Shown here: one piece after another, positions 1 through 64,000 of the stretch
Position numbering within the stretch: position 1 is the first letter of the stretch
Layout of the letters: each line of letters starts with the position of its first letter
From: Margaritifera margaritifera
Lineage: Eukaryota > Mollusca > Bivalvia > Unionida > Margaritiferidae
Length of the DNA stretch: 64,000 bases
Direction of reading: 5' to 3'
NCBI GenBank assembly: GCA_029931535.1
Contig: JAQPZY010001610.1
Location: 4,377,501-4,441,500, forward strand
Program-made: the position numbers and the translations under genes
Notes under the pieces: model-generated
Databases searched by the model: none
The model's input: the letters and a program-made list of their open reading frames with translations, nothing else
Told to the model about the DNA's origin: nothing

Positions 1-423
1 TGCACACATCTAGTTCCTTACTAAAATCAAATCTATTGTGATCATGATATAAACTGCACTTTCATATAACAACACTGATAAAGAGTTTGATTCAAAATAT
101 GAACTATTTCAGTATTTATTATAATGAGAAAAAGTCTTACAAATAGTTCCTCACTGGTTAAGAAAAAGTAAATTTAACTCACCCCTCCTCCTCTCCAAGG
201 GTCAAGGTCACCATTAGAAAACACAATATTTGATACTGTTTTCAAATCTGAAACAGAGACATGGATACAACCATGTTACAATTTTAGCAATCTTTCCAAA
301 TGCACCCAATTTTCTGGAGACTTTTTATCAAGGAACAATTATACAGGAAACAAACATGATAAGGAATGGAGCAGCTGACCATGCACTTTTGAGATCTACT
401 GATCCCTTTTTCAAGGTGGATTA
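1..423. other. Unassigned intronic or flanking DNA
   Basis: AT-rich sequence. No exon, repeat or element was recognised. Confidence 0.4.
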
Positions 424-912
424 CACAAACAAAGAACAATTACAAACACAAACACAAACAATTACAAACACAAACAAAGAACAATTACAAACATAATTAC
501 AAACACAAACAATGAGCAATTACAAACACAAACAAAGAACAATTACAAACATAATTACAAACACAAACAATGAGGAATTACAAACACAAACAAAGAACAA
601 CTACAAACACAAACAATTACAAACACAAACAAAGAACAATTACAAAAACAAACAAAGAACAATTACAAACACAAAAAACAATTACAAACACAAACACAGA
701 ACAATTACAAACACAAACAATTAGAAACACAAACAAAGAACAATTATAAACACAAACAAAGAACAATTACAAACACAAACAAAGAACAATTACAAAAACA
801 AAAAATAATTACAAACACAAACAAAGGACATTTACAAACACAAACAAAGGACAATTACAAACACAAACAAAGAACAATTACAAACACAAAAAAGAACAAT
901 TATTAAAACAAA
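424..912. repeat. Purine-rich tandem array of ACAAACACAAACAAAGAACA type
   Basis: Built from the words ACAATTACAAACACAAACAA and AAAGAACAATTAC in variable order (period about 23 bp with many shorter units). The plus strand is almost free of G and T, hence weak open frames of N/T/K/Q residues that are not genes. Confidence 0.85.
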
Positions 913-2020
913 ACCATAAACAAAATATGTACTTACACAATCTTTTGTTATGGCCAAATAAAAATCACAGAATCTAAAATTAATCTAAAGTTAATATATC
1001 TGGAAAAAGGGCAGAAAATTGTATGCTTTGAACTATTACATTATGGCAAAATCAGATATTCCAATTTGACAGGAATATATATATATATATATGAAATACA
1101 TAATTGCATTTATTACACGTAAAACTGTTACTAAACATCCCACAAATCAAATAAGACAAACAAAAATTATACATTTTTAAAAGTACACAAAAATGGATCA
1201 AACATGGAATGCTATGTTAAAACATGTACCACAATAGAAGAGTATTGGTTCAAACCCTGCTACCTCCAATTCCTTTTATTCCAAAAATGAAAAGGAATAG
1301 GCATACATTTTTTTTCTTTTCAGGAAAGTTGGAGGGGGGTGGGAAGGGTGTTGGGGAATATTTGTCCCCAACAGTATTGAGCTTCTAGGAATTCTTACTT
1401 AGGAACAAATATGAAGAAGCCATGTGCCATTTACTATAAGCGCTTTCAAACCCTCCATCTTCTTTACATGCTGCATACCAATCAAGGTGACACCAAAGTT
1501 TAGAAATAAACATTGTAAAAATAAAGAGAACATCTTAACATAAGCAATGGTAAAAATTTGATAAAAATCCGTCAAACAGTATTAAAGTTATGAGCATTTA
1601 AAGATTTTTTCAGGGGAGATAATTCATGGTAACCATGTTATCTTTTCCTGATTTTCATGACATCACAGCTGAGGAATATCAATTTCAAATATTTATTAAA
1701 AAAATAAAGTACTTAAGACCGTTATGAAATACATCAAAATTAACATTCATCTTCTGATAAATATATTTGTAAAAGAAAAGGAGGTCACTTTAAATTAACT
1801 TTTTACTATGTTTTTCAGTAGCTTATATCTATATTATCTCACCTTTCTACCAATACTTAGATTTTGCTTGTCACTCTGTGTCTATATTTCTAAAACTTCC
1901 TATTTGGCAGTGCCCTATCCAACATTAAATCTGGCCCCAAGCTTTATAAAAACTTGTAAGGCCTTGTAGGTTTATTATCAGAGAAATATTGAACATGATT
2001 TGATTCTTGTTGATATTTAC
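913..2020. other. Intronic DNA, no recognised feature
   Basis: Holds a short TA run at 1076-1092 and a G-rich patch near 1330-1350. It was checked on the minus strand for the missing DPP7 exon with the LDPW or HHLDLR motifs; none was seen. Confidence 0.4.
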
Positions 2021-2177
2021 CTCGACCTAGGAATTGGATGGCAGACCAGTCATCTCGTGGTGTTACATTCCACTGCTGCTGACAATATTTGTTCCTATCC
2101 TGGTCTGTAAACGGCATCTCTGGGAACATGTCAGTCACATTGGTGCTGCCTCCCACTAGTGGAATCTCAGTACAAGC
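2021..2177 (-). CDS. DPP7: DPP7-like exon G (ACTE...NVTDMFPEMPFTD...LGR)
   Basis: 157 nt, 52 codons plus 1 nt: ACTEIPLVGGSTNVTDMF, PEMPFTDQDRNKYCQQQW, NVTPRDDWSAIQFLGR, then a split Gly. It aligns with DPP7 [32 protein letters not shown]..WGVxPRPDW...FWGG. There are two NVT sequons. The acceptor is TTTCCACAG and the donor GTAAAT. It leaves in phase 1; the next exon should carry the SNIIFSNGxLDPW catalytic Asp motif but is not between 1 and 2020. Confidence 0.94.
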
Positions 2178-2194
2178 CTGTGGAAAAGAGCAGA

Positions 2195-3105
2195 CTTAGC
2201 AGCATTCCTCGCATAATGTCAATTATATGCTGTACATTTTGTATGTCCCTGCAATATCTATGAAGGAAGCATAGTAGTATTACTAATGTCCATCCATCTC
2301 ATGTCATGTCAGTTGTAGTAGCATTTCTCACATGATGTCAGTGATTTGCTGTACATTCTGTATGACCCTGCAATATATACATGGAGCATATAGTATTATC
2401 AATGTCCATCCATTTTGTCCCATCCCATTATGTCCATTGTAGTAATGTTCCTCACATGATGTAAATTATATACTGCACATTTTATATGCCCCTGCAACAT
2501 CTATAGAGGAGGCATATATTATTATCAATGTCTGTCCATACTATTACGTCATGTCCCATCACATTATGTCATGTCCATCATAGCACATGATGTAAATGAT
2601 ATATTGCACATTTTATATGCCCCTGTGATATCTATGAAAGGAGCATATAGTATTAACAATGTCTGTCCATACTATTACGTCATGTCCCATCACATTATGT
2701 CATGTCCATCATAGCACATGATGTAAATGATATATTGCACATTTTATATGCCCCTGTGATATCTATGAAAGGAGCATATAGTATTAACAACGTCTGTCCA
2801 TACTATTACGTCATGTCCCATCACATTATGTCATGTCCATCATAGCACATGATGTAAATGATATATTGCACATTTTATATGCCCCTGTGATATCTATGAA
2901 AGGAGCATATAGTATTAACAACATCTGTCCATACTGTCATGTCATGTCCATTGTAGCAGCATTCCTTACATGATGTCAACGATATGCTGTACATTTTGTA
3001 TGACCCTGCAATATCTAAAGAGGTGGCAATAGTATTATCAATGTCCATCCATCCTGGCATGTTATGGCCCATCACATCATGTCATGTCCATCATAGCACA
3101 TTGTT
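2195..3105. repeat. 131 bp tandem repeat, about 7 copies
   Basis: CTATTACGTCATGTCCCATC recurs at 2541, 2672 and 2803 (131 bp steps), with diverged copies on both sides. Units share GCACATGATGTAAATGATAT and ATGCCCCTGTGATATCTATG. The array starts about 18 bases upstream of exon G in the intron. Confidence 0.9.
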
Positions 3106-3140
3106 GATTTTGTTTCAGATCAGTAACTTTTCATGAACTT

Positions 3141-3462
3141 CATGGATTAAGACCTATTTTGGAATGAGGCTTTATGGATTAAGACCTATTTTGGAATGAG
3201 GTTTCATGGATTAAGACCCATTTTGGAATGAGACTTTATGGATTAAGACCTATTTTGGAATGAGGCTTTATGGATTAAGACCTATTTTGGAATGAGGCTT
3301 TATGGATTAAGACCTATTTTGGAATGAGGCTTTATGGATTAAGACCTATTTTGGAATGAGGCTTTATGGATTAAGACCTATTCTGGAATGAGGCTTTATG
3401 GATTAAGACCTATTTTGGAATGAGGCTTTATGGATTAAGACCTATTTTGGAAAGAGGCTTTA
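3141..3462. repeat. 32 bp tandem repeat, about 10 copies
   Basis: Unit starts TGGATTAAGACCTATTTTGG and ends AATGAGGCTTTA. Copies are nearly identical, which suggests recent amplification. Confidence 0.95.
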
Positions 3463-3858
3463 CATTTAGAAGACCTTGGTAAAGTTTGATTGTCACTGTT
3501 TTCAAAATTTATTAAAGTTATGACTCCTATTTGACTTTAAACTTTCCCTTCATTTATATCATACTGGTGTCATGTCATCTAGACACATTTCTACTGGGTT
3601 TGCACAATGTGGAAGAGTGCATGAATTTTGGTGGTTACCTTGAAAAGTGCTTGAATTTGAGGTCAGCTCCAAAAAGTACTGGAAAAGTATGTAAAAGCTC
3701 CCAGTGGTCTTTGAAAAGTGCTTGAATTTTGAAATGCATTTCATTGGAAACAATAATTTAGTACACAAATATCCAAAGAAAAAGATTTGTTAAAAACGTC
3801 AGAAACTCAATGTTCCTGGAATTGTACTGTCATGCTGGGTCATGTACATATTCAGCAA

Positions 3859-4160
3859 GGTTTGGTTGCTTATGTACTCATTAGTAATCAGACTGGTTTG
3901 GTTGCATATGTACTCATTAGTAAGCAGACTGGTTTGGTTGCTTATGTACTCATTAGTAATCAGATTGGTTTGGTTCCTAATGGACTCATTAGTAATCAGA
4001 CTGGTTTTGTTCCTTATGTACTCGTTAGTAATCAGACTGGTTTGGTTGCTTATGTACTCGTTAGTAATCAGACTGGTTTGGTTGCTTATGTACTAATTAG
4101 TAATCAGACTGGTTTGGTTGCTTATGGACTCATTAGTAATCAGACTCGTTTGGTTGCATA
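3859..4160. repeat. 36 bp tandem repeat, first block (8.4 copies)
   Basis: Unit GGTTTGGTTGCTTATGTACT then CATTAGTAATCAGACT. The unit is a multiple of three, so open frames run through it (124 codons), with no sign of a real gene. The block stops abruptly at the 650 bp element and resumes at 4811. Confidence 0.95.
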
Positions 4161-4810
4161 GGTGGCACTCTCCAGTTTCGTACTTTGCATAGGGTTAGAT
4201 TTTTAAAGAAAAAGAATTACCCAAGTTTTCCTCACTGGTTGTCCTAGCTATTTAAAAAAGACCTTGTATATCTTAGGTATTGTTAAAAGAACTTTGAATT
4301 CCCTTTATTTTGGTGTATGATTGATGGGTGCAATTTGGGTTATAGAGTATACAGCTTGGTCTTACTTAAGATGTGCACCTCTCAAAAAACTGCTAGCTCG
4401 GCTTGGTAATTTTCGCTTCCTAGACTTCAAAGGTAAATTTTTTAAAAAAAGGGCCGATATTTTATTTACTTTTTATGTATTTTGTAATTCATTCATTGTA
4501 CTTTCAGAGGCTGGTATTGCCTACTCTGGCAAAATTTGTTTCCCTCTTTTAATAACTGCTGAAAATAGTGTACTTTTGACTAATTCAGGCGATTTTTCAA
4601 GTACTTTGGAGTGGCCATTTCTGTCTGCTGTGTGCTTAGATCATGTCCAATTTCCACAAGTACAATATGTAAAGAAATTCCAGCCGCAGTACATGAAAGT
4701 AGCATAGAGATATGCGAACATTCTCTCCATTGTGCATGTTGCAAATGCAAACAACTTCATCTTACACCTGTCACTCTCTCAGAAGCACGTATTATCTGTA
4801 GAGTGCCCCC
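4161..4810. mobile_element. 650 bp non-autonomous DNA transposon inside a minisatellite
   Basis: The left end reads GGTGGCACTCTCCAG and the right end, reverse-complemented, GGGGGCACTCTACAG: 13 of 15 positions match as terminal inverted repeats. It is flanked by ATA on both sides (..TTGC-ATA and ATA-TGTACTC), and the two flanks rejoin into an intact 36 bp unit. That gives a 3 bp target-site duplication and a reconstructable empty site. There is no transposase; the 128-codon open frame at 4321-4707 matches nothing I know. The superfamily is not settled. Confidence 0.72.
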
Positions 4811-5168
4811 ATATGTACTCAATAGTAATCCGACTGGTTTGATTGCTTATGTTCTCATTAGTAATCAGACTGGTTTGGTTGCTTATGTACTTTTTAGTAA
4901 TCAGACTGGTTTGGTTGCTTATGGACTCATTAGTAATCAGACTGGTTTGGTTGCATATGTACTCATTAGTAATCAGACTGGTTTGATTGCTTATGTACTC
5001 ATTAGTAATCAGACTGGTTTGATTGCTTATATACTCATTAGTAATCAGATTGGTTTGGTTGCATATGTATTCAATTAGTAATCAGACTGGTTTGGTTGCT
5101 TATGGACTCATAAGTAATCAGTCTGGTTTGGTTGCTTATTGTACTCATTAGTAATCAGACTGGTTTGG
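4811..5168. repeat. 36 bp tandem repeat, second block (about 10 copies)
   Basis: Same unit and orientation as 3859-4160; the two blocks were one array before the 650 bp element inserted. Some copies have GATTGC for GGTTGC. Confidence 0.95.
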
Positions 5169-6596
5169 GATTGTAACCACCTCATGATGTTTAAATGAAT
5201 GGATGCTGTTTTGATTATACCATTATGACTGATATTAAAGTTGTGTTAAGTACTCTACAATGGGAAGTGAACAAGATTTCTGTAAGCACTATATATAAGC
5301 AAGGGTGCCATGAGATGAACAAAGAGTGATGTGTTGTGTTTGTTTACAGGAAACGGATGCTGAGTTGATGGTGAAAATACTCTTAAGTCCCCTCGTAAGA
5401 GTGAAAAGCATAAAAAAAGTTTAAATATTAACAATAGCAATTAATTTAGAATACATTTAACTTGAATATGAAAAATTCCAGAAGGCGTCATAAATTCTGG
5501 CAAATATGACTACTAAATGCTAAGGTGTTGTAGACGGGATGACTGTATAACTACCCCCCCCCCCTCCCACCTCATGCCCCCTAAGCTATATATAGTGTCT
5601 TCACCTAGACCTAGTTTAATTAATTACCAAAAAATATTTCAGAGATGTTGTCTAAGAATTAAAAAATCTTAAATTTGAAATTCTGTGGACTCTACATGCC
5701 ATATAATCAACATTCATCTAAGTTAAGATGCAGTTAGTGATAGTGCTTGAAAATTGCATTTTTATACTTGAAAAGTGCTTGAATTTCCTGATGCAACATC
5801 TGTAAAAGCCATCCTGACCCCTCCATCACAATTCTGAACTTGATTCCAAATCTTACTAGAAAATTTTCTGACCAATCAGAAGGCTGCTTTTTGTACATTT
5901 AAATAAGATTTCCAAACCTGGAATAATCTGTATTACTCAAAATATTCAGTCAAGTTTTATGGTGGGCAGGCCTGATGAAACATCTGTTATTGACCTAAAT
6001 TTGATCGTGTGAAAGTTTGTTTTCCAGAGCTTATTCTGTGATCCTTCTAACACCAGTTGTGAGTAATTACAAAATGAGACGAGTCTGCTATCCCTTAATT
6101 TGGTGTTTATTAGTGAGTGAGAGCAAAATACTTGTATGATCCTGACAAAAACAAACAGAAAACAAAACTTACAGTAGAAAGTATGGATTTTTAATGAACA
6201 AAGTTTGCAACATTCTTGACAGAACAGCCTTTCATAAAAAAGAAACACTGGTCAGCAAAATTAGAACTGAAATAACATGTTTTTGGGTAGTACAAATTAT
6301 CTACCATATACATCACTGTAATACCTGTTATATCTCCAGAATTTGCTCATTATTTTCTGCTTATCACCAGCACTCCTATGTGGTAGACAAGAGCTCCAGA
6401 AATTCAAAGAAAGAATCACAGAGTGTATAATTGGAAACAATGTTAAATGTTTGAAATAATTTATTGTTAAGATTAGAAATAAAAAGTAATGGGAATAGCC
6501 CTAATATTCCAGAGGCATTTAAAACTCAAATCTGTCCTTTGAATGTGTTTGGTGATTTTAAAAAAAAATGAGATGAGAAATTTGCAACGTCTATAC
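5169..6596. other. Intronic DNA, no recognised feature
   Basis: Unique AT-rich sequence with a C-run at 5553-5562. Minus-strand open frames near 5255 and 5946 show no family motif. Confidence 0.4.
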
Positions 6597-6718
6597 CTGG
6601 TAATCCCAGGCAAGGCTATCAGGTCCAACACCACACCCTGTCTGGTCTGCACAAGAAACAAACTCAGTGAAGATGTCAAAACACTGCAGACTGCCTCCTG
6701 TCCCATTGTAAAATAAAC
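6597..6718 (-). CDS. DPP7: DPP7-like exon F (LFYNGTGGSLQCFDIF...AWDYQ)
   Basis: 122 nt: 2 nt finishing Gly, then 40 codons LFYNGTGGSLQC, FDIFTEFVSCADQTGCGVG, PDSLAWDYQ. It matches DPP7 LVYNxSG...CYDIY...SCADPTGCGTGPD.RAWDYQ. NGT is a potential glycosylation site. The donor is GTATAG. The acceptor drawn (CATTCCAG, AG at 6719-6720) is the last of thirteen near-identical acceptors spaced exactly 63 bp apart up to 7475-7476. Using a more distal one would extend this exon in frame by multiples of 21 codons. The coordinates given are the minimal exon, which corresponds to the ordinary family length. Confidence 0.92.
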
Positions 6719-7501
6719 CTGGAATGATACATATTATAGTCAAACACAGCAGACTGCCTCCTGTCCCATTGTAAAATAAATCTGGAATGATACACATTAG
6801 TGTCAAACACTGCAGACTGCTTCCTGTCCCATTGTAAAATAAACCTGGAATGATACATATTATAGTCAAACACAGCAGACTGCTTCCTGTCCCATTGTAA
6901 AATAAATCTGGAATGATACACATTAGTGTCAAACACTGCAGACTGCTTCCTGTCCCATTGTAAAATAAACCTGGAATGATACACATTAGTGTCAAACACT
7001 GCAGACTGCTTCCTGTCCCATTGTAAAATAAACCTGGAATGATACACATTAGTGTCAAACACTGCAGACTGCTTCCTGTCCCATTGTAAAATAAACCTGG
7101 AATGATACACATTATAGTCAAACACTGCATACTGCTTCCTGTCCCATTGTAAAATAAACCTGGAATGATACACATTATAGTCAAACACTGCAGACTGCTT
7201 CCTGTCCCATTGTAAAATAAACCTGGAATGATACACATTATAGTCAAACACTGCAGACTGCTTCCTGTCCCATTGTAAAATAAACCTGGAATCATACACA
7301 TTATAGTCAAACACTGCAGACTGCTTCCTGTCCCATTGTAAAATAAACCTGGAATGATACACATTATAGTCAAACACTGCAGACTGCTTCCTGTCCCATT
7401 GTAAAATAAATCTGGAATGATACACATTATAGTCAAACACAGCAGACTGCTTCCTGTCCCATTGTAAAATAAATCTGGAACGATACACATTATAGTCAAA
7501 C
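6719..7501 (-). repeat. 63 bp exon-derived array: 12 extra copies of the exon F 3' splice site and exon start
   Basis: On the minus strand each unit is GTTTATTTTACAATGGGACA plus GGAAGCAGTCTGCAGTGTTT plus GACTATAATGTGTATCATTC plus CAG: the first ~43 nt of exon F with ~20 nt of upstream intron including the acceptor. Acceptor AGs sit at 6719 + 63k for k = 0 to 12 with no indel. The frame stays open from 7613 through exon F. Copies differ from the exon by one missing T (TGTTTGAC against TGTTTTGAC) and at a few sites (GLFYNGTG or DLFYNGTG). Confidence 0.95.
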
Positions 7502-7730
7502 CTGCCTTAAAGGTCACCTGTATTAAGCAATTATTGGTTTGAGTTTTCAAGATCTTGTAAACCAAAATATTGAAGAAGTGAACCTCTACTGTATACATGT
7601 CATAAACAACCAACTGTCTTTAAAAGTCTGGCACTTTTCTCACTTCCCTTAGGTGACTGCTCAAGATAAGTTTGACTATATTTGGCTCCCATTTCACTAA
7701 AATCACAAACAAAAAGTCACTGCATATTTA

Positions 7731-7929
7731 CTGTATATGTGCTTATAAGTCGGGTCCAACTGCAGCTGTCACATAATGCATTGGCAGATTAGGGTCTATG
7801 TTGTTTGTTGTACTGATTACTCCTAACAAACTGAATAGACCCAGATCTGCCATCACATAATTCTCTGACATATCTGGGTCTATACAGTTTGCAGTTGGGC
7901 CCAATTTGTAAGCAAGTATATATGGTATG
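7731..7929. mobile_element. Foldback element, copy 1
   Basis: Ends in inverted TATATGTGCTTATAAGT and AAGCAAGTATATATGGTA. Inside are two hairpin arms of the AGACCCAGATCTGCCATCAC and GGTCTATGTTGTTTG type. It has the same layout as the copies at 12709, 32140, 37735 and 62684. Confidence 0.8.
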
Positions 7930-8099
7930 CCTACCCAGACCCTTCTATTTACACATAGGCTAATAGAAACTGGTTCACATATTGTTTGACACCACAGATC
8001 AAGAGATTATCACAGTATTCAACATAATATCTTCACATGCTTTAAATGAGTAAATGCACAGTCCTCTTTGTGGTACAAAAAAAATTCACAAAAATATCC

Positions 8100-8496
8100 C
8101 CTGAGTGCACAATCCTCAATCTTGGCATACCTGTTGGGAGGAAATCAGCTCATACAACCTCCCTTACTGAGTGCACAATCCTCAATCTTGGCATACCTGT
8201 TGGGAGGAAATCAGCTCCTAAAACCTCCACTACTGAGTGCACAATTGATATCTTTAACTGGCATGCCTATTAGGAGGAAATCAGCTCCTACAACCTCCCT
8301 TACTGAGTGCACAATTCTCTATCTTGGTATACCTCTTTGGAGAAAATCAGCTCCTACATCCTCTCTTATTGTGTGCATAATTCTCTATCTTGGTATACCT
8401 CTTAGGAGGAAATCAGCTCCTACAATCTCCCTTACTGTGTGCATAATTCTCTATCTTGGTATACCTCTTGGGAGGAAATCAGGTCCTACAACCTAG
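8100..8496. repeat. 66 bp tandem repeat, about 6 copies
   Basis: CTGAGTGCACAATCCTCAAT recurs at 8101 and 8167. Units also carry GGGAGGAAATCAGCTCCTAC. Later copies diverge (TGTGTGCATAATTCT). Confidence 0.92.
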
Positions 8497-9276
8497 CAGT
8501 GCTACCCAGAACATCTTGATTTTCTTGGAACTTACCACTAAGCATGAATTATGTCTTGTTACCACTTAACTTCATGGGGTACCTTAGCCTTAAACAAGAA
8601 TTTTACATATGCTTTATAGTGGGAAAGACAATGCATCTTTAAAATGGAGAGCTCCCAACAAAGACAAAGGGGGCTAATTCTTCTAGTATGTACATACATG
8701 GGATGGGGACAACTGTTTACGATACTATTGATGTGCACTTAATTTGAGCTTCAACCTCATGGAGTTTACTGAAATAATAATTATTTAAGCACACAGAGTG
8801 GATATTATGTTCAATAAGTCAGTTTCATTCTCACTGTCAACTGTCATTGCTTTCGTGCTTTTGAGCCCTTGAGAAAGGTATTTACTCTTGACTGCTCTAG
8901 AGCACCCGGCTATAAAATGGTACCAGCATGTGTTTGAGGGATGACTGTGATGGATTAGTATCCCATCCAGTGGAAGTAGTGTAACCTCAGTTCCTGCATG
9001 TAAGAACTAGTAATATGTTTACAGAAAATGACTGCCTTGCCACCCCCTCTTTAGCAATCTACTGTATAGAGGGTTTTTTCGCAGATGTAAAAATTTTTTT
9101 GATTTTGTTCAAAAATGGGGGATTTTTATTTGGCTAGTTTTATTTTCAAAATTATGGATCTAGACAGGTTATAATATTTAAGGAGGTAAATTCTGTTGGG
9201 ATTATATTTTGCAATCACATTATGAGACCATAAATCTGCTAAAATTTCTCCATTGCTAAAAATTTGTGCTATACCT
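8497..9276. other. Intronic DNA, no recognised feature
   Basis: No open frame or repeat of note. It ends at the border of the 16 bp array. Confidence 0.4.
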
Positions 9277-11720
9277 TATATGTACTATATGGTATATGTA
9301 CTATACAGTATATGTATGATATGGTACAAGTAGTATATGGTATATGTACTTATGGTATGTACTATATGGTATATGTACTTATGGTGTATGTACTTTTGGT
9401 ATATATACTATATGGTATAAGTAGTATATGGTATATATACTATATGGTATAAGTAGTATATGGTATATGTACTATATGGTATGTACTATATGGTATATGT
9501 ACTTATGGTATATGTACTTATGGTATATATACTATATGGTATAAGTAGTATATGGTATATATACTATATGGTATAAGTAGTATATGGTATATGTACTATA
9601 TGGTATGTACTATATGGTATATGTACTTATGGTATATGTACTTATGGTATATGTACTTATGGTATATATACTATATGGTATAAGTAGTATATGGTATATG
9701 TACTATATGGTATATGTACTATAAGGTATATGTACTATATGGTATGGGTACTATATGATATATGTACTATATGGTATATGTACTATAAGGTATATGTACT
9801 ATATGGTATATGTACTATATGGTATAAGTAGTATATGGTATATGTACTATATGGTATAAGTAGTATATGGTATATGTACTATATGGTATGTGTACTATAT
9901 GGTATATGTACTATATGGTATATGTACTATATGGTATAAGTACTACATGTATATGTACTATATGGTATATGTACTATATGGTATATGTACTATATGGTAT
10001 GTGTACTATATGGTATAAGTAGTATATGGTATATGTACTATATGGTATATGTACTATAAGGTATATGTACTATATGGTATGTGTACTATATGGTATGTGT
10101 ACTATATGGTATGTGTACTATATGGTATAAGTACTATATGGTATGTGTACTATATGGTATGTGTACTATATGGTATGTGTACTATGTGGTATATGTACTA
10201 TATGGTATATGTACTATATGGTATATGTACTATATGGTGTATGTACTATATGGTGTATGTACTATATGGTATGTACTATATGGTATGTGTACTATATGGT
10301 ATATGTACTATATGGTATATGTACTATATGGTATGTGTACTATATGGTATGTGTACAATATGTTATATGTACTATATGGTATGTGTACTATATGGTATAT
10401 GTACTATATGGTGTATGTACTATATGGTGTATGTACTATATGGTGTATGTACTATATGGTGTATGTACTATATGGTATGTACTATGTGGTATATGTACTA
10501 TATGGTATATGTACTATATGGTATGTGTACTATATGGTATGTGTACTATATGGTATGTGTACTATATGGTATATGTACTATATGGTATATGTACTATATG
10601 GTGTATGTACTATATGGTGTATGTACTATATGGTATGTACTATGTGGTATATGTACTATATGGTATATGTACTATATGGTATATGTACTATATGGTATGT
10701 GTACTATATGGTATGTGTACAATATGTTATATGTACTATATGGTATGTGTACTATATGGTATATGTACTATATGGTATGTGTACTATATGGTATGAGTAC
10801 TATATGGTATGTGTACTATATGGTATATGTACTATATGGTATGTGGTATGTGTACTATATGGTATATGTACTATATGGTACATACTATATGGTATGTGTA
10901 CTATATGGTATATGTACTATATGGTGTATGTACTATATGGTATGTACTATATGGTATATGTACTATACAGTATATGTACTATATGGTACATGTACTATAT
11001 GGTGTATGTACTATATGGTGTATGTACTATATGGTATGTACTATTTGGTATATGTACTATATGGTATATGTACTATATGGTATATGTACTATATGGTATA
11101 TGTACTATATGGTATATGTACTATATGGTATGTACTATATGGTATATGTACTATACAGTATATGTACTTTATGGTATGTACTATATGGTATATGTACTAT
11201 ATGGTATATGTACTACATGGTATATGTATTTTATGGTATGTACTATATGGTATATGTACTTTATGGTATGTACTATATGTTATATGTACTATATATTATA
11301 TATACTATATGGTATGTGTACTATATGGTATAAGTACTATATGGTATATATATTATATGATATATGTACTATATGGTATATGTACTATATGGTATGTGTA
11401 CTATATGGTATGTGTACTATATGGTATAAGTACTATATGGTATATGTACTATATGGTATAAGTACTATATGGTATAAGTACTATATGGTATATGTACTAT
11501 ATGGTATGTGTACTATATGGTATATGTACTATATGGTATATGTACTATATGGTATGTGTACTATATGGTATGTGTACTATATGGTATAAGTACTATATGG
11601 TATATGTACTATATGGTATGTGTACTATATGGTATGTGTACTATATGGTATATGTACTATATGGTATATATATTATATGGTATGTGTACTATATGGTATA
11701 TGTACTATATGGTATATGTA
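9277..11720. repeat. 16 bp AT-rich array, about 150 copies (2.4 kb)
   Basis: Unit GGTATATGTACTATAT with variants (GGTATGTGTACTATAT, GGTATAAGTACTATAT, GGTGTATGTACTATAT, shortened GGTATGTACTATAT). Purine-pyrimidine alternation and the TGTAC core make local palindromes. Open frames up to 502 codons of M/Y/V/C/I repeats are by-products. Remnants resume at 11848-11926 after a unique 127 bp interruption. Confidence 0.97.
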
Positions 11721-12344
11721 AAAAAAGGGAGGGCGGAGGGCTTCTTTATCATATGTGGCTAATTTTTCAATGGGTCTTTAAATTCATGGTTCAGGGCAAC
11801 AACGAAATCCACGAAAATTGGTACCCCACAAAATTTTTGATATTACACTATATGGTATATGTTCTATATGATATATGTACTATGTAGTATATGTACTATA
11901 TGATACATGTATTATATGGTGTATGAAGTCTGTGAGCTAAAATGCAAAATCTAATCATGGTGTGATGGACAGATGGATGGAAGGACAAATGGACAAGGGG
12001 GACAGTATATAAACATTCCACATTAATTGCAGGTGGGGGGGAGGGTATATAAAAAACTAGGATAATCTCTGACCCTCTGAGCCATTAGTAGCTTTGGAAA
12101 GATCTTCATCTGGTATAAAATGGGTTATTTGAATGGCAAATTTCTGAATTTCTCAATTGTCCAAACCTATAATTTCTTTTCTGTACCATTATCAATGATC
12201 CAGATCATACACTTTACACTTTTTCAGTTCCACAAACAAATGAATAATAAGATTTTTACTTTGCAAACCTTGGGCAGAATAAAGAAAATTTTAGAGGATC
12301 CCACCACCACATGAATAACCATTAACCTCTAAACCGTTACTGAC
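11721..12344. other. Interruption, array remnant and unique intron
   Basis: 11721-11847 is unique and holds AACGAAATCCACGAAAATTG, possibly an inserted element. 11848-11926 is decayed 16 bp array. 11927-12344 is unique, with a GATGGACAGATGGATGG-type patch. Confidence 0.5.
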
Positions 12345-12405
12345 CTGCTGCCTCAGCTAAACCTTCAACTGGATTTGATGATGTCATTATAGAGTTGCAG
12401 GCTGT
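12345..12405 (-). CDS. DPP7: DPP7-like exon E (short, TACNSIM...EAAG)
   Basis: 61 nt, 20 codons plus 1 nt: TACNSIMTSSNPVEGLAEAA, then a split Gly. It corresponds to the DPP7 stretch VxVGCDRLL...LRALAG that precedes LVYN. The acceptor is ACATTTCCAG and the donor GTCAGT. It was found from phase and order rather than length alone: it enters in phase 0 after PVN and leaves in phase 1, which fits either the exon F acceptor at 6718 or any of its 12 upstream duplicates. Confidence 0.88.
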
Positions 12406-12708
12406 CTGGAAATGTAAATGAACAAAAACTGAAATTATACTGTTAATAAATTTCATTAATTTGATGTGAAATGAGCACAATTGTAAGTTTCTATTGAAGA
12501 CAAGTGAAAAATCACAAATTTGCTTCAGTGAACCAACAAACGGTATTGTTAAACAACTTGGAAATACATTCAGATACTTCTGACATACATGGAACATCAA
12601 GACAAGATATTGCATTCCTTTTGTGTAAAAGGAAATTGAAAATGGGTTTATGCCAAATACAATGAGCAAAGAAAATGGTAGTTATTTGATGTATGCCATA
12701 TAAAGTTA

Positions 12709-12930
12709 TACCATATATACTCGCTTAAAAGTCTGATCTAATTCTAAACAACATAAATCTGCTCTGCCATCACATGATGCACCAGCAGATCAGGGTGTAT
12801 GTTGTTTATTTTACTGATTATTTCTTTAAAAAACTGCATAGACTCAGATCTTCCATTGCATTATGCAAAGTCAGATCTGGGTCTATGCAGTTTGCAATTG
12901 GATCTAACTTATACACAAGTATATATGGTA
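12709..12930. mobile_element. Foldback element, copy 2 (222 bp, best ends)
   Basis: Perfect inverted ends TACCATATATAC and GTATATATGGTA, which can be read as CCATATATAC repeats flanked by a TA target duplication. Internal arms include GCATAGACTCAGATCTTCCA and GATCTGGGTCTATGCAGTTT. There is no coding capacity. Confidence 0.85.
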
Positions 12931-13096
12931 TTTCCTTTTTGTAAACATGTAGAACTTTTTCTATGACTAAGTATTGATACTATATATCTTTCTATTAAAC
13001 ATTTTAATTACAATTTTATGATGATTGCATCTTTAGAAAGAAATTAGTTGAAAAGGAAAATGTGAATTTAGACTAGATAATGTGTACGTGAAATCA

Positions 13097-13386
13097 GATC
13101 TCTTCATACCAATTAGCAATATTATTATAGTCAAGATCTCTTTATACCAATTAGCGATATCCTTATAGTCAAGATCTCTTTATACCAATTAGCGATATCC
13201 TTATAGTCAAGATCTCTTTATACCAATTAGCAATATTATAGTCAAGATCTCTTTATACCAATTAGCGATATCATTATTATTTAAGATCTCTTTATACCAA
13301 TTAGTGATATCATTATAGTCAAGATATCTTTATACCAATTAGTGATATCATTATAGTCAAGGTCTCTTTATACCAATTAGTGATAT
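13097..13386. repeat. 38 bp tandem repeat, about 7.5 copies
   Basis: Unit contains GATCTCTTTATACCAATTAG and CGATATCCTTATAGTCAA. Confidence 0.93.
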
Positions 13387-13490
13387 TATGAGCCTAAAGT
13401 TGTATTGCAATATCATCACATTTTTATGATATATTGTGATACTATCATGAAGTTTATACTGTTTCAGATCAATACAATCTGGCACTGACG

Positions 13491-14295
13491 TATCTTAAGT
13501 TTGATGAAAGTGGGGACAGTGTATCTTTAGTTTGCTGTTTTTACAAGTCTAATGTCAACAAAGTTTGATGAAAGTGGGACAATGTATCTTGAGTTTGCTG
13601 TTTTTACAAGTCTAATGTCAACAAAGTTTGACGAAAGTGGGGACAGTGTATCTTTAGTTTGCTGTTTTTACATGTCTAATGTCAACAAAGTTTGACGAAA
13701 GTGGGGACAGTGTATCTTTAGTTTGCTGTTTTTACATGTCTAATATCAACAAAGTTTGATGAAAGTGGGGACAGTGAATCCTGAGTTTGATGTTTTTACA
13801 TGTCTAATATCAACAAAGTTTGACGAAAGTGGGGACAGTGTATCTTTAGTTTGTTGTTTTAACATGTCTAATATCAACAAAGTTTGATGAAAGTGGGGAC
13901 AGTGTATTTTAGTTTGCTGTTTTTACATGTCTAATGTCAACAAAGTTTGATGAAAGTGGGACAGTGTATCTTGAGTTTGTTGTTTTTACACGTCTAATGT
14001 CAACAAAGTTTGACGAAAGTGGGGACAGTGTATCTTTAGTTTGCTGTTTTTACATGTCTAATGTCAACAAAGTTTGACGAAAGTGGGGACAGTGTATCTT
14101 TAGTTTGCTGTTTTTACATGTCTAATATCAACAAAGTTTGATGAAAGTGGCAACAGTGTATCTTGAGTTTGTTGTTTTTACACGTCTAATGTCAACAAAG
14201 TTTGACGAAAGTGGGGACAGTGTATCTTTAGTTTGTTGTTTTTTTACATCTCTAATGTCAACAAAGTTTGATGAAAGTGGGGACAGTGTATGTTA
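13491..14295. repeat. 64 bp tandem repeat, about 12.5 copies
   Basis: Unit contains GTCAACAAAGTTTGACGAAA, GTGGGGACAGTGTATCTTTA and GTTTGCTGTTTTTACATGTC. Copies alternate between GATGAAAG and GACGAAAG variants. Confidence 0.94.
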
Positions 14296-14484
14296 GTCTC
14301 AGATACAAGTTTTAATGTAGAAGAAAAAGCAAAGATTTCAAGAAAGTACGGTCAAAATTTTAATTTAGAACTTTTGTGGGTACACATATAATCTGACAAT
14401 TTGATCATGGTAGCTCCCATAACTTGCATCATTTCACAAAGTTACTATTATTGTTTGAAAGTTTAACAAGTTGCTATTGTGTAC

Positions 14485-14486
<2 letters not shown>

Positions 14487-14541
<55 letters not shown>
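14487..14541. repeat. (AAT)n microsatellite
   Basis: About 18 uninterrupted ATA/AAT triplets. Confidence 0.97.
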
Positions 14542-14542
<1 letters not shown>

Positions 14543-14729
14543 TGGCAGAGTGCAAATGCCAAAGTTACATCTTGCAGAAAATTATATTGTTTTGTTGTTT
14601 GTTTTTTTCCCCACTGATCATTGCCTCTAGACTGTTCCTATTTACATCTGACTAACATGTATCAATTTGAAATGCAAAGATATTGAGAACACAGCTGATT
14701 ATGGTAAACATGCCACTCAGTACTAGTGC

Positions 14730-16640
14730 TCTGCATTGCTGCATGAGCTGTGGTAGCTCTGTATTGCTGTATGAGCTGTGGTAGCTTTGTATTACTGCAT
14801 GAACTGTGGTAGCTCTGTATTGCTGTATGAGCTGTGGTAGCTCTGTATTGCTGTATGAGCTGTGGTAGCTCTGTATTGCTACATGAGCTGTGTTAGCTCT
14901 GTATTGCTGTATGAGCTGTGGTAGCTCAGTATTGCTGTATGAGCTGTGGTAGCTCTGTATTGCTGCATGAGCTGTGGTAGCTCTGTATTACTGCATGAGC
15001 TGTGGTAGCTCTGTATTACTGCATGAACTGTGGTTGCTCTGTATCGCTGCATGAACTGTGGTAGCTCTGTATTGCTGCATGAGCTGTGGTAGCTCTGTAT
15101 TGCTGCATGAGCTGTGATAGCTGTGGTAGCTCTGTATTGCTGCATGAGATGTGGTAGCTCTGTATTTCTGCATGAATTGTGGTAGCTCTGTATTGCTGCA
15201 TGAGTTGTGGTAGCTCTGTATTGCTGCATGAACTGTGGTAGCCCTGTATTACTGCATGAACTGTGGTAGCTTTGTATTGCTGCATGAACTGTGGTAGCTC
15301 TGTATCATCGCATGAGCTGTGGTAGCTCTGTATCATTGCATGAACTGTGGTAGCTCTGTATCATTGCATGAACTGTGGTAGCTCTGTATCATTGCATGAA
15401 CTGTGGTAGCTCTGTATTACTGCATGAACTGTGGTAGCTCTGTATTACTGCATGAACTGTGGTAGCTCTGTATTACTGCATGAACTGTGGTAGCTCTGTA
15501 TTGCTGCATGAACTGTGGTAGCTCTGTATTGCTGCATGAGCTGTGGTAGCTCTGTATTGCTGCATGAACTGTGGTAGCTCTGTATTGCTGCATGAGTTGT
15601 GGTAGCTCTGTATTGCTGCATGAACTGTGGTAGCCCTGTATTACTGCATGAACTGTGGTAGCTTTGTATTGCTGCATGAACTGTGGTAGCTCTGTATCAT
15701 CGCATGAGCTGTGGTAGCTCTGTATCATTGCATGAACTGTGGTAGCTCTGTATCATTGCATGAACTGTGGTAGCTCTGTATCATTGCATGAACTGTGGTA
15801 GCTCTGTATTACTGCATGAACTGTGGTAGCTCTGTATTACTGCATGAACTGTGGTAGCTCTGTATTACTGCATGAACTGTGGTAGCTCTGTATTGCTGCA
15901 TGAACTGTGGTAGCTCTGTATTGCTGCATGAGCTGTGGTAGCTCTGTATTGCTGCATGAACTGTGGTAGCTCTGTATTGCTGCATGAGCTGTGGTAGCTC
16001 TGTATTGCTGCATGAGCTGTGGTAGCTCTGTATTGCTGCATGAACTGTGGTAGCTCTGTATTGCTGCATGAACTGTGGTAGCTCTGTATTGCTGCATGAG
16101 ATGTGGTAGCTCTGTATTGCTGCATGAACTGTGATAGCTTTGTATTGCTGCATGAACTGTGGTAGCTCTGTATTGCTGCATGAGCTGTGGTAGCTCTGTA
16201 TTGCTGCATGAACTGTGGTAGCCCTGTATTGCTGCATGAACTGTGGTAGCTCTGTATTGCTGCATGAACTGTGGTAGCTTTGTATTACTGCATGAACTGT
16301 GGTAGCTCTGTATTACTGTATGAACTGTGGTAGCTCTGTATTACTGTATGAACTGTGGTAGCTCTGTATTACTGTATGAACTGTGGTAGCTCTGTATTAC
16401 TGTATGAACTGTGGTAGCTCTGTATTACTGTATGAACTGTGGTAGCTTTGTATTGCTGCATGAGATGTGGTAGCTCTGTATTATTGTATGAACTGTGGTA
16501 GCTCTGTATTGCTGCATGAGATGTGGTAGCTCTGTATTGCTGCATGAGTTGTGGTAGCTCTGTATTGCTGCATGAGATGTGGTAGCTCTGTATTACTGCA
16601 TGAGTTGTGGTAGCTCTGTATTGCTGCATGAGTTGTGGTA
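14730..16640. repeat. 28 bp tandem array, about 68 copies, joined to a SINE
   Basis: Unit TGAACTGTGGTAGCTCTGTA then TTGCTGCA. The last unit runs into the SINE at 16633, sharing TTGTGGTAGCTC with the SINE head. A block around 15200-15360 recurs 392 bp later (14 units) with the same variant order, so segments of many units were copied as blocks. Minus-strand open frames are repeat artefacts. Confidence 0.96.
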
Positions 16641-16821
16641 GCTCAGTTGATACAGCATTATACTCTTTATCCAAGGGTTGAGGGTTTGATACCCACCCAG
16701 GCCAGCCCAGGTCAACTGCTTTAGTCTGTCCTTGGGAAAAGCACTTAGCTCCCATTTCCCTGGCATGGTGTAGGCAATAATGTTAAAAGTGCCAGCAAAA
16801 CCAAAAAAAAAACACAAAAAA
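16633..16821 (+). mobile_element. tRNA-derived SINE, copy 1
   Basis: The tRNA-like head has an A box TAGCTCAGTTGATACAGC (16639-16656) and a B box GGTTTGATACC (16683-16693). A body with GGGAAAAGCACTTAGCTCCC follows, then an A-rich tail at 16796-16821. The body matches the copy at 18843-19034 on the other strand (GGCACTTAACTCCCATTTCC), which supports a real SINE family. Confidence 0.85.
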
Positions 16822-16997
16822 GTCTATTGTAGTAACTGGAAATTGATTTACATGGACAAGGAATCTCAAATCTATGCAGTATCACCATTCTATATATTTG
16901 CAGATATCATCATACTGCTAAATGCAACGATGATAATGCCAATAATTATATATAATGCCAAATCCAATAACATAATGCCAATAACTACTCTACTTAC

Positions 16998-17164
16998 ATT
17001 TACCGGGTAAGCAGGGAGTTTTGCCATGAAATTTGTTGGATAAGGGTAGTCAAACATTGCGAGGCTGGTAAAAGAGTTTCTGATCCATTCCAGTAGGTGG
17101 TAATAGTCGCTAAAGTTCTGCAGGCTGCGGCAAACTTTGAATGTTGATGTCAGCTTATCCAGAC
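16998..17164 (-). CDS. DPP7: DPP7-like exon D (cap domain, DYPYPTNF)
   Basis: 167 nt: 2 nt completing Gly, then 55 codons LDKLTSTFKVCRSLQNFSDY, YHLLEWIRNSFTSLAM, FDYPYPTNFMAKLPAYPVN. The family hallmarks are C..L near the start and A.FDYPYPTNF..LPAYPV at the end. NFS is a potential glycosylation site. The acceptor is TTTTTTTAG. The donor chosen is GTAAGT after AAT; an alternative GTAAAT six bases earlier would drop VN and break the phase into exon E. The SINE and the 28 bp array start about 180 bases further into the intron. Confidence 0.93.
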
Positions 17165-18010
17165 CTAAAAAAACAAAAACATTCTGATTGAAATGACAAC
17201 TTGAGATCTATAGTAAACCTGTCTAAGTGGATACCTCTGTATAACCTCTAACCTGTTCATTCACAACAACATTAACAATATTTATACAATAATAAATCCA
17301 GGAAGGCCAGAATAATAAAACTGGTAGAAAGTGGAGGATGGGATTATCATTGGACATGATTTTCCTACATTAACTTTCCTACAATTTTAACAAAGAGGTG
17401 GTGGTGGTGGTGGTCTTATCATTAAGCAGGTGCCTATCATTTTAGAAATAAAGTATAAATTGTTTTAAATTACTTATGTATATCATCAGTATATGAAGAC
17501 CATAATTGTCAATTGTCTGTAAAGGACAAAATACTGTGGTCCCTCAACAGGTGTCCTTTATAAATAGATTTCACTGTAAGTAATTAAACAATGTTTAAGT
17601 CTAAAAAAAAAAAAAAAATTCCCTGAATCGCAATGTCTTGTCTTGAAACAGTTATTCGGTATCATTTAAAAAAAAAATTAAAGTTAATGTCGATAAACAT
17701 CGCCACAAGAGACTAAAATTTCAGTAGTTGTGTTTCATATTTAGTTTAAACAGTTCTGCTTTGCATACAGTGAATTCATTTTTCTGTGGGGTCTATTTTC
17801 AAGGTTTGTAAAGAATGACATTTTCTTAGTACTTAAATTCATGCATTTGGTGAAGGGTTCTATTGTTTCCACATAATGATCAATGTGAGGAGTTCGATTG
17901 TTTCCACACAGTTTGTAATAACCACAAAATCAATAAACACTGGTTCCCCATAAAAAATAGTGACTATTTTTGCTGTTATTATAGATAGAAGCATATGAAC
18001 ATTTGCTAGA
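17165..18010. other. Intronic DNA, no recognised feature
   Basis: Contains a short (GGT)n run near 17398 and an A-run at 17604. No exon signal. Confidence 0.4.
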
Positions 18011-18280
18011 ACTTTATACATGTAGGGGAGTATCATCCAACATGGGCCTATCATGGGAAACTTTATACATGTAGGGGAGGGGTTTATCATCCAACAAGGG
18101 CCTATCATGGGAAACTTTATACATGTAGGGGAGGAGCTTATCACCCAACAAGGACCTATCATGGGAAACTTTGTACATGTAGGGGATGGGTTTATCATCC
18201 AACAAGGGCCTATCATGGGAAACTTTATACATGTAGGGGAGGAACTTATCATCCAACAAGGGCCTATCATGGGAAACTTT
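18011..18280. repeat. 54 bp tandem repeat, 5 copies
   Basis: Unit contains TTTATACATGTAGGGGAGGG and GGGCCTATCATGGGAAAC. The period is a multiple of three, so both strands stay open; this is not evidence of coding. Confidence 0.94.
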
Positions 18281-18411
18281 CCCTGTACTACATCAACTTG
18301 TGTCTTGAAAACCTAAATCTTATGGTGTTGAGAGAAACCTTTTCTTCTCTGCAATTTAGCAAGTATAATCACATATTTGTTATCTAATTAAGTAATAAAC
18401 ATTCACATATT

Positions 18412-18800
18412 TTGGATAACTTATTCAGTCTCACCCTAAGTATCATACCCTATATGCAGAAGTATTTTGACGTGAACTGCTTGAAGAAACTGTACGAGGA
18501 CGTGCCACCCGAGAAAACCTTGGAATTTTTCAGAGAATGTGCTTTATACAAGAAATTTTCATCGCATTATAAAGATTTCAAATATGTTAATATATATACA
18601 TTTTTCAGAATTTTAAAATCTTGACATTCTATATTGTATCTTGTGCTTAGTTATACATTTATTTGGAAGGATCTTCCTAATTTTTTGCAATTCATTTTTA
18701 CATTTTGGGAACATAACCTTTTGCTGGCACTAAACAGCCACTTTTGTGCTGAGGTGCCATAAATCCCTACTACATACATACATACATACATACATACCTA
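18412..18800 (+). mobile_element. LINE 3' end fragment with TACA tail
   Basis: An open frame ends YFDVNCLKKLYEDVPPEKTL then EFFRECALYKKF, resembling the extreme C-terminus of CR1-like LINE ORF2 proteins. A short 3' region with GCTGAGGTGCCATAAATCCC follows, ending in a (TACA)n tail at 18770-18798, the tail type expected of such LINEs. Only the 3' end is present (5' truncated). The family assignment is from memory of the motif style. Confidence 0.6.
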
Positions 18801-18842
18801 CCTAAGTATCACACTGAATCTAAACTTTTTGTTGGACACCAT

Positions 18843-19034
18843 TAGTTGGTTGGTTGGTTGGTTTCTAATGGCACTTTAACATATTATTGTCTATATCATG
18901 CCATGGAAATGGGAGTTAAGTGCCTTTGCCATGGACATGTAAAGGTAACCAACCCAGCTGGTCTGAGCAGGTATCGAACCCATTACCATAGGATTATGTC
19001 TCTACCAAATGAGCTACTGCGGTTCATGTTGTGC
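18843..19034 (-). mobile_element. tRNA-derived SINE, copy 2
   Basis: On the minus strand: A box TAGCTCATTTGGTAGA (from 19016), B box GGTTCGATACC (18970-18980), core GGCACTTAACTCCCATTTCC and a tail of AACC repeats (18845-18862). The B box is better preserved than in copy 1. Confidence 0.85.
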
Positions 19035-19346
19035 ACGTTTACTTATAAAGGGATCGGTACTGACGCTATGTTACAACTTTATCCTTGAAATAAGGATCGT
19101 TTCCAACTATAGATATTAACATATAGAAATTGTTCTTTGAATTGCTTTTTAAAAACTGCAGTGTGCTAATGGATGGATGGACAGATGATGGATGATGGAC
19201 AACAGGTCATCCAATACACTCTTCTGGTCTATGATCAGTACAGCTAATAAAACAATACAAATCAGATTCATTAAAAAGCCAACAGTAACAAAAGCTGAAA
19301 AAGACAAATGATAATACATACACATACAACATGCAGATATATACAC

Positions 19347-19347
19347 G

Positions 19348-19410
<63 letters not shown>
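19347..19410. repeat. Compound (CA)n(TA)n microsatellite
   Basis: About 11 CA then about 21 TA dinucleotides. Confidence 0.97.
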
Positions 19411-19413
<3 letters not shown>

Positions 19414-19904
19414 TAAGACATCATAGAATATGTTTACATATAAAGATATTAATATGTAGATAAGAAAAATGACCATTTTTTTTTAAAAGGCATGCAAAAG
19501 GGCCATATTAATTAGATATGAGGAAATGAGGATGCCAAAAAATTTAAATTTAAAATAATGAAATAAAATAACCAGTAATGAAGCTGGATTTAAAACAAAA
19601 GAAAGTAAGTAAAAGTAGAGAAACACTAAATTGATTGACACTGAGTGATAAGGTAAACAACAAATAGCTTGATGGATGATGGACAGCACATGATGCACAA
19701 TGGATGGTACAGGCCAGACACAGAACCGTACCATGAGTTCACTTGGTCTTAGGGCCAGGTGAGCTAAAAAGCATGTATTCAATCAACCTTGTGTGTTGCA
19801 TTTTACTAACAAATATGTCCATTAGATCAAGAATTATTGCAGAGAAAAGACACATCTTTTAACTTACTGTTAATCCAATGGAATTCAAATGATATATAGG
19901 ATTA
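19411..19904. other. Intronic DNA, no recognised feature
   Basis: AT-rich. The GATGGATGATGGACAGCACA patch near 19672 resembles one at 19170. Confidence 0.4.
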
Positions 19905-20350
19905 TGCTATCCTGCCTGTATGGATGTGTGTGGGGGGTATTATGTTATCCTGCCTGTCTGAATGTGTGTGTGTGTGTGTGGTGGGGGGTATTATGTTATC
20001 CTGCCTGTCTGAATGAGTGTGTGTGTAGAAAGAAGAGATAGGATTATGTTATCCTGCCTGTCTGGGTGTGTGTAAGGTATTATGTTATCTTGCCTGTCTG
20101 AATGTGTGTGTGTGTACAAAGAAAAGGTGGGATTATGTTATCCTGCCTGTCTTGATGTATGTGTGTGGGATTATGTTATCCTGCTTGTCTGTATGTGTAT
20201 GTGTGTGTGGGATTATGTCATCCTGCCTGTCTGGATGTGTGTGTGTGGGATTATGTTATCTTGTCTGTCTGGATGAGTGTGTGTGTGATTATGTTATTCT
20301 GCCTGTCTGTGTGTGTTTTTATGTGTGTGTGTGTGTGTGTGTGTGTGTGA
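19905..20350. repeat. Irregular GT-rich tandem repeat
   Basis: Units begin GATTATGTTATCCTGCCTGT followed by a variable-length (GT)n stretch, so unit length varies (about 38-70 bp), about 10 copies. Confidence 0.9.
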
Positions 20351-20615
20351 TATCCTGTCTGGATGGATGCATATGTATGTGCATGAGTAATACTGTGCAA
20401 CTCCTATACTATTTATGATCAAGATTTCATACTTTGGGATATGAATGGGGGTGGTCTGAAGATGTGTACAACAACTTTAGAATCTGGCTCCATCCCTGGT
20501 TTGGTTTGTGGAGCTTGGAGGTCACCTATGTATATATGTATAATGGGGGAGAGGAGAAGTGATAACTCAGAAAAGCATGGAGATGCTGCTGCTTTGATGC
20601 AGACTTCAGATTTTG

Positions 20616-22470
20616 CAACAAGAAAATGGGAAGGTCCATGTGTGCTTATTTTTATTACATGAAAATGGGAAGGTCCATGTGTGCTTATTTTTATTACATG
20701 AAAATGGGAAGGTCCATGTGTGCTTATTTTTATTACATGAAAATGGGAAGGTTAATGTGTGCTTATTTTTATTACAAGAAAATGGGACGGTCCATGTGTG
20801 CCTATTTTTATTACAAGAAAATGGGAAGGTCCATGTGTGCTTATTTTTATTACAAGAAAATGGGAAGGTCCATGTGTGCTTATTTTTATTACATGAAAAT
20901 GGGAAGGTCCATGTGTGCTTATTTTTATTACATGAAAATGGGAAGGTCCATGTGTGCTTATTTTTATTACAAGAAAATGGGAAGATTCATGTGTGCTTAT
21001 TTTTATTACATGAAAATGGGAAGGTTCATGTGTGCTTATTTTTATTACATGCAAATGGGAAGGTCCATGTGTGCTTATTTTTATTACATGAAAATGGGAA
21101 GGTCCATGTGTGCTTATTTTTATTACAAGAAAATGGGAAGGTTCATGTGTGCTTATTTTTATTACATGAAAATGGGAAGGTCCATGTGTGCTTATTTTTA
21201 TTACATGAAAATGGGAAGGCCCATGTGTGCTTATTTTTATTACATGAAAATGGGAAGGTCCATGTGTGCTTATTTTTATTACATGAAAATGGGAAGGTCC
21301 ATGTGTGCTTATTTTTATTACATGAAAATGGGAAGGTCCATGTATGCTTATTTTTATTACAAGAAAATGGAAGGTTCATGTGTGCTTATTTTTATTACAT
21401 GAAAATGGGAAGGTCCATGTGTGCTTATTTTTATTACAAGAAAATGGGAAGATTCATGTGTGCTTATTTTTATTACATGAAAATGGGAAGGCCCATGTGT
21501 GCTTATTTTTATTACATGAAAATGGGAAGGTCCATGTGTACTTATTTTTATTACATGAAAATGGGAAGGTCCATGTGATGGTATTTTTGACACATGAACA
21601 TGAGAAGGTTCATGTCAGGTTATTTTTGACACAAGAAAATGGGAAGGTTCATTTGAGGTTATTTTTGACACAAGAAAATGGGAAGGTTCATGTGTAATTA
21701 TTTTTATTACCAGAAAATGGGAAGGTTCATGTGAGGTTAATTTTGATACAAGAAAATGGGAAGGTTCAAGTGATTGTATTTTTGACACAAGAAAATGGGA
21801 AGGTTCATGTGAGGTTAATTTTGATGCAAGAAAATGGAAAGGTTCAAGTGAGGTCATTTTTGACTCAAGAAAATGGGAAGGTTCATGTGTACTTATTTTT
21901 ATTACAAGAAAATGGGAAGGTTCATGTCAGGTTATTTTTGACATAACAAAATGGGAAGGTTCATGTCAGGTTATTTTTGCCAGAAAAAATGGGAAGGTTC
22001 ATGTCAGGTTATTTTTGACACATGAACATGGGAAGGTTCATGTCGGGTTATTTTGGACACAAGAAAATGGGAAGGTTCATTTGAGGTTATTTTTGACACA
22101 AGAAAATGGAAAGGTTCATGTGTACTTATTTTTATTACAAGAAAATAGGAAGGTTTATGTGAGGTTATTTTTGACACAAGAAAATGGGAAGGTTCATGTG
22201 TACTTATTTTTATTACAAGAAAATGGGAAGGTTCATGTGAGGTTATTTTTGACACAACAAAATGGTAAGGTTCATGTCAGGTTATATTTGACAAGAAAAT
22301 GGGAAGGTTCATGTCAGGTTATTTTGGACACAACAAAATGGTAAGGTTCATGTCAGGTTATTTTTGACACAACAAAATGGTAAGGTTCATGTCAGGTTAT
22401 ATTTGACAAGAAAATGGGAAGGTTCATGTCAGGTTATTTTGGACACAAGAAAATGGGAAGGTTCATGTGC
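20616..22470. repeat. 39 bp tandem array, about 47 copies in two variant blocks
   Basis: Unit GAAAATGGGAAGGTCCATGT plus about 19 bp. Block 1 (20616-21575) has GTGCTTATTTTTATTACAT; block 2 (21576-22470) mostly has AGGTTATTTTTGACACAA with block 1 units scattered in it. The multiple-of-three period gives open frames up to 321 codons on both strands; these are artefacts. Confidence 0.96.
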
Positions 22471-22591
22471 ATTTTTTATTTATACTTATTTTCACAAATA
22501 TACTCATTTTCATGATTTGATAATACATCAAGGTCAGATGATTTGAGTAATATATGGAATCTAGCTACTACATACAACAGTTATAACTGAC

Positions 22592-22679
22592 CTGGCTTTC
22601 CCAGTTTGAACATCTCATTCATCATTATAAAGGCCTTTCTCACACTGCTTTCACAGTCTGGACTCACCATGGCAAAATC
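22592..22679 (-). CDS. DPP7: DPP7-like exon C (DFAMVSPDC...)
   Basis: 88 nt, 29 codons plus 1 nt: DFAMVSPDCESSVRKAFIMM then NEMFKLGKP. It aligns with the DPP7 cap-domain stretch DFxxxSPxCxxxVRxAFxxI; the Cys is conserved in the family. The acceptor is TTTTTCAG and the donor GTCAGT. It enters in phase 0 and leaves in phase 1 (Gly codon split), matching exons B and D. It sits only 122 bases above the 39 bp array at 20616-22470. Confidence 0.9.
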
Positions 22680-23362
22680 CTGAAAAAGAAATTACATTAA
22701 TATCATATTACTGATGATTATTAAATTACTATATTGCCAATTAGACTCCATTGTTTCATATTTAACAGAGTTCTTAAAAGCAATATGTAATGTGATCAGA
22801 TGTTAAAATCAGTTATAGTGATAACAATTTGGGATAACACTCATGAATGGCTCAAAGTGTGATGTTATTAAGGCAATTTAAATACTAATTACATTTCTTT
22901 CTTTTTATAGTTAGTTTCTTTGATAGCCAATTTAGAATCAAATCAATATCTACAATAAACAAACATTTGATAAGAACAAATTTTCTTACATATTTTCAAA
23001 TCCAGATATATTGCATCTTACAATGGATATTATTCTCATAAACACAGATACCTACACCATAGATTTTGAAAAAAATGAAATTTCCCAATCATAATTGTGA
23101 AGATATATTCTTGTCTTTTGACCAGATGTAGACAATGCTAAATAAAAGTTTCAGATTAGCCCAAAGTCAGTGACATCAATAAATCCTCCCCTTAATTGTG
23201 GTATATTAAAGCAACATTTAGTCAAGTCAATTAAAATCGGGAAATACTACAAGTATTTCCATAGAACACAGATGCCCCCCATCATTTCAAAGAATAGTAT
23301 AAGTATAAAAGTGCATAGGATGTGACAGAAGGTATGCATTTGTGAATGAACATGCAAAAGAA
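22680..23362. other. Intronic DNA upstream of exon C, no recognised feature
   Basis: Unique AT-rich sequence. Confidence 0.4.
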
Positions 23363-25050
23363 AATTCACACTGGATACAAAACTACAGGATGGTATACAT
23401 ATGTAAATTCACACTGGGGATACAAAACTACAGAATGGTATACATATGTAAATTCACACTGGATACAAAACTACCAAATGGTATACATATGTAAATTCAC
23501 ACTGGATACAAAACTACCAAATGGTATACATATCAAACTGGATACAAAACTACAGAATGGTATACATATGTAAATTCACACTGGATACAAAACTACAGAA
23601 TGGTATACATATGTAAATTCACACTGGATACAAAACTACAGAATGGTATACATATTTAAATTCACACTGGATATAAAACTACAGAATGGTATACATATGC
23701 AAATTCACACTGGGGATACAAAACTACAGAATGGTATACACATGTAAATTCAAACTGGATACAAAACTACAGAATGGTATACATATGTAAATTCACACTG
23801 GATACAAAACTACCAAATGGTATACATATGTAAATTCACACTGGATACAAAACTACAGAATGGTATACATATCAAACTGGATACAAAATTACAGAATGGT
23901 ATACATCTGTAAATTCACACTGGATACAAAACTACAGAATGGTATACGTATGTAAATTCACACTGGATACAAAATTACAGAATGGTATACATATGTAAAT
24001 TAACACTGGATACAAAACTACAGAATGGTATACATATCAAACTGGATACAAAACTACAGAATGGTATACGTATGTAAATTCACACTGGATACAAAACTAC
24101 AGAATGGTATATGTATGTAAATTCACACTAGATACAAAACTACAGAATGGTATACATATCAAACTGGATACAAAACTACAGAATGGTATACGTATGTAAA
24201 TTCACACTGGATACAAAACTACAGAACGGTATACATATGTAAATTCACACTGGATACAAAACTACTGAATGGTATACATATGTAAATTCACACTAGATAC
24301 AAAACTACAGAATGGTATACATATCAAACTGGATACAAAACTACAGAATAGTATACATATGTAATTCACACTGGGGATACAAAACTACAGAATGGTATAC
24401 ATATCAAACTGGATACAAAACTACAGAATGGTATACATATGTAAATTCACACTGGATACAAAACTACAGAATGGAATACATATGTAAATTCACACTGGAT
24501 ACAAAACTACAGAATGGTATACATAAGTAAATTCACACTAGATACAAAACTACAGAATGGTATACATATCAAACTGGATACAAAACTACAGAATGGTATA
24601 CATATGTAAATTCACACTGGGGATACAAAACTACAGAATGGTATACATATTTAAATTCACACTGGATACAAAACTACCAAATGGTATACATATGTAAATT
24701 CAAACTGGATACAAAACTACAGAATGGTATACATATGTAAATTCACACTGGATACAAAGCTACAGAATGGTATACATATGTAAATTCACACTGGATACAA
24801 AACTACAGACTGGTATACATATGTAAATTCACACTGGATACAAAATTACAGAATGGTATACATATGTAAATTCACACTGGATACAAAACTACAGAATGAA
24901 ATACATATGTAAATTCACACTGGATACAAAACTACAGAATGATATACATGTACATATGTAAATTCACACTGGATACAAAACTACAGAATGATATACATGT
25001 ACATATGTAAATTCACACTGGATACAAAACTACAGAATGGTATACATATG
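23363..25050. repeat. 43 bp tandem array, about 40 copies
   Basis: Unit CTGGATACAAAACTACAGAA then TGGTATACATATGTAAATTC and ACA. A shorter variant jumps from CATATCAAA straight to CTGGATAC, and others have CTGGGGATAC. The short variants recur at intervals, suggesting block duplication. Confidence 0.96.
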
Positions 25051-25118
25051 TATGCCTGATGTCAGTAATATCAACCAAGTTCCTGAACAAACAATTCTTC
25101 TGAAGCTGTTGAACGAGT

Positions 25119-25300
<182 letters not shown>

Positions 25301-25505
25301 AACAAACATGAGGCATACCACATGGGAAAATCATCAAAGCATAAGAAAAAAACAATATGCAGATGTTCCCTGATGCCCTGATATAAATAATATCTTCCAA
25401 TTTCAGGTCCCAGTTTCTCTAAACATCTCAAAATTTCTTCCTCAAATTGAGATTTATGAATATCTTTCCTACTGCTTAGTCGTTAATAATGAATTTTTCA
25501 CAAAA

Positions 25506-25732
25506 CATTCAATGGGCATCAGGGATTAACATTCAATGGGCATCAGAGATTAACATTCAATGGGCATCAGGGATTAACATTCAATGGGCATCAGGGATTA
25601 ATATTCAATGGGCATCAGGGATTAAAATACATTCGTAATATCTTACAGAATATTCAATGGGCATCAGGGATTAACATTCAATGGGCATCAGGGATTAACA
25701 TTCAATGGGCATCAGGGAATAAAATACATATA
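25506..25732. repeat. 24 bp tandem repeat, about 8 copies with one interruption
   Basis: Unit CATTCAATGGGCATCAGGGA then TTAA. Interrupted at about 25624-25650. Confidence 0.93.
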
Positions 25733-25799
25733 TCTTACATTTTCTTGATAAGATTCTTGTTTTATCTCTGAAGAAATGTTGGGGATGTCCTAAACTCTC

Positions 25800-25943
25800 T
25801 TTTTCAACAATACAAAGGTTTCCAGGTGTTCAATTTTAAACCCGATTTTTCAACAATACAAAGGTTTCCAGGTGTTCAATTTTAAACCCAATTTTTCAAC
25901 AACACAAAGGTTTCCAGGTGTTCAATTTTAAAACTGATTTTTC
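25800..25943. repeat. 45 bp tandem repeat, 3 copies
   Basis: Unit contains TTTTTCAACAATACAAAGGT and GTGTTCAATTTTAAACC. Confidence 0.92.
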
Positions 25944-26742
25944 ATCTTTTCCATTATCTATACATCATATTAAAAATCCTCATATCATCTGAAGTATCAT
26001 GAGCAATATAATGTAAGATCTCAATTTGAGAAATTTAGTGAAAAACAATATTGTTCAGCACTAAACATTCAATTGTATATATTCTAATAAAATCATAAAA
26101 ATAATTTATTGTTGGATCCTGAAAAATTATCTGACATTGAAAAGATGTTTCAACAGCAAAAATCTGGAGCCCAAAAGATTTCTGGGACTTGGCCATGGTT
26201 CCTCTCCTGTTTCTGGAATTTAAACCATGGTAGTATACATCTATTAAATTATGTTATGCCGACTTATTCTCTATGGCAGTTGTGTTTTGTTCACTCATTG
26301 TGCTTTCCAGCAATATGCAGTATACAAAAATATCCTAGGAATCACATGCTCACAACTGAATTTGTTACGCCCCCCCCCCCCTTGTCAGATTTCATCACAA
26401 AAACTTAGACTCCCTCATATATGATGTTACAAAGTTTTGCACCCCCCTGATAAAAAATTTCAAAAATAAAATTGGTTTGAAATCACTTTGTATTAGAAAA
26501 ACACAATAATATAACACTGCATTCTGAATTATTTCATACTTATAAACAAAATATCTTGATCAATTCAGGTTTAGTCCCCTGGAACCTATACTAACGAGAA
26601 CAATTATGGTTATGTTTTTGCGACATCACATTTTTCAAAACCCCCCTATCCCCCATCATCACACAAGTTAGACCCCCCCCCCTCGGTACATTATGTCATA
26701 TTTGAATGACCCCCCCCCCCCAAAGACAACCACTAAGTGCAC
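25944..26742. other. Unique intron with four C-runs
   Basis: C-runs of 7 to 11 at about 26371, 26640, 26673 and 26710 on the plus strand. The 99-codon open frame at 26109-26408 has no family motif and runs into a C-tract (PPPPP). Confidence 0.5.
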
Positions 26743-26900
26743 TGAGTTTGCTCTGACCTTTCCCACCCTTTTCGATATTCTGACATTTATATTGGCATCA
26801 TATGTGGTGTCTCAAAGCAGCAGGCTAATGTGTTGGAATTATTTATGTTGTGATAAATGTCAAAATATCTAAAATGGGGTGGGGGAGGTCAGAGGAAACT
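26743..26900. mobile_element. Small inverted-repeat element (MITE-like), copy 1
   Basis: The left end GAGTTTGCTCTGACC pairs with the right end GGTCAGAGGAAACT. The pairing extends inward (CCCACCC...ATATTCTGACATTTAT against ATAAATGTCAAAATATC...GGGGTGGG). The same ends occur at 30743-30823. Confidence 0.75.
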
Positions 26901-27623
26901 AAAATTACTGAGTACATTGTCACCAGTGAGTCAAAACCTTCTTTCAAATTCAGTTGTAGAGGCCTACTTGATGATGATGGATTCTACGTGAGAAGTATGT
27001 CTGAAGAAGAATTGTATCTATTACTTGAGGAATAAATTATTTTTATGATTGTCACTTTCTTGCTTTATGTCAGCTAAAATTCTGATACTATACAAGCTGT
27101 TTCAAATGTGGTGTCTCAAAGTAGCAGGCTGTGTTGGAATCATTTCACAAATTGCTATTTAAATCGAAGTATACAAGAATTTTATAAGGTCAGAACTATA
27201 GATAGCCATTTACATGTACACATTCATTCAAACTGATGACTTGCATTTATGTGAGGACACAATTTCCTGTCAAGCCATGGTGGGGTGGGGGTGGGGTTGG
27301 CTTTTTAAAAACCCAAATTCATTGAATTTAGCATAAATTTGCTCTTATATCATGTATAAGTATAGAAAGTGAGTGATTTAACAGTTCACTTATAAGTGCA
27401 GTATACTTCATTAATAAGTGAAATACCTAATTGCATATAAAATCCTAATCATTCATCTGCATGTCACTAATAAGTGACATATAAGTGTAGTGAATTATAC
27501 CTAATTAACATATGAAATACCTAATTTGCATACATGAATAAAATCCCTAATCCTTCACCTATATGTCACTTATTAGTGATGAATATATTACCTGTAAGCC
27601 ATTACAAGTTATTTTTGTACAGG
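26901..27623. other. Intronic DNA with a partial echo of the neighbouring element
   Basis: GTGGTGTCTCAAAGTAGCAG at about 27109 repeats 26806 with one change. 27390-27590 holds a loose direct repeat with CACTAATAAGTGACATATAA-type inverted words. There is an open frame at 26850-27035, partly inside the MITE, with no recognised motif. Confidence 0.45.
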
Positions 27624-27975
27624 TATGGCTAGGTGTAAGTGCAAGCTAGCTTTGATACTAATGGTGCAGGAACCTAATGCTGTATGCATGCTGTCAATGA
27701 CATGCTTATGGCTAGGTGTATACTGCAAGCTAGCTTTGATACTTATGGTGGATCAACCTAATGCTGTATACATGCTGGTAATGAGATGCTTATGGCTAGG
27801 TGTATACTGCAAGCAAGCTTTGATACTGATGGTGGATCAACCTAATGCTGTATACATGCTGGTAATGAGATACTTATGGCTAGGTATACTGCAAGCTAGC
27901 TTTGATACTGATGGTGGATCAACCTAATGCTGTATGCATGCTGGTAATGAGATACTTATGGCTAGCTTTGATGCT
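27624..27975. repeat. 83 bp tandem repeat, about 4.3 copies
   Basis: TATGGCTAGG recurs at 27624, 27707, 27791 and 27875. Units carry CAAGCTAGCTTTGATACTGA and AACCTAATGCTGTATACATG. Confidence 0.93.
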
Positions 27976-28349
27976 GATGGAACATTACTCTATTTAATCT
28001 GATGTATAAACAAATCCTAATACTCTGCTATAATCCTGTCAAAGCCCACACCTTGTGTATTCCCTTTATCACAGATCCTTCTGAATTACACTCTAAAATT
28101 TACAAACTGACTGTAAACGACCATTAAGAAGTGGAACAATGATAATGATTTCATTTTTTTTTGTTTTTTGGCTGGTCAACTGAAGCTAAGTAAATAAAAC
28201 AATGGAAAAGTTTACATATACCTTGTTGTTAGTATAAATACAGTATTTTCTATTCTATGATTTCTGATGTGAAACATGAAGATCAAAGTTACTTAATAAC
28301 TGAACTGCATATTTTACACGATTCATGAAGTCATGAAGCTTGAAAATTA

Positions 28350-28699
28350 ATTACACACTGCATGAACACAGTGAAGCGAAGGCCATTCATGCATAATGTG
28401 TAATTCATTTCCAAGCTTCCTGGTTACATGAACACAGTGAAGCAAAAGCCATTCATGCATAATGTGTAATTCATTTCCAAGCATCATGGTTACATGAACA
28501 CAGTGAAGCAAAGGCCATTCATGCATAATGTGTAATTCATTTCCAAGCATCATGGTTACATGAACACAGTGAAGCAAAGGCCATTCATGCATAATGTGTA
28601 ATTCATTTCCAAGCATCATGGTTACATGAACACAGTGAAGTAAAGGCCATTCATGCATAATGTGTAAATTCATTTCCAAGCATCATGGTTACATGAACA
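28350..28699. repeat. 66 bp tandem repeat, about 5.3 copies
   Basis: Unit contains TTACATGAACACAGTGAAGC, AAAGGCCATTCATGCATAAT and TCATTTCCAAGCATCATGG. Confidence 0.95.
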
Positions 28700-29425
28700 C
28701 TGTAAAATATTAATTTAAGTTCTTACAAATGCCAATAGTTATAAAAATAAAAACAAATCTTAAGAAATAAATAATAGAACTACATGTACATGTATAACCA
28801 AGCCATTTTACAAATATTGTCAAAGAACACAAGAAAGGCACATAGATATATAAGTAGTTCCTTTCTGGTGTTATCAACTAATAACTTATAGTATTCTGTG
28901 ACACATGATATGACTTTAACCAGTCTAAATTATATATATACATGAACTGTAGTTAATGCATTCAGTCTTATCAAAATAAATTAATGGGAAATTTATCACT
29001 ATGTAAATTATGTTAGCCTTTCCCCTGAAAGTGAATACTGCAATATGTTATTTTATTTATTTTACACACTGTATTTTATTTAAATTTTGAATGTTATAAA
29101 TTATTTTCTCAGGACCCTAAATGTAATCTACAAATTTTCTTTAAAAAAAAGTTCTTTACAAAAAACAAAACAAAAAAGTTAGGAGACAAAATGTAATTAA
29201 AATTTTTGGGATTGATGGTTTATGAAAAATTAAAGAGTACAGACCATATTATTTTTTCGAGTTCAGTTACTTCATTAAATTCATGCAAATGTTATGGTGA
29301 TGAAGATATGAGATTATAGTATTTGACCAATGAAAATACTGAAAAAAAGCATTACTGAAAATACTGAAAATAATCACTCTTGTATGTCTGTTATATCAAT
29401 AAAAAATAAATATTTGATATTTTAA
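28700..29425. other. Intronic DNA, no recognised feature
   Basis: Strongly AT-rich, unique. Confidence 0.4.
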
Positions 29426-29743
29426 TCTCTGACAACTTCTGGTAAGCGTTATACTTATCTCTGACAACTTCTGGTAAGCGTTATACTTATCTCTGACAAC
29501 TTCTGGTAAGCGTTATACTAATCTCTGACAACTTCTGGTAAGCGTTATACTTATCTCTGACAACTTCTGGTAAGCGTTATACTTATCTCTGACAACTTCT
29601 GGTAAGCGTTATACTTATCTCTGACAACTTCTAGTAAGCATTATACTTATCTCTGACAACTTCTGGTAAGCGTTATACTTATCTCTGACAACTTCTGGTA
29701 AGCGTTATACTAATCTCTGACAACTTCTGGTAAGCGTTATACT
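29426..29743. repeat. 32 bp tandem repeat, 10 copies
   Basis: Unit TCTCTGACAACTTCTGGTAA then GCGTTATACTTA, almost invariant (one copy has CTAGTAAGCA). Confidence 0.96.
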
Positions 29744-30552
29744 TCTGAATGTGTTAATTGATATAGTAGCAGTCATTTGCTTTAAATTTGAAATCTGAGA
29801 AACTATGGATTCAACCCTAAGGGAGTTTTCACTATCTAGCCAGATACCGAGATAGACTGGTTGTATCAAATTAAAATCCCTAACAATGATCACAATGTTA
29901 GCTGATTAACCATCAGAATTGGTTTCTGTTCTACTAGCAAATCAAACACATACATTCATTAATATTTAAACATCCTTTAGCATGAAGTCTTCATAATTCA
30001 CAGCACAAAAAAAACTTTCTGATGATCAAATTATCCGCCATTCAGAAACCTTGGTTCGAGATTAAAATATAAAATATTTATTTTTTATTGGTGTGATGCG
30101 AGTCCATGCGTCATATAGGAACCAATGTTACCACATCACTGTTGCAATAAAAATAGCAGAAAACATAACATGAGAAAGAAAAACACATGTGTGTGTGTGT
30201 GTGTGTGACAAGTCCAAAACTTACGGAACCTGTCTCTTCTAACATTTAAAATTGCAAATAATTAAAAATACTCAAATGAACTGCTGGATAGATAGCCTCT
30301 TTTCCATATCAGTCTGTCTCATGCGACTCTAATTGCCATTCTCTCTCTCTCTCATATACACAGTTGATGAGAAACATGCATACATACACACTGCCATGAA
30401 TTAATGTAGTCTTTTCATGCATTCTTTGTCTTTCACTAATGGTATGTAAACAGAGTTCAGCACTAGGTTAGAAAATCCTACCATAATCTCTTTTGAGTTT
30501 CTCTCTCTCTCTCTCTTATTAGTATTCAATGTTTGTAAGTTCATCGACAATA
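29744..30552. other. Unique intron with short microsatellites
   Basis: (GT)n at 30188-30208 and (CT)n at about 30342 and 30502. No gene signal. Confidence 0.5.
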
Positions 30553-31140
30553 ATCTGTCGGTTTAATAGTGGTCTGTTCATCCACCTGTCTGTGATTACC
30601 CATCTGTCTGTTTAGTAGTGCTCTGTTCATCTACCTGTCTGTGTTTACCCATCTGTCTGTTTAATAGTGTTCTGTTCATCTACCTGTCTGTGTTTACCCA
30701 TCTGTCTGTTTAATAGTGGTCTGTTCATCTACCTGTCTGTGTCCGAGTTTCCTCTGACCCTTCCCACCCCATTTTAGATATTTTGACATTTATGTTGGGG
30801 TGTCAGGATCAGAGGAAACTCGGGCTACTACATGTCTGTGTTTACCCATCTGTCTGTTTAGTAGTGGTCTGTTCATCTACCTGTCTGTGTTTACCCATCT
30901 GTCTGTTTAGTAATGGTCTGTTCATCTACCTGTCTGTACCCATCTGTCTGTTTAGTAGTGGTCTATTCATCTATCTATCAGTGATTATCCATCTGTCTGT
31001 TTAGTAATGGTCTGTTCATCTACCTGTCTGTACCCATCTGTCTGTTTAGTAGTGGTCTGTTCATTTACCTGTCTGTGATTACCCATTTGTCTGTTTAGTA
31101 TTGGTCTGTTCATCTACCTGTTAGTGTTTAACCATGTGTC
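30553..31140. repeat. 49 bp tandem repeat, about 10 copies, interrupted by a MITE
   Basis: Unit contains TGTCTGTTTAGTAGTGGTCT and GTTCATCTACCTGTCTGTG. Two shorter copies lack GTTTAC. The element at 30743-30823 sits inside. Confidence 0.93.
30743..30823. mobile_element. 81 bp MITE, copy 2, inside a tandem array
   Basis: Perfect 15 bp terminal inverted repeats: CCGAGTTTCCTCTGA at 30743-30757 and its complement at 30809-30823. The interior shares CCCACCCCATTTTAGATATT with the 26743 copy (in reverse). The flanks resemble each other (CTACCTGTCTGTGT left, CTACATGTCTGTGT right), but the array itself could explain that. Confidence 0.82.
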
Positions 31141-31169
31141 TATCCATTAGTAATCTTTTGTTTCTCTGT

Positions 31170-32095
31170 CATCACCTGTAAAATCTATTTCTTTGTTTCA
31201 AATTTTAATGTTTGAATTCATGTACATCACCTGTAAAATCTATTTCTTTGTTTCAAATTTTAATGTTTGAATTCATGTACATCACCTGTAAAATCTATTT
31301 CTTTGTTTGAGTTCATGTACATCACCTGTAAAATCTATTTCTTTGTTTCAAATTTTAATGTTTGAATTCATGTGCATCACCTGTAAAATCTATTTCTTTG
31401 TTTCAAATTTTAATGTTTGAATTCATGTACATCACCTGTAAAATCTATTTCTTTGTTTCAAATTTTAATGTTTGAATACATGTGCATCACCTGTAAAATC
31501 TATTTCTTTGTTTCAAATTTTAATGTTTGATTTCATGTACATCACCTATAAAATCTATTTCTTTGTTTCAAATTTTAATGTTTGAATTCATGTACATCAC
31601 CTATAAAATATATTTCTTTGTTTCAAATTTTAATGTTTGAATTCATGTGCATCACCTGTAAAATCTATTTCTTTGTTTCAAATTTTAATGTTTGAATTCA
31701 TGTGCATCACCTGTAAAATCTATTTCTTTGTTTCAAATTTTAATGTTTGAATTCATGTGCATCACCTGTAAAATCTATTTCTTTGTTTCAAATTTTAATG
31801 TTTGATTTCATGTACATCACCTATAAAATCTATTTCTTTGTTTCAAATTTTAATGTTTGAATTCATGTGCATCACCTGTAAAATCTATTTCTTTGTTTCA
31901 AATTTTAATGTTTGAATTCATGTGCATCAGCTGTAAAATCTATTTCTTTGTTTCAAATTTTAATGTTTGAATTCATGTGCATCACCTGTAAAATCTATTT
32001 CTTTGTTTCAAATTTTAATGTTTGAATTCATGTGCATCACCTGTAAAATCTATTTTTTTGTTTCAAATTTTAATGTTTGAATTCATGTATATCAA
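31170..32095. repeat. 55 bp tandem repeat, about 17 copies
   Basis: Unit contains ATCACCTGTAAAATCTATTT, CTTTGTTTCAAATTTTAATG and TTTGAATTCATGT. One copy is shortened near 31300. Confidence 0.96.
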
Positions 32096-32139
32096 AATCC
32101 AGAAGCCTATAGTAATTATATTATCTGTCCATCACTTAT

Positions 32140-32353
32140 TACCATATTTACTTGCATATAACTTGGATCTAACTGCATAGACCATTATCTGCCATTGCAT
32201 AATGCATCAGCAGATCTGGGTCTATGTAGTTTGTGTTGAGCACTCAGTAGAACAAACAAAAGAGACCCTAATCTGCTGATGCATTATGTGATGGCAGATC
32301 AGAGTCTATACTTTTTGTAGTTCGGCTTGATTTATACACAAATATATGTGGTA
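32140..32353. mobile_element. Foldback element, copy 3
   Basis: Ends TACCATATTTACTTGC and ACAAATATATGTGGTA. The arms contain AGCAGATCTGGGTCTATGTA and TGATGGCAGATCAGAGTCTA. Confidence 0.82.
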
Positions 32354-32414
32354 GCATGTATGTCAGTCCATCAACGCAAATTTGGACAACGAGTAGAGAC
32401 TGACAATCATATTA

Positions 32415-32901
32415 CACAGTCTGATATCAGTCTGAAACCAGTCTTAATGGTATGCTAAACTCTTTTGACACAGTCTGATGTCAGTCTGAAACCAATCTTA
32501 CTGGTATGCTAAACTCTTTTGACACAATCTGATGTCAGTCTGAAACCAATCTTACTGGTATGCTAAACTCTTTTGACACAATCTGATATCAATCTGAAAC
32601 CAGTCTTAATGGTATGCTAAACTCTTTTGACACAATCTGATATCAGTCTGAAACCAGTCTTAATGGTATGCTAAACTCTTTTGACACAATCTGATATCAG
32701 TCTGAAACCAGTCTTAATGGTATGCTAAACTCTTTTGACACAATCTGATATCAGTCTGAAACCAGTCTTAATGGTATGCTAAACTCTTTTGACACAGTCT
32801 GATGTCAGTCTGAAACCAATCTTACTGGTATGCTAAACTCTTTTGACACAGTCTGATGTCAGTCTGAAACCAATCTTCCTGGTATGCTAAACCCTTTTAA
32901 G
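32415..32901. repeat. 54 bp tandem repeat, 9 copies
   Basis: Unit contains CACAATCTGATATCAGTCTG and AAACCAGTCTTAATGGTATG. Two sub-variants (GATATC...AATGG and GATGTC...ACTGG) occur in runs. Confidence 0.95.
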
Positions 32902-33002
32902 CTTCACATTTTCTTATTGTTTTGATATGTAATTTTGACAATGTTCTGTCCTTATTTCTAAATATTTCACTTACTTTGCATCTGTATCCATAAACTCTGC
33001 AC

Positions 33003-33119
33003 TGGTTGTCTGTATTGTGTCTACATTACAGTGGTTGTCTGTATTCTGTCTACATTGCAATGGTTGTCTGTATTGTGTCTACATTGCAGTGGTTGTCTGT
33101 ATTGTGTCTACATTGCAGA
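33003..33119. repeat. 29 bp tandem repeat, 4 copies
   Basis: Unit TGGTTGTCTGTATTGTGTCT then ACATTGCAG. Confidence 0.93.
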
Positions 33120-33594
33120 TTTAGACTTGCAAGAATGCATTTAAAATACAAATTCTAGCATGAATGAATCTGTAATCTCGAATCACATAAAACTAAAATT
33201 TGTCCCTAATTTTTAATGAAAACCCTTAGAGGGCACTAAAAAATGGCATATGATAAACTTTTTAAAAAAAATCTCAGTAATTTTTTATATCAGGGAACAA
33301 ATGCATTCGAAGTATATTGTCACATTTGTGACAAATATCCCTCTTACTTATAACTATTTTTGGGGTAAAAAATCTTTGTTCAAATAGGTAAAATTGCAAG
33401 ATTTACAAATACAAAGTTGAAGAAAAAAAAGGTAATGTACAAATACAAAACATACATACCCTTGCACACATACATGTACTTGAAATCTCTTTAAAGACGA
33501 GGAGTTGTAAATAACAGAGTTTAAATGATTACAGTATTGAGAATTACAACAAGTAAACAAGAGCACTGTGAATGGTACATTATATCCTCACCCC
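33120..33594. other. Intronic DNA, no recognised feature
   Basis: Unique AT-rich sequence. The 70-codon minus-strand frame at 33354 shows no motif. Confidence 0.4.
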
Positions 33595-34640
33595 ATGTTT
33601 AATAGCCCTCTGTGTAAACACTAGTAGGGCATGGTTGACTCTGGAGATTACTGACTAACAGGTTTTGATGACCTTGACATTTAGTCAAGGCATAGTCTTG
33701 AACTCAACTTACTGTGTTTTCTTATTAGACTTGTCATAACTTTGACTGTTGACCTTTAGACTGCAATTTCTTTCATATGCTAAGTGCAAGCCATATGCAA
33801 AGGTTGGTCAAAGAACTTACTCTAGAACAAAAGTTATTGTGCAAAACCCATTTTTATTTGAGTCACAATGACCTTGATCTTTCACATATTGACCCTAAAT
33901 CAATAAGCCTTTTTCACCTTAAGTGCAAGCCTTACACACATTTTAGTTGAGATATATGGTCTAGAATAAAAGTTATTATACAAAAAACATTTTTCTTTTT
34001 CAGAATGACCTTGACATTTGACCTTTTGACCACAAAATCAACAGGTTTCTTTCTTATCCAAAGTGTAAGCTTATCCACAAACACTAGTGAAGGCATAGAG
34101 ATGAAAAATGAAGTTTTTGTGCAGGAATCATTTTTGGTTTTCAACCATAGTGACCTTGACCTCTGAAGCCCAAAGTCAATAGACTTCTTCCATTCTCCAA
34201 GTTCAAGGTATGCAAAAGTTTAGTCCAGGTCTGTGATGTAGAACTAAAATTATTGCGCAAAGCCATTTTTCTTATTTCAGTCACATCACTTTGATCTTTG
34301 ATCTTTCGACCCACAAATGAATAGGTTTCTTCCATATGCTAACTGCAAGCCCTCCATAAAGTTTGGTCCAGGTCTGTTATGTAGAACTAATGATATTGTG
34401 CTGAACCATTTTCTTCTTTCCGTCATACTGACCTTGACCATAACCTATTGACCCCAAAATCAATAAGCCTCTTCTTCCTACCAAAAGCAAGCCATCCACA
34501 AAGTTTGGTAAAGGTAGATGGTGTAAAACTAAAGTTATTGTGCAGAAAACAAAAAGGTAACAGATGGATGTACATATGGTCATATGGAAGGATGTGTGGA
34601 CATACATATGGACAGAGAAATTCATAACATTATATGATCC
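33595..34640. repeat. Diverged ~137 bp tandem family (TGACCTTGACC type), about 7 copies
   Basis: TGACCTTGAC recurs near 33670, 33870, 34004, 34150 and 34430. Each is followed by a TTTGACC or TTGACCCCAAA word, TTCTTCC and AAAGTTTGGT. I associate this family with molluscan genomes. The copies are too diverged for recent expansion. Confidence 0.8.
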
Positions 34641-34934
34641 ATCTTTTGGCAGGCATATAACAACAGCATACTGATTGTGAATTTGCATGGTCATATAAAA
34701 ACTGTAACTAATTTGTCATGTCAAATAGCTACATTATTAAGGCATATAAACAAAATTTAAAAATATACAGATTGCAAAAAAGTAAAGTGTCCTAGTTAGC
34801 CATATATAATTTAAATATCACTGCATATATTATTGTGTAATATCAGAACAAAAATATCTTTTTCTAAATCAGGCCAATGTATTTTAAACCATGCAAATTA
34901 ATTAAAAAAATATTAAGATATATTTTTCTATTTG

Positions 34935-34985
<51 letters not shown>

Positions 34986-34999
34986 TTAATAATAATAAA
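34935..34999. repeat. (AAT)n microsatellite
   Basis: About 20 triplets with one break near 34984. Confidence 0.96.
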
Positions 35000-35396
35000 T
35001 TACTTTATTTATATAATAAGCACAATTGATCAACAAACCAATCTTCTATGAGGACTTCTACAGTTACATTCTTAAAAGATAAGATAAGAATTCTTTATTT
35101 CAGACTGCATGGTCCATACATCTAAATTAAAATATAAAATATAGAAGTATTTTAAACATAAAAGATCATAGATGTCTTATGTACAAATATACAGAGCCAT
35201 CTATAACTACAGAATGTGTATGTCATTGTTAAGAACAAAATTATGTAAGACATTTAAAGAATAATTTGTTACATCTATCTATAATCTATATGATGTACAA
35301 TTTTTACAAGTCATTAAACATCAAGGCTACTAAACTAGATAAATTTGATCTACTACATGTACTAATATAAGCCATGCACAAGGCATTACATATAAG

Positions 35397-37492
35397 TACC
35401 AAGCTGACCATGTACAATGAATTCCATAGTCTTGGATGAGTATGCTGATCATGTACAATGAATTCTGTAGTTTGGATGAGTACACTGATCACGTACAGGG
35501 AATTCCATAGTCTTGGATGAGTACACTGATCATGTACAGGGAATTCCATAGTCTTGGATGAGTACGCTGATCATGTACAATGAATTTTGTAGTCTTGGAT
35601 GAGTACGCTTATCAAGTACAGGGCATTCCATTGTCTTGGATGAGTATGCTGATCATGTACAATGAATTCTGTAGTCTTGGATGAGTACACTGATCATGTA
35701 CAGGGAATTCCATAGTCTTGGATGAGTACGCTGATCATGTACAGGGAATTCCATAGTCTTGGATGAGTATGCTGATCATGTAATTCCATAGTCTTGGATG
35801 AGTACACTGATCATGTAATTCCATAGTCTTGGATGAGTACACTGATCATGTAATTCCATAGTCTTGGATGAGTACACTGATCATGTACAATGAATTCCAT
35901 AGCCTTGGATGAGTACGCTGATCATGTACAATGAATTCTGTAGTCTTGGATGAGTACGCTGATCATGTACAATGAATTCCATAGTCTTGGATGAGTACGC
36001 TGATCATGTACAGGGAATTCTAAAGTCTTGGATGAGTATGCTGATCATGTACAGGGAATTCCATAGTCTTGGATGAGTACGCTGATCATGTAATTCCATA
36101 GTCTTGGATGAGTACGCTGATCATGTACAATGAATTCCATAGTCTTGGATGAGTACACTGATCATGTACAGGGAATTCCATAGTCTTGGATGAGTACGCT
36201 GATCATGTACAGGGAATTCCATAGTCTTGGATGAGTATGCTGATCATGTAATTCCATAGTCTTGGATGAGTACACTGATCATGTAATTCCATAGTCTTGG
36301 ATGAGTACGCTGATCATGTAATTCCATAGTCTTGGATGAGTACCCTGATCATGTAATTCCATAGTCTTGGATGAGTACACTGATCATGTAATTCCATAGT
36401 CTTGGATGAGTACACTGATCATGTAATTCCATAGTCTTGGATGAGTACACTGATCATGTACAATGAATTCCATAGTCTTGGATGAGTACGCTGATCATGT
36501 ACAATGAATTCTGTAGTCTTGGATGAGTACGCTGATCATGTACAATGAATTCCATAGTCTTGGATGAGTACGCTGATCATGTACAGGGAATTCTAAAGTC
36601 TTGGATGAGTATGCTGATCATGTACAGGGAATTCCATAGTCTTGGATGAGTATGCTGATCATGTAATTCCATAGTCTTGGATGAGTACGCTGATCATGTA
36701 CAATGAATTCCATAGTCTTGGATGAGTATGCTGATCATGTACAATGAATTCTGTAGTCTTGGATGAGTATGCTTATCAAGTACAGGGAATTCCATAGTCT
36801 TGGATGAGTATGCTGATCATGTACAATGAATTCCATAGTCTTGGATGAGTACGCTGATCATGTACAATGAATTCCATAGTCTTGGATGAGTACACTGATC
36901 ATGTACAATGAATTCCATAGTCTTGGATGAGTACACTGATCATGTACAGGGAATTCTATAGTCTTGGATGAGTACGTTGATCATGTACAGTGAATTCCAT
37001 AGTCTTAAATGAGTACGCTGATCATGTACAATGAATTCCATAGTCTTGGATGAGTACTCTGATCACGTACAATGAATTCCATAGTCTTGGATGAGTACGC
37101 TGATCACGTACAATGAATTCCATAGTCTTGGATGAGTACGTTGATCACGTACAATGAATTCCATAGTCTTGGATGAGTACACTGATCACGTATAGTGAAT
37201 TCCATAGTCTTGGATGAGTACGCTGATCAAGTACAGTGAATTCCATAGTCTTGGATGAGTACGTTGATCACGTACAGTGAATTCCATAGTCTTGGATGAG
37301 TATGCTGATCACGTACAGTGAATTTCATAGTCTTGGATGAGTACGCTGATCACGTACAATGAATTCCATAGTCTTGAATGAGTACACTGATCATGTACAA
37401 TGAATTCCATAGTCTTGGATGAGTACGCTGATCATGTACAATGAATTCCATAGTTGTGGATGAGTACACTGATCATGTACAATTAATTCCAT
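35397..37492. repeat. ~41 bp tandem array grown from the LINE's LWNSL codons, about 52 copies
   Basis: Plus-strand unit: GATGAGTACGCTGATCATGT, ACAATGAATTCCATAGTCTT, G. On the minus strand it contains ACTATGGAATTC, the codons of the LINE motif (S)GTxLWNSL, and the array starts just where the LINE reads FFWNDTMEL. Shorter 34 bp units lack TACAATGA. A variant series around 36021 recurs 573 bp later near 36594. Confidence 0.95.
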
Positions 37493-37734
37493 AGTATCGT
37501 TCCAGAAAAAGTAACTCTTTTTATAAAACTCAGAACTTGGTTTAGGTAAATAAAAATTGTTGTTTGAGATCTTTCTATATATGTAGGTACATTTTCCACA
37601 AATTTATAATTACTTTTAAGATATCAGAAGTCAACCCATGAAATGATTTGCAGATTAGCAAACCCTTTTGAAGTTGAGTTTTCTGCTGAAATGGAAGCCA
37701 CCAAGGGTTTTAAAAGATTTTTTGATAGTATATC

Positions 37735-37953
37735 TACCGTATATACTCGCATATAAGCTAATACCAACTACAAACTGCATAGACCCAGATGTGCCATAGC
37801 ATAATGCACCGGCATCTGGGTCTATGCAGTTTGTAAGGACTAATCACTAGAACAAACAACATAGACCCTGATCTGCCTGCGCATTATACGACGGCAGATC
37901 AGGGTCTATGTTGTTTGCATTTGGACCCAGATTATATGTGAGTATAGATGGTA
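37735..37953. mobile_element. Foldback element, copy 4, inserted in the LINE
   Basis: Ends TACCGTATATACTCGC and GAGTATAGATGGTA. Arms include GCATAGACCCAGATGTGCCA and CGGCAGATCAGGGTCTATGT. LINE reverse transcriptase homology resumes on both sides (ILDAD above, KTLGGFHF below), so the element inserted after the LINE. Confidence 0.88.
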
Positions 37954-39840
37954 AATCAGCATCAAGAATAACCCTAGTTGCACACTTTTCAAGTTTCAGG
38001 AGTCCATCTTGATTTTCTACATTACCATTACCCCATATTGAACTGCAATATTCTAGATGTGGCATGATATATGCATTGTCGAATATTTTTGTAGGGAGAC
38101 AAGATTTTACTCTTATCTAGAGATAAAGCAGTAAGTTTACTTTTTAAAGACTTTATCAACTTGCATTTTCCTACTCAAGATATTGTCAATCATGATGCTA
38201 CGTAGTTTTTAATTTTCAGACTTTTCTATATCAAATCATTTTAGCATTACTTTGAAGTTTTCTTTCTCAGCTTTTACTTTGACTTGACTACCTATGATCA
38301 TGGCTTTTAACTTGGGTGCATTTATCTTCATACCATTGTGTTCAGACTAATTGTTTACTTTGACCAAGTCTTGATTTAGTAGAGCTAAGCTCTTGGCCAG
38401 TTGATCTGGTGTTATTCAATGTCATATTATCTATGAACATGTTAGAAGTGAATAGCTCAATGTGATATGGTAAATTACTGATGTACAGCAGAATGAGTAA
38501 TGATCCAAGAACAGATCCTTGTGGAACATCAGACTTTATAAGTTTCTTATCTGAAATTTAAAAAAAAAATAGAAGCTTCATGCTGTCTGCCTTCAAAATA
38601 GGATTGAAACCAATTTAAACTCTTGTGGTTAACTCGATATATTCAGTTTTTCAATCTGGATTTTATGATTAACAAGTTTAAAAGCTTTTACAAGGTCAAG
38701 AAAACATTGCATTTACAAGATTACCTTGATCTATTGCTGTTAAACAATGATCCACCATTCTAGTTAGTGTAGTATTTTATGAATGTCCTTCATGAAAACC
38801 TCATTGTCATAAATGTAGTACATTTTAAGATTACAGGTAGTTCCTAAATTCAATACAAACATGTTTTTCTGATATCTTTGAGAGTGATGATAAAACCGTA
38901 ATTGGTCTATAGTTATTGATATCGGGAAGATCTCTTTCTTTTGTATTGGAGTTACATTTACCAGTTTTTGATTGTTTGGAAATATACCTGTACAAATACT
39001 TAGACTGACAATATACATTAGCAAAGGTGCAATCACTTGAAATGAGAGTTTTAGGAATTTAGTATTTCTATCACCTACACCTGTGCCATACAAACATCAA
39101 GTTTATTTAATTCATTTAAAATGAATTCTAGACCTATTAGAAGTATTTGAAAGGAATTTTCTTCACTTTGTTTTTGAGGAAATATGCTCATTAAATTCCT
39201 AATTTGAGAATTTATTATGAGCTGGGAGTTCCACAAGTTTTTCATTTATGCTCACAAGTAATCGTTGAACACATTTGCAATTTCAAGAGGTTCTTGCTGA
39301 ATTTTTCCATTTTCATCACTGATACAGGTTACTAGTATAGATTAGCCATTTAACTCATTTAAGGTTTTCGATAGTTTTTTAAGGTTCTTTTTCGTAATAC
39401 TATCTAATATTTCTTTGAAACTGTAATTTTTTGTTGCTTTTTCAATCACTGACTTGTTTTCCATAATCTGTAGTTCTTGGTATCTTTTACTTTATGAAAT
39501 CTAACCCTTGCTTTAAGAGAACTCAAGGTATCACTTGTACACCAGTTGAGTTGATTTTGTCACTTAACTGTACTGAAATTAAATGTAGCATGAATATTCA
39601 GGATGTAAGTAAACATACTTATCCAAATGTCAAGAGCATCTGATGCTCATCGAAAGATTCAATTATTGACCACAGGATATCTTTCAGTTCTTTAAGGAAT
39701 ATTTGTGCATTGAATCTTTTCATTATGCGATACTTGATATATTTATGATGATAGGGTTTACTTTTTTGTTTTAATTATTCTGTACAGCATATAGGATAAT
39801 GATCACTTATTACATATTGTGGAACTGCAACTTCTATTGT

Positions 39841-39993
39841 CAGTATTGTTAGTATAGATGCAATCAATTAGTGTTTAGTCAGTATTGTTAGTATAGATGC
39901 AATCAATTAGTGTTTAGTCAGTATTGTTAGTATAGATGCAATCAATTAGTGTTTAGTCAGTATTGTTAGTATAGATGCAATCAATTAGTGTTT
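39841..39993. repeat. 39 bp tandem repeat inside the LINE endonuclease, 4 copies
   Basis: CAGTATTGTTAGTATAGATG starts at 39841, 39880, 39919 and 39958. On the minus strand each copy reads TLIDCIYTNNTD then a stop, which is the C-terminal motif of LINE endonucleases. Confidence 0.92.
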
Positions 39994-40648
39994 CCGATAC
40001 CTCTATTACTCTAGCTGGTACATGAATTCATAGTTTTAATCCAGCTTTGATTGTTGTCATATAGCTGATTATAATTAAAGTCAGCTACTAAACAGACTTC
40101 TTTGTTTTCTATATACAAAATTTCAAGCTTACTTTGAAATATGGTATTCCAAGCATTTTCAGCATTTGGTGGTCTATATACACAACCTGATACAAATGGT
40201 TTTTGGACATTATTTCTCATTTCTATCCAAATTATTTCCATACCATTTTCCTTAAGATCATATCATGATTTGAAAGAAATGCTGTCCTAATATAAATCAG
40301 AAGTTCACCATCCTTTTGTAAAAGTCGATCTTTTTTTTTTGAAAACTATAGTTAGGAAATATTATGTTCATCATCATGAAAAAAACAGTGTAAGAAGGAT
40401 TCACCAAATGCAAAAATATCAACTGATGAATTATCTTCCAAAAGAACTTGATTTCATCTAGTTTTAGAAAAACTGATAATGGATGTTCAAATGACAGATT
40501 TTGTGACTTTTTGCTTAAGCCATTGATTTTGAGACAATGCTAAGTTGTAACTGTTTTGAGATGAATGACATAGAACATCTAAATTACTAGTTTCACTATC
40601 AATATGTCAATTATGATATTCCCCCAAAATATCTTCATTACAGTGTCC

Positions 40649-41302
40649 TGAATTATGACAGTATCAATATATGAACCATGATATTCCTCTAAAATATCTT
40701 CATTACAGTGTCCTGAATTATGACAATCACCTGTGTGTTCACATGATTTTTTAACGAGTCCTGAATTATGACAATCACCTGTGTGTTCACATGATTTTTT
40801 TAACAAGTCCTGAATTATGATAGTCACCTGTGTGTTCACATGATTTTTTAATGAGTCCTGAATTATGACAGTCACCTGTGTGTTCACATGATTTTTTTTA
40901 ATGAGTCCTGAATTATGACAGTCACCTGTGTGTTCACATGATGTTTTTAATGAGTCCTGAATTATGACAGTCACCTGTGTGTTCACATGATTTTTTTTAA
41001 CGAGTCCTGAATTATGACAGTCACCTGTGTGTTCACATGATTTTTTTAATGAGTCCTGAATTATGAGTCATCTGTGTGTTCACATGATTTTTTTAACGAG
41101 TCCTGAATTATGACAGTCACCTGTGTGTTCACATGATTTTTTTAATGAGTCCTGAATTATGACAGTCATCTGTGTGTTCACATGATTTTTTTAACGAGTC
41201 CTGAATTATGACAGTCACCTGTGTGTTCACGTGATGTTTTTAACGAGTCCTGAATTATGACAGTCACCTGTGTGTTCACATGATTTTTTTAATGAGTCCT
41301 GA
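40649..41302. repeat. ~49 bp tandem repeat, about 12 copies
   Basis: Unit contains CCTGAATTATGACAGTCACC and TGTGTGTTCACATGATTTTT. T-run length varies between copies. It lies just upstream (in LINE sense) of the endonuclease remnant. Confidence 0.94.
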
Positions 41303-41979
41303 AACATCAGCACTTTGAGCAGTTATCTTAGTAGCAGTTAACACAGTATGGTCACTTTGATTGATGGAAACAAATTAATGGAAATACACCAGAATACAAA
41401 TGGGTATCATCAACCAGTGGGGTTCCTCTATTTTATTTTTTATTATCACAGACAGAATCATCCAGTAGGGTTCCTTTAGTTTGTTTTGTATCATCACAGG
41501 GAGAATCACCCTGCTGGACTCATGGTACTTATTATATGGAAACATGGAAACCAGTCTAGAAATGGATGAAGATAAAATAGAGTATATATGGGTTTGGCAG
41601 GCCAGGATTGGTTAATAATTCAAAGTAAAATTTTAGTAAAATAATCTTTTGAGAGCTAATCCTATTGTAACTGAAAAAAATTGAGACAATGTTTAATTGA
41701 TGGAATTTCAGTCCTTTTACAAACTTGACTTTTAAATACTCATTATTGAAATTAGCACCTGATTCTTCAGGTGCAAAACTGAAAACACATGTTTTAAACA
41801 TGTGTGGATCCAAAAAATACCACAGGACATATGGCTTTCTCCACACAGAAACTTGCATCAAGAATGCATTTACACTGAGAAATATAGGTTTGATCATAAG
41901 CATTTAGAAATTTTAAGTTATTGAATTTTTAATATCATGGTGTTTTCATAGGTTTACTATGTACACTGAATTAGTACCA
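41303..41979. other. Mostly unique spacer with outlying 48 bp repeat copies
   Basis: 41400-41525 holds 2-3 diverged copies of the neighbouring 48 bp unit. 41556-41907 carries a 115-codon minus-strand frame (PEESGANFNNEYLKVKFV) that I do not recognise. Confidence 0.45.
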
Positions 41980-43610
41980 TGAGTCCTGCAGAGTTTCTTT
42001 AGTTTGATTTGTTTCATCACAGGGAGAATTGTTTTGCATCATCGCTAGGAGAATCAGCCAGTGGAGTTCTTATAGTTTGTTTTGTATTATCACAAGGAGA
42101 ATCTGCCAGTGGAGTTCTTATAGTTTGTTTTGTATTATCACAAGGAGAATCAGCCAGTGGGGTTCTTATAGTTTGTTTTGTATTATCACAAGGAGAATCA
42201 GCCAGTGGAGTTCTTATAGTTTGTTTTGTATTATCACAAGGAGAATCAGCCAGTGGGGTTCTTATAGTTTGTTTTGTATTATCACAAGGAGAATCAGCCA
42301 GTAGAGTTCTTATAGTTTGTTTTGTATTATCACAAGGAGAATCAGCCAGTGGGGTTCTTTTAGTTTGTTTTGTATTATCACAAGGAGAATCAGCCAGCGG
42401 GGTTCTTAGTTTGTTTTATATCATCACAAGGAGGAACAGATAGTCGAGTTTCTATAGTTTGTTTGGTATCAGCACAGGGAGAATCACCCAGTGGGGTTCC
42501 TATACTTTTTTTTGCATCATCATCTGAATTGTTTGTATCATCACAGGAAGAAGTATCCAGTGGAGTTCCTAAAGTTTGTTTTGTATCATCACAAGGGGAA
42601 TCACCCTGCATTGTTCCTTTAGAAAGAATTGTTTTATATCATTACAGGAAGAGAATCAACCACTGGGGTTCCCATAGCTTGCTATGTATCATCACAAGAA
42701 GAATCACTCAGTGGGGTTCCTATAGTTTGTTTTGTATCATCATATAAATTGTATGTATCATCACAGAGAGAATCACACGGTGGAGTTCCTTTAGTTTGTT
42801 TTGTATCATCACAAGAAGAACTAGCCAGTGGGTTTCCTATAGTTTGTTTCGTATCATCACAGGAAGAACTAGCCAGTGGAGTTCTTATAGTTTGTTTTGT
42901 ATCATCACAGGAGGAACTAGCCAGTGGGTTTCCTATAGTTTGCTTTGTATCATCACAAGAAGAACTAGCCAGTAGAGTTCCTATAGTTTGTTTTGTATCA
43001 TAGGGAGAATCAACAAGTGGGGTTCCTATAGCTTGCTTTGTATCATCACAGGGAGAATTGTTTGTATCATCACAGAATCACCCAGAGGGGTACCTTTAGT
43101 TTGTTTTGTATCATTACTAGAAGAATCACCCAGTGTGGTTCCTAGTTTGTTTTGTATCATTGCAGGAAGAATCATGTAGTGTGGTCCCTATAGTTTGTTT
43201 TGTATCATTACAGTAATAATCACCTAGTGTGGTTCCTATAGTTTGTTTTGTATCATTACAGGAAGAATCACACAGTGTGGTTTCTATAACTTGTTTTGTA
43301 TCATCACAGGGTGAATCACCCTGCAGAGTTCTTTAAGTTTGTTTGTGTCATCACAGGGATTATCAGCCAGTGAAGTTCCTTTGGTTTGTTTTGTGTTATC
43401 CCAGGGAGAATCAGCCAGTGGGGTTCTTTTTTTTATTTAGTATCATCACAGGGAGAATCACACAGTAGAGGGAGTTCCCAAGAAAGAATTGCCCAGTGGG
43501 CTTCCTTAAGTTTCTTTTGTTTTTCATCACAGGGAGAATCATGCAGTGGAGTTCTTATAGTATGTTCTATATCATTAAAGGGAGAATGGCCCAGTGGGGT
43601 TCCTTTCCAA
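41980..43610. repeat. 48 bp tandem array, about 33 copies
   Basis: Unit TATCATCACAAGGAGAATCA, GCCAGTGGGGTTCTTATAGT, TTGTTTTG. The core at 42060-42420 is nearly uniform; copies towards 43610 diverge and lose pieces. This gradient suggests recent expansion at one end. Confidence 0.95.
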
Positions 43611-43739
43611 TTCTTGCTTCAGGCCAGCTATGCTAGAAAGACATTTTTTTGTTTATTTGTTTTTTAAATAATAATATATATGAAACTTGACACGAATTAT
43701 ACAAATGAAATGACTTAATTTTCAAGATATCAACATTTT

Positions 43740-43930
43740 CAAAAATTACTTCTGTAGCTTTATCTAATTTAGCTGAAATCCAAGTAGAAACACTTTGCCA
43801 AAAGGATGCAAGAATTCTTCAATTCCAGAAGAGATGACATACTTTCTAGGTCATCTTTGCAAGAAGTACATGTATATGTGTCAAATACACTGATTTTGTC
43901 TACGTATTTATTTCTAGTGATAAGTGTGAA
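43740..43930 (-). mobile_element. LINE C-terminal fragment (zinc-binding RT tail), degenerate
   Basis: Minus-strand frames read CTSCKDDLESMSHLFWN (with a frame shift) and ASFWQSVSTWIS. They match the C-x2-C...HLFWxC...FW pattern of the zinc-binding region after some LINE reverse transcriptases. Short and broken. Confidence 0.45.
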
Positions 43931-44464
43931 TTATTCAATACTGAAACCATCATAGCTATGACATCAATTTTTGAACTAAATAGGATCATATTAACTCTGA
44001 TCCACTAGCTATCATCAGCTGTGTCCTCAGTACTACTACATGTCAGTCAATACATGTTTGTCAGATAGAAATAACAAGTCTACAGGCAATGGTCAGTGGA
44101 AAAAAGAGCAATGGCATTTTTTTGAGCTGTAATGATGGCCTTGATACTTGACCAGGCACACAATAAATGCATCTCAGTGATATAGAAAAGTGGTGATATC
44201 ATGACACTAGTTCAGACTCATACTAACATCATTAGAGACAAGACTTTACTCCAGGCACATGATTAAGTTTTGGTTTTTGCTCTAATGCTCAGATATTAAA
44301 TTTTTTAAGTTGCCTGCAGTTGCATGACTTGAGATGTTGGTTTAACATAAAAAATAGTACTCAATTCAGTCAGAACTGTCATTGTGACCTATATTTCACC
44401 ACAAGTGACCTGCATTAGTTTTAGTATTTAACTGTGCAATATGACCATACCACCACTGGAAGTT
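43931..44464. other. Intronic DNA, no recognised feature
   Basis: Unique sequence; possibly more of the degraded LINE. Confidence 0.35.
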
Positions 44465-44910
44465 TTCTTGTTGGAGTCATTAGATTGGAGACAATGGATG
44501 ATCAGTGCAGGATCTAAATGTTTACATTTGTCTTGGAACTGTATTTAAAGATGAAAATCCCATGCATGATAAATGACAGCATTAAATATAATGACACATG
44601 CTAAAATCGGTAAGCCGATATACCTTCTCATGCTGTCAGTCAGGATCAGATAACTCTGTCAGTCAGGATCAGATAACTCTGTCAGTCAGGATCAGATAAG
44701 TCTGTTAAAACCCATACAATTTTGAAAGATTGGAGACAAGCGACAGACATTGAAAAATCTAAATGTTTAATTTTGTCTTGGAACTGCCTTTAAAGATAAA
44801 AATGACAGGCATGATAAATACATCATTAAATATAATGACACATACTAAAATCTGTAAGCCGATTTACGTCATTCTTATGCTGTCAGTCAGGATCAGATAG
44901 GTCTATTAAA
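44465..44910. repeat. Two diverged ~250 bp direct repeats with a 25 bp sub-repeat
   Basis: 44484-44700 and 44730-44905 share AGATTGGAGACAA, TTTGTCTTGGAACTG, CATTAAATATAATGACACAT and TGCTGTCAGTCAGGATCAGA. Inside the first, CTGTCAGTCAGGATCAGATA is repeated three times. Confidence 0.88.
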
Positions 44911-45300
44911 ATCCATAGAAGTTTTAAATAACAAAAGATACATATAAGGAACCCTGTATATGACAGCCATTTGGGACTGGCTAAATATGGCTGTAATACA
45001 GAGATTGTTGTTATATGGAGGTTAATTTCTATGGGCTATTAGATTTGTTCTGAAAAGTTTGCATGGATCAATTTTTTTTTTTACCCTGCCTTCAACTTCT
45101 CCAGACGCCATATTTTCTATCAACAAAAGCAGTCCTATGTCACATTTTAACAATGGTATGCGCAAAAGTTTGGCTACAATATGACCTTATCTATGTTCAA
45201 CATGGGAATATAGTGAATAAACATTTTAATGCAAAATGAATGGGGCTTGGTTTGAAGTATATTATAATATATTAAATGAATTATGTTAGGTTTTGGAAAA
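44911..45300. other. Intronic DNA, no recognised feature
   Basis: Unique, with a GGCTGTAATACAGAGATTGT stretch distantly like the following repeat. Confidence 0.35.
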
Positions 45301-45551
45301 TGTGGCTATTGTACCAAGTTTGACTGTACAAGGAAATATGGCTGTCTTATAAAGGTGGCTGTTGTACCAAGTTTGATTGTACAAGGAAATGTGGCTGTCT
45401 TATAAAGGTGGCTGTTGTACCAAGTTTGATTGTACAAGGAAATGTGACTGTCTTATAAAGGTTACTGTTGTACCAAGTTTGATTGTACAAGGAAATGTGG
45501 CTGTCTTATAAAGGTGGCTGTTGTACCAAGTTTGATTGTACAAGGAAATGT
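45301..45551. repeat. 53 bp tandem repeat, about 4.7 copies
   Basis: Unit contains GGCTGTTGTACCAAGTTTGA and TTGTACAAGGAAATGTGGCT. Confidence 0.93.
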
Positions 45552-47432
45552 ATTGAAATTATTACTCTGTATGCCATATAAATCCCTGTGAAACTCAATC
45601 TCACCAATAAAAACGAATCAACAGTTTCTATTTATAGACATAAAGATACTTACAAAAACTGACAGACTGAAATTTGAGCAGATGATGATAATGAATTTCC
45701 TTTCATTTCAGTAACGACAAAGCAGACATTTTGCTCTTAATTACTTCCTTATGAGCTAAAATATCTACCAGAATAGATCATAAAATCTAAGCCAATATGG
45801 AACTAATCTTTTGTAAAATGTCTCTAATGTATGCTTAAATGTTATATATTATGTTTCACACAGGATTTACCGGTACTTTATATTTATTACTTGGTTACTA
45901 AGAAGAGCATTATGAGACTCAAATAGTGTTAGCCATTACACTGCATGTAATCCATCCATAACTTAATAGTGTTAGCCAGTATACTAGTCAAATTATTTTT
46001 TCCTTCAGAAAAATTTATCACAGAATTTCACCCAACAACACTTTTTAAATGACTCAACTGTTTTTAAAAGTTAATTATTACTTGACAACAAGCTGACTTA
46101 CTACCTATAAAATACGTAACCCCATATTACTGACATTTCCAGTAAAGTCTTAAGGTGAAATTTTATTTGATCAGGTCCCCAAATAAGTCTTGGGAGGATG
46201 ATAATAACAGTAAGTTGTTGTTGCTAGTATCTTTTTTTCTTAATTTGGGCACAGGCTTACCAAATTTTGCTCTAATGGTATCATGTGCTGACACAATGCT
46301 ACACAAACCACATGGTGTGTGCTACTGATAGTTTGTCTACTGTACAATTAATTGTTCATTTATAGATTTTTTTTATCCAGGAGATAAGCTTTAACACCTC
46401 TTACATCTTATGTTTTGTAGTTATAGAGTGTTAAACAATTTGGGAAACATAATAACCAAACAAGCTTAGACAACAATACCTCTACTGATTGTCTGACAAA
46501 GAAACAATGTGTAAACCTGACCTAGTCACCTCTGAATTAAGCTTAGTCGGTGACATCTTAACTGATTGTCTGACAAAGAAACAATCTGCAAACTACACCT
46601 AATGACCTTTGAATTTGACTTTCTTAAGGTGTATATCTGTAATGGATAAACAAATCAAAGACAAGTTGATATACCAGTAATGATATTTGAGAACTCCCAT
46701 GTCTGTTGTCTGGCTGCTCAAAGAATGTGCTCGTCCAAACCTTTCTTCTACCAGACATGTCTGGCATATACAGGGATTTCATAATATCTGGAAGAGCTAC
46801 GTGTCTTAGTCTTAGTTTTGTATTTGCCTGCACCACTAATAGTGCAGTCATGAAAACAGTGCATGTTCTCATTAATTTTTTCTTGAAAAGTTTATTTATT
46901 TGTTCCCATATTCTTGGTAAATGAAACATTTCAGTGTAATATGGCTTAGTTCACAAACATAACAACAGTTTACATGCAAACATGTTTGAATAGCATTAAA
47001 TATCTATCATCAATACATATCGTGTATTGGAAGTTACATACTGTATTGAAAGTTAGCCGCTGATACCCAGTCTTACAGCAAAACTTGATAAAGTTATTCT
47101 GCGGAAACCAAACTGTTGATGGATGAATGAATGGATGGAGAAAATGATTATAGGGCTCTGCTGTATTTGTCAAGTGGGTCTCTAACGTCTGGGGTACTAA
47201 CCATGTATACATATATAGCCATATTTTTAACAGATGGCCTATCATCTAGGCCATCTTTACTATATAATATGTGTAAATTCAAACTGTTATAAGTTCATTA
47301 TCTTCCTATCAATATTCATTAAACTTCCACGATGAACCAAAAGTTACTTTTTTATAAGTGGAAAAATTTTCAACAGAAAATCTTTGAATTTATTGAAATA
47401 GTTATACTGTTTAGTATCTCTGATTAGGGATT
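45552..47432. other. Intronic DNA with one ~82 bp duplication
   Basis: CTGATTGTCTGACAAAGAAA occurs at about 46482 and 46561 (two diverged copies). The 46690-46930 region has overlapping open frames on both strands and slightly higher GC, but no known motif. Confidence 0.4.
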
Positions 47433-47718
47433 CACCAATTACCTCAATAACAGCCTTTCAGAAGAACTACCGATCAATAGTTACCTTCATAATGGCTTCC
47501 TAGACAAATTACTTGTCAATATCTAGGGTCAATAATAACAGTCTCCCAAAAGAATGTCAATATCAAGGGTCAATAATAACAGTCTCCCAAAAGAATGTCA
47601 ATATCAAGGGTCAATAATAACAGTCTCCCAAAGGAATGTGAATAGTTACCTTGGCAATGCCCCCCCCCCCCCCCCTTAAAGAATGACCTAACTGTTGATA
47701 TATGGGATTAGAAGTTAC
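47433..47718 (-). repeat. Decayed tandem copies of the exon B 3' end and its 5' splice site
   Basis: The exon B donor context on the plus strand is GTTACCTTGGTAACAGCCTG CCAGAAGAATGACCTGTCAA. Related copies sit at about 47438 (ATTACCTCAATAACAGCC), 47480 (GTTACCTTCATAATGGC) and 47645 (GTTACCTTGGCAATGC). Between them are three 41 bp units with ATAACAGTCTCCCAAAAGAA and TGTCAATATCAAGGGTCAAT. A C-run at 47659-47674 interrupts one copy. Confidence 0.8.
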
Positions 47719-47854
47719 CTTGGTAACAGCCTGCCAGAAGAATGACCTGTCAATATCAGGGGTCAATAGGAAGATGGGGGCACTGGCAGCAATGGCCCCT
47801 GTTACAACATTAGGGTACTTCATCCTGATGTATGCACTCAACATCCCACCATAG
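47719..47854 (-). CDS. DPP7: DPP7-like exon B (nucleophile elbow, YGGMLSAY)
   Basis: 136 nt: the C that completes the catalytic Ser codon, then 45 codons reading YGGMLSAYIRMKYPNVVTG, AIAASAPIFLLTP, DIDRSFFWQAVTK. This is the alpha/beta-hydrolase nucleophile elbow of S28 peptidases and the helix after it, including the conserved RMKYP and ASAP. The acceptor is TATTCCAG and the donor GTAACT, ending in phase 0. The last ~40 nt of this exon and its donor have decayed tandem copies just downstream (see 47433-47718). The following intron is about 25 kb, the largest here, and holds the LINE and most of the large arrays. Confidence 0.95.
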
Positions 47855-47984
47855 CTGGAATAGAACAGAAACAAATAGAAAAAAATATAAATAAATAAAT
47901 TAAATAAATAAATACAGGTATCCCCAAGTTTGCTATACCAAAAAATTGCTCTAATGAATTCCTAGATACTAATGGGCATGCTCT

Positions 47985-49281
47985 TCAAAGATAGACATGT
48001 ATATAGATTAATAAACCATGCCTTGCCAGATGTCAAAGATAGACATGCATATAGATTAATAAACCATGCCTTGCCAGATGTCAAAGATAGACATGTATAT
48101 AGATTAATAAACCATGCCTTGCCAGATGTCAAAGATAGACATGCATATAGATTAATAAACCATGCCTTGCCAGATGTCAAAGATAGACATGTATATAGAT
48201 TAATAAACCATGCCTTGCCAGATGTCAAAGATAGACATGCATATAGATTAATAAACCATGCCTTGCCAGATGTCAAAGATAGACATGTATATAGATTAAT
48301 AAACCATGCCTTGCCAGATGTCAAAGATAGACATGTATACAGATTAATAAACCATGCCTTGCCAGATGTCAAAGATAGATATGCATATAGATTAATAAAC
48401 CATGCCTTGCCAGATGTCAAAGATAGACATGCATATAGATTAATAAACCATGCCTTGCCAGATGTCAAAGATAGATATGCATATAGATTAATAAACCATG
48501 CCTTGCCAGATGTCAAAGATAGACATGCATATAGATTAATCAACCATGCCTTGCCAGATGTCAAAGATAGATATGCATATAGATTAATAAACCATGCCTT
48601 GCCAGATGTCAAAGATAGACATGTATATAGATTAATAAACCGTGCCTTGCCAGATGTCAAAGATAGACATGTATATAGATTAATAAACCATGCCTTGCCA
48701 GATGTCAAAGATAGACATGTATACAGATTAATAAACCATGCCTTGCCAGATGTCAAAGATAGATATGCATATAGATTAATAAACCATGCCTTGCCAGATG
48801 TCAAAGATAGACATGCATATAGATTAATAAACCATGCCTTGCCAGATGTCAAAGATAGACATGTATATAGATTAATAAACCATGCCTTGCCAGATGTCAA
48901 AGATAGACATGCATATAGATTAATAAACCATGCCTTGCCAGATGTCAAAGATAGACATGTATATAGATTAATAAACCATGCCTTGCCAGATGTCAAAGAT
49001 AGACATGCATATAGATTAATAAACCATGCCTTGCCAGATGTCAAAGATAGACATGCATATAGATTAATAAACCATGCCTTGCCAGATGTCAAAGATAGAC
49101 ATGCATATAGATTAATAAACCATGCCTTGCCAGATGTCAAAGATAGACATGCATATAGATTAATAAACCATGCCTTGCCAGATGTCAAAGATAGACATGC
49201 ATATAGATTAATCAACCATGCCTTGCCAGATGTCAAAGATAGACATGCATATAGATTAGTAAGCCATGCCTTGCCAGATGT
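47985..49281. repeat. 48 bp tandem array, 27 copies, very homogeneous
   Basis: Unit CAAAGATAGACATGCATATA, GATTAATAAACCATGCCTTG, CCAGATGT. A GCAT/GTAT alternation marks 96 bp dimers in the first part. Both strands are open over more than 420 codons because the unit lacks stops in those frames; it is intronic and unlikely to be coding. Confidence 0.97.
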
Positions 49282-50278
49282 TTGTTATTGGGTTTTAAAT
49301 GTATAAATACCAAAAAAAAATATCTCATATTACCAAAATTGAAAAGTGCTTTGGCAAATTAAAATACTTGACAAACGTATGTTATGTTAACTAAATTAGT
49401 AATGATGATAATAGGTGACCATTTCAAACACCAGACTCTATTCTACAATGGAACATTTAGGGTTGAAATCACTTCCCCCCCCACTTCATTTTGAAAAAGG
49501 GAGGAATTTTTTAAATGTAGAGATGTAACAAAGTAAACAAGGTAGGGCTTGCTTGCAAAATTTATGCACAATTTTTGCACATTCAGTTGATTTTTCAGGG
49601 TGTTGTTTTCAAAATTAAGCATCCCGCAATTGCATGTCCTAGAAAAGACTCTGAAACAGAGTAATCAACACTCAAAATTCATATGAAATTAGGTTAAATG
49701 CAATTACTACTTGCTAAAAACCTAAGGTAAATAAACAGCTTAAAATTGTCTCAACTATGTTTGCAGCATCAAATATGGGTTACAGCAGCCTAATACTGAC
49801 AGCACACATTACCGTAATCCAGTGATTGATTACTGTAACACGAGGACTCTTCCAAACTAATGAGCATGTTAATTCTACTTTATTTCAGACAAAAAAGACA
49901 AAAACAACAGGTTTTTTATAGTAATTCTTTTCCTATATATTTCAATAAGACAATGTCATTCTTTCGATTAAATAACATGATTGTGTTATGTTACTGTTCA
50001 GCATTTGCTGCTGTTTTTGAGGTGTCATGCATTTATTACATTATCAAACTAGATGTAGATGCAGTCACTGACCCACGTTTTGCCACACTAGCCCCATGTT
50101 TATTGTCCATAACTGCACATCTACATCAAAGGTTTACATAAGCTACAAAGGGTCTGTAAATTCTTCCGTCTAGTCTAATAGAAGTAATTGCAATTTTCCA
50201 CACATAATACTGTTTTTCAAAATTCTCCTATCTTGTGAAATATTTCAGGCATTTACCAAATGTATTACATGAAAATGG
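49282..50278. other. Intronic DNA, no recognised feature
   Basis: Unique. C-run at 49473-49481. The 93-codon plus-strand frame at 49860-50141 has no recognised domain. Confidence 0.4.
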
Positions 50279-50345
50279 TATGTATGTATGTATGTATGTA
50301 TGTATGTATGTATGTATGTATGTATGTATGTATGTATGTATGTAT
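50279..50345. repeat. (ATGT)n microsatellite
   Basis: About 16 tetranucleotides. Confidence 0.97.
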
Positions 50346-50520
50346 ATACATGTATGTATGTACAGCTGTATGTATCATTAACCAACAAGAGCATATTGTT
50401 TTGTATGCATAAATGGATAGAATAAATTGATTTTTTTTAAAAATGTACAGGGAAAATAAATTCCAGTTACAGTTTCAGATTAATATAATGATGCAAATGA
50501 GTTTGGTTATAGCTACATAC

Positions 50521-50684
50521 CTCCCTCCAAAAGCGATGACTGGACAGTCTTTGGCATTCAGGCTTACTTTGAGCGATATCAGTAGCAGGACATAATCTGC
50601 CAGCGCCTGCTCTATTGTCAGGAGACCAATATTCTCCAGTGAGAAACTGGCATTAGAAAATGGTAACGATTCCCCATAGTAACG
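50521..50684 (-). CDS. DPP7: DPP7-like exon A (RYYG to the first half of GGS-YGG)
   Basis: Reads RYYGESLPF, then SNASFSLENIGLLTIEQAL, then ADYVLLLISLKVNAK and CPVIAFGG, closely matching the DPP7 stretch HRYYG..LLTVEQALADF..IAFGGSYGG. The acceptor is ..TTCCAG before CGT and the donor is GTATGT. The exon is 164 nt (54 codons plus 2 nt); the last two bases AG make the catalytic Ser codon with the first C of the next exon. NAS is a potential N-glycosylation site. The exon starts in phase 0, so the preceding exon should end with the His of HRYYG. That exon is not found between 50685 and 64000. Confidence 0.93.
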
Positions 50685-51162
50685 CTGGAATAAACAAGAA
50701 AGGCATTTTAAAAATACTGTATGGTAAATATAATTTGGAACCTGCTCATTTTCACATTTTCTTGCTATTTATTATTTTTTTAGAAATAAAACCTATGGTT
50801 GTCAGGTTGTATACAATATGTTCAAAATATTGATATGTTCCTAGACATTTCCTTTGATTAGCCTTAAGAAAAGGAATCAAATTAATAGTAACCACATGAA
50901 TATTCAAATCATCAATTTTTTTTCCTAAATTTAATAAAATAGAGTAGCAGCAAAATTTTAAAAAAAAAAAATTTCTGTGGTATTTCCAACCAGCATGAAG
51001 ATCTGGAGGAGTGAATTTAAAAACGACACTTTTATTTCCTTTGATTATGGTTGATCATAGTCCCAAAACTTATGTCAGGTCATGATCTAAAGAAAAGTAA
51101 ACACAGAATAGTAGTAGAAATGATAATTACATGTATACCAACTAGAGAAATGGTGAGCAGAA
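50685..51162. other. Intronic DNA upstream of exon A, no recognised feature
   Basis: Searched on the minus strand for the preceding DPP7 exon (ending at the His of HRYYG); not found. Confidence 0.4.
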
Positions 51163-52140
51163 TGTTCACATAAAATAAATCCCCTGCTGATCATGCATCT
51201 AGGCCCTATGCCAACAGTGGCATTGAGTCTATTGCACTGTCCACATAAATATAACCTATGCTGCTCATGCATCTAGGCCTTAACCCAATGGTAGCATTGA
51301 GTCTATTGCACTGTCCACATAAATATGCCCCCTGTCACTCATGCATCTAGGCCCTATGCCAACAGTTGCATTGAGTCTACTGCACTGTCCCCATAAATAT
51401 AACCTATGCTGCTCATTCATCTAGGCCTTAAGCCAACAGTAGCATTGAGTCTATTGCACTGTCCCCATAAATATAACCTATGCTGCTCATGCATCTAGGC
51501 CTTAAGCCAATGGTAGCATTGAGTCTATTGCACTGTCCACATAAATATAACCTATGGTGCTCATGCATCTAGGCCTTAAGCCAACGGTAGCATTGAGTCT
51601 ATTGCACTGTCCACATAAATATAACCTATGCTGCTCATGCATCTAGGCCTTATGCAAACGGTAGCATTGAGTCTATTGCACTGTCCACATAAATATAACC
51701 TATGCTGCTCATGCATCTAGGCCTTAAGCCAACAGTGGCATTGAGTCTATTGCACTGTTCACATAAATATAACCTATGCTGCTCATGCATCTAGGCCTTA
51801 AGCCAACGGTAGCATTGAGTCTATTGCACTGTCCCCATAAATATAACCTATGCTGCTCATGCATCTAGGCCTTAAGCCAACGATAGCATTGAGTCTATTG
51901 CACTGTCCCCATAAATATAACCTATGCTGCTCATGCATCTAGGCCTTAAGCCAACGGTAGCATTGAGTCTATTGCACTGTCCACATAAATATAACCTATG
52001 CTGCTCATGCATCTAGGCCTTAAGCCAACGGTAGCATTGAGTCTATTGCACTGTCCCCATAAATATAACCTATGCTGCTCATGCATCTAGGCCTTATGCC
52101 AACAGTGGCATTGAGTCTATTGCACTGTCCCCATAAATAC
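51163..52140. repeat. 74 bp tandem repeat, about 13 copies
   Basis: Unit contains TAACCTATGCTGCTCATGCA, TCTAGGCCTTAAGCCAACGG and TAGCATTGAGTCTATTGCAC. Confidence 0.96.
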
Positions 52141-53440
52141 TGAGACTAGTTGCCTTCAGCTGCATGTGAAACAGAACAAAAACTGACAAATATCATAGAA
52201 GCATAGGAATTGGTATATTATGCATATATTTATAAGACAAATATCATAGAAGCATAGGAATTGGTATATATACATATTTTTATAAGATGACCATAATATG
52301 TACCAAGTATAACAGAAATTTAACAAATACTGTAAGACTGGTTGCTATCACAAAATATACACCATCCAGCTATAAAACTGAAACAGGCATTAAATATTAC
52401 AAACACTATGCAGGAACACAGGAGTGAATACTATTTACATCTTCGGATTATAGCAACAATTATGCACCAAGTATCACAGAAATCCATCAACAACTGTGAG
52501 ACTAGTAGTGGTCACAAGATTGTGTCATATATTGCATCTAGTTGTAGATTAAGAAAGGGCAATAACTCTTCAAAAATAACTGCAGGAATACAATGCTTGA
52601 ATAACATTCACATCTTCACATAATGACCAATATATGTACCCAAGTTTCAAACAATTCATTGAAAACTGTGAGACTGCAGTCACAAGAATGTGTCACATAT
52701 TTCACCCAGTTGTAAGTTCAAATGCAGCAACAGCCCTTAACAAACATTTTGGGAATAAAATGATTCAAAAATACATGCATCTGATGATGATGACTAATAT
52801 ATGCACTGAGTTTCAAAGCAATCAAGATGAAAACTGCAAGACTAGTTGCAGTTACAAGATTGTGTCATATATTACATGCAGATGTCAAGTGAAAAGGGCA
52901 ATAACTCTTACAAAAATTGGAGGAGCAAAATGACAGAATAATGTCTGAATCTTCTGATGGTGACCAATATATGTACCAATTATCACAAAAATCTATCAGT
53001 AACCATGAGACTAGATATTTTCACAACATCAACTTATATTATATTATATCCAGTTTTAAGTCAAAAAGGGTATTAACTCTTACCAAAGTAAGAGTAACCT
53101 AATGAATGAATATCATGTTCTCTTTCAGATGATGAATAATTCATGTACCAAATTTCATAGCAATGCACTTAAAAATGCAGGGCTAGTTACAGTTACAAGA
53201 TTGTGTCATATCACAGCAATGCACTGAAAAATGCAAGGCTAATTACGGTTACAAGATTGTGTCATATTGCATGAGTTAAAAAAGGCAATAACTCTTAGAA
53301 AAACTGCAGGAACACAATAATTGAATAATATGCACATCTTCAGATGATTATGATGCTATGTACACAGTTTCAAAGAAATCCATAAAAAAAACTGTGGGAC
53401 TAGTTGCTGTGACATGATTGTGTGATGGATGGATGGATGG
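52141..53440. repeat. Diverged ~190 bp tandem family, about 6-7 copies
   Basis: Units share ATGTACCAAGT.TCA, GAAATCCATCA, ACTGTGAGACTAGT, TTACAAGATTGTGTCATAT and GGCAATAACTCTT. It ends at 53425 in GATGGATGGATGGATGGACA. A ~55 bp pair at 52185-52290 precedes it. Same general style as the sequences around 59560-61060. Confidence 0.82.
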
Positions 53441-53534
53441 ACAGATGAACACAAGTACTCCTATAAACCCCTGCCAATAAACATAGTAATATACATGTAG
53501 ATACTAACTGTCATAGTAGTAATCTTAATATTTG

Positions 53535-53800
53535 TACAGAATGTAACTGCAACCTGTGCAAAGATCATATACACTGACTATATATTTGATTCTACAGAAT
53601 GTAACTGCAACCGGTGCAAAGATCATATACACTGACTATACATTTGATTCTACAGAATGTAACTGCAACCTGTGTAATCCTAATATTGTACAGAATATAA
53701 CTGCAACCTGTGTAATCTTAATATTTGTACAGAATGTAACAGTAACCTGTGCAAAGATTATATACACCGACTATACATTTCATTCGACTGGCAGTAGGAC
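53535..53800. repeat. ~60 bp tandem repeat, about 4 copies
   Basis: Unit contains ACAGAATGTAACTGCAACCT and CATATACACTGACTATACAT; one pair is shortened. Confidence 0.9.
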
Positions 53801-54837
53801 AAAAATACTGTTTTAACAGGGTCTACTGCACACATACCATTTTATAGTTGAAATCTATCACTTATTTTGAACATTAAAAGATTTTTTTAAAATGTTGAAG
53901 ACAAAAACCTAGTATTTTTATGCATTCTATTCACACATTACAGAAACCAGTCAGAACCATTCTACTGGGATCTGGGCATGTTTCACCATTGCAATGACCT
54001 TTGGCAAGCAAAAGATTATTTTGGCAGAAACACTTGCATAAGTATTTTGATTTTGTGTCTTGTTTAATTGTTATCGTGCATTTCAAGGTGTTTTAAAAGG
54101 AACATTTCAGGACAGCTCTTATCCTTTTTTGGTCAGTTCATGTCAAATTGCTGAAATTTACACTTTCTCCCCATGCTAAACAATCAAGTTCAATGCTTGG
54201 AAATCATAGTTTAAGTTGGTGCTGGTGAGTAGCAAAGATTCATAGTTTGCACTGTGTGTTTCATGCAAAGTGGATTTTAAGATAGTATGTGGGGGAAGAA
54301 GTGATAACACTAGAGATATGCAGACACCATCATGTAGGAGCAATGATTCTCCTGTAACAATCACACCCACTTTGAAGGCCTCATTTGAGACTGGATCAAA
54401 AGTTCCAACACTGCCACATTCCAGCGCTAATATAGAGAGGACATCTCCATTCTTTGAAAAATACTGAGTGATTCAAGGGGAAATCTGGAACAGAAAACTA
54501 TTTAGAACCTGTTAGGTGTGAAACTTAATAATCACAATGAATGTCATCAGTGGTTACCAGGCAGTGAACTTGTGAATGACACAAAAAATGCTTTTGGATT
54601 TTATTTTTAAAACAATCTTTGCAGTTAACTATGAGATATACAGCTCCTTCTTTTTCATTTAATTGACAATAACCTGACTCATATTAATTAATTATTATTG
54701 TAACATTTGCCATCAGAATCCAAATCTGATTCATGTTCAAAAACTTGCTCTTTTATTATAATATTGAAGAAAAAACATATTATGATCAAAAATGCAATTG
54801 TTTTATTTTCAGTCCCCTTAAAAGGTGTAAAATATAT
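53801..54837. other. Mostly unique, with an unrecognised open frame on each strand
   Basis: 54176-54460 is open on the minus strand (ITQYFSKNGDVLSILALECG and on through VIVTGESLLLHDGVCISLVL) and 54270-54467 is open on the plus strand. The minus frame reads like ordinary protein sequence for about 95 codons, then stops. I recognise neither; it may be an exon, a transposon remnant or chance. Confidence 0.35.
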
Positions 54838-57800
54838 GTTGATACAAAATTACAACTGATTTAGAAGCCAATCTATTGATACCAAATTACTACTGATTTA
54901 GAAGCCAATCTATTGATACCAAATTACTACTGATTTAGAAGCCAATCTATTGATACCAAATTACTACTGATTTAGAAGCCAATCTATTGATACCAAATTA
55001 CTACTGATTTAGAAGCCAATCTATTGATACCAAATTACTACTGATTTAGAAGCCAATCTATTGATACCAAATTACTACTGATTTAGAAGCCAATCTATTG
55101 ATACCAAATTACTACTGATTTAGAAGCCAATCTATTGATACCAAATTACTACTGATTTAGAAGCCAATCTATTGATACAAAATTACTACTGATTTAGAAG
55201 CCAATCTACTGATATCAAATTACTACTGATTTAGAAGCCAATCTATTGATACCAAATTACTACTGATTTAGAAGCCAATCTATTGATCAAATTTACTACT
55301 GATTTAGAAGCCAATCTATTGATACCAACTTACTACTGATTTAGAAGCCAATCTATTGATACCAAATTACTACTGATTTAGAAGCCAATCTATTGATACA
55401 AATTACAACTGATTTAGAAGCCAATCTATTGATACAAAATTACTACTGATTTAGAAGCCAATCTATTGAAACCAAATTACTACTGATTTAGAAGCCAATC
55501 TATTGATACCAAATTACTACTGATTTAGAAGCAATCTATTGATACCAAATTACTACTGATTTAGAAGCCAATCTATTGATACCAAATTACTACTGATTTA
55601 GAAGCCAATCTATTGATACCAAATTACTACTGATTTAGAAGCCAATCTATTGATACCAAATTACTACTGATTTAGAAGCCAATCTATTGATACCAAATTA
55701 CTACTGATTTAGAAGCCAATCTATTGATACAAAATTACTACTGATTTAGAAGCCAATCTATTGATACAAAATTACAACTGATTTAGAAGCCAATCTATTG
55801 ATACAAAATTACTATTGATTTAGAAGCCAATCTATTGATACAAATTACTACTGATTTAGAAGCCAATCTATTGATACAAAATTACTACTGATTTAGAAGC
55901 CAATCTATTGATACCAAATTACTACTGATTTAGAAGCCAATCTATTGATACCAAATTTACTACTGATTTAGAAGCCAATCTATTGATACCAAATTACTAC
56001 TGATTTAGAAGCCAATCTATTGATACCAAATTACTACTGATTTAGAAGCCAATCTATTGATACAAAATTACAACTGATTTAGAAGCCAATCTATTGATAC
56101 AAAATTACTACTGATTTAGAAGCCAATCTATTGATACCAAATTACAACTGATTTAGAAGCCAATCTATTGATACCAAATTACTACTGATTTAGAAGCCAA
56201 TCTATTGATACCAAATTACTACTGATTTAGAAGCCAATCTATTGATACAAAATTACAACTGATTTAGAAGCCAATCTATTGATACCAAATTACTACTGAT
56301 TTAGAAGCCAATCTATTGATACAAATTACTACTGACTTAGAAGCCAATCTATTGATACAAAATTACTACTGATTTAGAAGCGAATCTATTGATACAAAAT
56401 TACAACTGATTTAGAAGCCAATCTATTGATACAAATTACTACTGACTTAGAAGCCAATCTATTGATACAAAATTACTACTGATTTAGAAGCCAATCTATT
56501 GAAACCAAATTACTACTGACTTAGAAGCCAATCTATTGATACCAAATTACAACTGATTTAGAAGCCAATCTATTGATACCAAATTACTACTGATTTAGAA
56601 GCCAATCTATTGATACCAAATTACTACTGATTTAGAAGCCAATCTATTGATACCAAATTACTACTGATTTAGAAGCCAATCTATTGATACCAAATTACTA
56701 CTGATTTAGAAGCCAATCTATTGATCAAATTTACTACTGATTTAGAAGCCAATCTATTGATACCAAATTACAACTGATTTAGAAGCCAATCTATTGATAC
56801 AAAATTACTACTGATTTAGAAGCCAATCTATTGATACAAAATTACAACTGATTTAGAAGCCAATCTATTGATACCAAATTACTACTGATTTAGAAGCCAA
56901 TCTATTGATACCAAATTACTACTGACTAAGAAGCCAATCTATTGATACAAAATTACAACTGATTTAGAAGCCAATCTATTGATACAAAATTACTACTGAT
57001 TTAGAAGCCAATCTATTGATACCAAATTACTACTGATTTAGAAGCCAATCTATTGATCAAATTTACTACTGATTTAGAAGCCAATCTATTGATACAAATT
57101 ACTACTGATTTAGAAGCCAATCTATTGATACAAAATTACTACTGATTTAGAAGCCAATCTATTGATACAAATTACTACTGACTTAGAAGCCAATCTATTG
57201 ATACAAAATTACTACTGATTTAGAAGCGAATCTATTGATACAAAATTACAACTGATTTAGAAGCCAATCTATTGATACCAAATTACTACTGATTTAGAAG
57301 CCAATCTATTGATACAAATTACTACTGACTTTGAAGCCAATCTATTGATACAAAATTACTACTGATTTAGAAGCCAATCTATTGATACCAAATTACTACT
57401 GATGTAGAAGCCAATCTATTGATACCAAATTTACTACTGATTTAGAAGCCAATCTATTGATACCAAATTACAACTGATTTAGAAGCCAATCTATTGATAC
57501 CAAATTACTACTGATTTAGAAGCCAATCTATTGATACAAAATTACTACTGACTTAGAAGCCAATCTATTGATACAAAATTACTACTGATTTAGAAGCCAA
57601 TCTATTGATACCAAATTACTACTGATTTAGAAGCCAATCTATTGATACAAAATTACAACTGATTTAGAAGCCAATCTATTGATACAAAATTACAACTGAT
57701 TTAGAAGCCAATCTATTGATACAAAATTACTACTGATTTAGAAGCCAATCTATTGATACAAAATTACTACTGATTTAGAAGCGAATCTATTGATACAAAA

Positions 57801-57912
57801 TTACAACTGATTTAGAAGCCAATCTATTGATACAAATTTTTCTACTGATTTAGAAGCCAATCTATTGATCAAATTTACTACTGATTTAGAAGCCAATCTA
57901 TTGATCAAAATT
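54838..57912. repeat. 37 bp tandem array, about 83 copies (3.1 kb)
   Basis: Unit TACTACTGATTTAGAAGCCA, ATCTATTGATACCAAAT. Variants are ACAAAATTACAACTG, ATCAAATTTACTACTG, GACTTAGAAG and GCGAATC. The rare GCGAATC variant appears at 56382, 57229 and 57780 in the same neighbour context, pointing to block duplications. Confidence 0.97.
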
Positions 57913-57949
57913 TTGAAATCTACTGATTTGATGTGTTGATTCTTTCACA

Positions 57950-58492
57950 TGTATGCATGTTGCCTATGACGCCGATGCATTTGGTTCAAAGGCCTGAACC
58001 AGATACCTCATCAATCTGTTGGATACTCCACTGATCAAGCTATACCACTCACTGTAAGGATATATACAAATGCACAAGTATTGCTTTTTCTGGAACCACA
58101 CTATGGAATTCCCTGAATCCACCCATTATGGCCAGATGACTAATCCAAGGATTTAGGAAGCATCATAGTCAAGATCTACAGAAACAATCATTCATAGGAT
58201 TTCATTACTACTTTCTAACAATGTACTTTCATTACTCACCTATATTGCCTTATACAAGTTCATTACTATTCTTTATATGAATGCTGTATAATGTACAGTG
58301 GTACTCATCTTAATACCTTTACATGTTTTATAGTAGCAGTAGATCAGTTATCTAGTTTTTAATAGCATTGTTGTCTAAAGACACCACAACTTGTAAAAAT
58401 TGCACATCATATACATGTAATTGTAGAAGGCCTGATGTAAGATTGATTTATTGACCAAATGAACTTCTTCTTTAGATAAAGTAACTATTATC

Positions 58493-58500
<8 letters not shown>
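57950..58500 (+). mobile_element. LINE 3' fragment (LWNSL region)
   Basis: Around 58085-58130 the plus strand reads FSGTTLWNSLNPPIMA, the C-terminal reverse transcriptase motif also seen in the LINE at 35073-40560 (LWNSL). The rest is degraded, and a non-coding stretch follows up to an ATT microsatellite that may be its tail. Not the same copy or a close relative of the other LINE. Confidence 0.55.
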
Positions 58501-58526
<26 letters not shown>

Positions 58527-58565
58527 TATTATTATCAGTATTATTATTATTATTACTATATTATT
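58496..58565. repeat. (ATT)n microsatellite
   Basis: Two runs of TTA triplets separated by TATCAG. Confidence 0.95.
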
Positions 58566-59559
58566 ATTGTCCATATAGTGGGCCTGATGTAAGGTAACCA
58601 TGAGAGACATACCGCATAAACACATTTTTATTCCTTGTATAAGTAAATTTGGTTGCTGTACCAATTACTTGAATGTTTAAATATTGATATCTACCACCAT
58701 AATGCACTGATTTATTTATCATACATTCTTTTTCTAAGAAAGGCAACATGAAAACATCCTCTACACTGTTTTGATGATCCTATCTCACGTCAATCACAAC
58801 TACACTCTTTTGATGATTCTATTTCACATCAATCACAACCACTGGGAGTTGAGATGTTTTGGATGCATGCAATACTGACATTTTTATCACAGTTCTGATC
58901 AGGGGTGTGAAGACAACAATTTGATACAACCATTTGATATGATTTAATATATATAATAGTTCCTGCTCCATCCAGTGGATTGAGAGATATAAGTTGAATA
59001 AATAAATTATGTCAGAAATACATAAATTTCTCATTAACTCCACAATAGCTACAAGTTCATGGAATATAAACAACTTTTTTGTTTTGTCTTTCTTCTGTGG
59101 TAATAAAGACTTTCCCAATACAATCTTAACCTTTTAGTCACATCTCATAATTGTACATCTTAGAGGCTTTGAGTTAGGAACCGAATATTTAATAGGGGGG
59201 GTGGGGTGTGGGCCTCGCTTTTTTAAAAAGAATAAATTCCCAGTAACCAAATTATCAAAATAATATTCTTCCTCTGATCTGTAGAAATAAAGAATTATTC
59301 ATTAGGTCACAGATATAATTACCCTATTACCAGAGCAGAGAAAACTAGATCTGTCAAACAGTGTCTATTCTGGGACGTGTAATGGGATTCACACTTATTT
59401 CTAAAAAATCGCATAAACAATTCAACCAAATGCACAACAATCGTGCAGTGTATTCTCAAGTCCTACCTCTCAATTCTAACTTAAATCCCTCCTATATTCA
59501 GAAAATTTACCCCATATTTTTTTTCAAATGGGGGAGGGGGACATTTCCCCCTTAAATTT
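58566..59559. other. Unique DNA, no recognised feature
   Basis: CTTTTGATGAT / TATCTCACGTCAATCACAAC is a short direct repeat at 58768-58840. No DPP7 N-terminal exon seen. Confidence 0.4.
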
Positions 59560-61060
59560 TCATTTCAAGTATGGACCCTGTAAAAGTAATAACTTAACAG
59601 AGCCCATTCTTATAAGTGACTTAAACTCTAATCATGATATAAATGCACACCACGTTTCATGAAGATATCTCAATTGGTTTACATATTAACTGTCAAGAGA
59701 TGGTGTGACAGACAGACACAATTTTTTAAAAAAAGGGGATAAGTTGCAAAATGCTAATCAGACATAGCTTATTCTTTTACAAGACACACTGTCTTGTCAT
59801 GATACATGAGTATAGCAAATTTAATGAAAATACTTTTACAAGACACACTGTCTTGTCATGATACATGTGCATACCAAATTTCATGAAAATACTTTTACAA
59901 GACACACTGTCTTGTCATGATACATGAGTATACCAAATTTCATAAAAATACTTTTACAAGACACACTGTCTTGTCATGATACATGAGTATACCAAATTTC
60001 ATGAAAATACTTTTACAAGACACACTGTCTTGTCATGATACATGTGCATACCAAGTTTCATGAAAATACTTTTACAAGACTCACTGTCTTGTCATGATAC
60101 ATGTGCATACCAAATTTCATAAAAATACTTTTACAAGACTCACTGTCTTGTCATGATACATGTGCATACCAAATTTCATGAAAATACTTTTACAAGACTC
60201 ACTGTCTTGTCATGATACATGTGCATACCAAATTTCATGAAAATACTTTTACAAGACTCACTGTCTTGTCATGATACATGTGCATACCAAATTTCATGAA
60301 AATACTTTTACAAGACTCACTGTCTTGTCATGATACATGTGCATACCAAATTTCATGAAAATACTTTTACAAGACACAATGTCTTGTCATGATACATGTG
60401 CATACCAAATTTCATGAAAATACTTTTACAAGACTCACTGTCTTGTCATGATACATGTGCATACCAAATTTCATAAAAATACTTTTACAAGACTCACTGT
60501 CTTGTCATGATACATGTGCATACCAAATTTCATGAAAATACTTTTACAAGACTCACTGTCTTGTCATGATACATGTGCATACCAAATTTCATGAAAATAC
60601 TTTTACAAGACTCACTGTCTTGTCATGATACATGTGCATACCAAATTTCATGAAAATACTTTTACAAGACACAATGTCTTGTCATGATACATGAGTATAC
60701 CAAATTTCATGAAAATACTTTTAATGGTTAAGGACATATGAAGTGTAAATACAGTTTTCAAACATGGGTAGATAACTCTGAATGCACTAAACTGACAAAG
60801 CCAAATCTTATATGGGACAAAAGCACTCATCATGATGCTAATGCATACAAAATTTCAGTAGATATTAACCTGAGAAGAGTGTGACAAATGGATGGATGGA
60901 CACAGTAATAAAAATGGGGATAACTCTTAAAATGCTGATCAGACCTACAATATTTTCACAATTAGGCACAATGTCTAGTCATGATACAAAAGCATACAGG
61001 TATCATTAGGATGTATGGGAGATATTAAGTAAACAAAAGTGCGATGGCCAGACTATAAAA
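59560..61060. repeat. Larger degenerate repeat whose middle expanded into a 59 bp array (59770-60722)
   Basis: About 16 copies of ACTTTTACAAGACTCACTGT, CTTGTCATGATACATGTGCA, TACCAAATTTCATGAAAAT. Flanks at 59560-59769 and 60723-61060 are diverged copies of one ~200-bp unit (GATAACTCT..., GTGACAGACAGACA / GTGACAAATGGATGG). Each 59 bp unit carries ACAAGAC...GTCTTGT, a 7 bp stem with a 5 base loop. Confidence 0.92.
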
Positions 61061-61124
61061 CAAGCTGAATGCAGTATACTCCCAAAATATACCTATTGGA
61101 TTTACTTATACCAACAAGGGTATA

Positions 61125-61680
61125 TTTAAACCTATAGGGGTATACTAAAACCTATAGGGGTATACTAAAACCTATAGGAGTATACTAAAACCTATAGGAG
61201 TATACTAAAACCTATAGGGGTATACTAAAACCTATAGGGGTATACTAAAACGTATAGGGGTATACTAAAACCTATAGGGGTATACTTAAACCTATAGGAG
61301 TATACTTAAACCTACAGGGGTATACATAAACCTATAGGAGTATACTAAAACCTATAGGGGTATACTAAAACCTACAGGGGTATACTAAAACCTATAGGGG
61401 TATACTTAAACCTATAGGGGTATACTTAAACCTATAGGGGTATACCAAAACCTATAGGGGTATACTAAAACCAATAGGGGTATACTTAAACCTATAGGGG
61501 TATACTAAAACCTATAGGGGTATACTAAAACCTATAGGGGTATACTAAAACCTATAGGGGTATACTTAAACCTATAGGAGTATACTAAAACCTATAACCT
61601 ATAGGGGTATACTAAAACCTATAGGGGTATACTAAAACCTATAGGGGTATACTTAAACCTATAGGAGTATACTAAAAAAA
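61125..61680. repeat. 20 bp tandem repeat, about 28 copies
   Basis: Unit CCTATAGGGGTATACTAAAA; variants GGAG, CTTAAA and CTACAG. CCTATAGG and GTATAC are palindromes inside each unit. Confidence 0.96.
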
Positions 61681-62683
61681 TTATGTCTACAGGGATATAC
61701 TAATACCTACTCATTATCATAACATCTTAGATCAAATCAAAGTTTCTTCCTTCAACAAATAACTCCCCAATAAAGTAATCTGAAATTTAACATATACACT
61801 GAAAATTTAATAAAATTTTTATAAACAATATTAAAGTTATGCCTTGCACATTTTAAGTACCGGTAGTGACAATCATCAAGGTGTCAGAGGATAAGACCTG
61901 AATTCTATGACAAGCTTGTCAGTACATGTAGATATGATTATGTAATGATCCACACATAGCCAAAGATAGCATTGGTCAGCAGTCCACTGGAATACAATAA
62001 TGTGTTAAAGTTTGACTGATAGGTTGTCTGAGTCAGAGATTAATCAATTGATAGAGTAGGACCAAAAATTCATGACCTTCTGGTCCTACAATTAAGAGCT
62101 GCTCCCATTCAAGGAATACTGCATTGTATGTAACTTTTTTACACTTTTTATTCATTATCTTTTGTGGTGTTCAAATAATTATGTTCAAAAAAATATTAAT
62201 GTGTTATCTGTACATTTTCATAACTTTTATTAAGTTTTTTCTTCAGGAGTACAAGTAAATACGTATTAATGTTTGTAACTGCCTATATGCAAGAATGGTT
62301 TATAAGAACTCTGAGTCTCTCAGACTGTATAACTGTGCTAGAAACGTTTCATGAGTTCCAGCCAAAGTATATGTTACTATTAGTCTCTCAGACTATGTAA
62401 CTGTGCTGGAAAAGTTTGATGAATTCCAGGCAAAGTATATGTTACTATGAGAAGAACACCATCAATATGACAAAGTTTTAAATGTCAATGTCTTATACAA
62501 GGCCTGTCCTTTCTATATGTATGATCTGAGATTTATAGTTGTCCCTCTTCTCATAATAATGCAAATGAGTATTGACTGTAGAGCCTTCAGGATTTGACTA
62601 TCTCATAATGCAAATTAGAGAAGTAATACTGAGATTATACAGTCTACATTGAGATTAACCAGTTTATGTGGTAATATAGTAAA
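61681..62683. other. Unique DNA, no recognised feature
   Basis: A ~70 bp direct repeat, AGTCTCTCAGACT.TA(TAACTGTGCT), occurs at 62310-62345 and 62382-62420 with CCAAAGTATATGTTACTAT nearby. No gene. Confidence 0.4.
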
Positions 62684-62996
62684 CACTATATATACTTGCA
62701 TATCAATCAGATCCAACTGTAAACAGCATAGATCCAGATCTGCCATTACAAAATGCACTGGCAGATTTGGGTCCATCTTATTTGTTCTACTGAATATTCC
62801 TAAATTAAAATAAACTGCACAGACCGAGATCTAATGGTGCATTATGTGTGGCAGATGAGGGTCTATGTTGTTTGTTTTACTGATTACTCCTAACAAACTG
62901 CATAGACCCAGATTTGCTGTTGCATTATGTGATGGCAAATCTGGGTCTATGTTGTTTGCAGTTGGATCCAACTTGTACAAGAGTATATATATAGTA
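62684..62996. mobile_element. Foldback element, copy 5, with an extra arm
   Basis: Ends ACTATATATACTTGC and GAGTATATATATAGT. It contains three arm pairs instead of two (GCATAGATCCAGATCTGCCA, GGCAGATGAGGGTCTATGTT, GCATAGACCCAGATTTGCTG, GGCAAATCTGGGTCTATGTT), so it is about 100 bp longer than the others. Confidence 0.82.
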
Positions 62997-63526
62997 ATAT
63001 ATTAAACCATGTATTATACGTGTCATAATATTAAACCATGTATTATATGTGTCATAATATTAAACCATGTATTATATGTGTCATAATATTAAACTATGTA
63101 TTATATGTGTCATAATATTAAACCATGTATTATATGTGTCATAATATTAAACCATGTATTATATGTGTCATAATATTAAACCATGTATTATATGTGTCAT
63201 AATATTAAACCATGTATTATATGTGTCATAATATTAAACTATGTATTATATGTGTCATAATATTAAACCATGTATTATATGTGTCATAATATTAAATCAT
63301 GTATTATATGTGTCATAATATTAAACCATGTATTATATGTCATAATATTAAACCATGTATTATATGTGTCATAATATTAAACTATGTATTATATGTGTCA
63401 TAATATTAAACCATGTATTATATGTGTCATAATATTAAATCATGTATTATATGTGTCATAATATTAAACCATGTATTATATGTGTCATAATATTAAACCA
63501 TGTATTATATGTGTCATAATATTAAC
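62997..63526. repeat. 29 bp tandem repeat, about 18 copies, abutting the foldback end
   Basis: Unit TTAAACCATGTATTATATGT then GTCATAATA; it begins at the last bases of the foldback element. Confidence 0.95.
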
Positions 63527-63544
63527 AATAAAGAATCAGACATC

Positions 63545-64000
63545 TCAGTATAGTTGAGTCTGTGCTGTTGCTAGGAAAAATCAGTAGAGCAAACTGTGTA
63601 TAGACCCTGATCACCCAGCACATAATGGGATGGCAGGGCTGGGTCTACACTGTTTGCAAGGAAAAATCAGCAGAGCAAACTGTGCATAGATCTTGATCTG
63701 GCAGCACATAAGAGAAAGGCTAGAGCACTCTGCATATAGACCCTGGTATGGCAGCACATAATGGGAAGGCTAGGAAAAATCAGTACAGCAAGCTGTGCAT
63801 GGACCCTGATCTTGCAGCACATAATGGGAAGACAAGGAAAAATCAGCAGAGCTAATGGCACAGAGACCTTGATCCGGCAGTACATAATAGAAATGCTAGA
63901 AAAAATAAGCAGAGCACACTGCTCATAAACCCTGGTCTGGCAACACATGATGGGAAGGCTAGGAAAAATATAGACACTGATCTGGCAGCACATAATGGGA
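63545..64000. repeat. ~62 bp tandem repeat related to the foldback arm, 7 or more copies, cut by window end
   Basis: Unit contains AGCAAACTGTGCATAGACCC, TGATCTGGCAGCACATAATG and GGAAGGCTAGGAAAAATCAG. The first copy still has the opposite arm (GGCTGGGTCTACACTGTTTGC), so the array looks like an expanded, decayed foldback element. Confidence 0.85.

Follow-up and report, generated by a model that had tools for sequence, protein, structure and literature searches.

The closest described counterparts of the locus reported here are the "mirage" minisatellites of amphioxus, which are documented for Adh3 and for the globins BflGb6 and BflGb9 (PMC3087553) and for PGBD5, with troponin C also mentioned (PMC3902484). 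As described, a mirage is a minisatellite-like tandem duplication across an intron-exon boundary, in which many repeats carry splice signals and the authentic exon is kept; the repeats evolve in concert within a cluster, with the edge units left out, and show length instability between haplotypes (PMC3087553). Mirages are said not to disturb regular splicing (PMC3087553, PMC3902484), and those of the globins are proposed as seeds of new introns (PMC3087553). Repeats of a related kind occur in human duplicated genes, where internal tandem repeats lie at exon-intron boundaries and minisatellite expansion can change splicing (PMC2812944).

Here, we describe an array of 63-bp units at the acceptor edge of exon F3 of a DPP7/DPP2-like peptidase gene, within a window of 64,000 bases (the whole stretch of DNA that was analysed). 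Judged by its sequence in one assembly, this array belongs to the known class of mirage minisatellites: its unit spans the boundary (36-40 nt exonic, 23-27 nt intronic), TTCCAG is present in 13 of 13 copies, and exon F3 and the 320-aa frame of the gene are intact and open. As in amphioxus BflGb6, where the repeats comprise the 3' end of an intron and the 5' part of an exon (PMC3087553), it is the acceptor side that is repeated at F3. The period of 63 bp falls within the 10 to 72 bp given for the units of amphioxus Adh3, and in the amphioxus mirages, too, both acceptor and donor edges can be hit, like exons F3 and D here. What differs from the amphioxus mirages is the genome, which is bivalve-like, the strict 63-bp spacing of the 12 extra copies, and the fact that every copy is open in the frame of the gene. 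A minisatellite with multiple splice donor sites was reportedly described by Turri et al. in 1995 in IFI6 (6-16); it resembles the present array in being an exon-edge minisatellite that offers several splice sites, and differs in lying on the donor side, in its short unit and in belonging to a human gene, whereas the array here is on the acceptor side. The human boundary repeats concern paralogs with transcript support (PMC2812944), whereas the array here is described at the DNA level. The literature search, which most subscription journals lay outside of, met with mirages only in amphioxus, and a mollusc case may be in print. It also turned up a gastropod gene-structure study in which the word 'minisatellite' occurs once (PMC3862624) and a study on tandem duplication and novel introns in Drosophila (PMC2891723). 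The array suggests that mirage-type splice-junction minisatellites extend beyond lancelets, as a by-product of minisatellite-rich DNA. We consider it probable that it is a young, neutral mirage that is normally removed with the intron, leaving a protein with one copy of the segment.

The host gene and the 63-bp array

The in-window part of the DPP7/DPP2-like gene (183..50684, minus strand) comprises eight exons (50684-50521, 47854-47719, 22679-22592, 17164-16998, 12405-12345, 6718-6597, 2177-2021 and 247-183, all on the minus strand), which all have GT-AG borders and join into a single open frame of 320 residues. Residues 1-320 of the product match Pfam Peptidase_S28 (PF05577; 178 bits, E 3.8e-52), and the top three protein matches are the DPP2-like proteins of Mercenaria, Mactra and Ruditapes, with 67-68% identity over the full in-window length (68% for Mercenaria), so that a bivalve related to these clams is the probable source of the window. 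Profile match and clam identity bear out the DPP7-like gene that had been proposed in an earlier, sequence-only reading of this DNA. The C-terminal part of the gene lies beyond the window end, and a human query did not find the N-terminal part in the 64,000-base window. The S28 triad presumably consists of the catalytic Ser in GGSYGG plus Asp and His; GGSYGG and LDPW are present in the in-window product, and the His-bearing part lies outside the window. Exon F3 (6597..6718, minus strand) is an authentic coding exon of 122 nt with the donor CAG/gtatag, and reads GLFYNGTGGSLQCFDIF..., which aligns to GLVYNASGSEHCYDIY of human DPP2 (solved structures 3jyh and 4ebb). The upstream exon F2 (12345..12405, minus strand; 61 nt) ends in GCAG/gtcagt, the junction codon GGT being split after its first G. 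The exon start at 6718 and the upstream exon end at 12345, both placed by the sequence-only reading, are confirmed in the 320-aa frame.

The 63-bp minisatellite (6719..7501, minus strand) consists of 12 full extra units (7474-6719) and a matching intron part that runs to the first acceptor (7501-7475). Within it, 13 TTCCAG candidate 3' splice sites (6719..7480, minus strand) end in a G at 7475 - 63k (k = 0-12), i.e., at 7475, 7412, 7349, 7286, 7223, 7160, 7097, 7034, 6971, 6908, 6845, 6782 and 6719. All 12 spacings are 63, and TRF returned 63 bp x 13.1 copies with 96% matches and 0% indels, exactly the spacing of 13 acceptors that had been claimed and a regularity that is not due to chance. 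Columns 1-40 of the unit consensus correspond to the exon and columns 37-63 to the intron that precedes the first acceptor, with one mismatch each, and the two matches overlap by GTTT. As regards the composition proposed earlier, the mixture of exon and intron around the acceptor stands, and the lengths of ~43 and ~20 nt do not, the consensus matches giving 36-40 and 23-27 nt. None of the 12 extra units has a stop in the DPP7 frame, and FYNGT and two Cys are encoded by each of them (LTIMCIIPGLFYNGTG is an example of the peptide encoded by the 63-bp repeat), as expected from the stop-free units with an NGT sequon and two Cys that had been described.

In this one assembly, the 12 complete extra units represent 8 sequence types, with one type present four times, one twice, and the rest, edge units among them, differing. 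The variable columns of the unit are 1, 24, 30, 34, 44, 45, 50 and 56, and the ordered variants include A or G at +1 and, separately, TATAATG, CACTAATG and TATAATA. Tandem arrays are often mis-sized in assemblies, and the true array might have another copy number. We nevertheless regard such an assembly artefact as very improbable: the ordered variants, with 8 types in the 12 units, show that the array did not arise by copying a single read block, and the window contains 54 other arrays.

Origin of the unit and other exon-edge repeats

The GTTT overlap marks a likely duplication point and is suggestive of an origin by microhomology. For comparison, 50,000 random breakpoint pairs were drawn outside arrays, and microhomology of at least 4 bp was found at 2.8% of them. 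In the reading that we favour, and judging by the breakpoint, the array would have begun with the tandem duplication, across GTTT, of 63 bp around the 3' splice site of one coding exon, after which slippage or unequal exchange would have produced expansion and partial homogenisation to 12 extra copies. The same process would be the one that fills the locus with arrays.

A second exon-edge array, by now decayed, consists of copies of the 3' end of exon D and lies downstream in its intron (47439..47654, minus strand; best BLAST pieces E 2e-6 and 7e-6), and itself contains a 41-bp array (47514-47644). It offers three donor-like sequences: AAG/GTAACT after 47650, which would extend exon D by 69 nt in an open and intact frame, AAG/GTAACT after 47485 (a 234-nt extension) and GAG/GTAATT after 47443 (276 nt). 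The latter two extensions contain stops, i.e., stops come with two of the three extra donors. By these matches, exon-edge duplication has occurred twice in the DPP7-like gene, at the acceptor edge of F3 and at the donor edge of D. Near a further exon, a 131-bp array (2306..3101, minus strand) has a unit that includes intron sequence from ~20-60 nt before the acceptor of exon G, on the intron side only.

Acceptor choice and the encoded repeat

By eye, TTGAC was found ~20 nt before the AG, with no AG between, in 13 of 13 copies. Because of this arrangement, each unit could in principle serve as a complete acceptor module with an AG and a possible branch point of its own; these are the sequence elements from which the sequence-only reading had derived a self-contained acceptor per unit, and its further claim that any acceptor keeps the DPP7 frame agrees with the exon junctions and the open units. 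When scored with a rough, approximate weight matrix, the array acceptors range from 1.41 to 3.34, and the acceptors of the other seven exons from 1.28 to 9.25. An A instead of G at +1 (acceptors 7475, 7412, 6908 and 6782) costs ~1.9 bits on this approximate scale. Relative to the last acceptor (2.03), seven of the 12 upstream ones score higher (3.34 or 2.37), one ties and four score lower with the same approximate matrix, and since the majority thus exceed it, acceptor strength alone does not favour 6719. The F3 donor is, with an approximate score of 1.31, the weakest of the eight.

The position of the acceptors sets 6719 apart, as the first acceptor would yield an exon of 878 nt and only 6719 is followed by the whole 122-nt exon. 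Reed and Maniatis reportedly found in 1986 that the choice between duplicated acceptors is governed by exon sequence and by the proximity of splice sites. In the favoured reading of a neutral mirage, the copies would behave as intron, and the spliceosome would normally join the 12345 donor to acceptor 6719, the last one, which may be preferred as the only one with the full 122-nt exon after it, resulting in a single-copy protein. Recursive splicing through CAG/GTTTAT, which is present at 9 of the 13 acceptors, was also considered and appears unlikely, as this sequence scores -2.69 as a donor with the approximate matrix, on which the eight real donors range from 1.31 to 6.96. The 13 near-identical acceptors constitute a clean natural test of spliceosome choice, and the array is likewise a natural test of whether such repeats seed new introns or coding repeats.

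Splicing could instead be leaky, with the use of multiple acceptors generating a ladder of DPP7 isoforms that carry 0-12 inserts of 21 residues without a strong function, and the open frame letting these isoforms escape nonsense-mediated decay. The AG and TTGAC at all 13 acceptors, whose scores span 1.41 to 3.34, are consistent with this, as are the units, all of them open and in frame. In the protein model of Mercenaria (mean pLDDT 88), helix 302-314 contains the junction and is followed by the invariant C323. When placed in the register of the repeat, the extra units would fall between these two, in the loop after the helix, where relatives vary by a few residues. The protein might therefore tolerate extra copies in this loop of variable length, and a structural impossibility of the insert, given its modelled position in the loop after helix 302-314, is not something that we can claim. 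Nor does the most hydrophobic 19-residue window of the repeat (1.33) exceed the highest value elsewhere in the enzyme (1.60).

Other properties of the encoded segment argue against leaky splicing. The consensus repeat has no charged residues, adds two Cys per copy, and is hydrophobic on average, with a mean Kyte-Doolittle value of 0.98 versus 0.00 for the rest of the enzyme. Among the best 120 of 3666 matching relatives, none has an insertion at the A/G-L junction, in agreement with the single copy that had been claimed for family members, and insertions close by reach at most 6 residues, the longest being located in the loop that follows NGT. No database protein matched the peptide of the repeat region at E <= 1 among the 7988 candidates that share most words with it and were scored, within length limits. 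Furthermore, the amphioxus mirages are reported as splicing normally (PMC3087553, PMC3902484). We accordingly consider leaky splicing unlikely. It is quite unlikely, too, that, through the in-phase open mirage, splicing noise or differences in copy number between alleles give rise to graded full-length DPP7 variants that escape decay and carry 0-12 glycosylatable segments of 21 residues, which would make the array a live intermediate of an intron/exon edge becoming a coding repeat.

Reading frame and the tandem arrays of the window

Tandem arrays make up 30,600 of the 64,000 bases of the window (105 TRF rows, reduced to 62 non-redundant arrays, of which 55 have a period of at least 10 bp). They include a 2.4-kb array of 16-bp units at 9277-11720 and a 3.1-kb array of 37-bp units at 54839-57912. 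The neighbouring 38-bp array and the unit before F3 have TTGACTATAAT in common, as part of an exact match of 13 nt (13233-13245; E 0.52) that is possibly due to chance. Only one of the eight exons overlaps an array, compared with a mean of 4.6 for random placement (P(<=1) = 0.014), which points to exons being kept free of arrays in the window.

This collection of arrays provides a reference for the frame of the 63-bp array. Among the 55 arrays with a period of at least 10 bp, the period is a multiple of three in 21, and 34 have 0% indels. For arrays with at least 8 copies, 0% indels were found in 14 of 22 when the 63-bp array is counted, and in 13 of the 21 others. The absence of indels, which the sequence-only reading had offered as a sign of selection on the frame, is thus shared by most comparable arrays and loses this meaning; its alternatives, very recent expansion or homogenisation, fit the array. 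A fully open frame among the six was present in 10 of 19 arrays with a period divisible by 3 and of at least 18 bp, the 63-bp array included (9 of the 18 others), a lax control in that the 63-bp array needed one given frame and some control arrays are short. Upon swapping the intron part of the unit for random minus-strand sequence, the unit was still open in 60% of the trials. Because 21 of 55 periods are divisible by three and a fraction of 0.60 of such random units are open, a unit that is both in phase and open would arise by coincidence in roughly one case out of four (21/55 x 0.60).

In a selected accordion, copy number and acceptor choice would be under selection because they extend the enzyme in a regulated or polymorphic way; in its favour, the period (63 = 3 x 21), the lack of stops and the sequon in each unit can be cited. 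Against it, seven of the eight varying codons of the array are non-synonymous, and the exon-derived part does not change detectably more slowly than the intron-derived part (4 of 41 versus 4 of 22 columns variable; Fisher p 0.43, or 0.70 and 0.25 when the boundary is moved to 38 and to 43, respectively), eight varying columns giving little power to detect selection. Together with the indel-free arrays that are usual in the window, the periods divisible by three in 21 of 55 arrays, and the missing counterpart of such an insertion in the best 120 of 3666 relatives, these data led us to reject selection on the frame and to consider the accordion extremely improbable. In the neutral mirage that we prefer, the open frame across the copies would be a coincidence of the period of 63 and a stop-free intron part, and would at most soften the cost of mis-splicing.

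Rfam and tRNA scans of the window gave 0 matches. Three MITE-like stretches with nested inverted repeats (7734-7920, 12708-12931 and 62687-62991) look related by eye, with arms near AAACTGCATAGACCCAGAT, and one of them lies ~230 bp upstream of the 63-bp array. Decayed fragments resembling a non-LTR retroelement were observed at 37850-40262 on the minus strand, where one ORF contains DVPQGSVLG and has a weak, below-cutoff match to RVT_1 (E 0.082).
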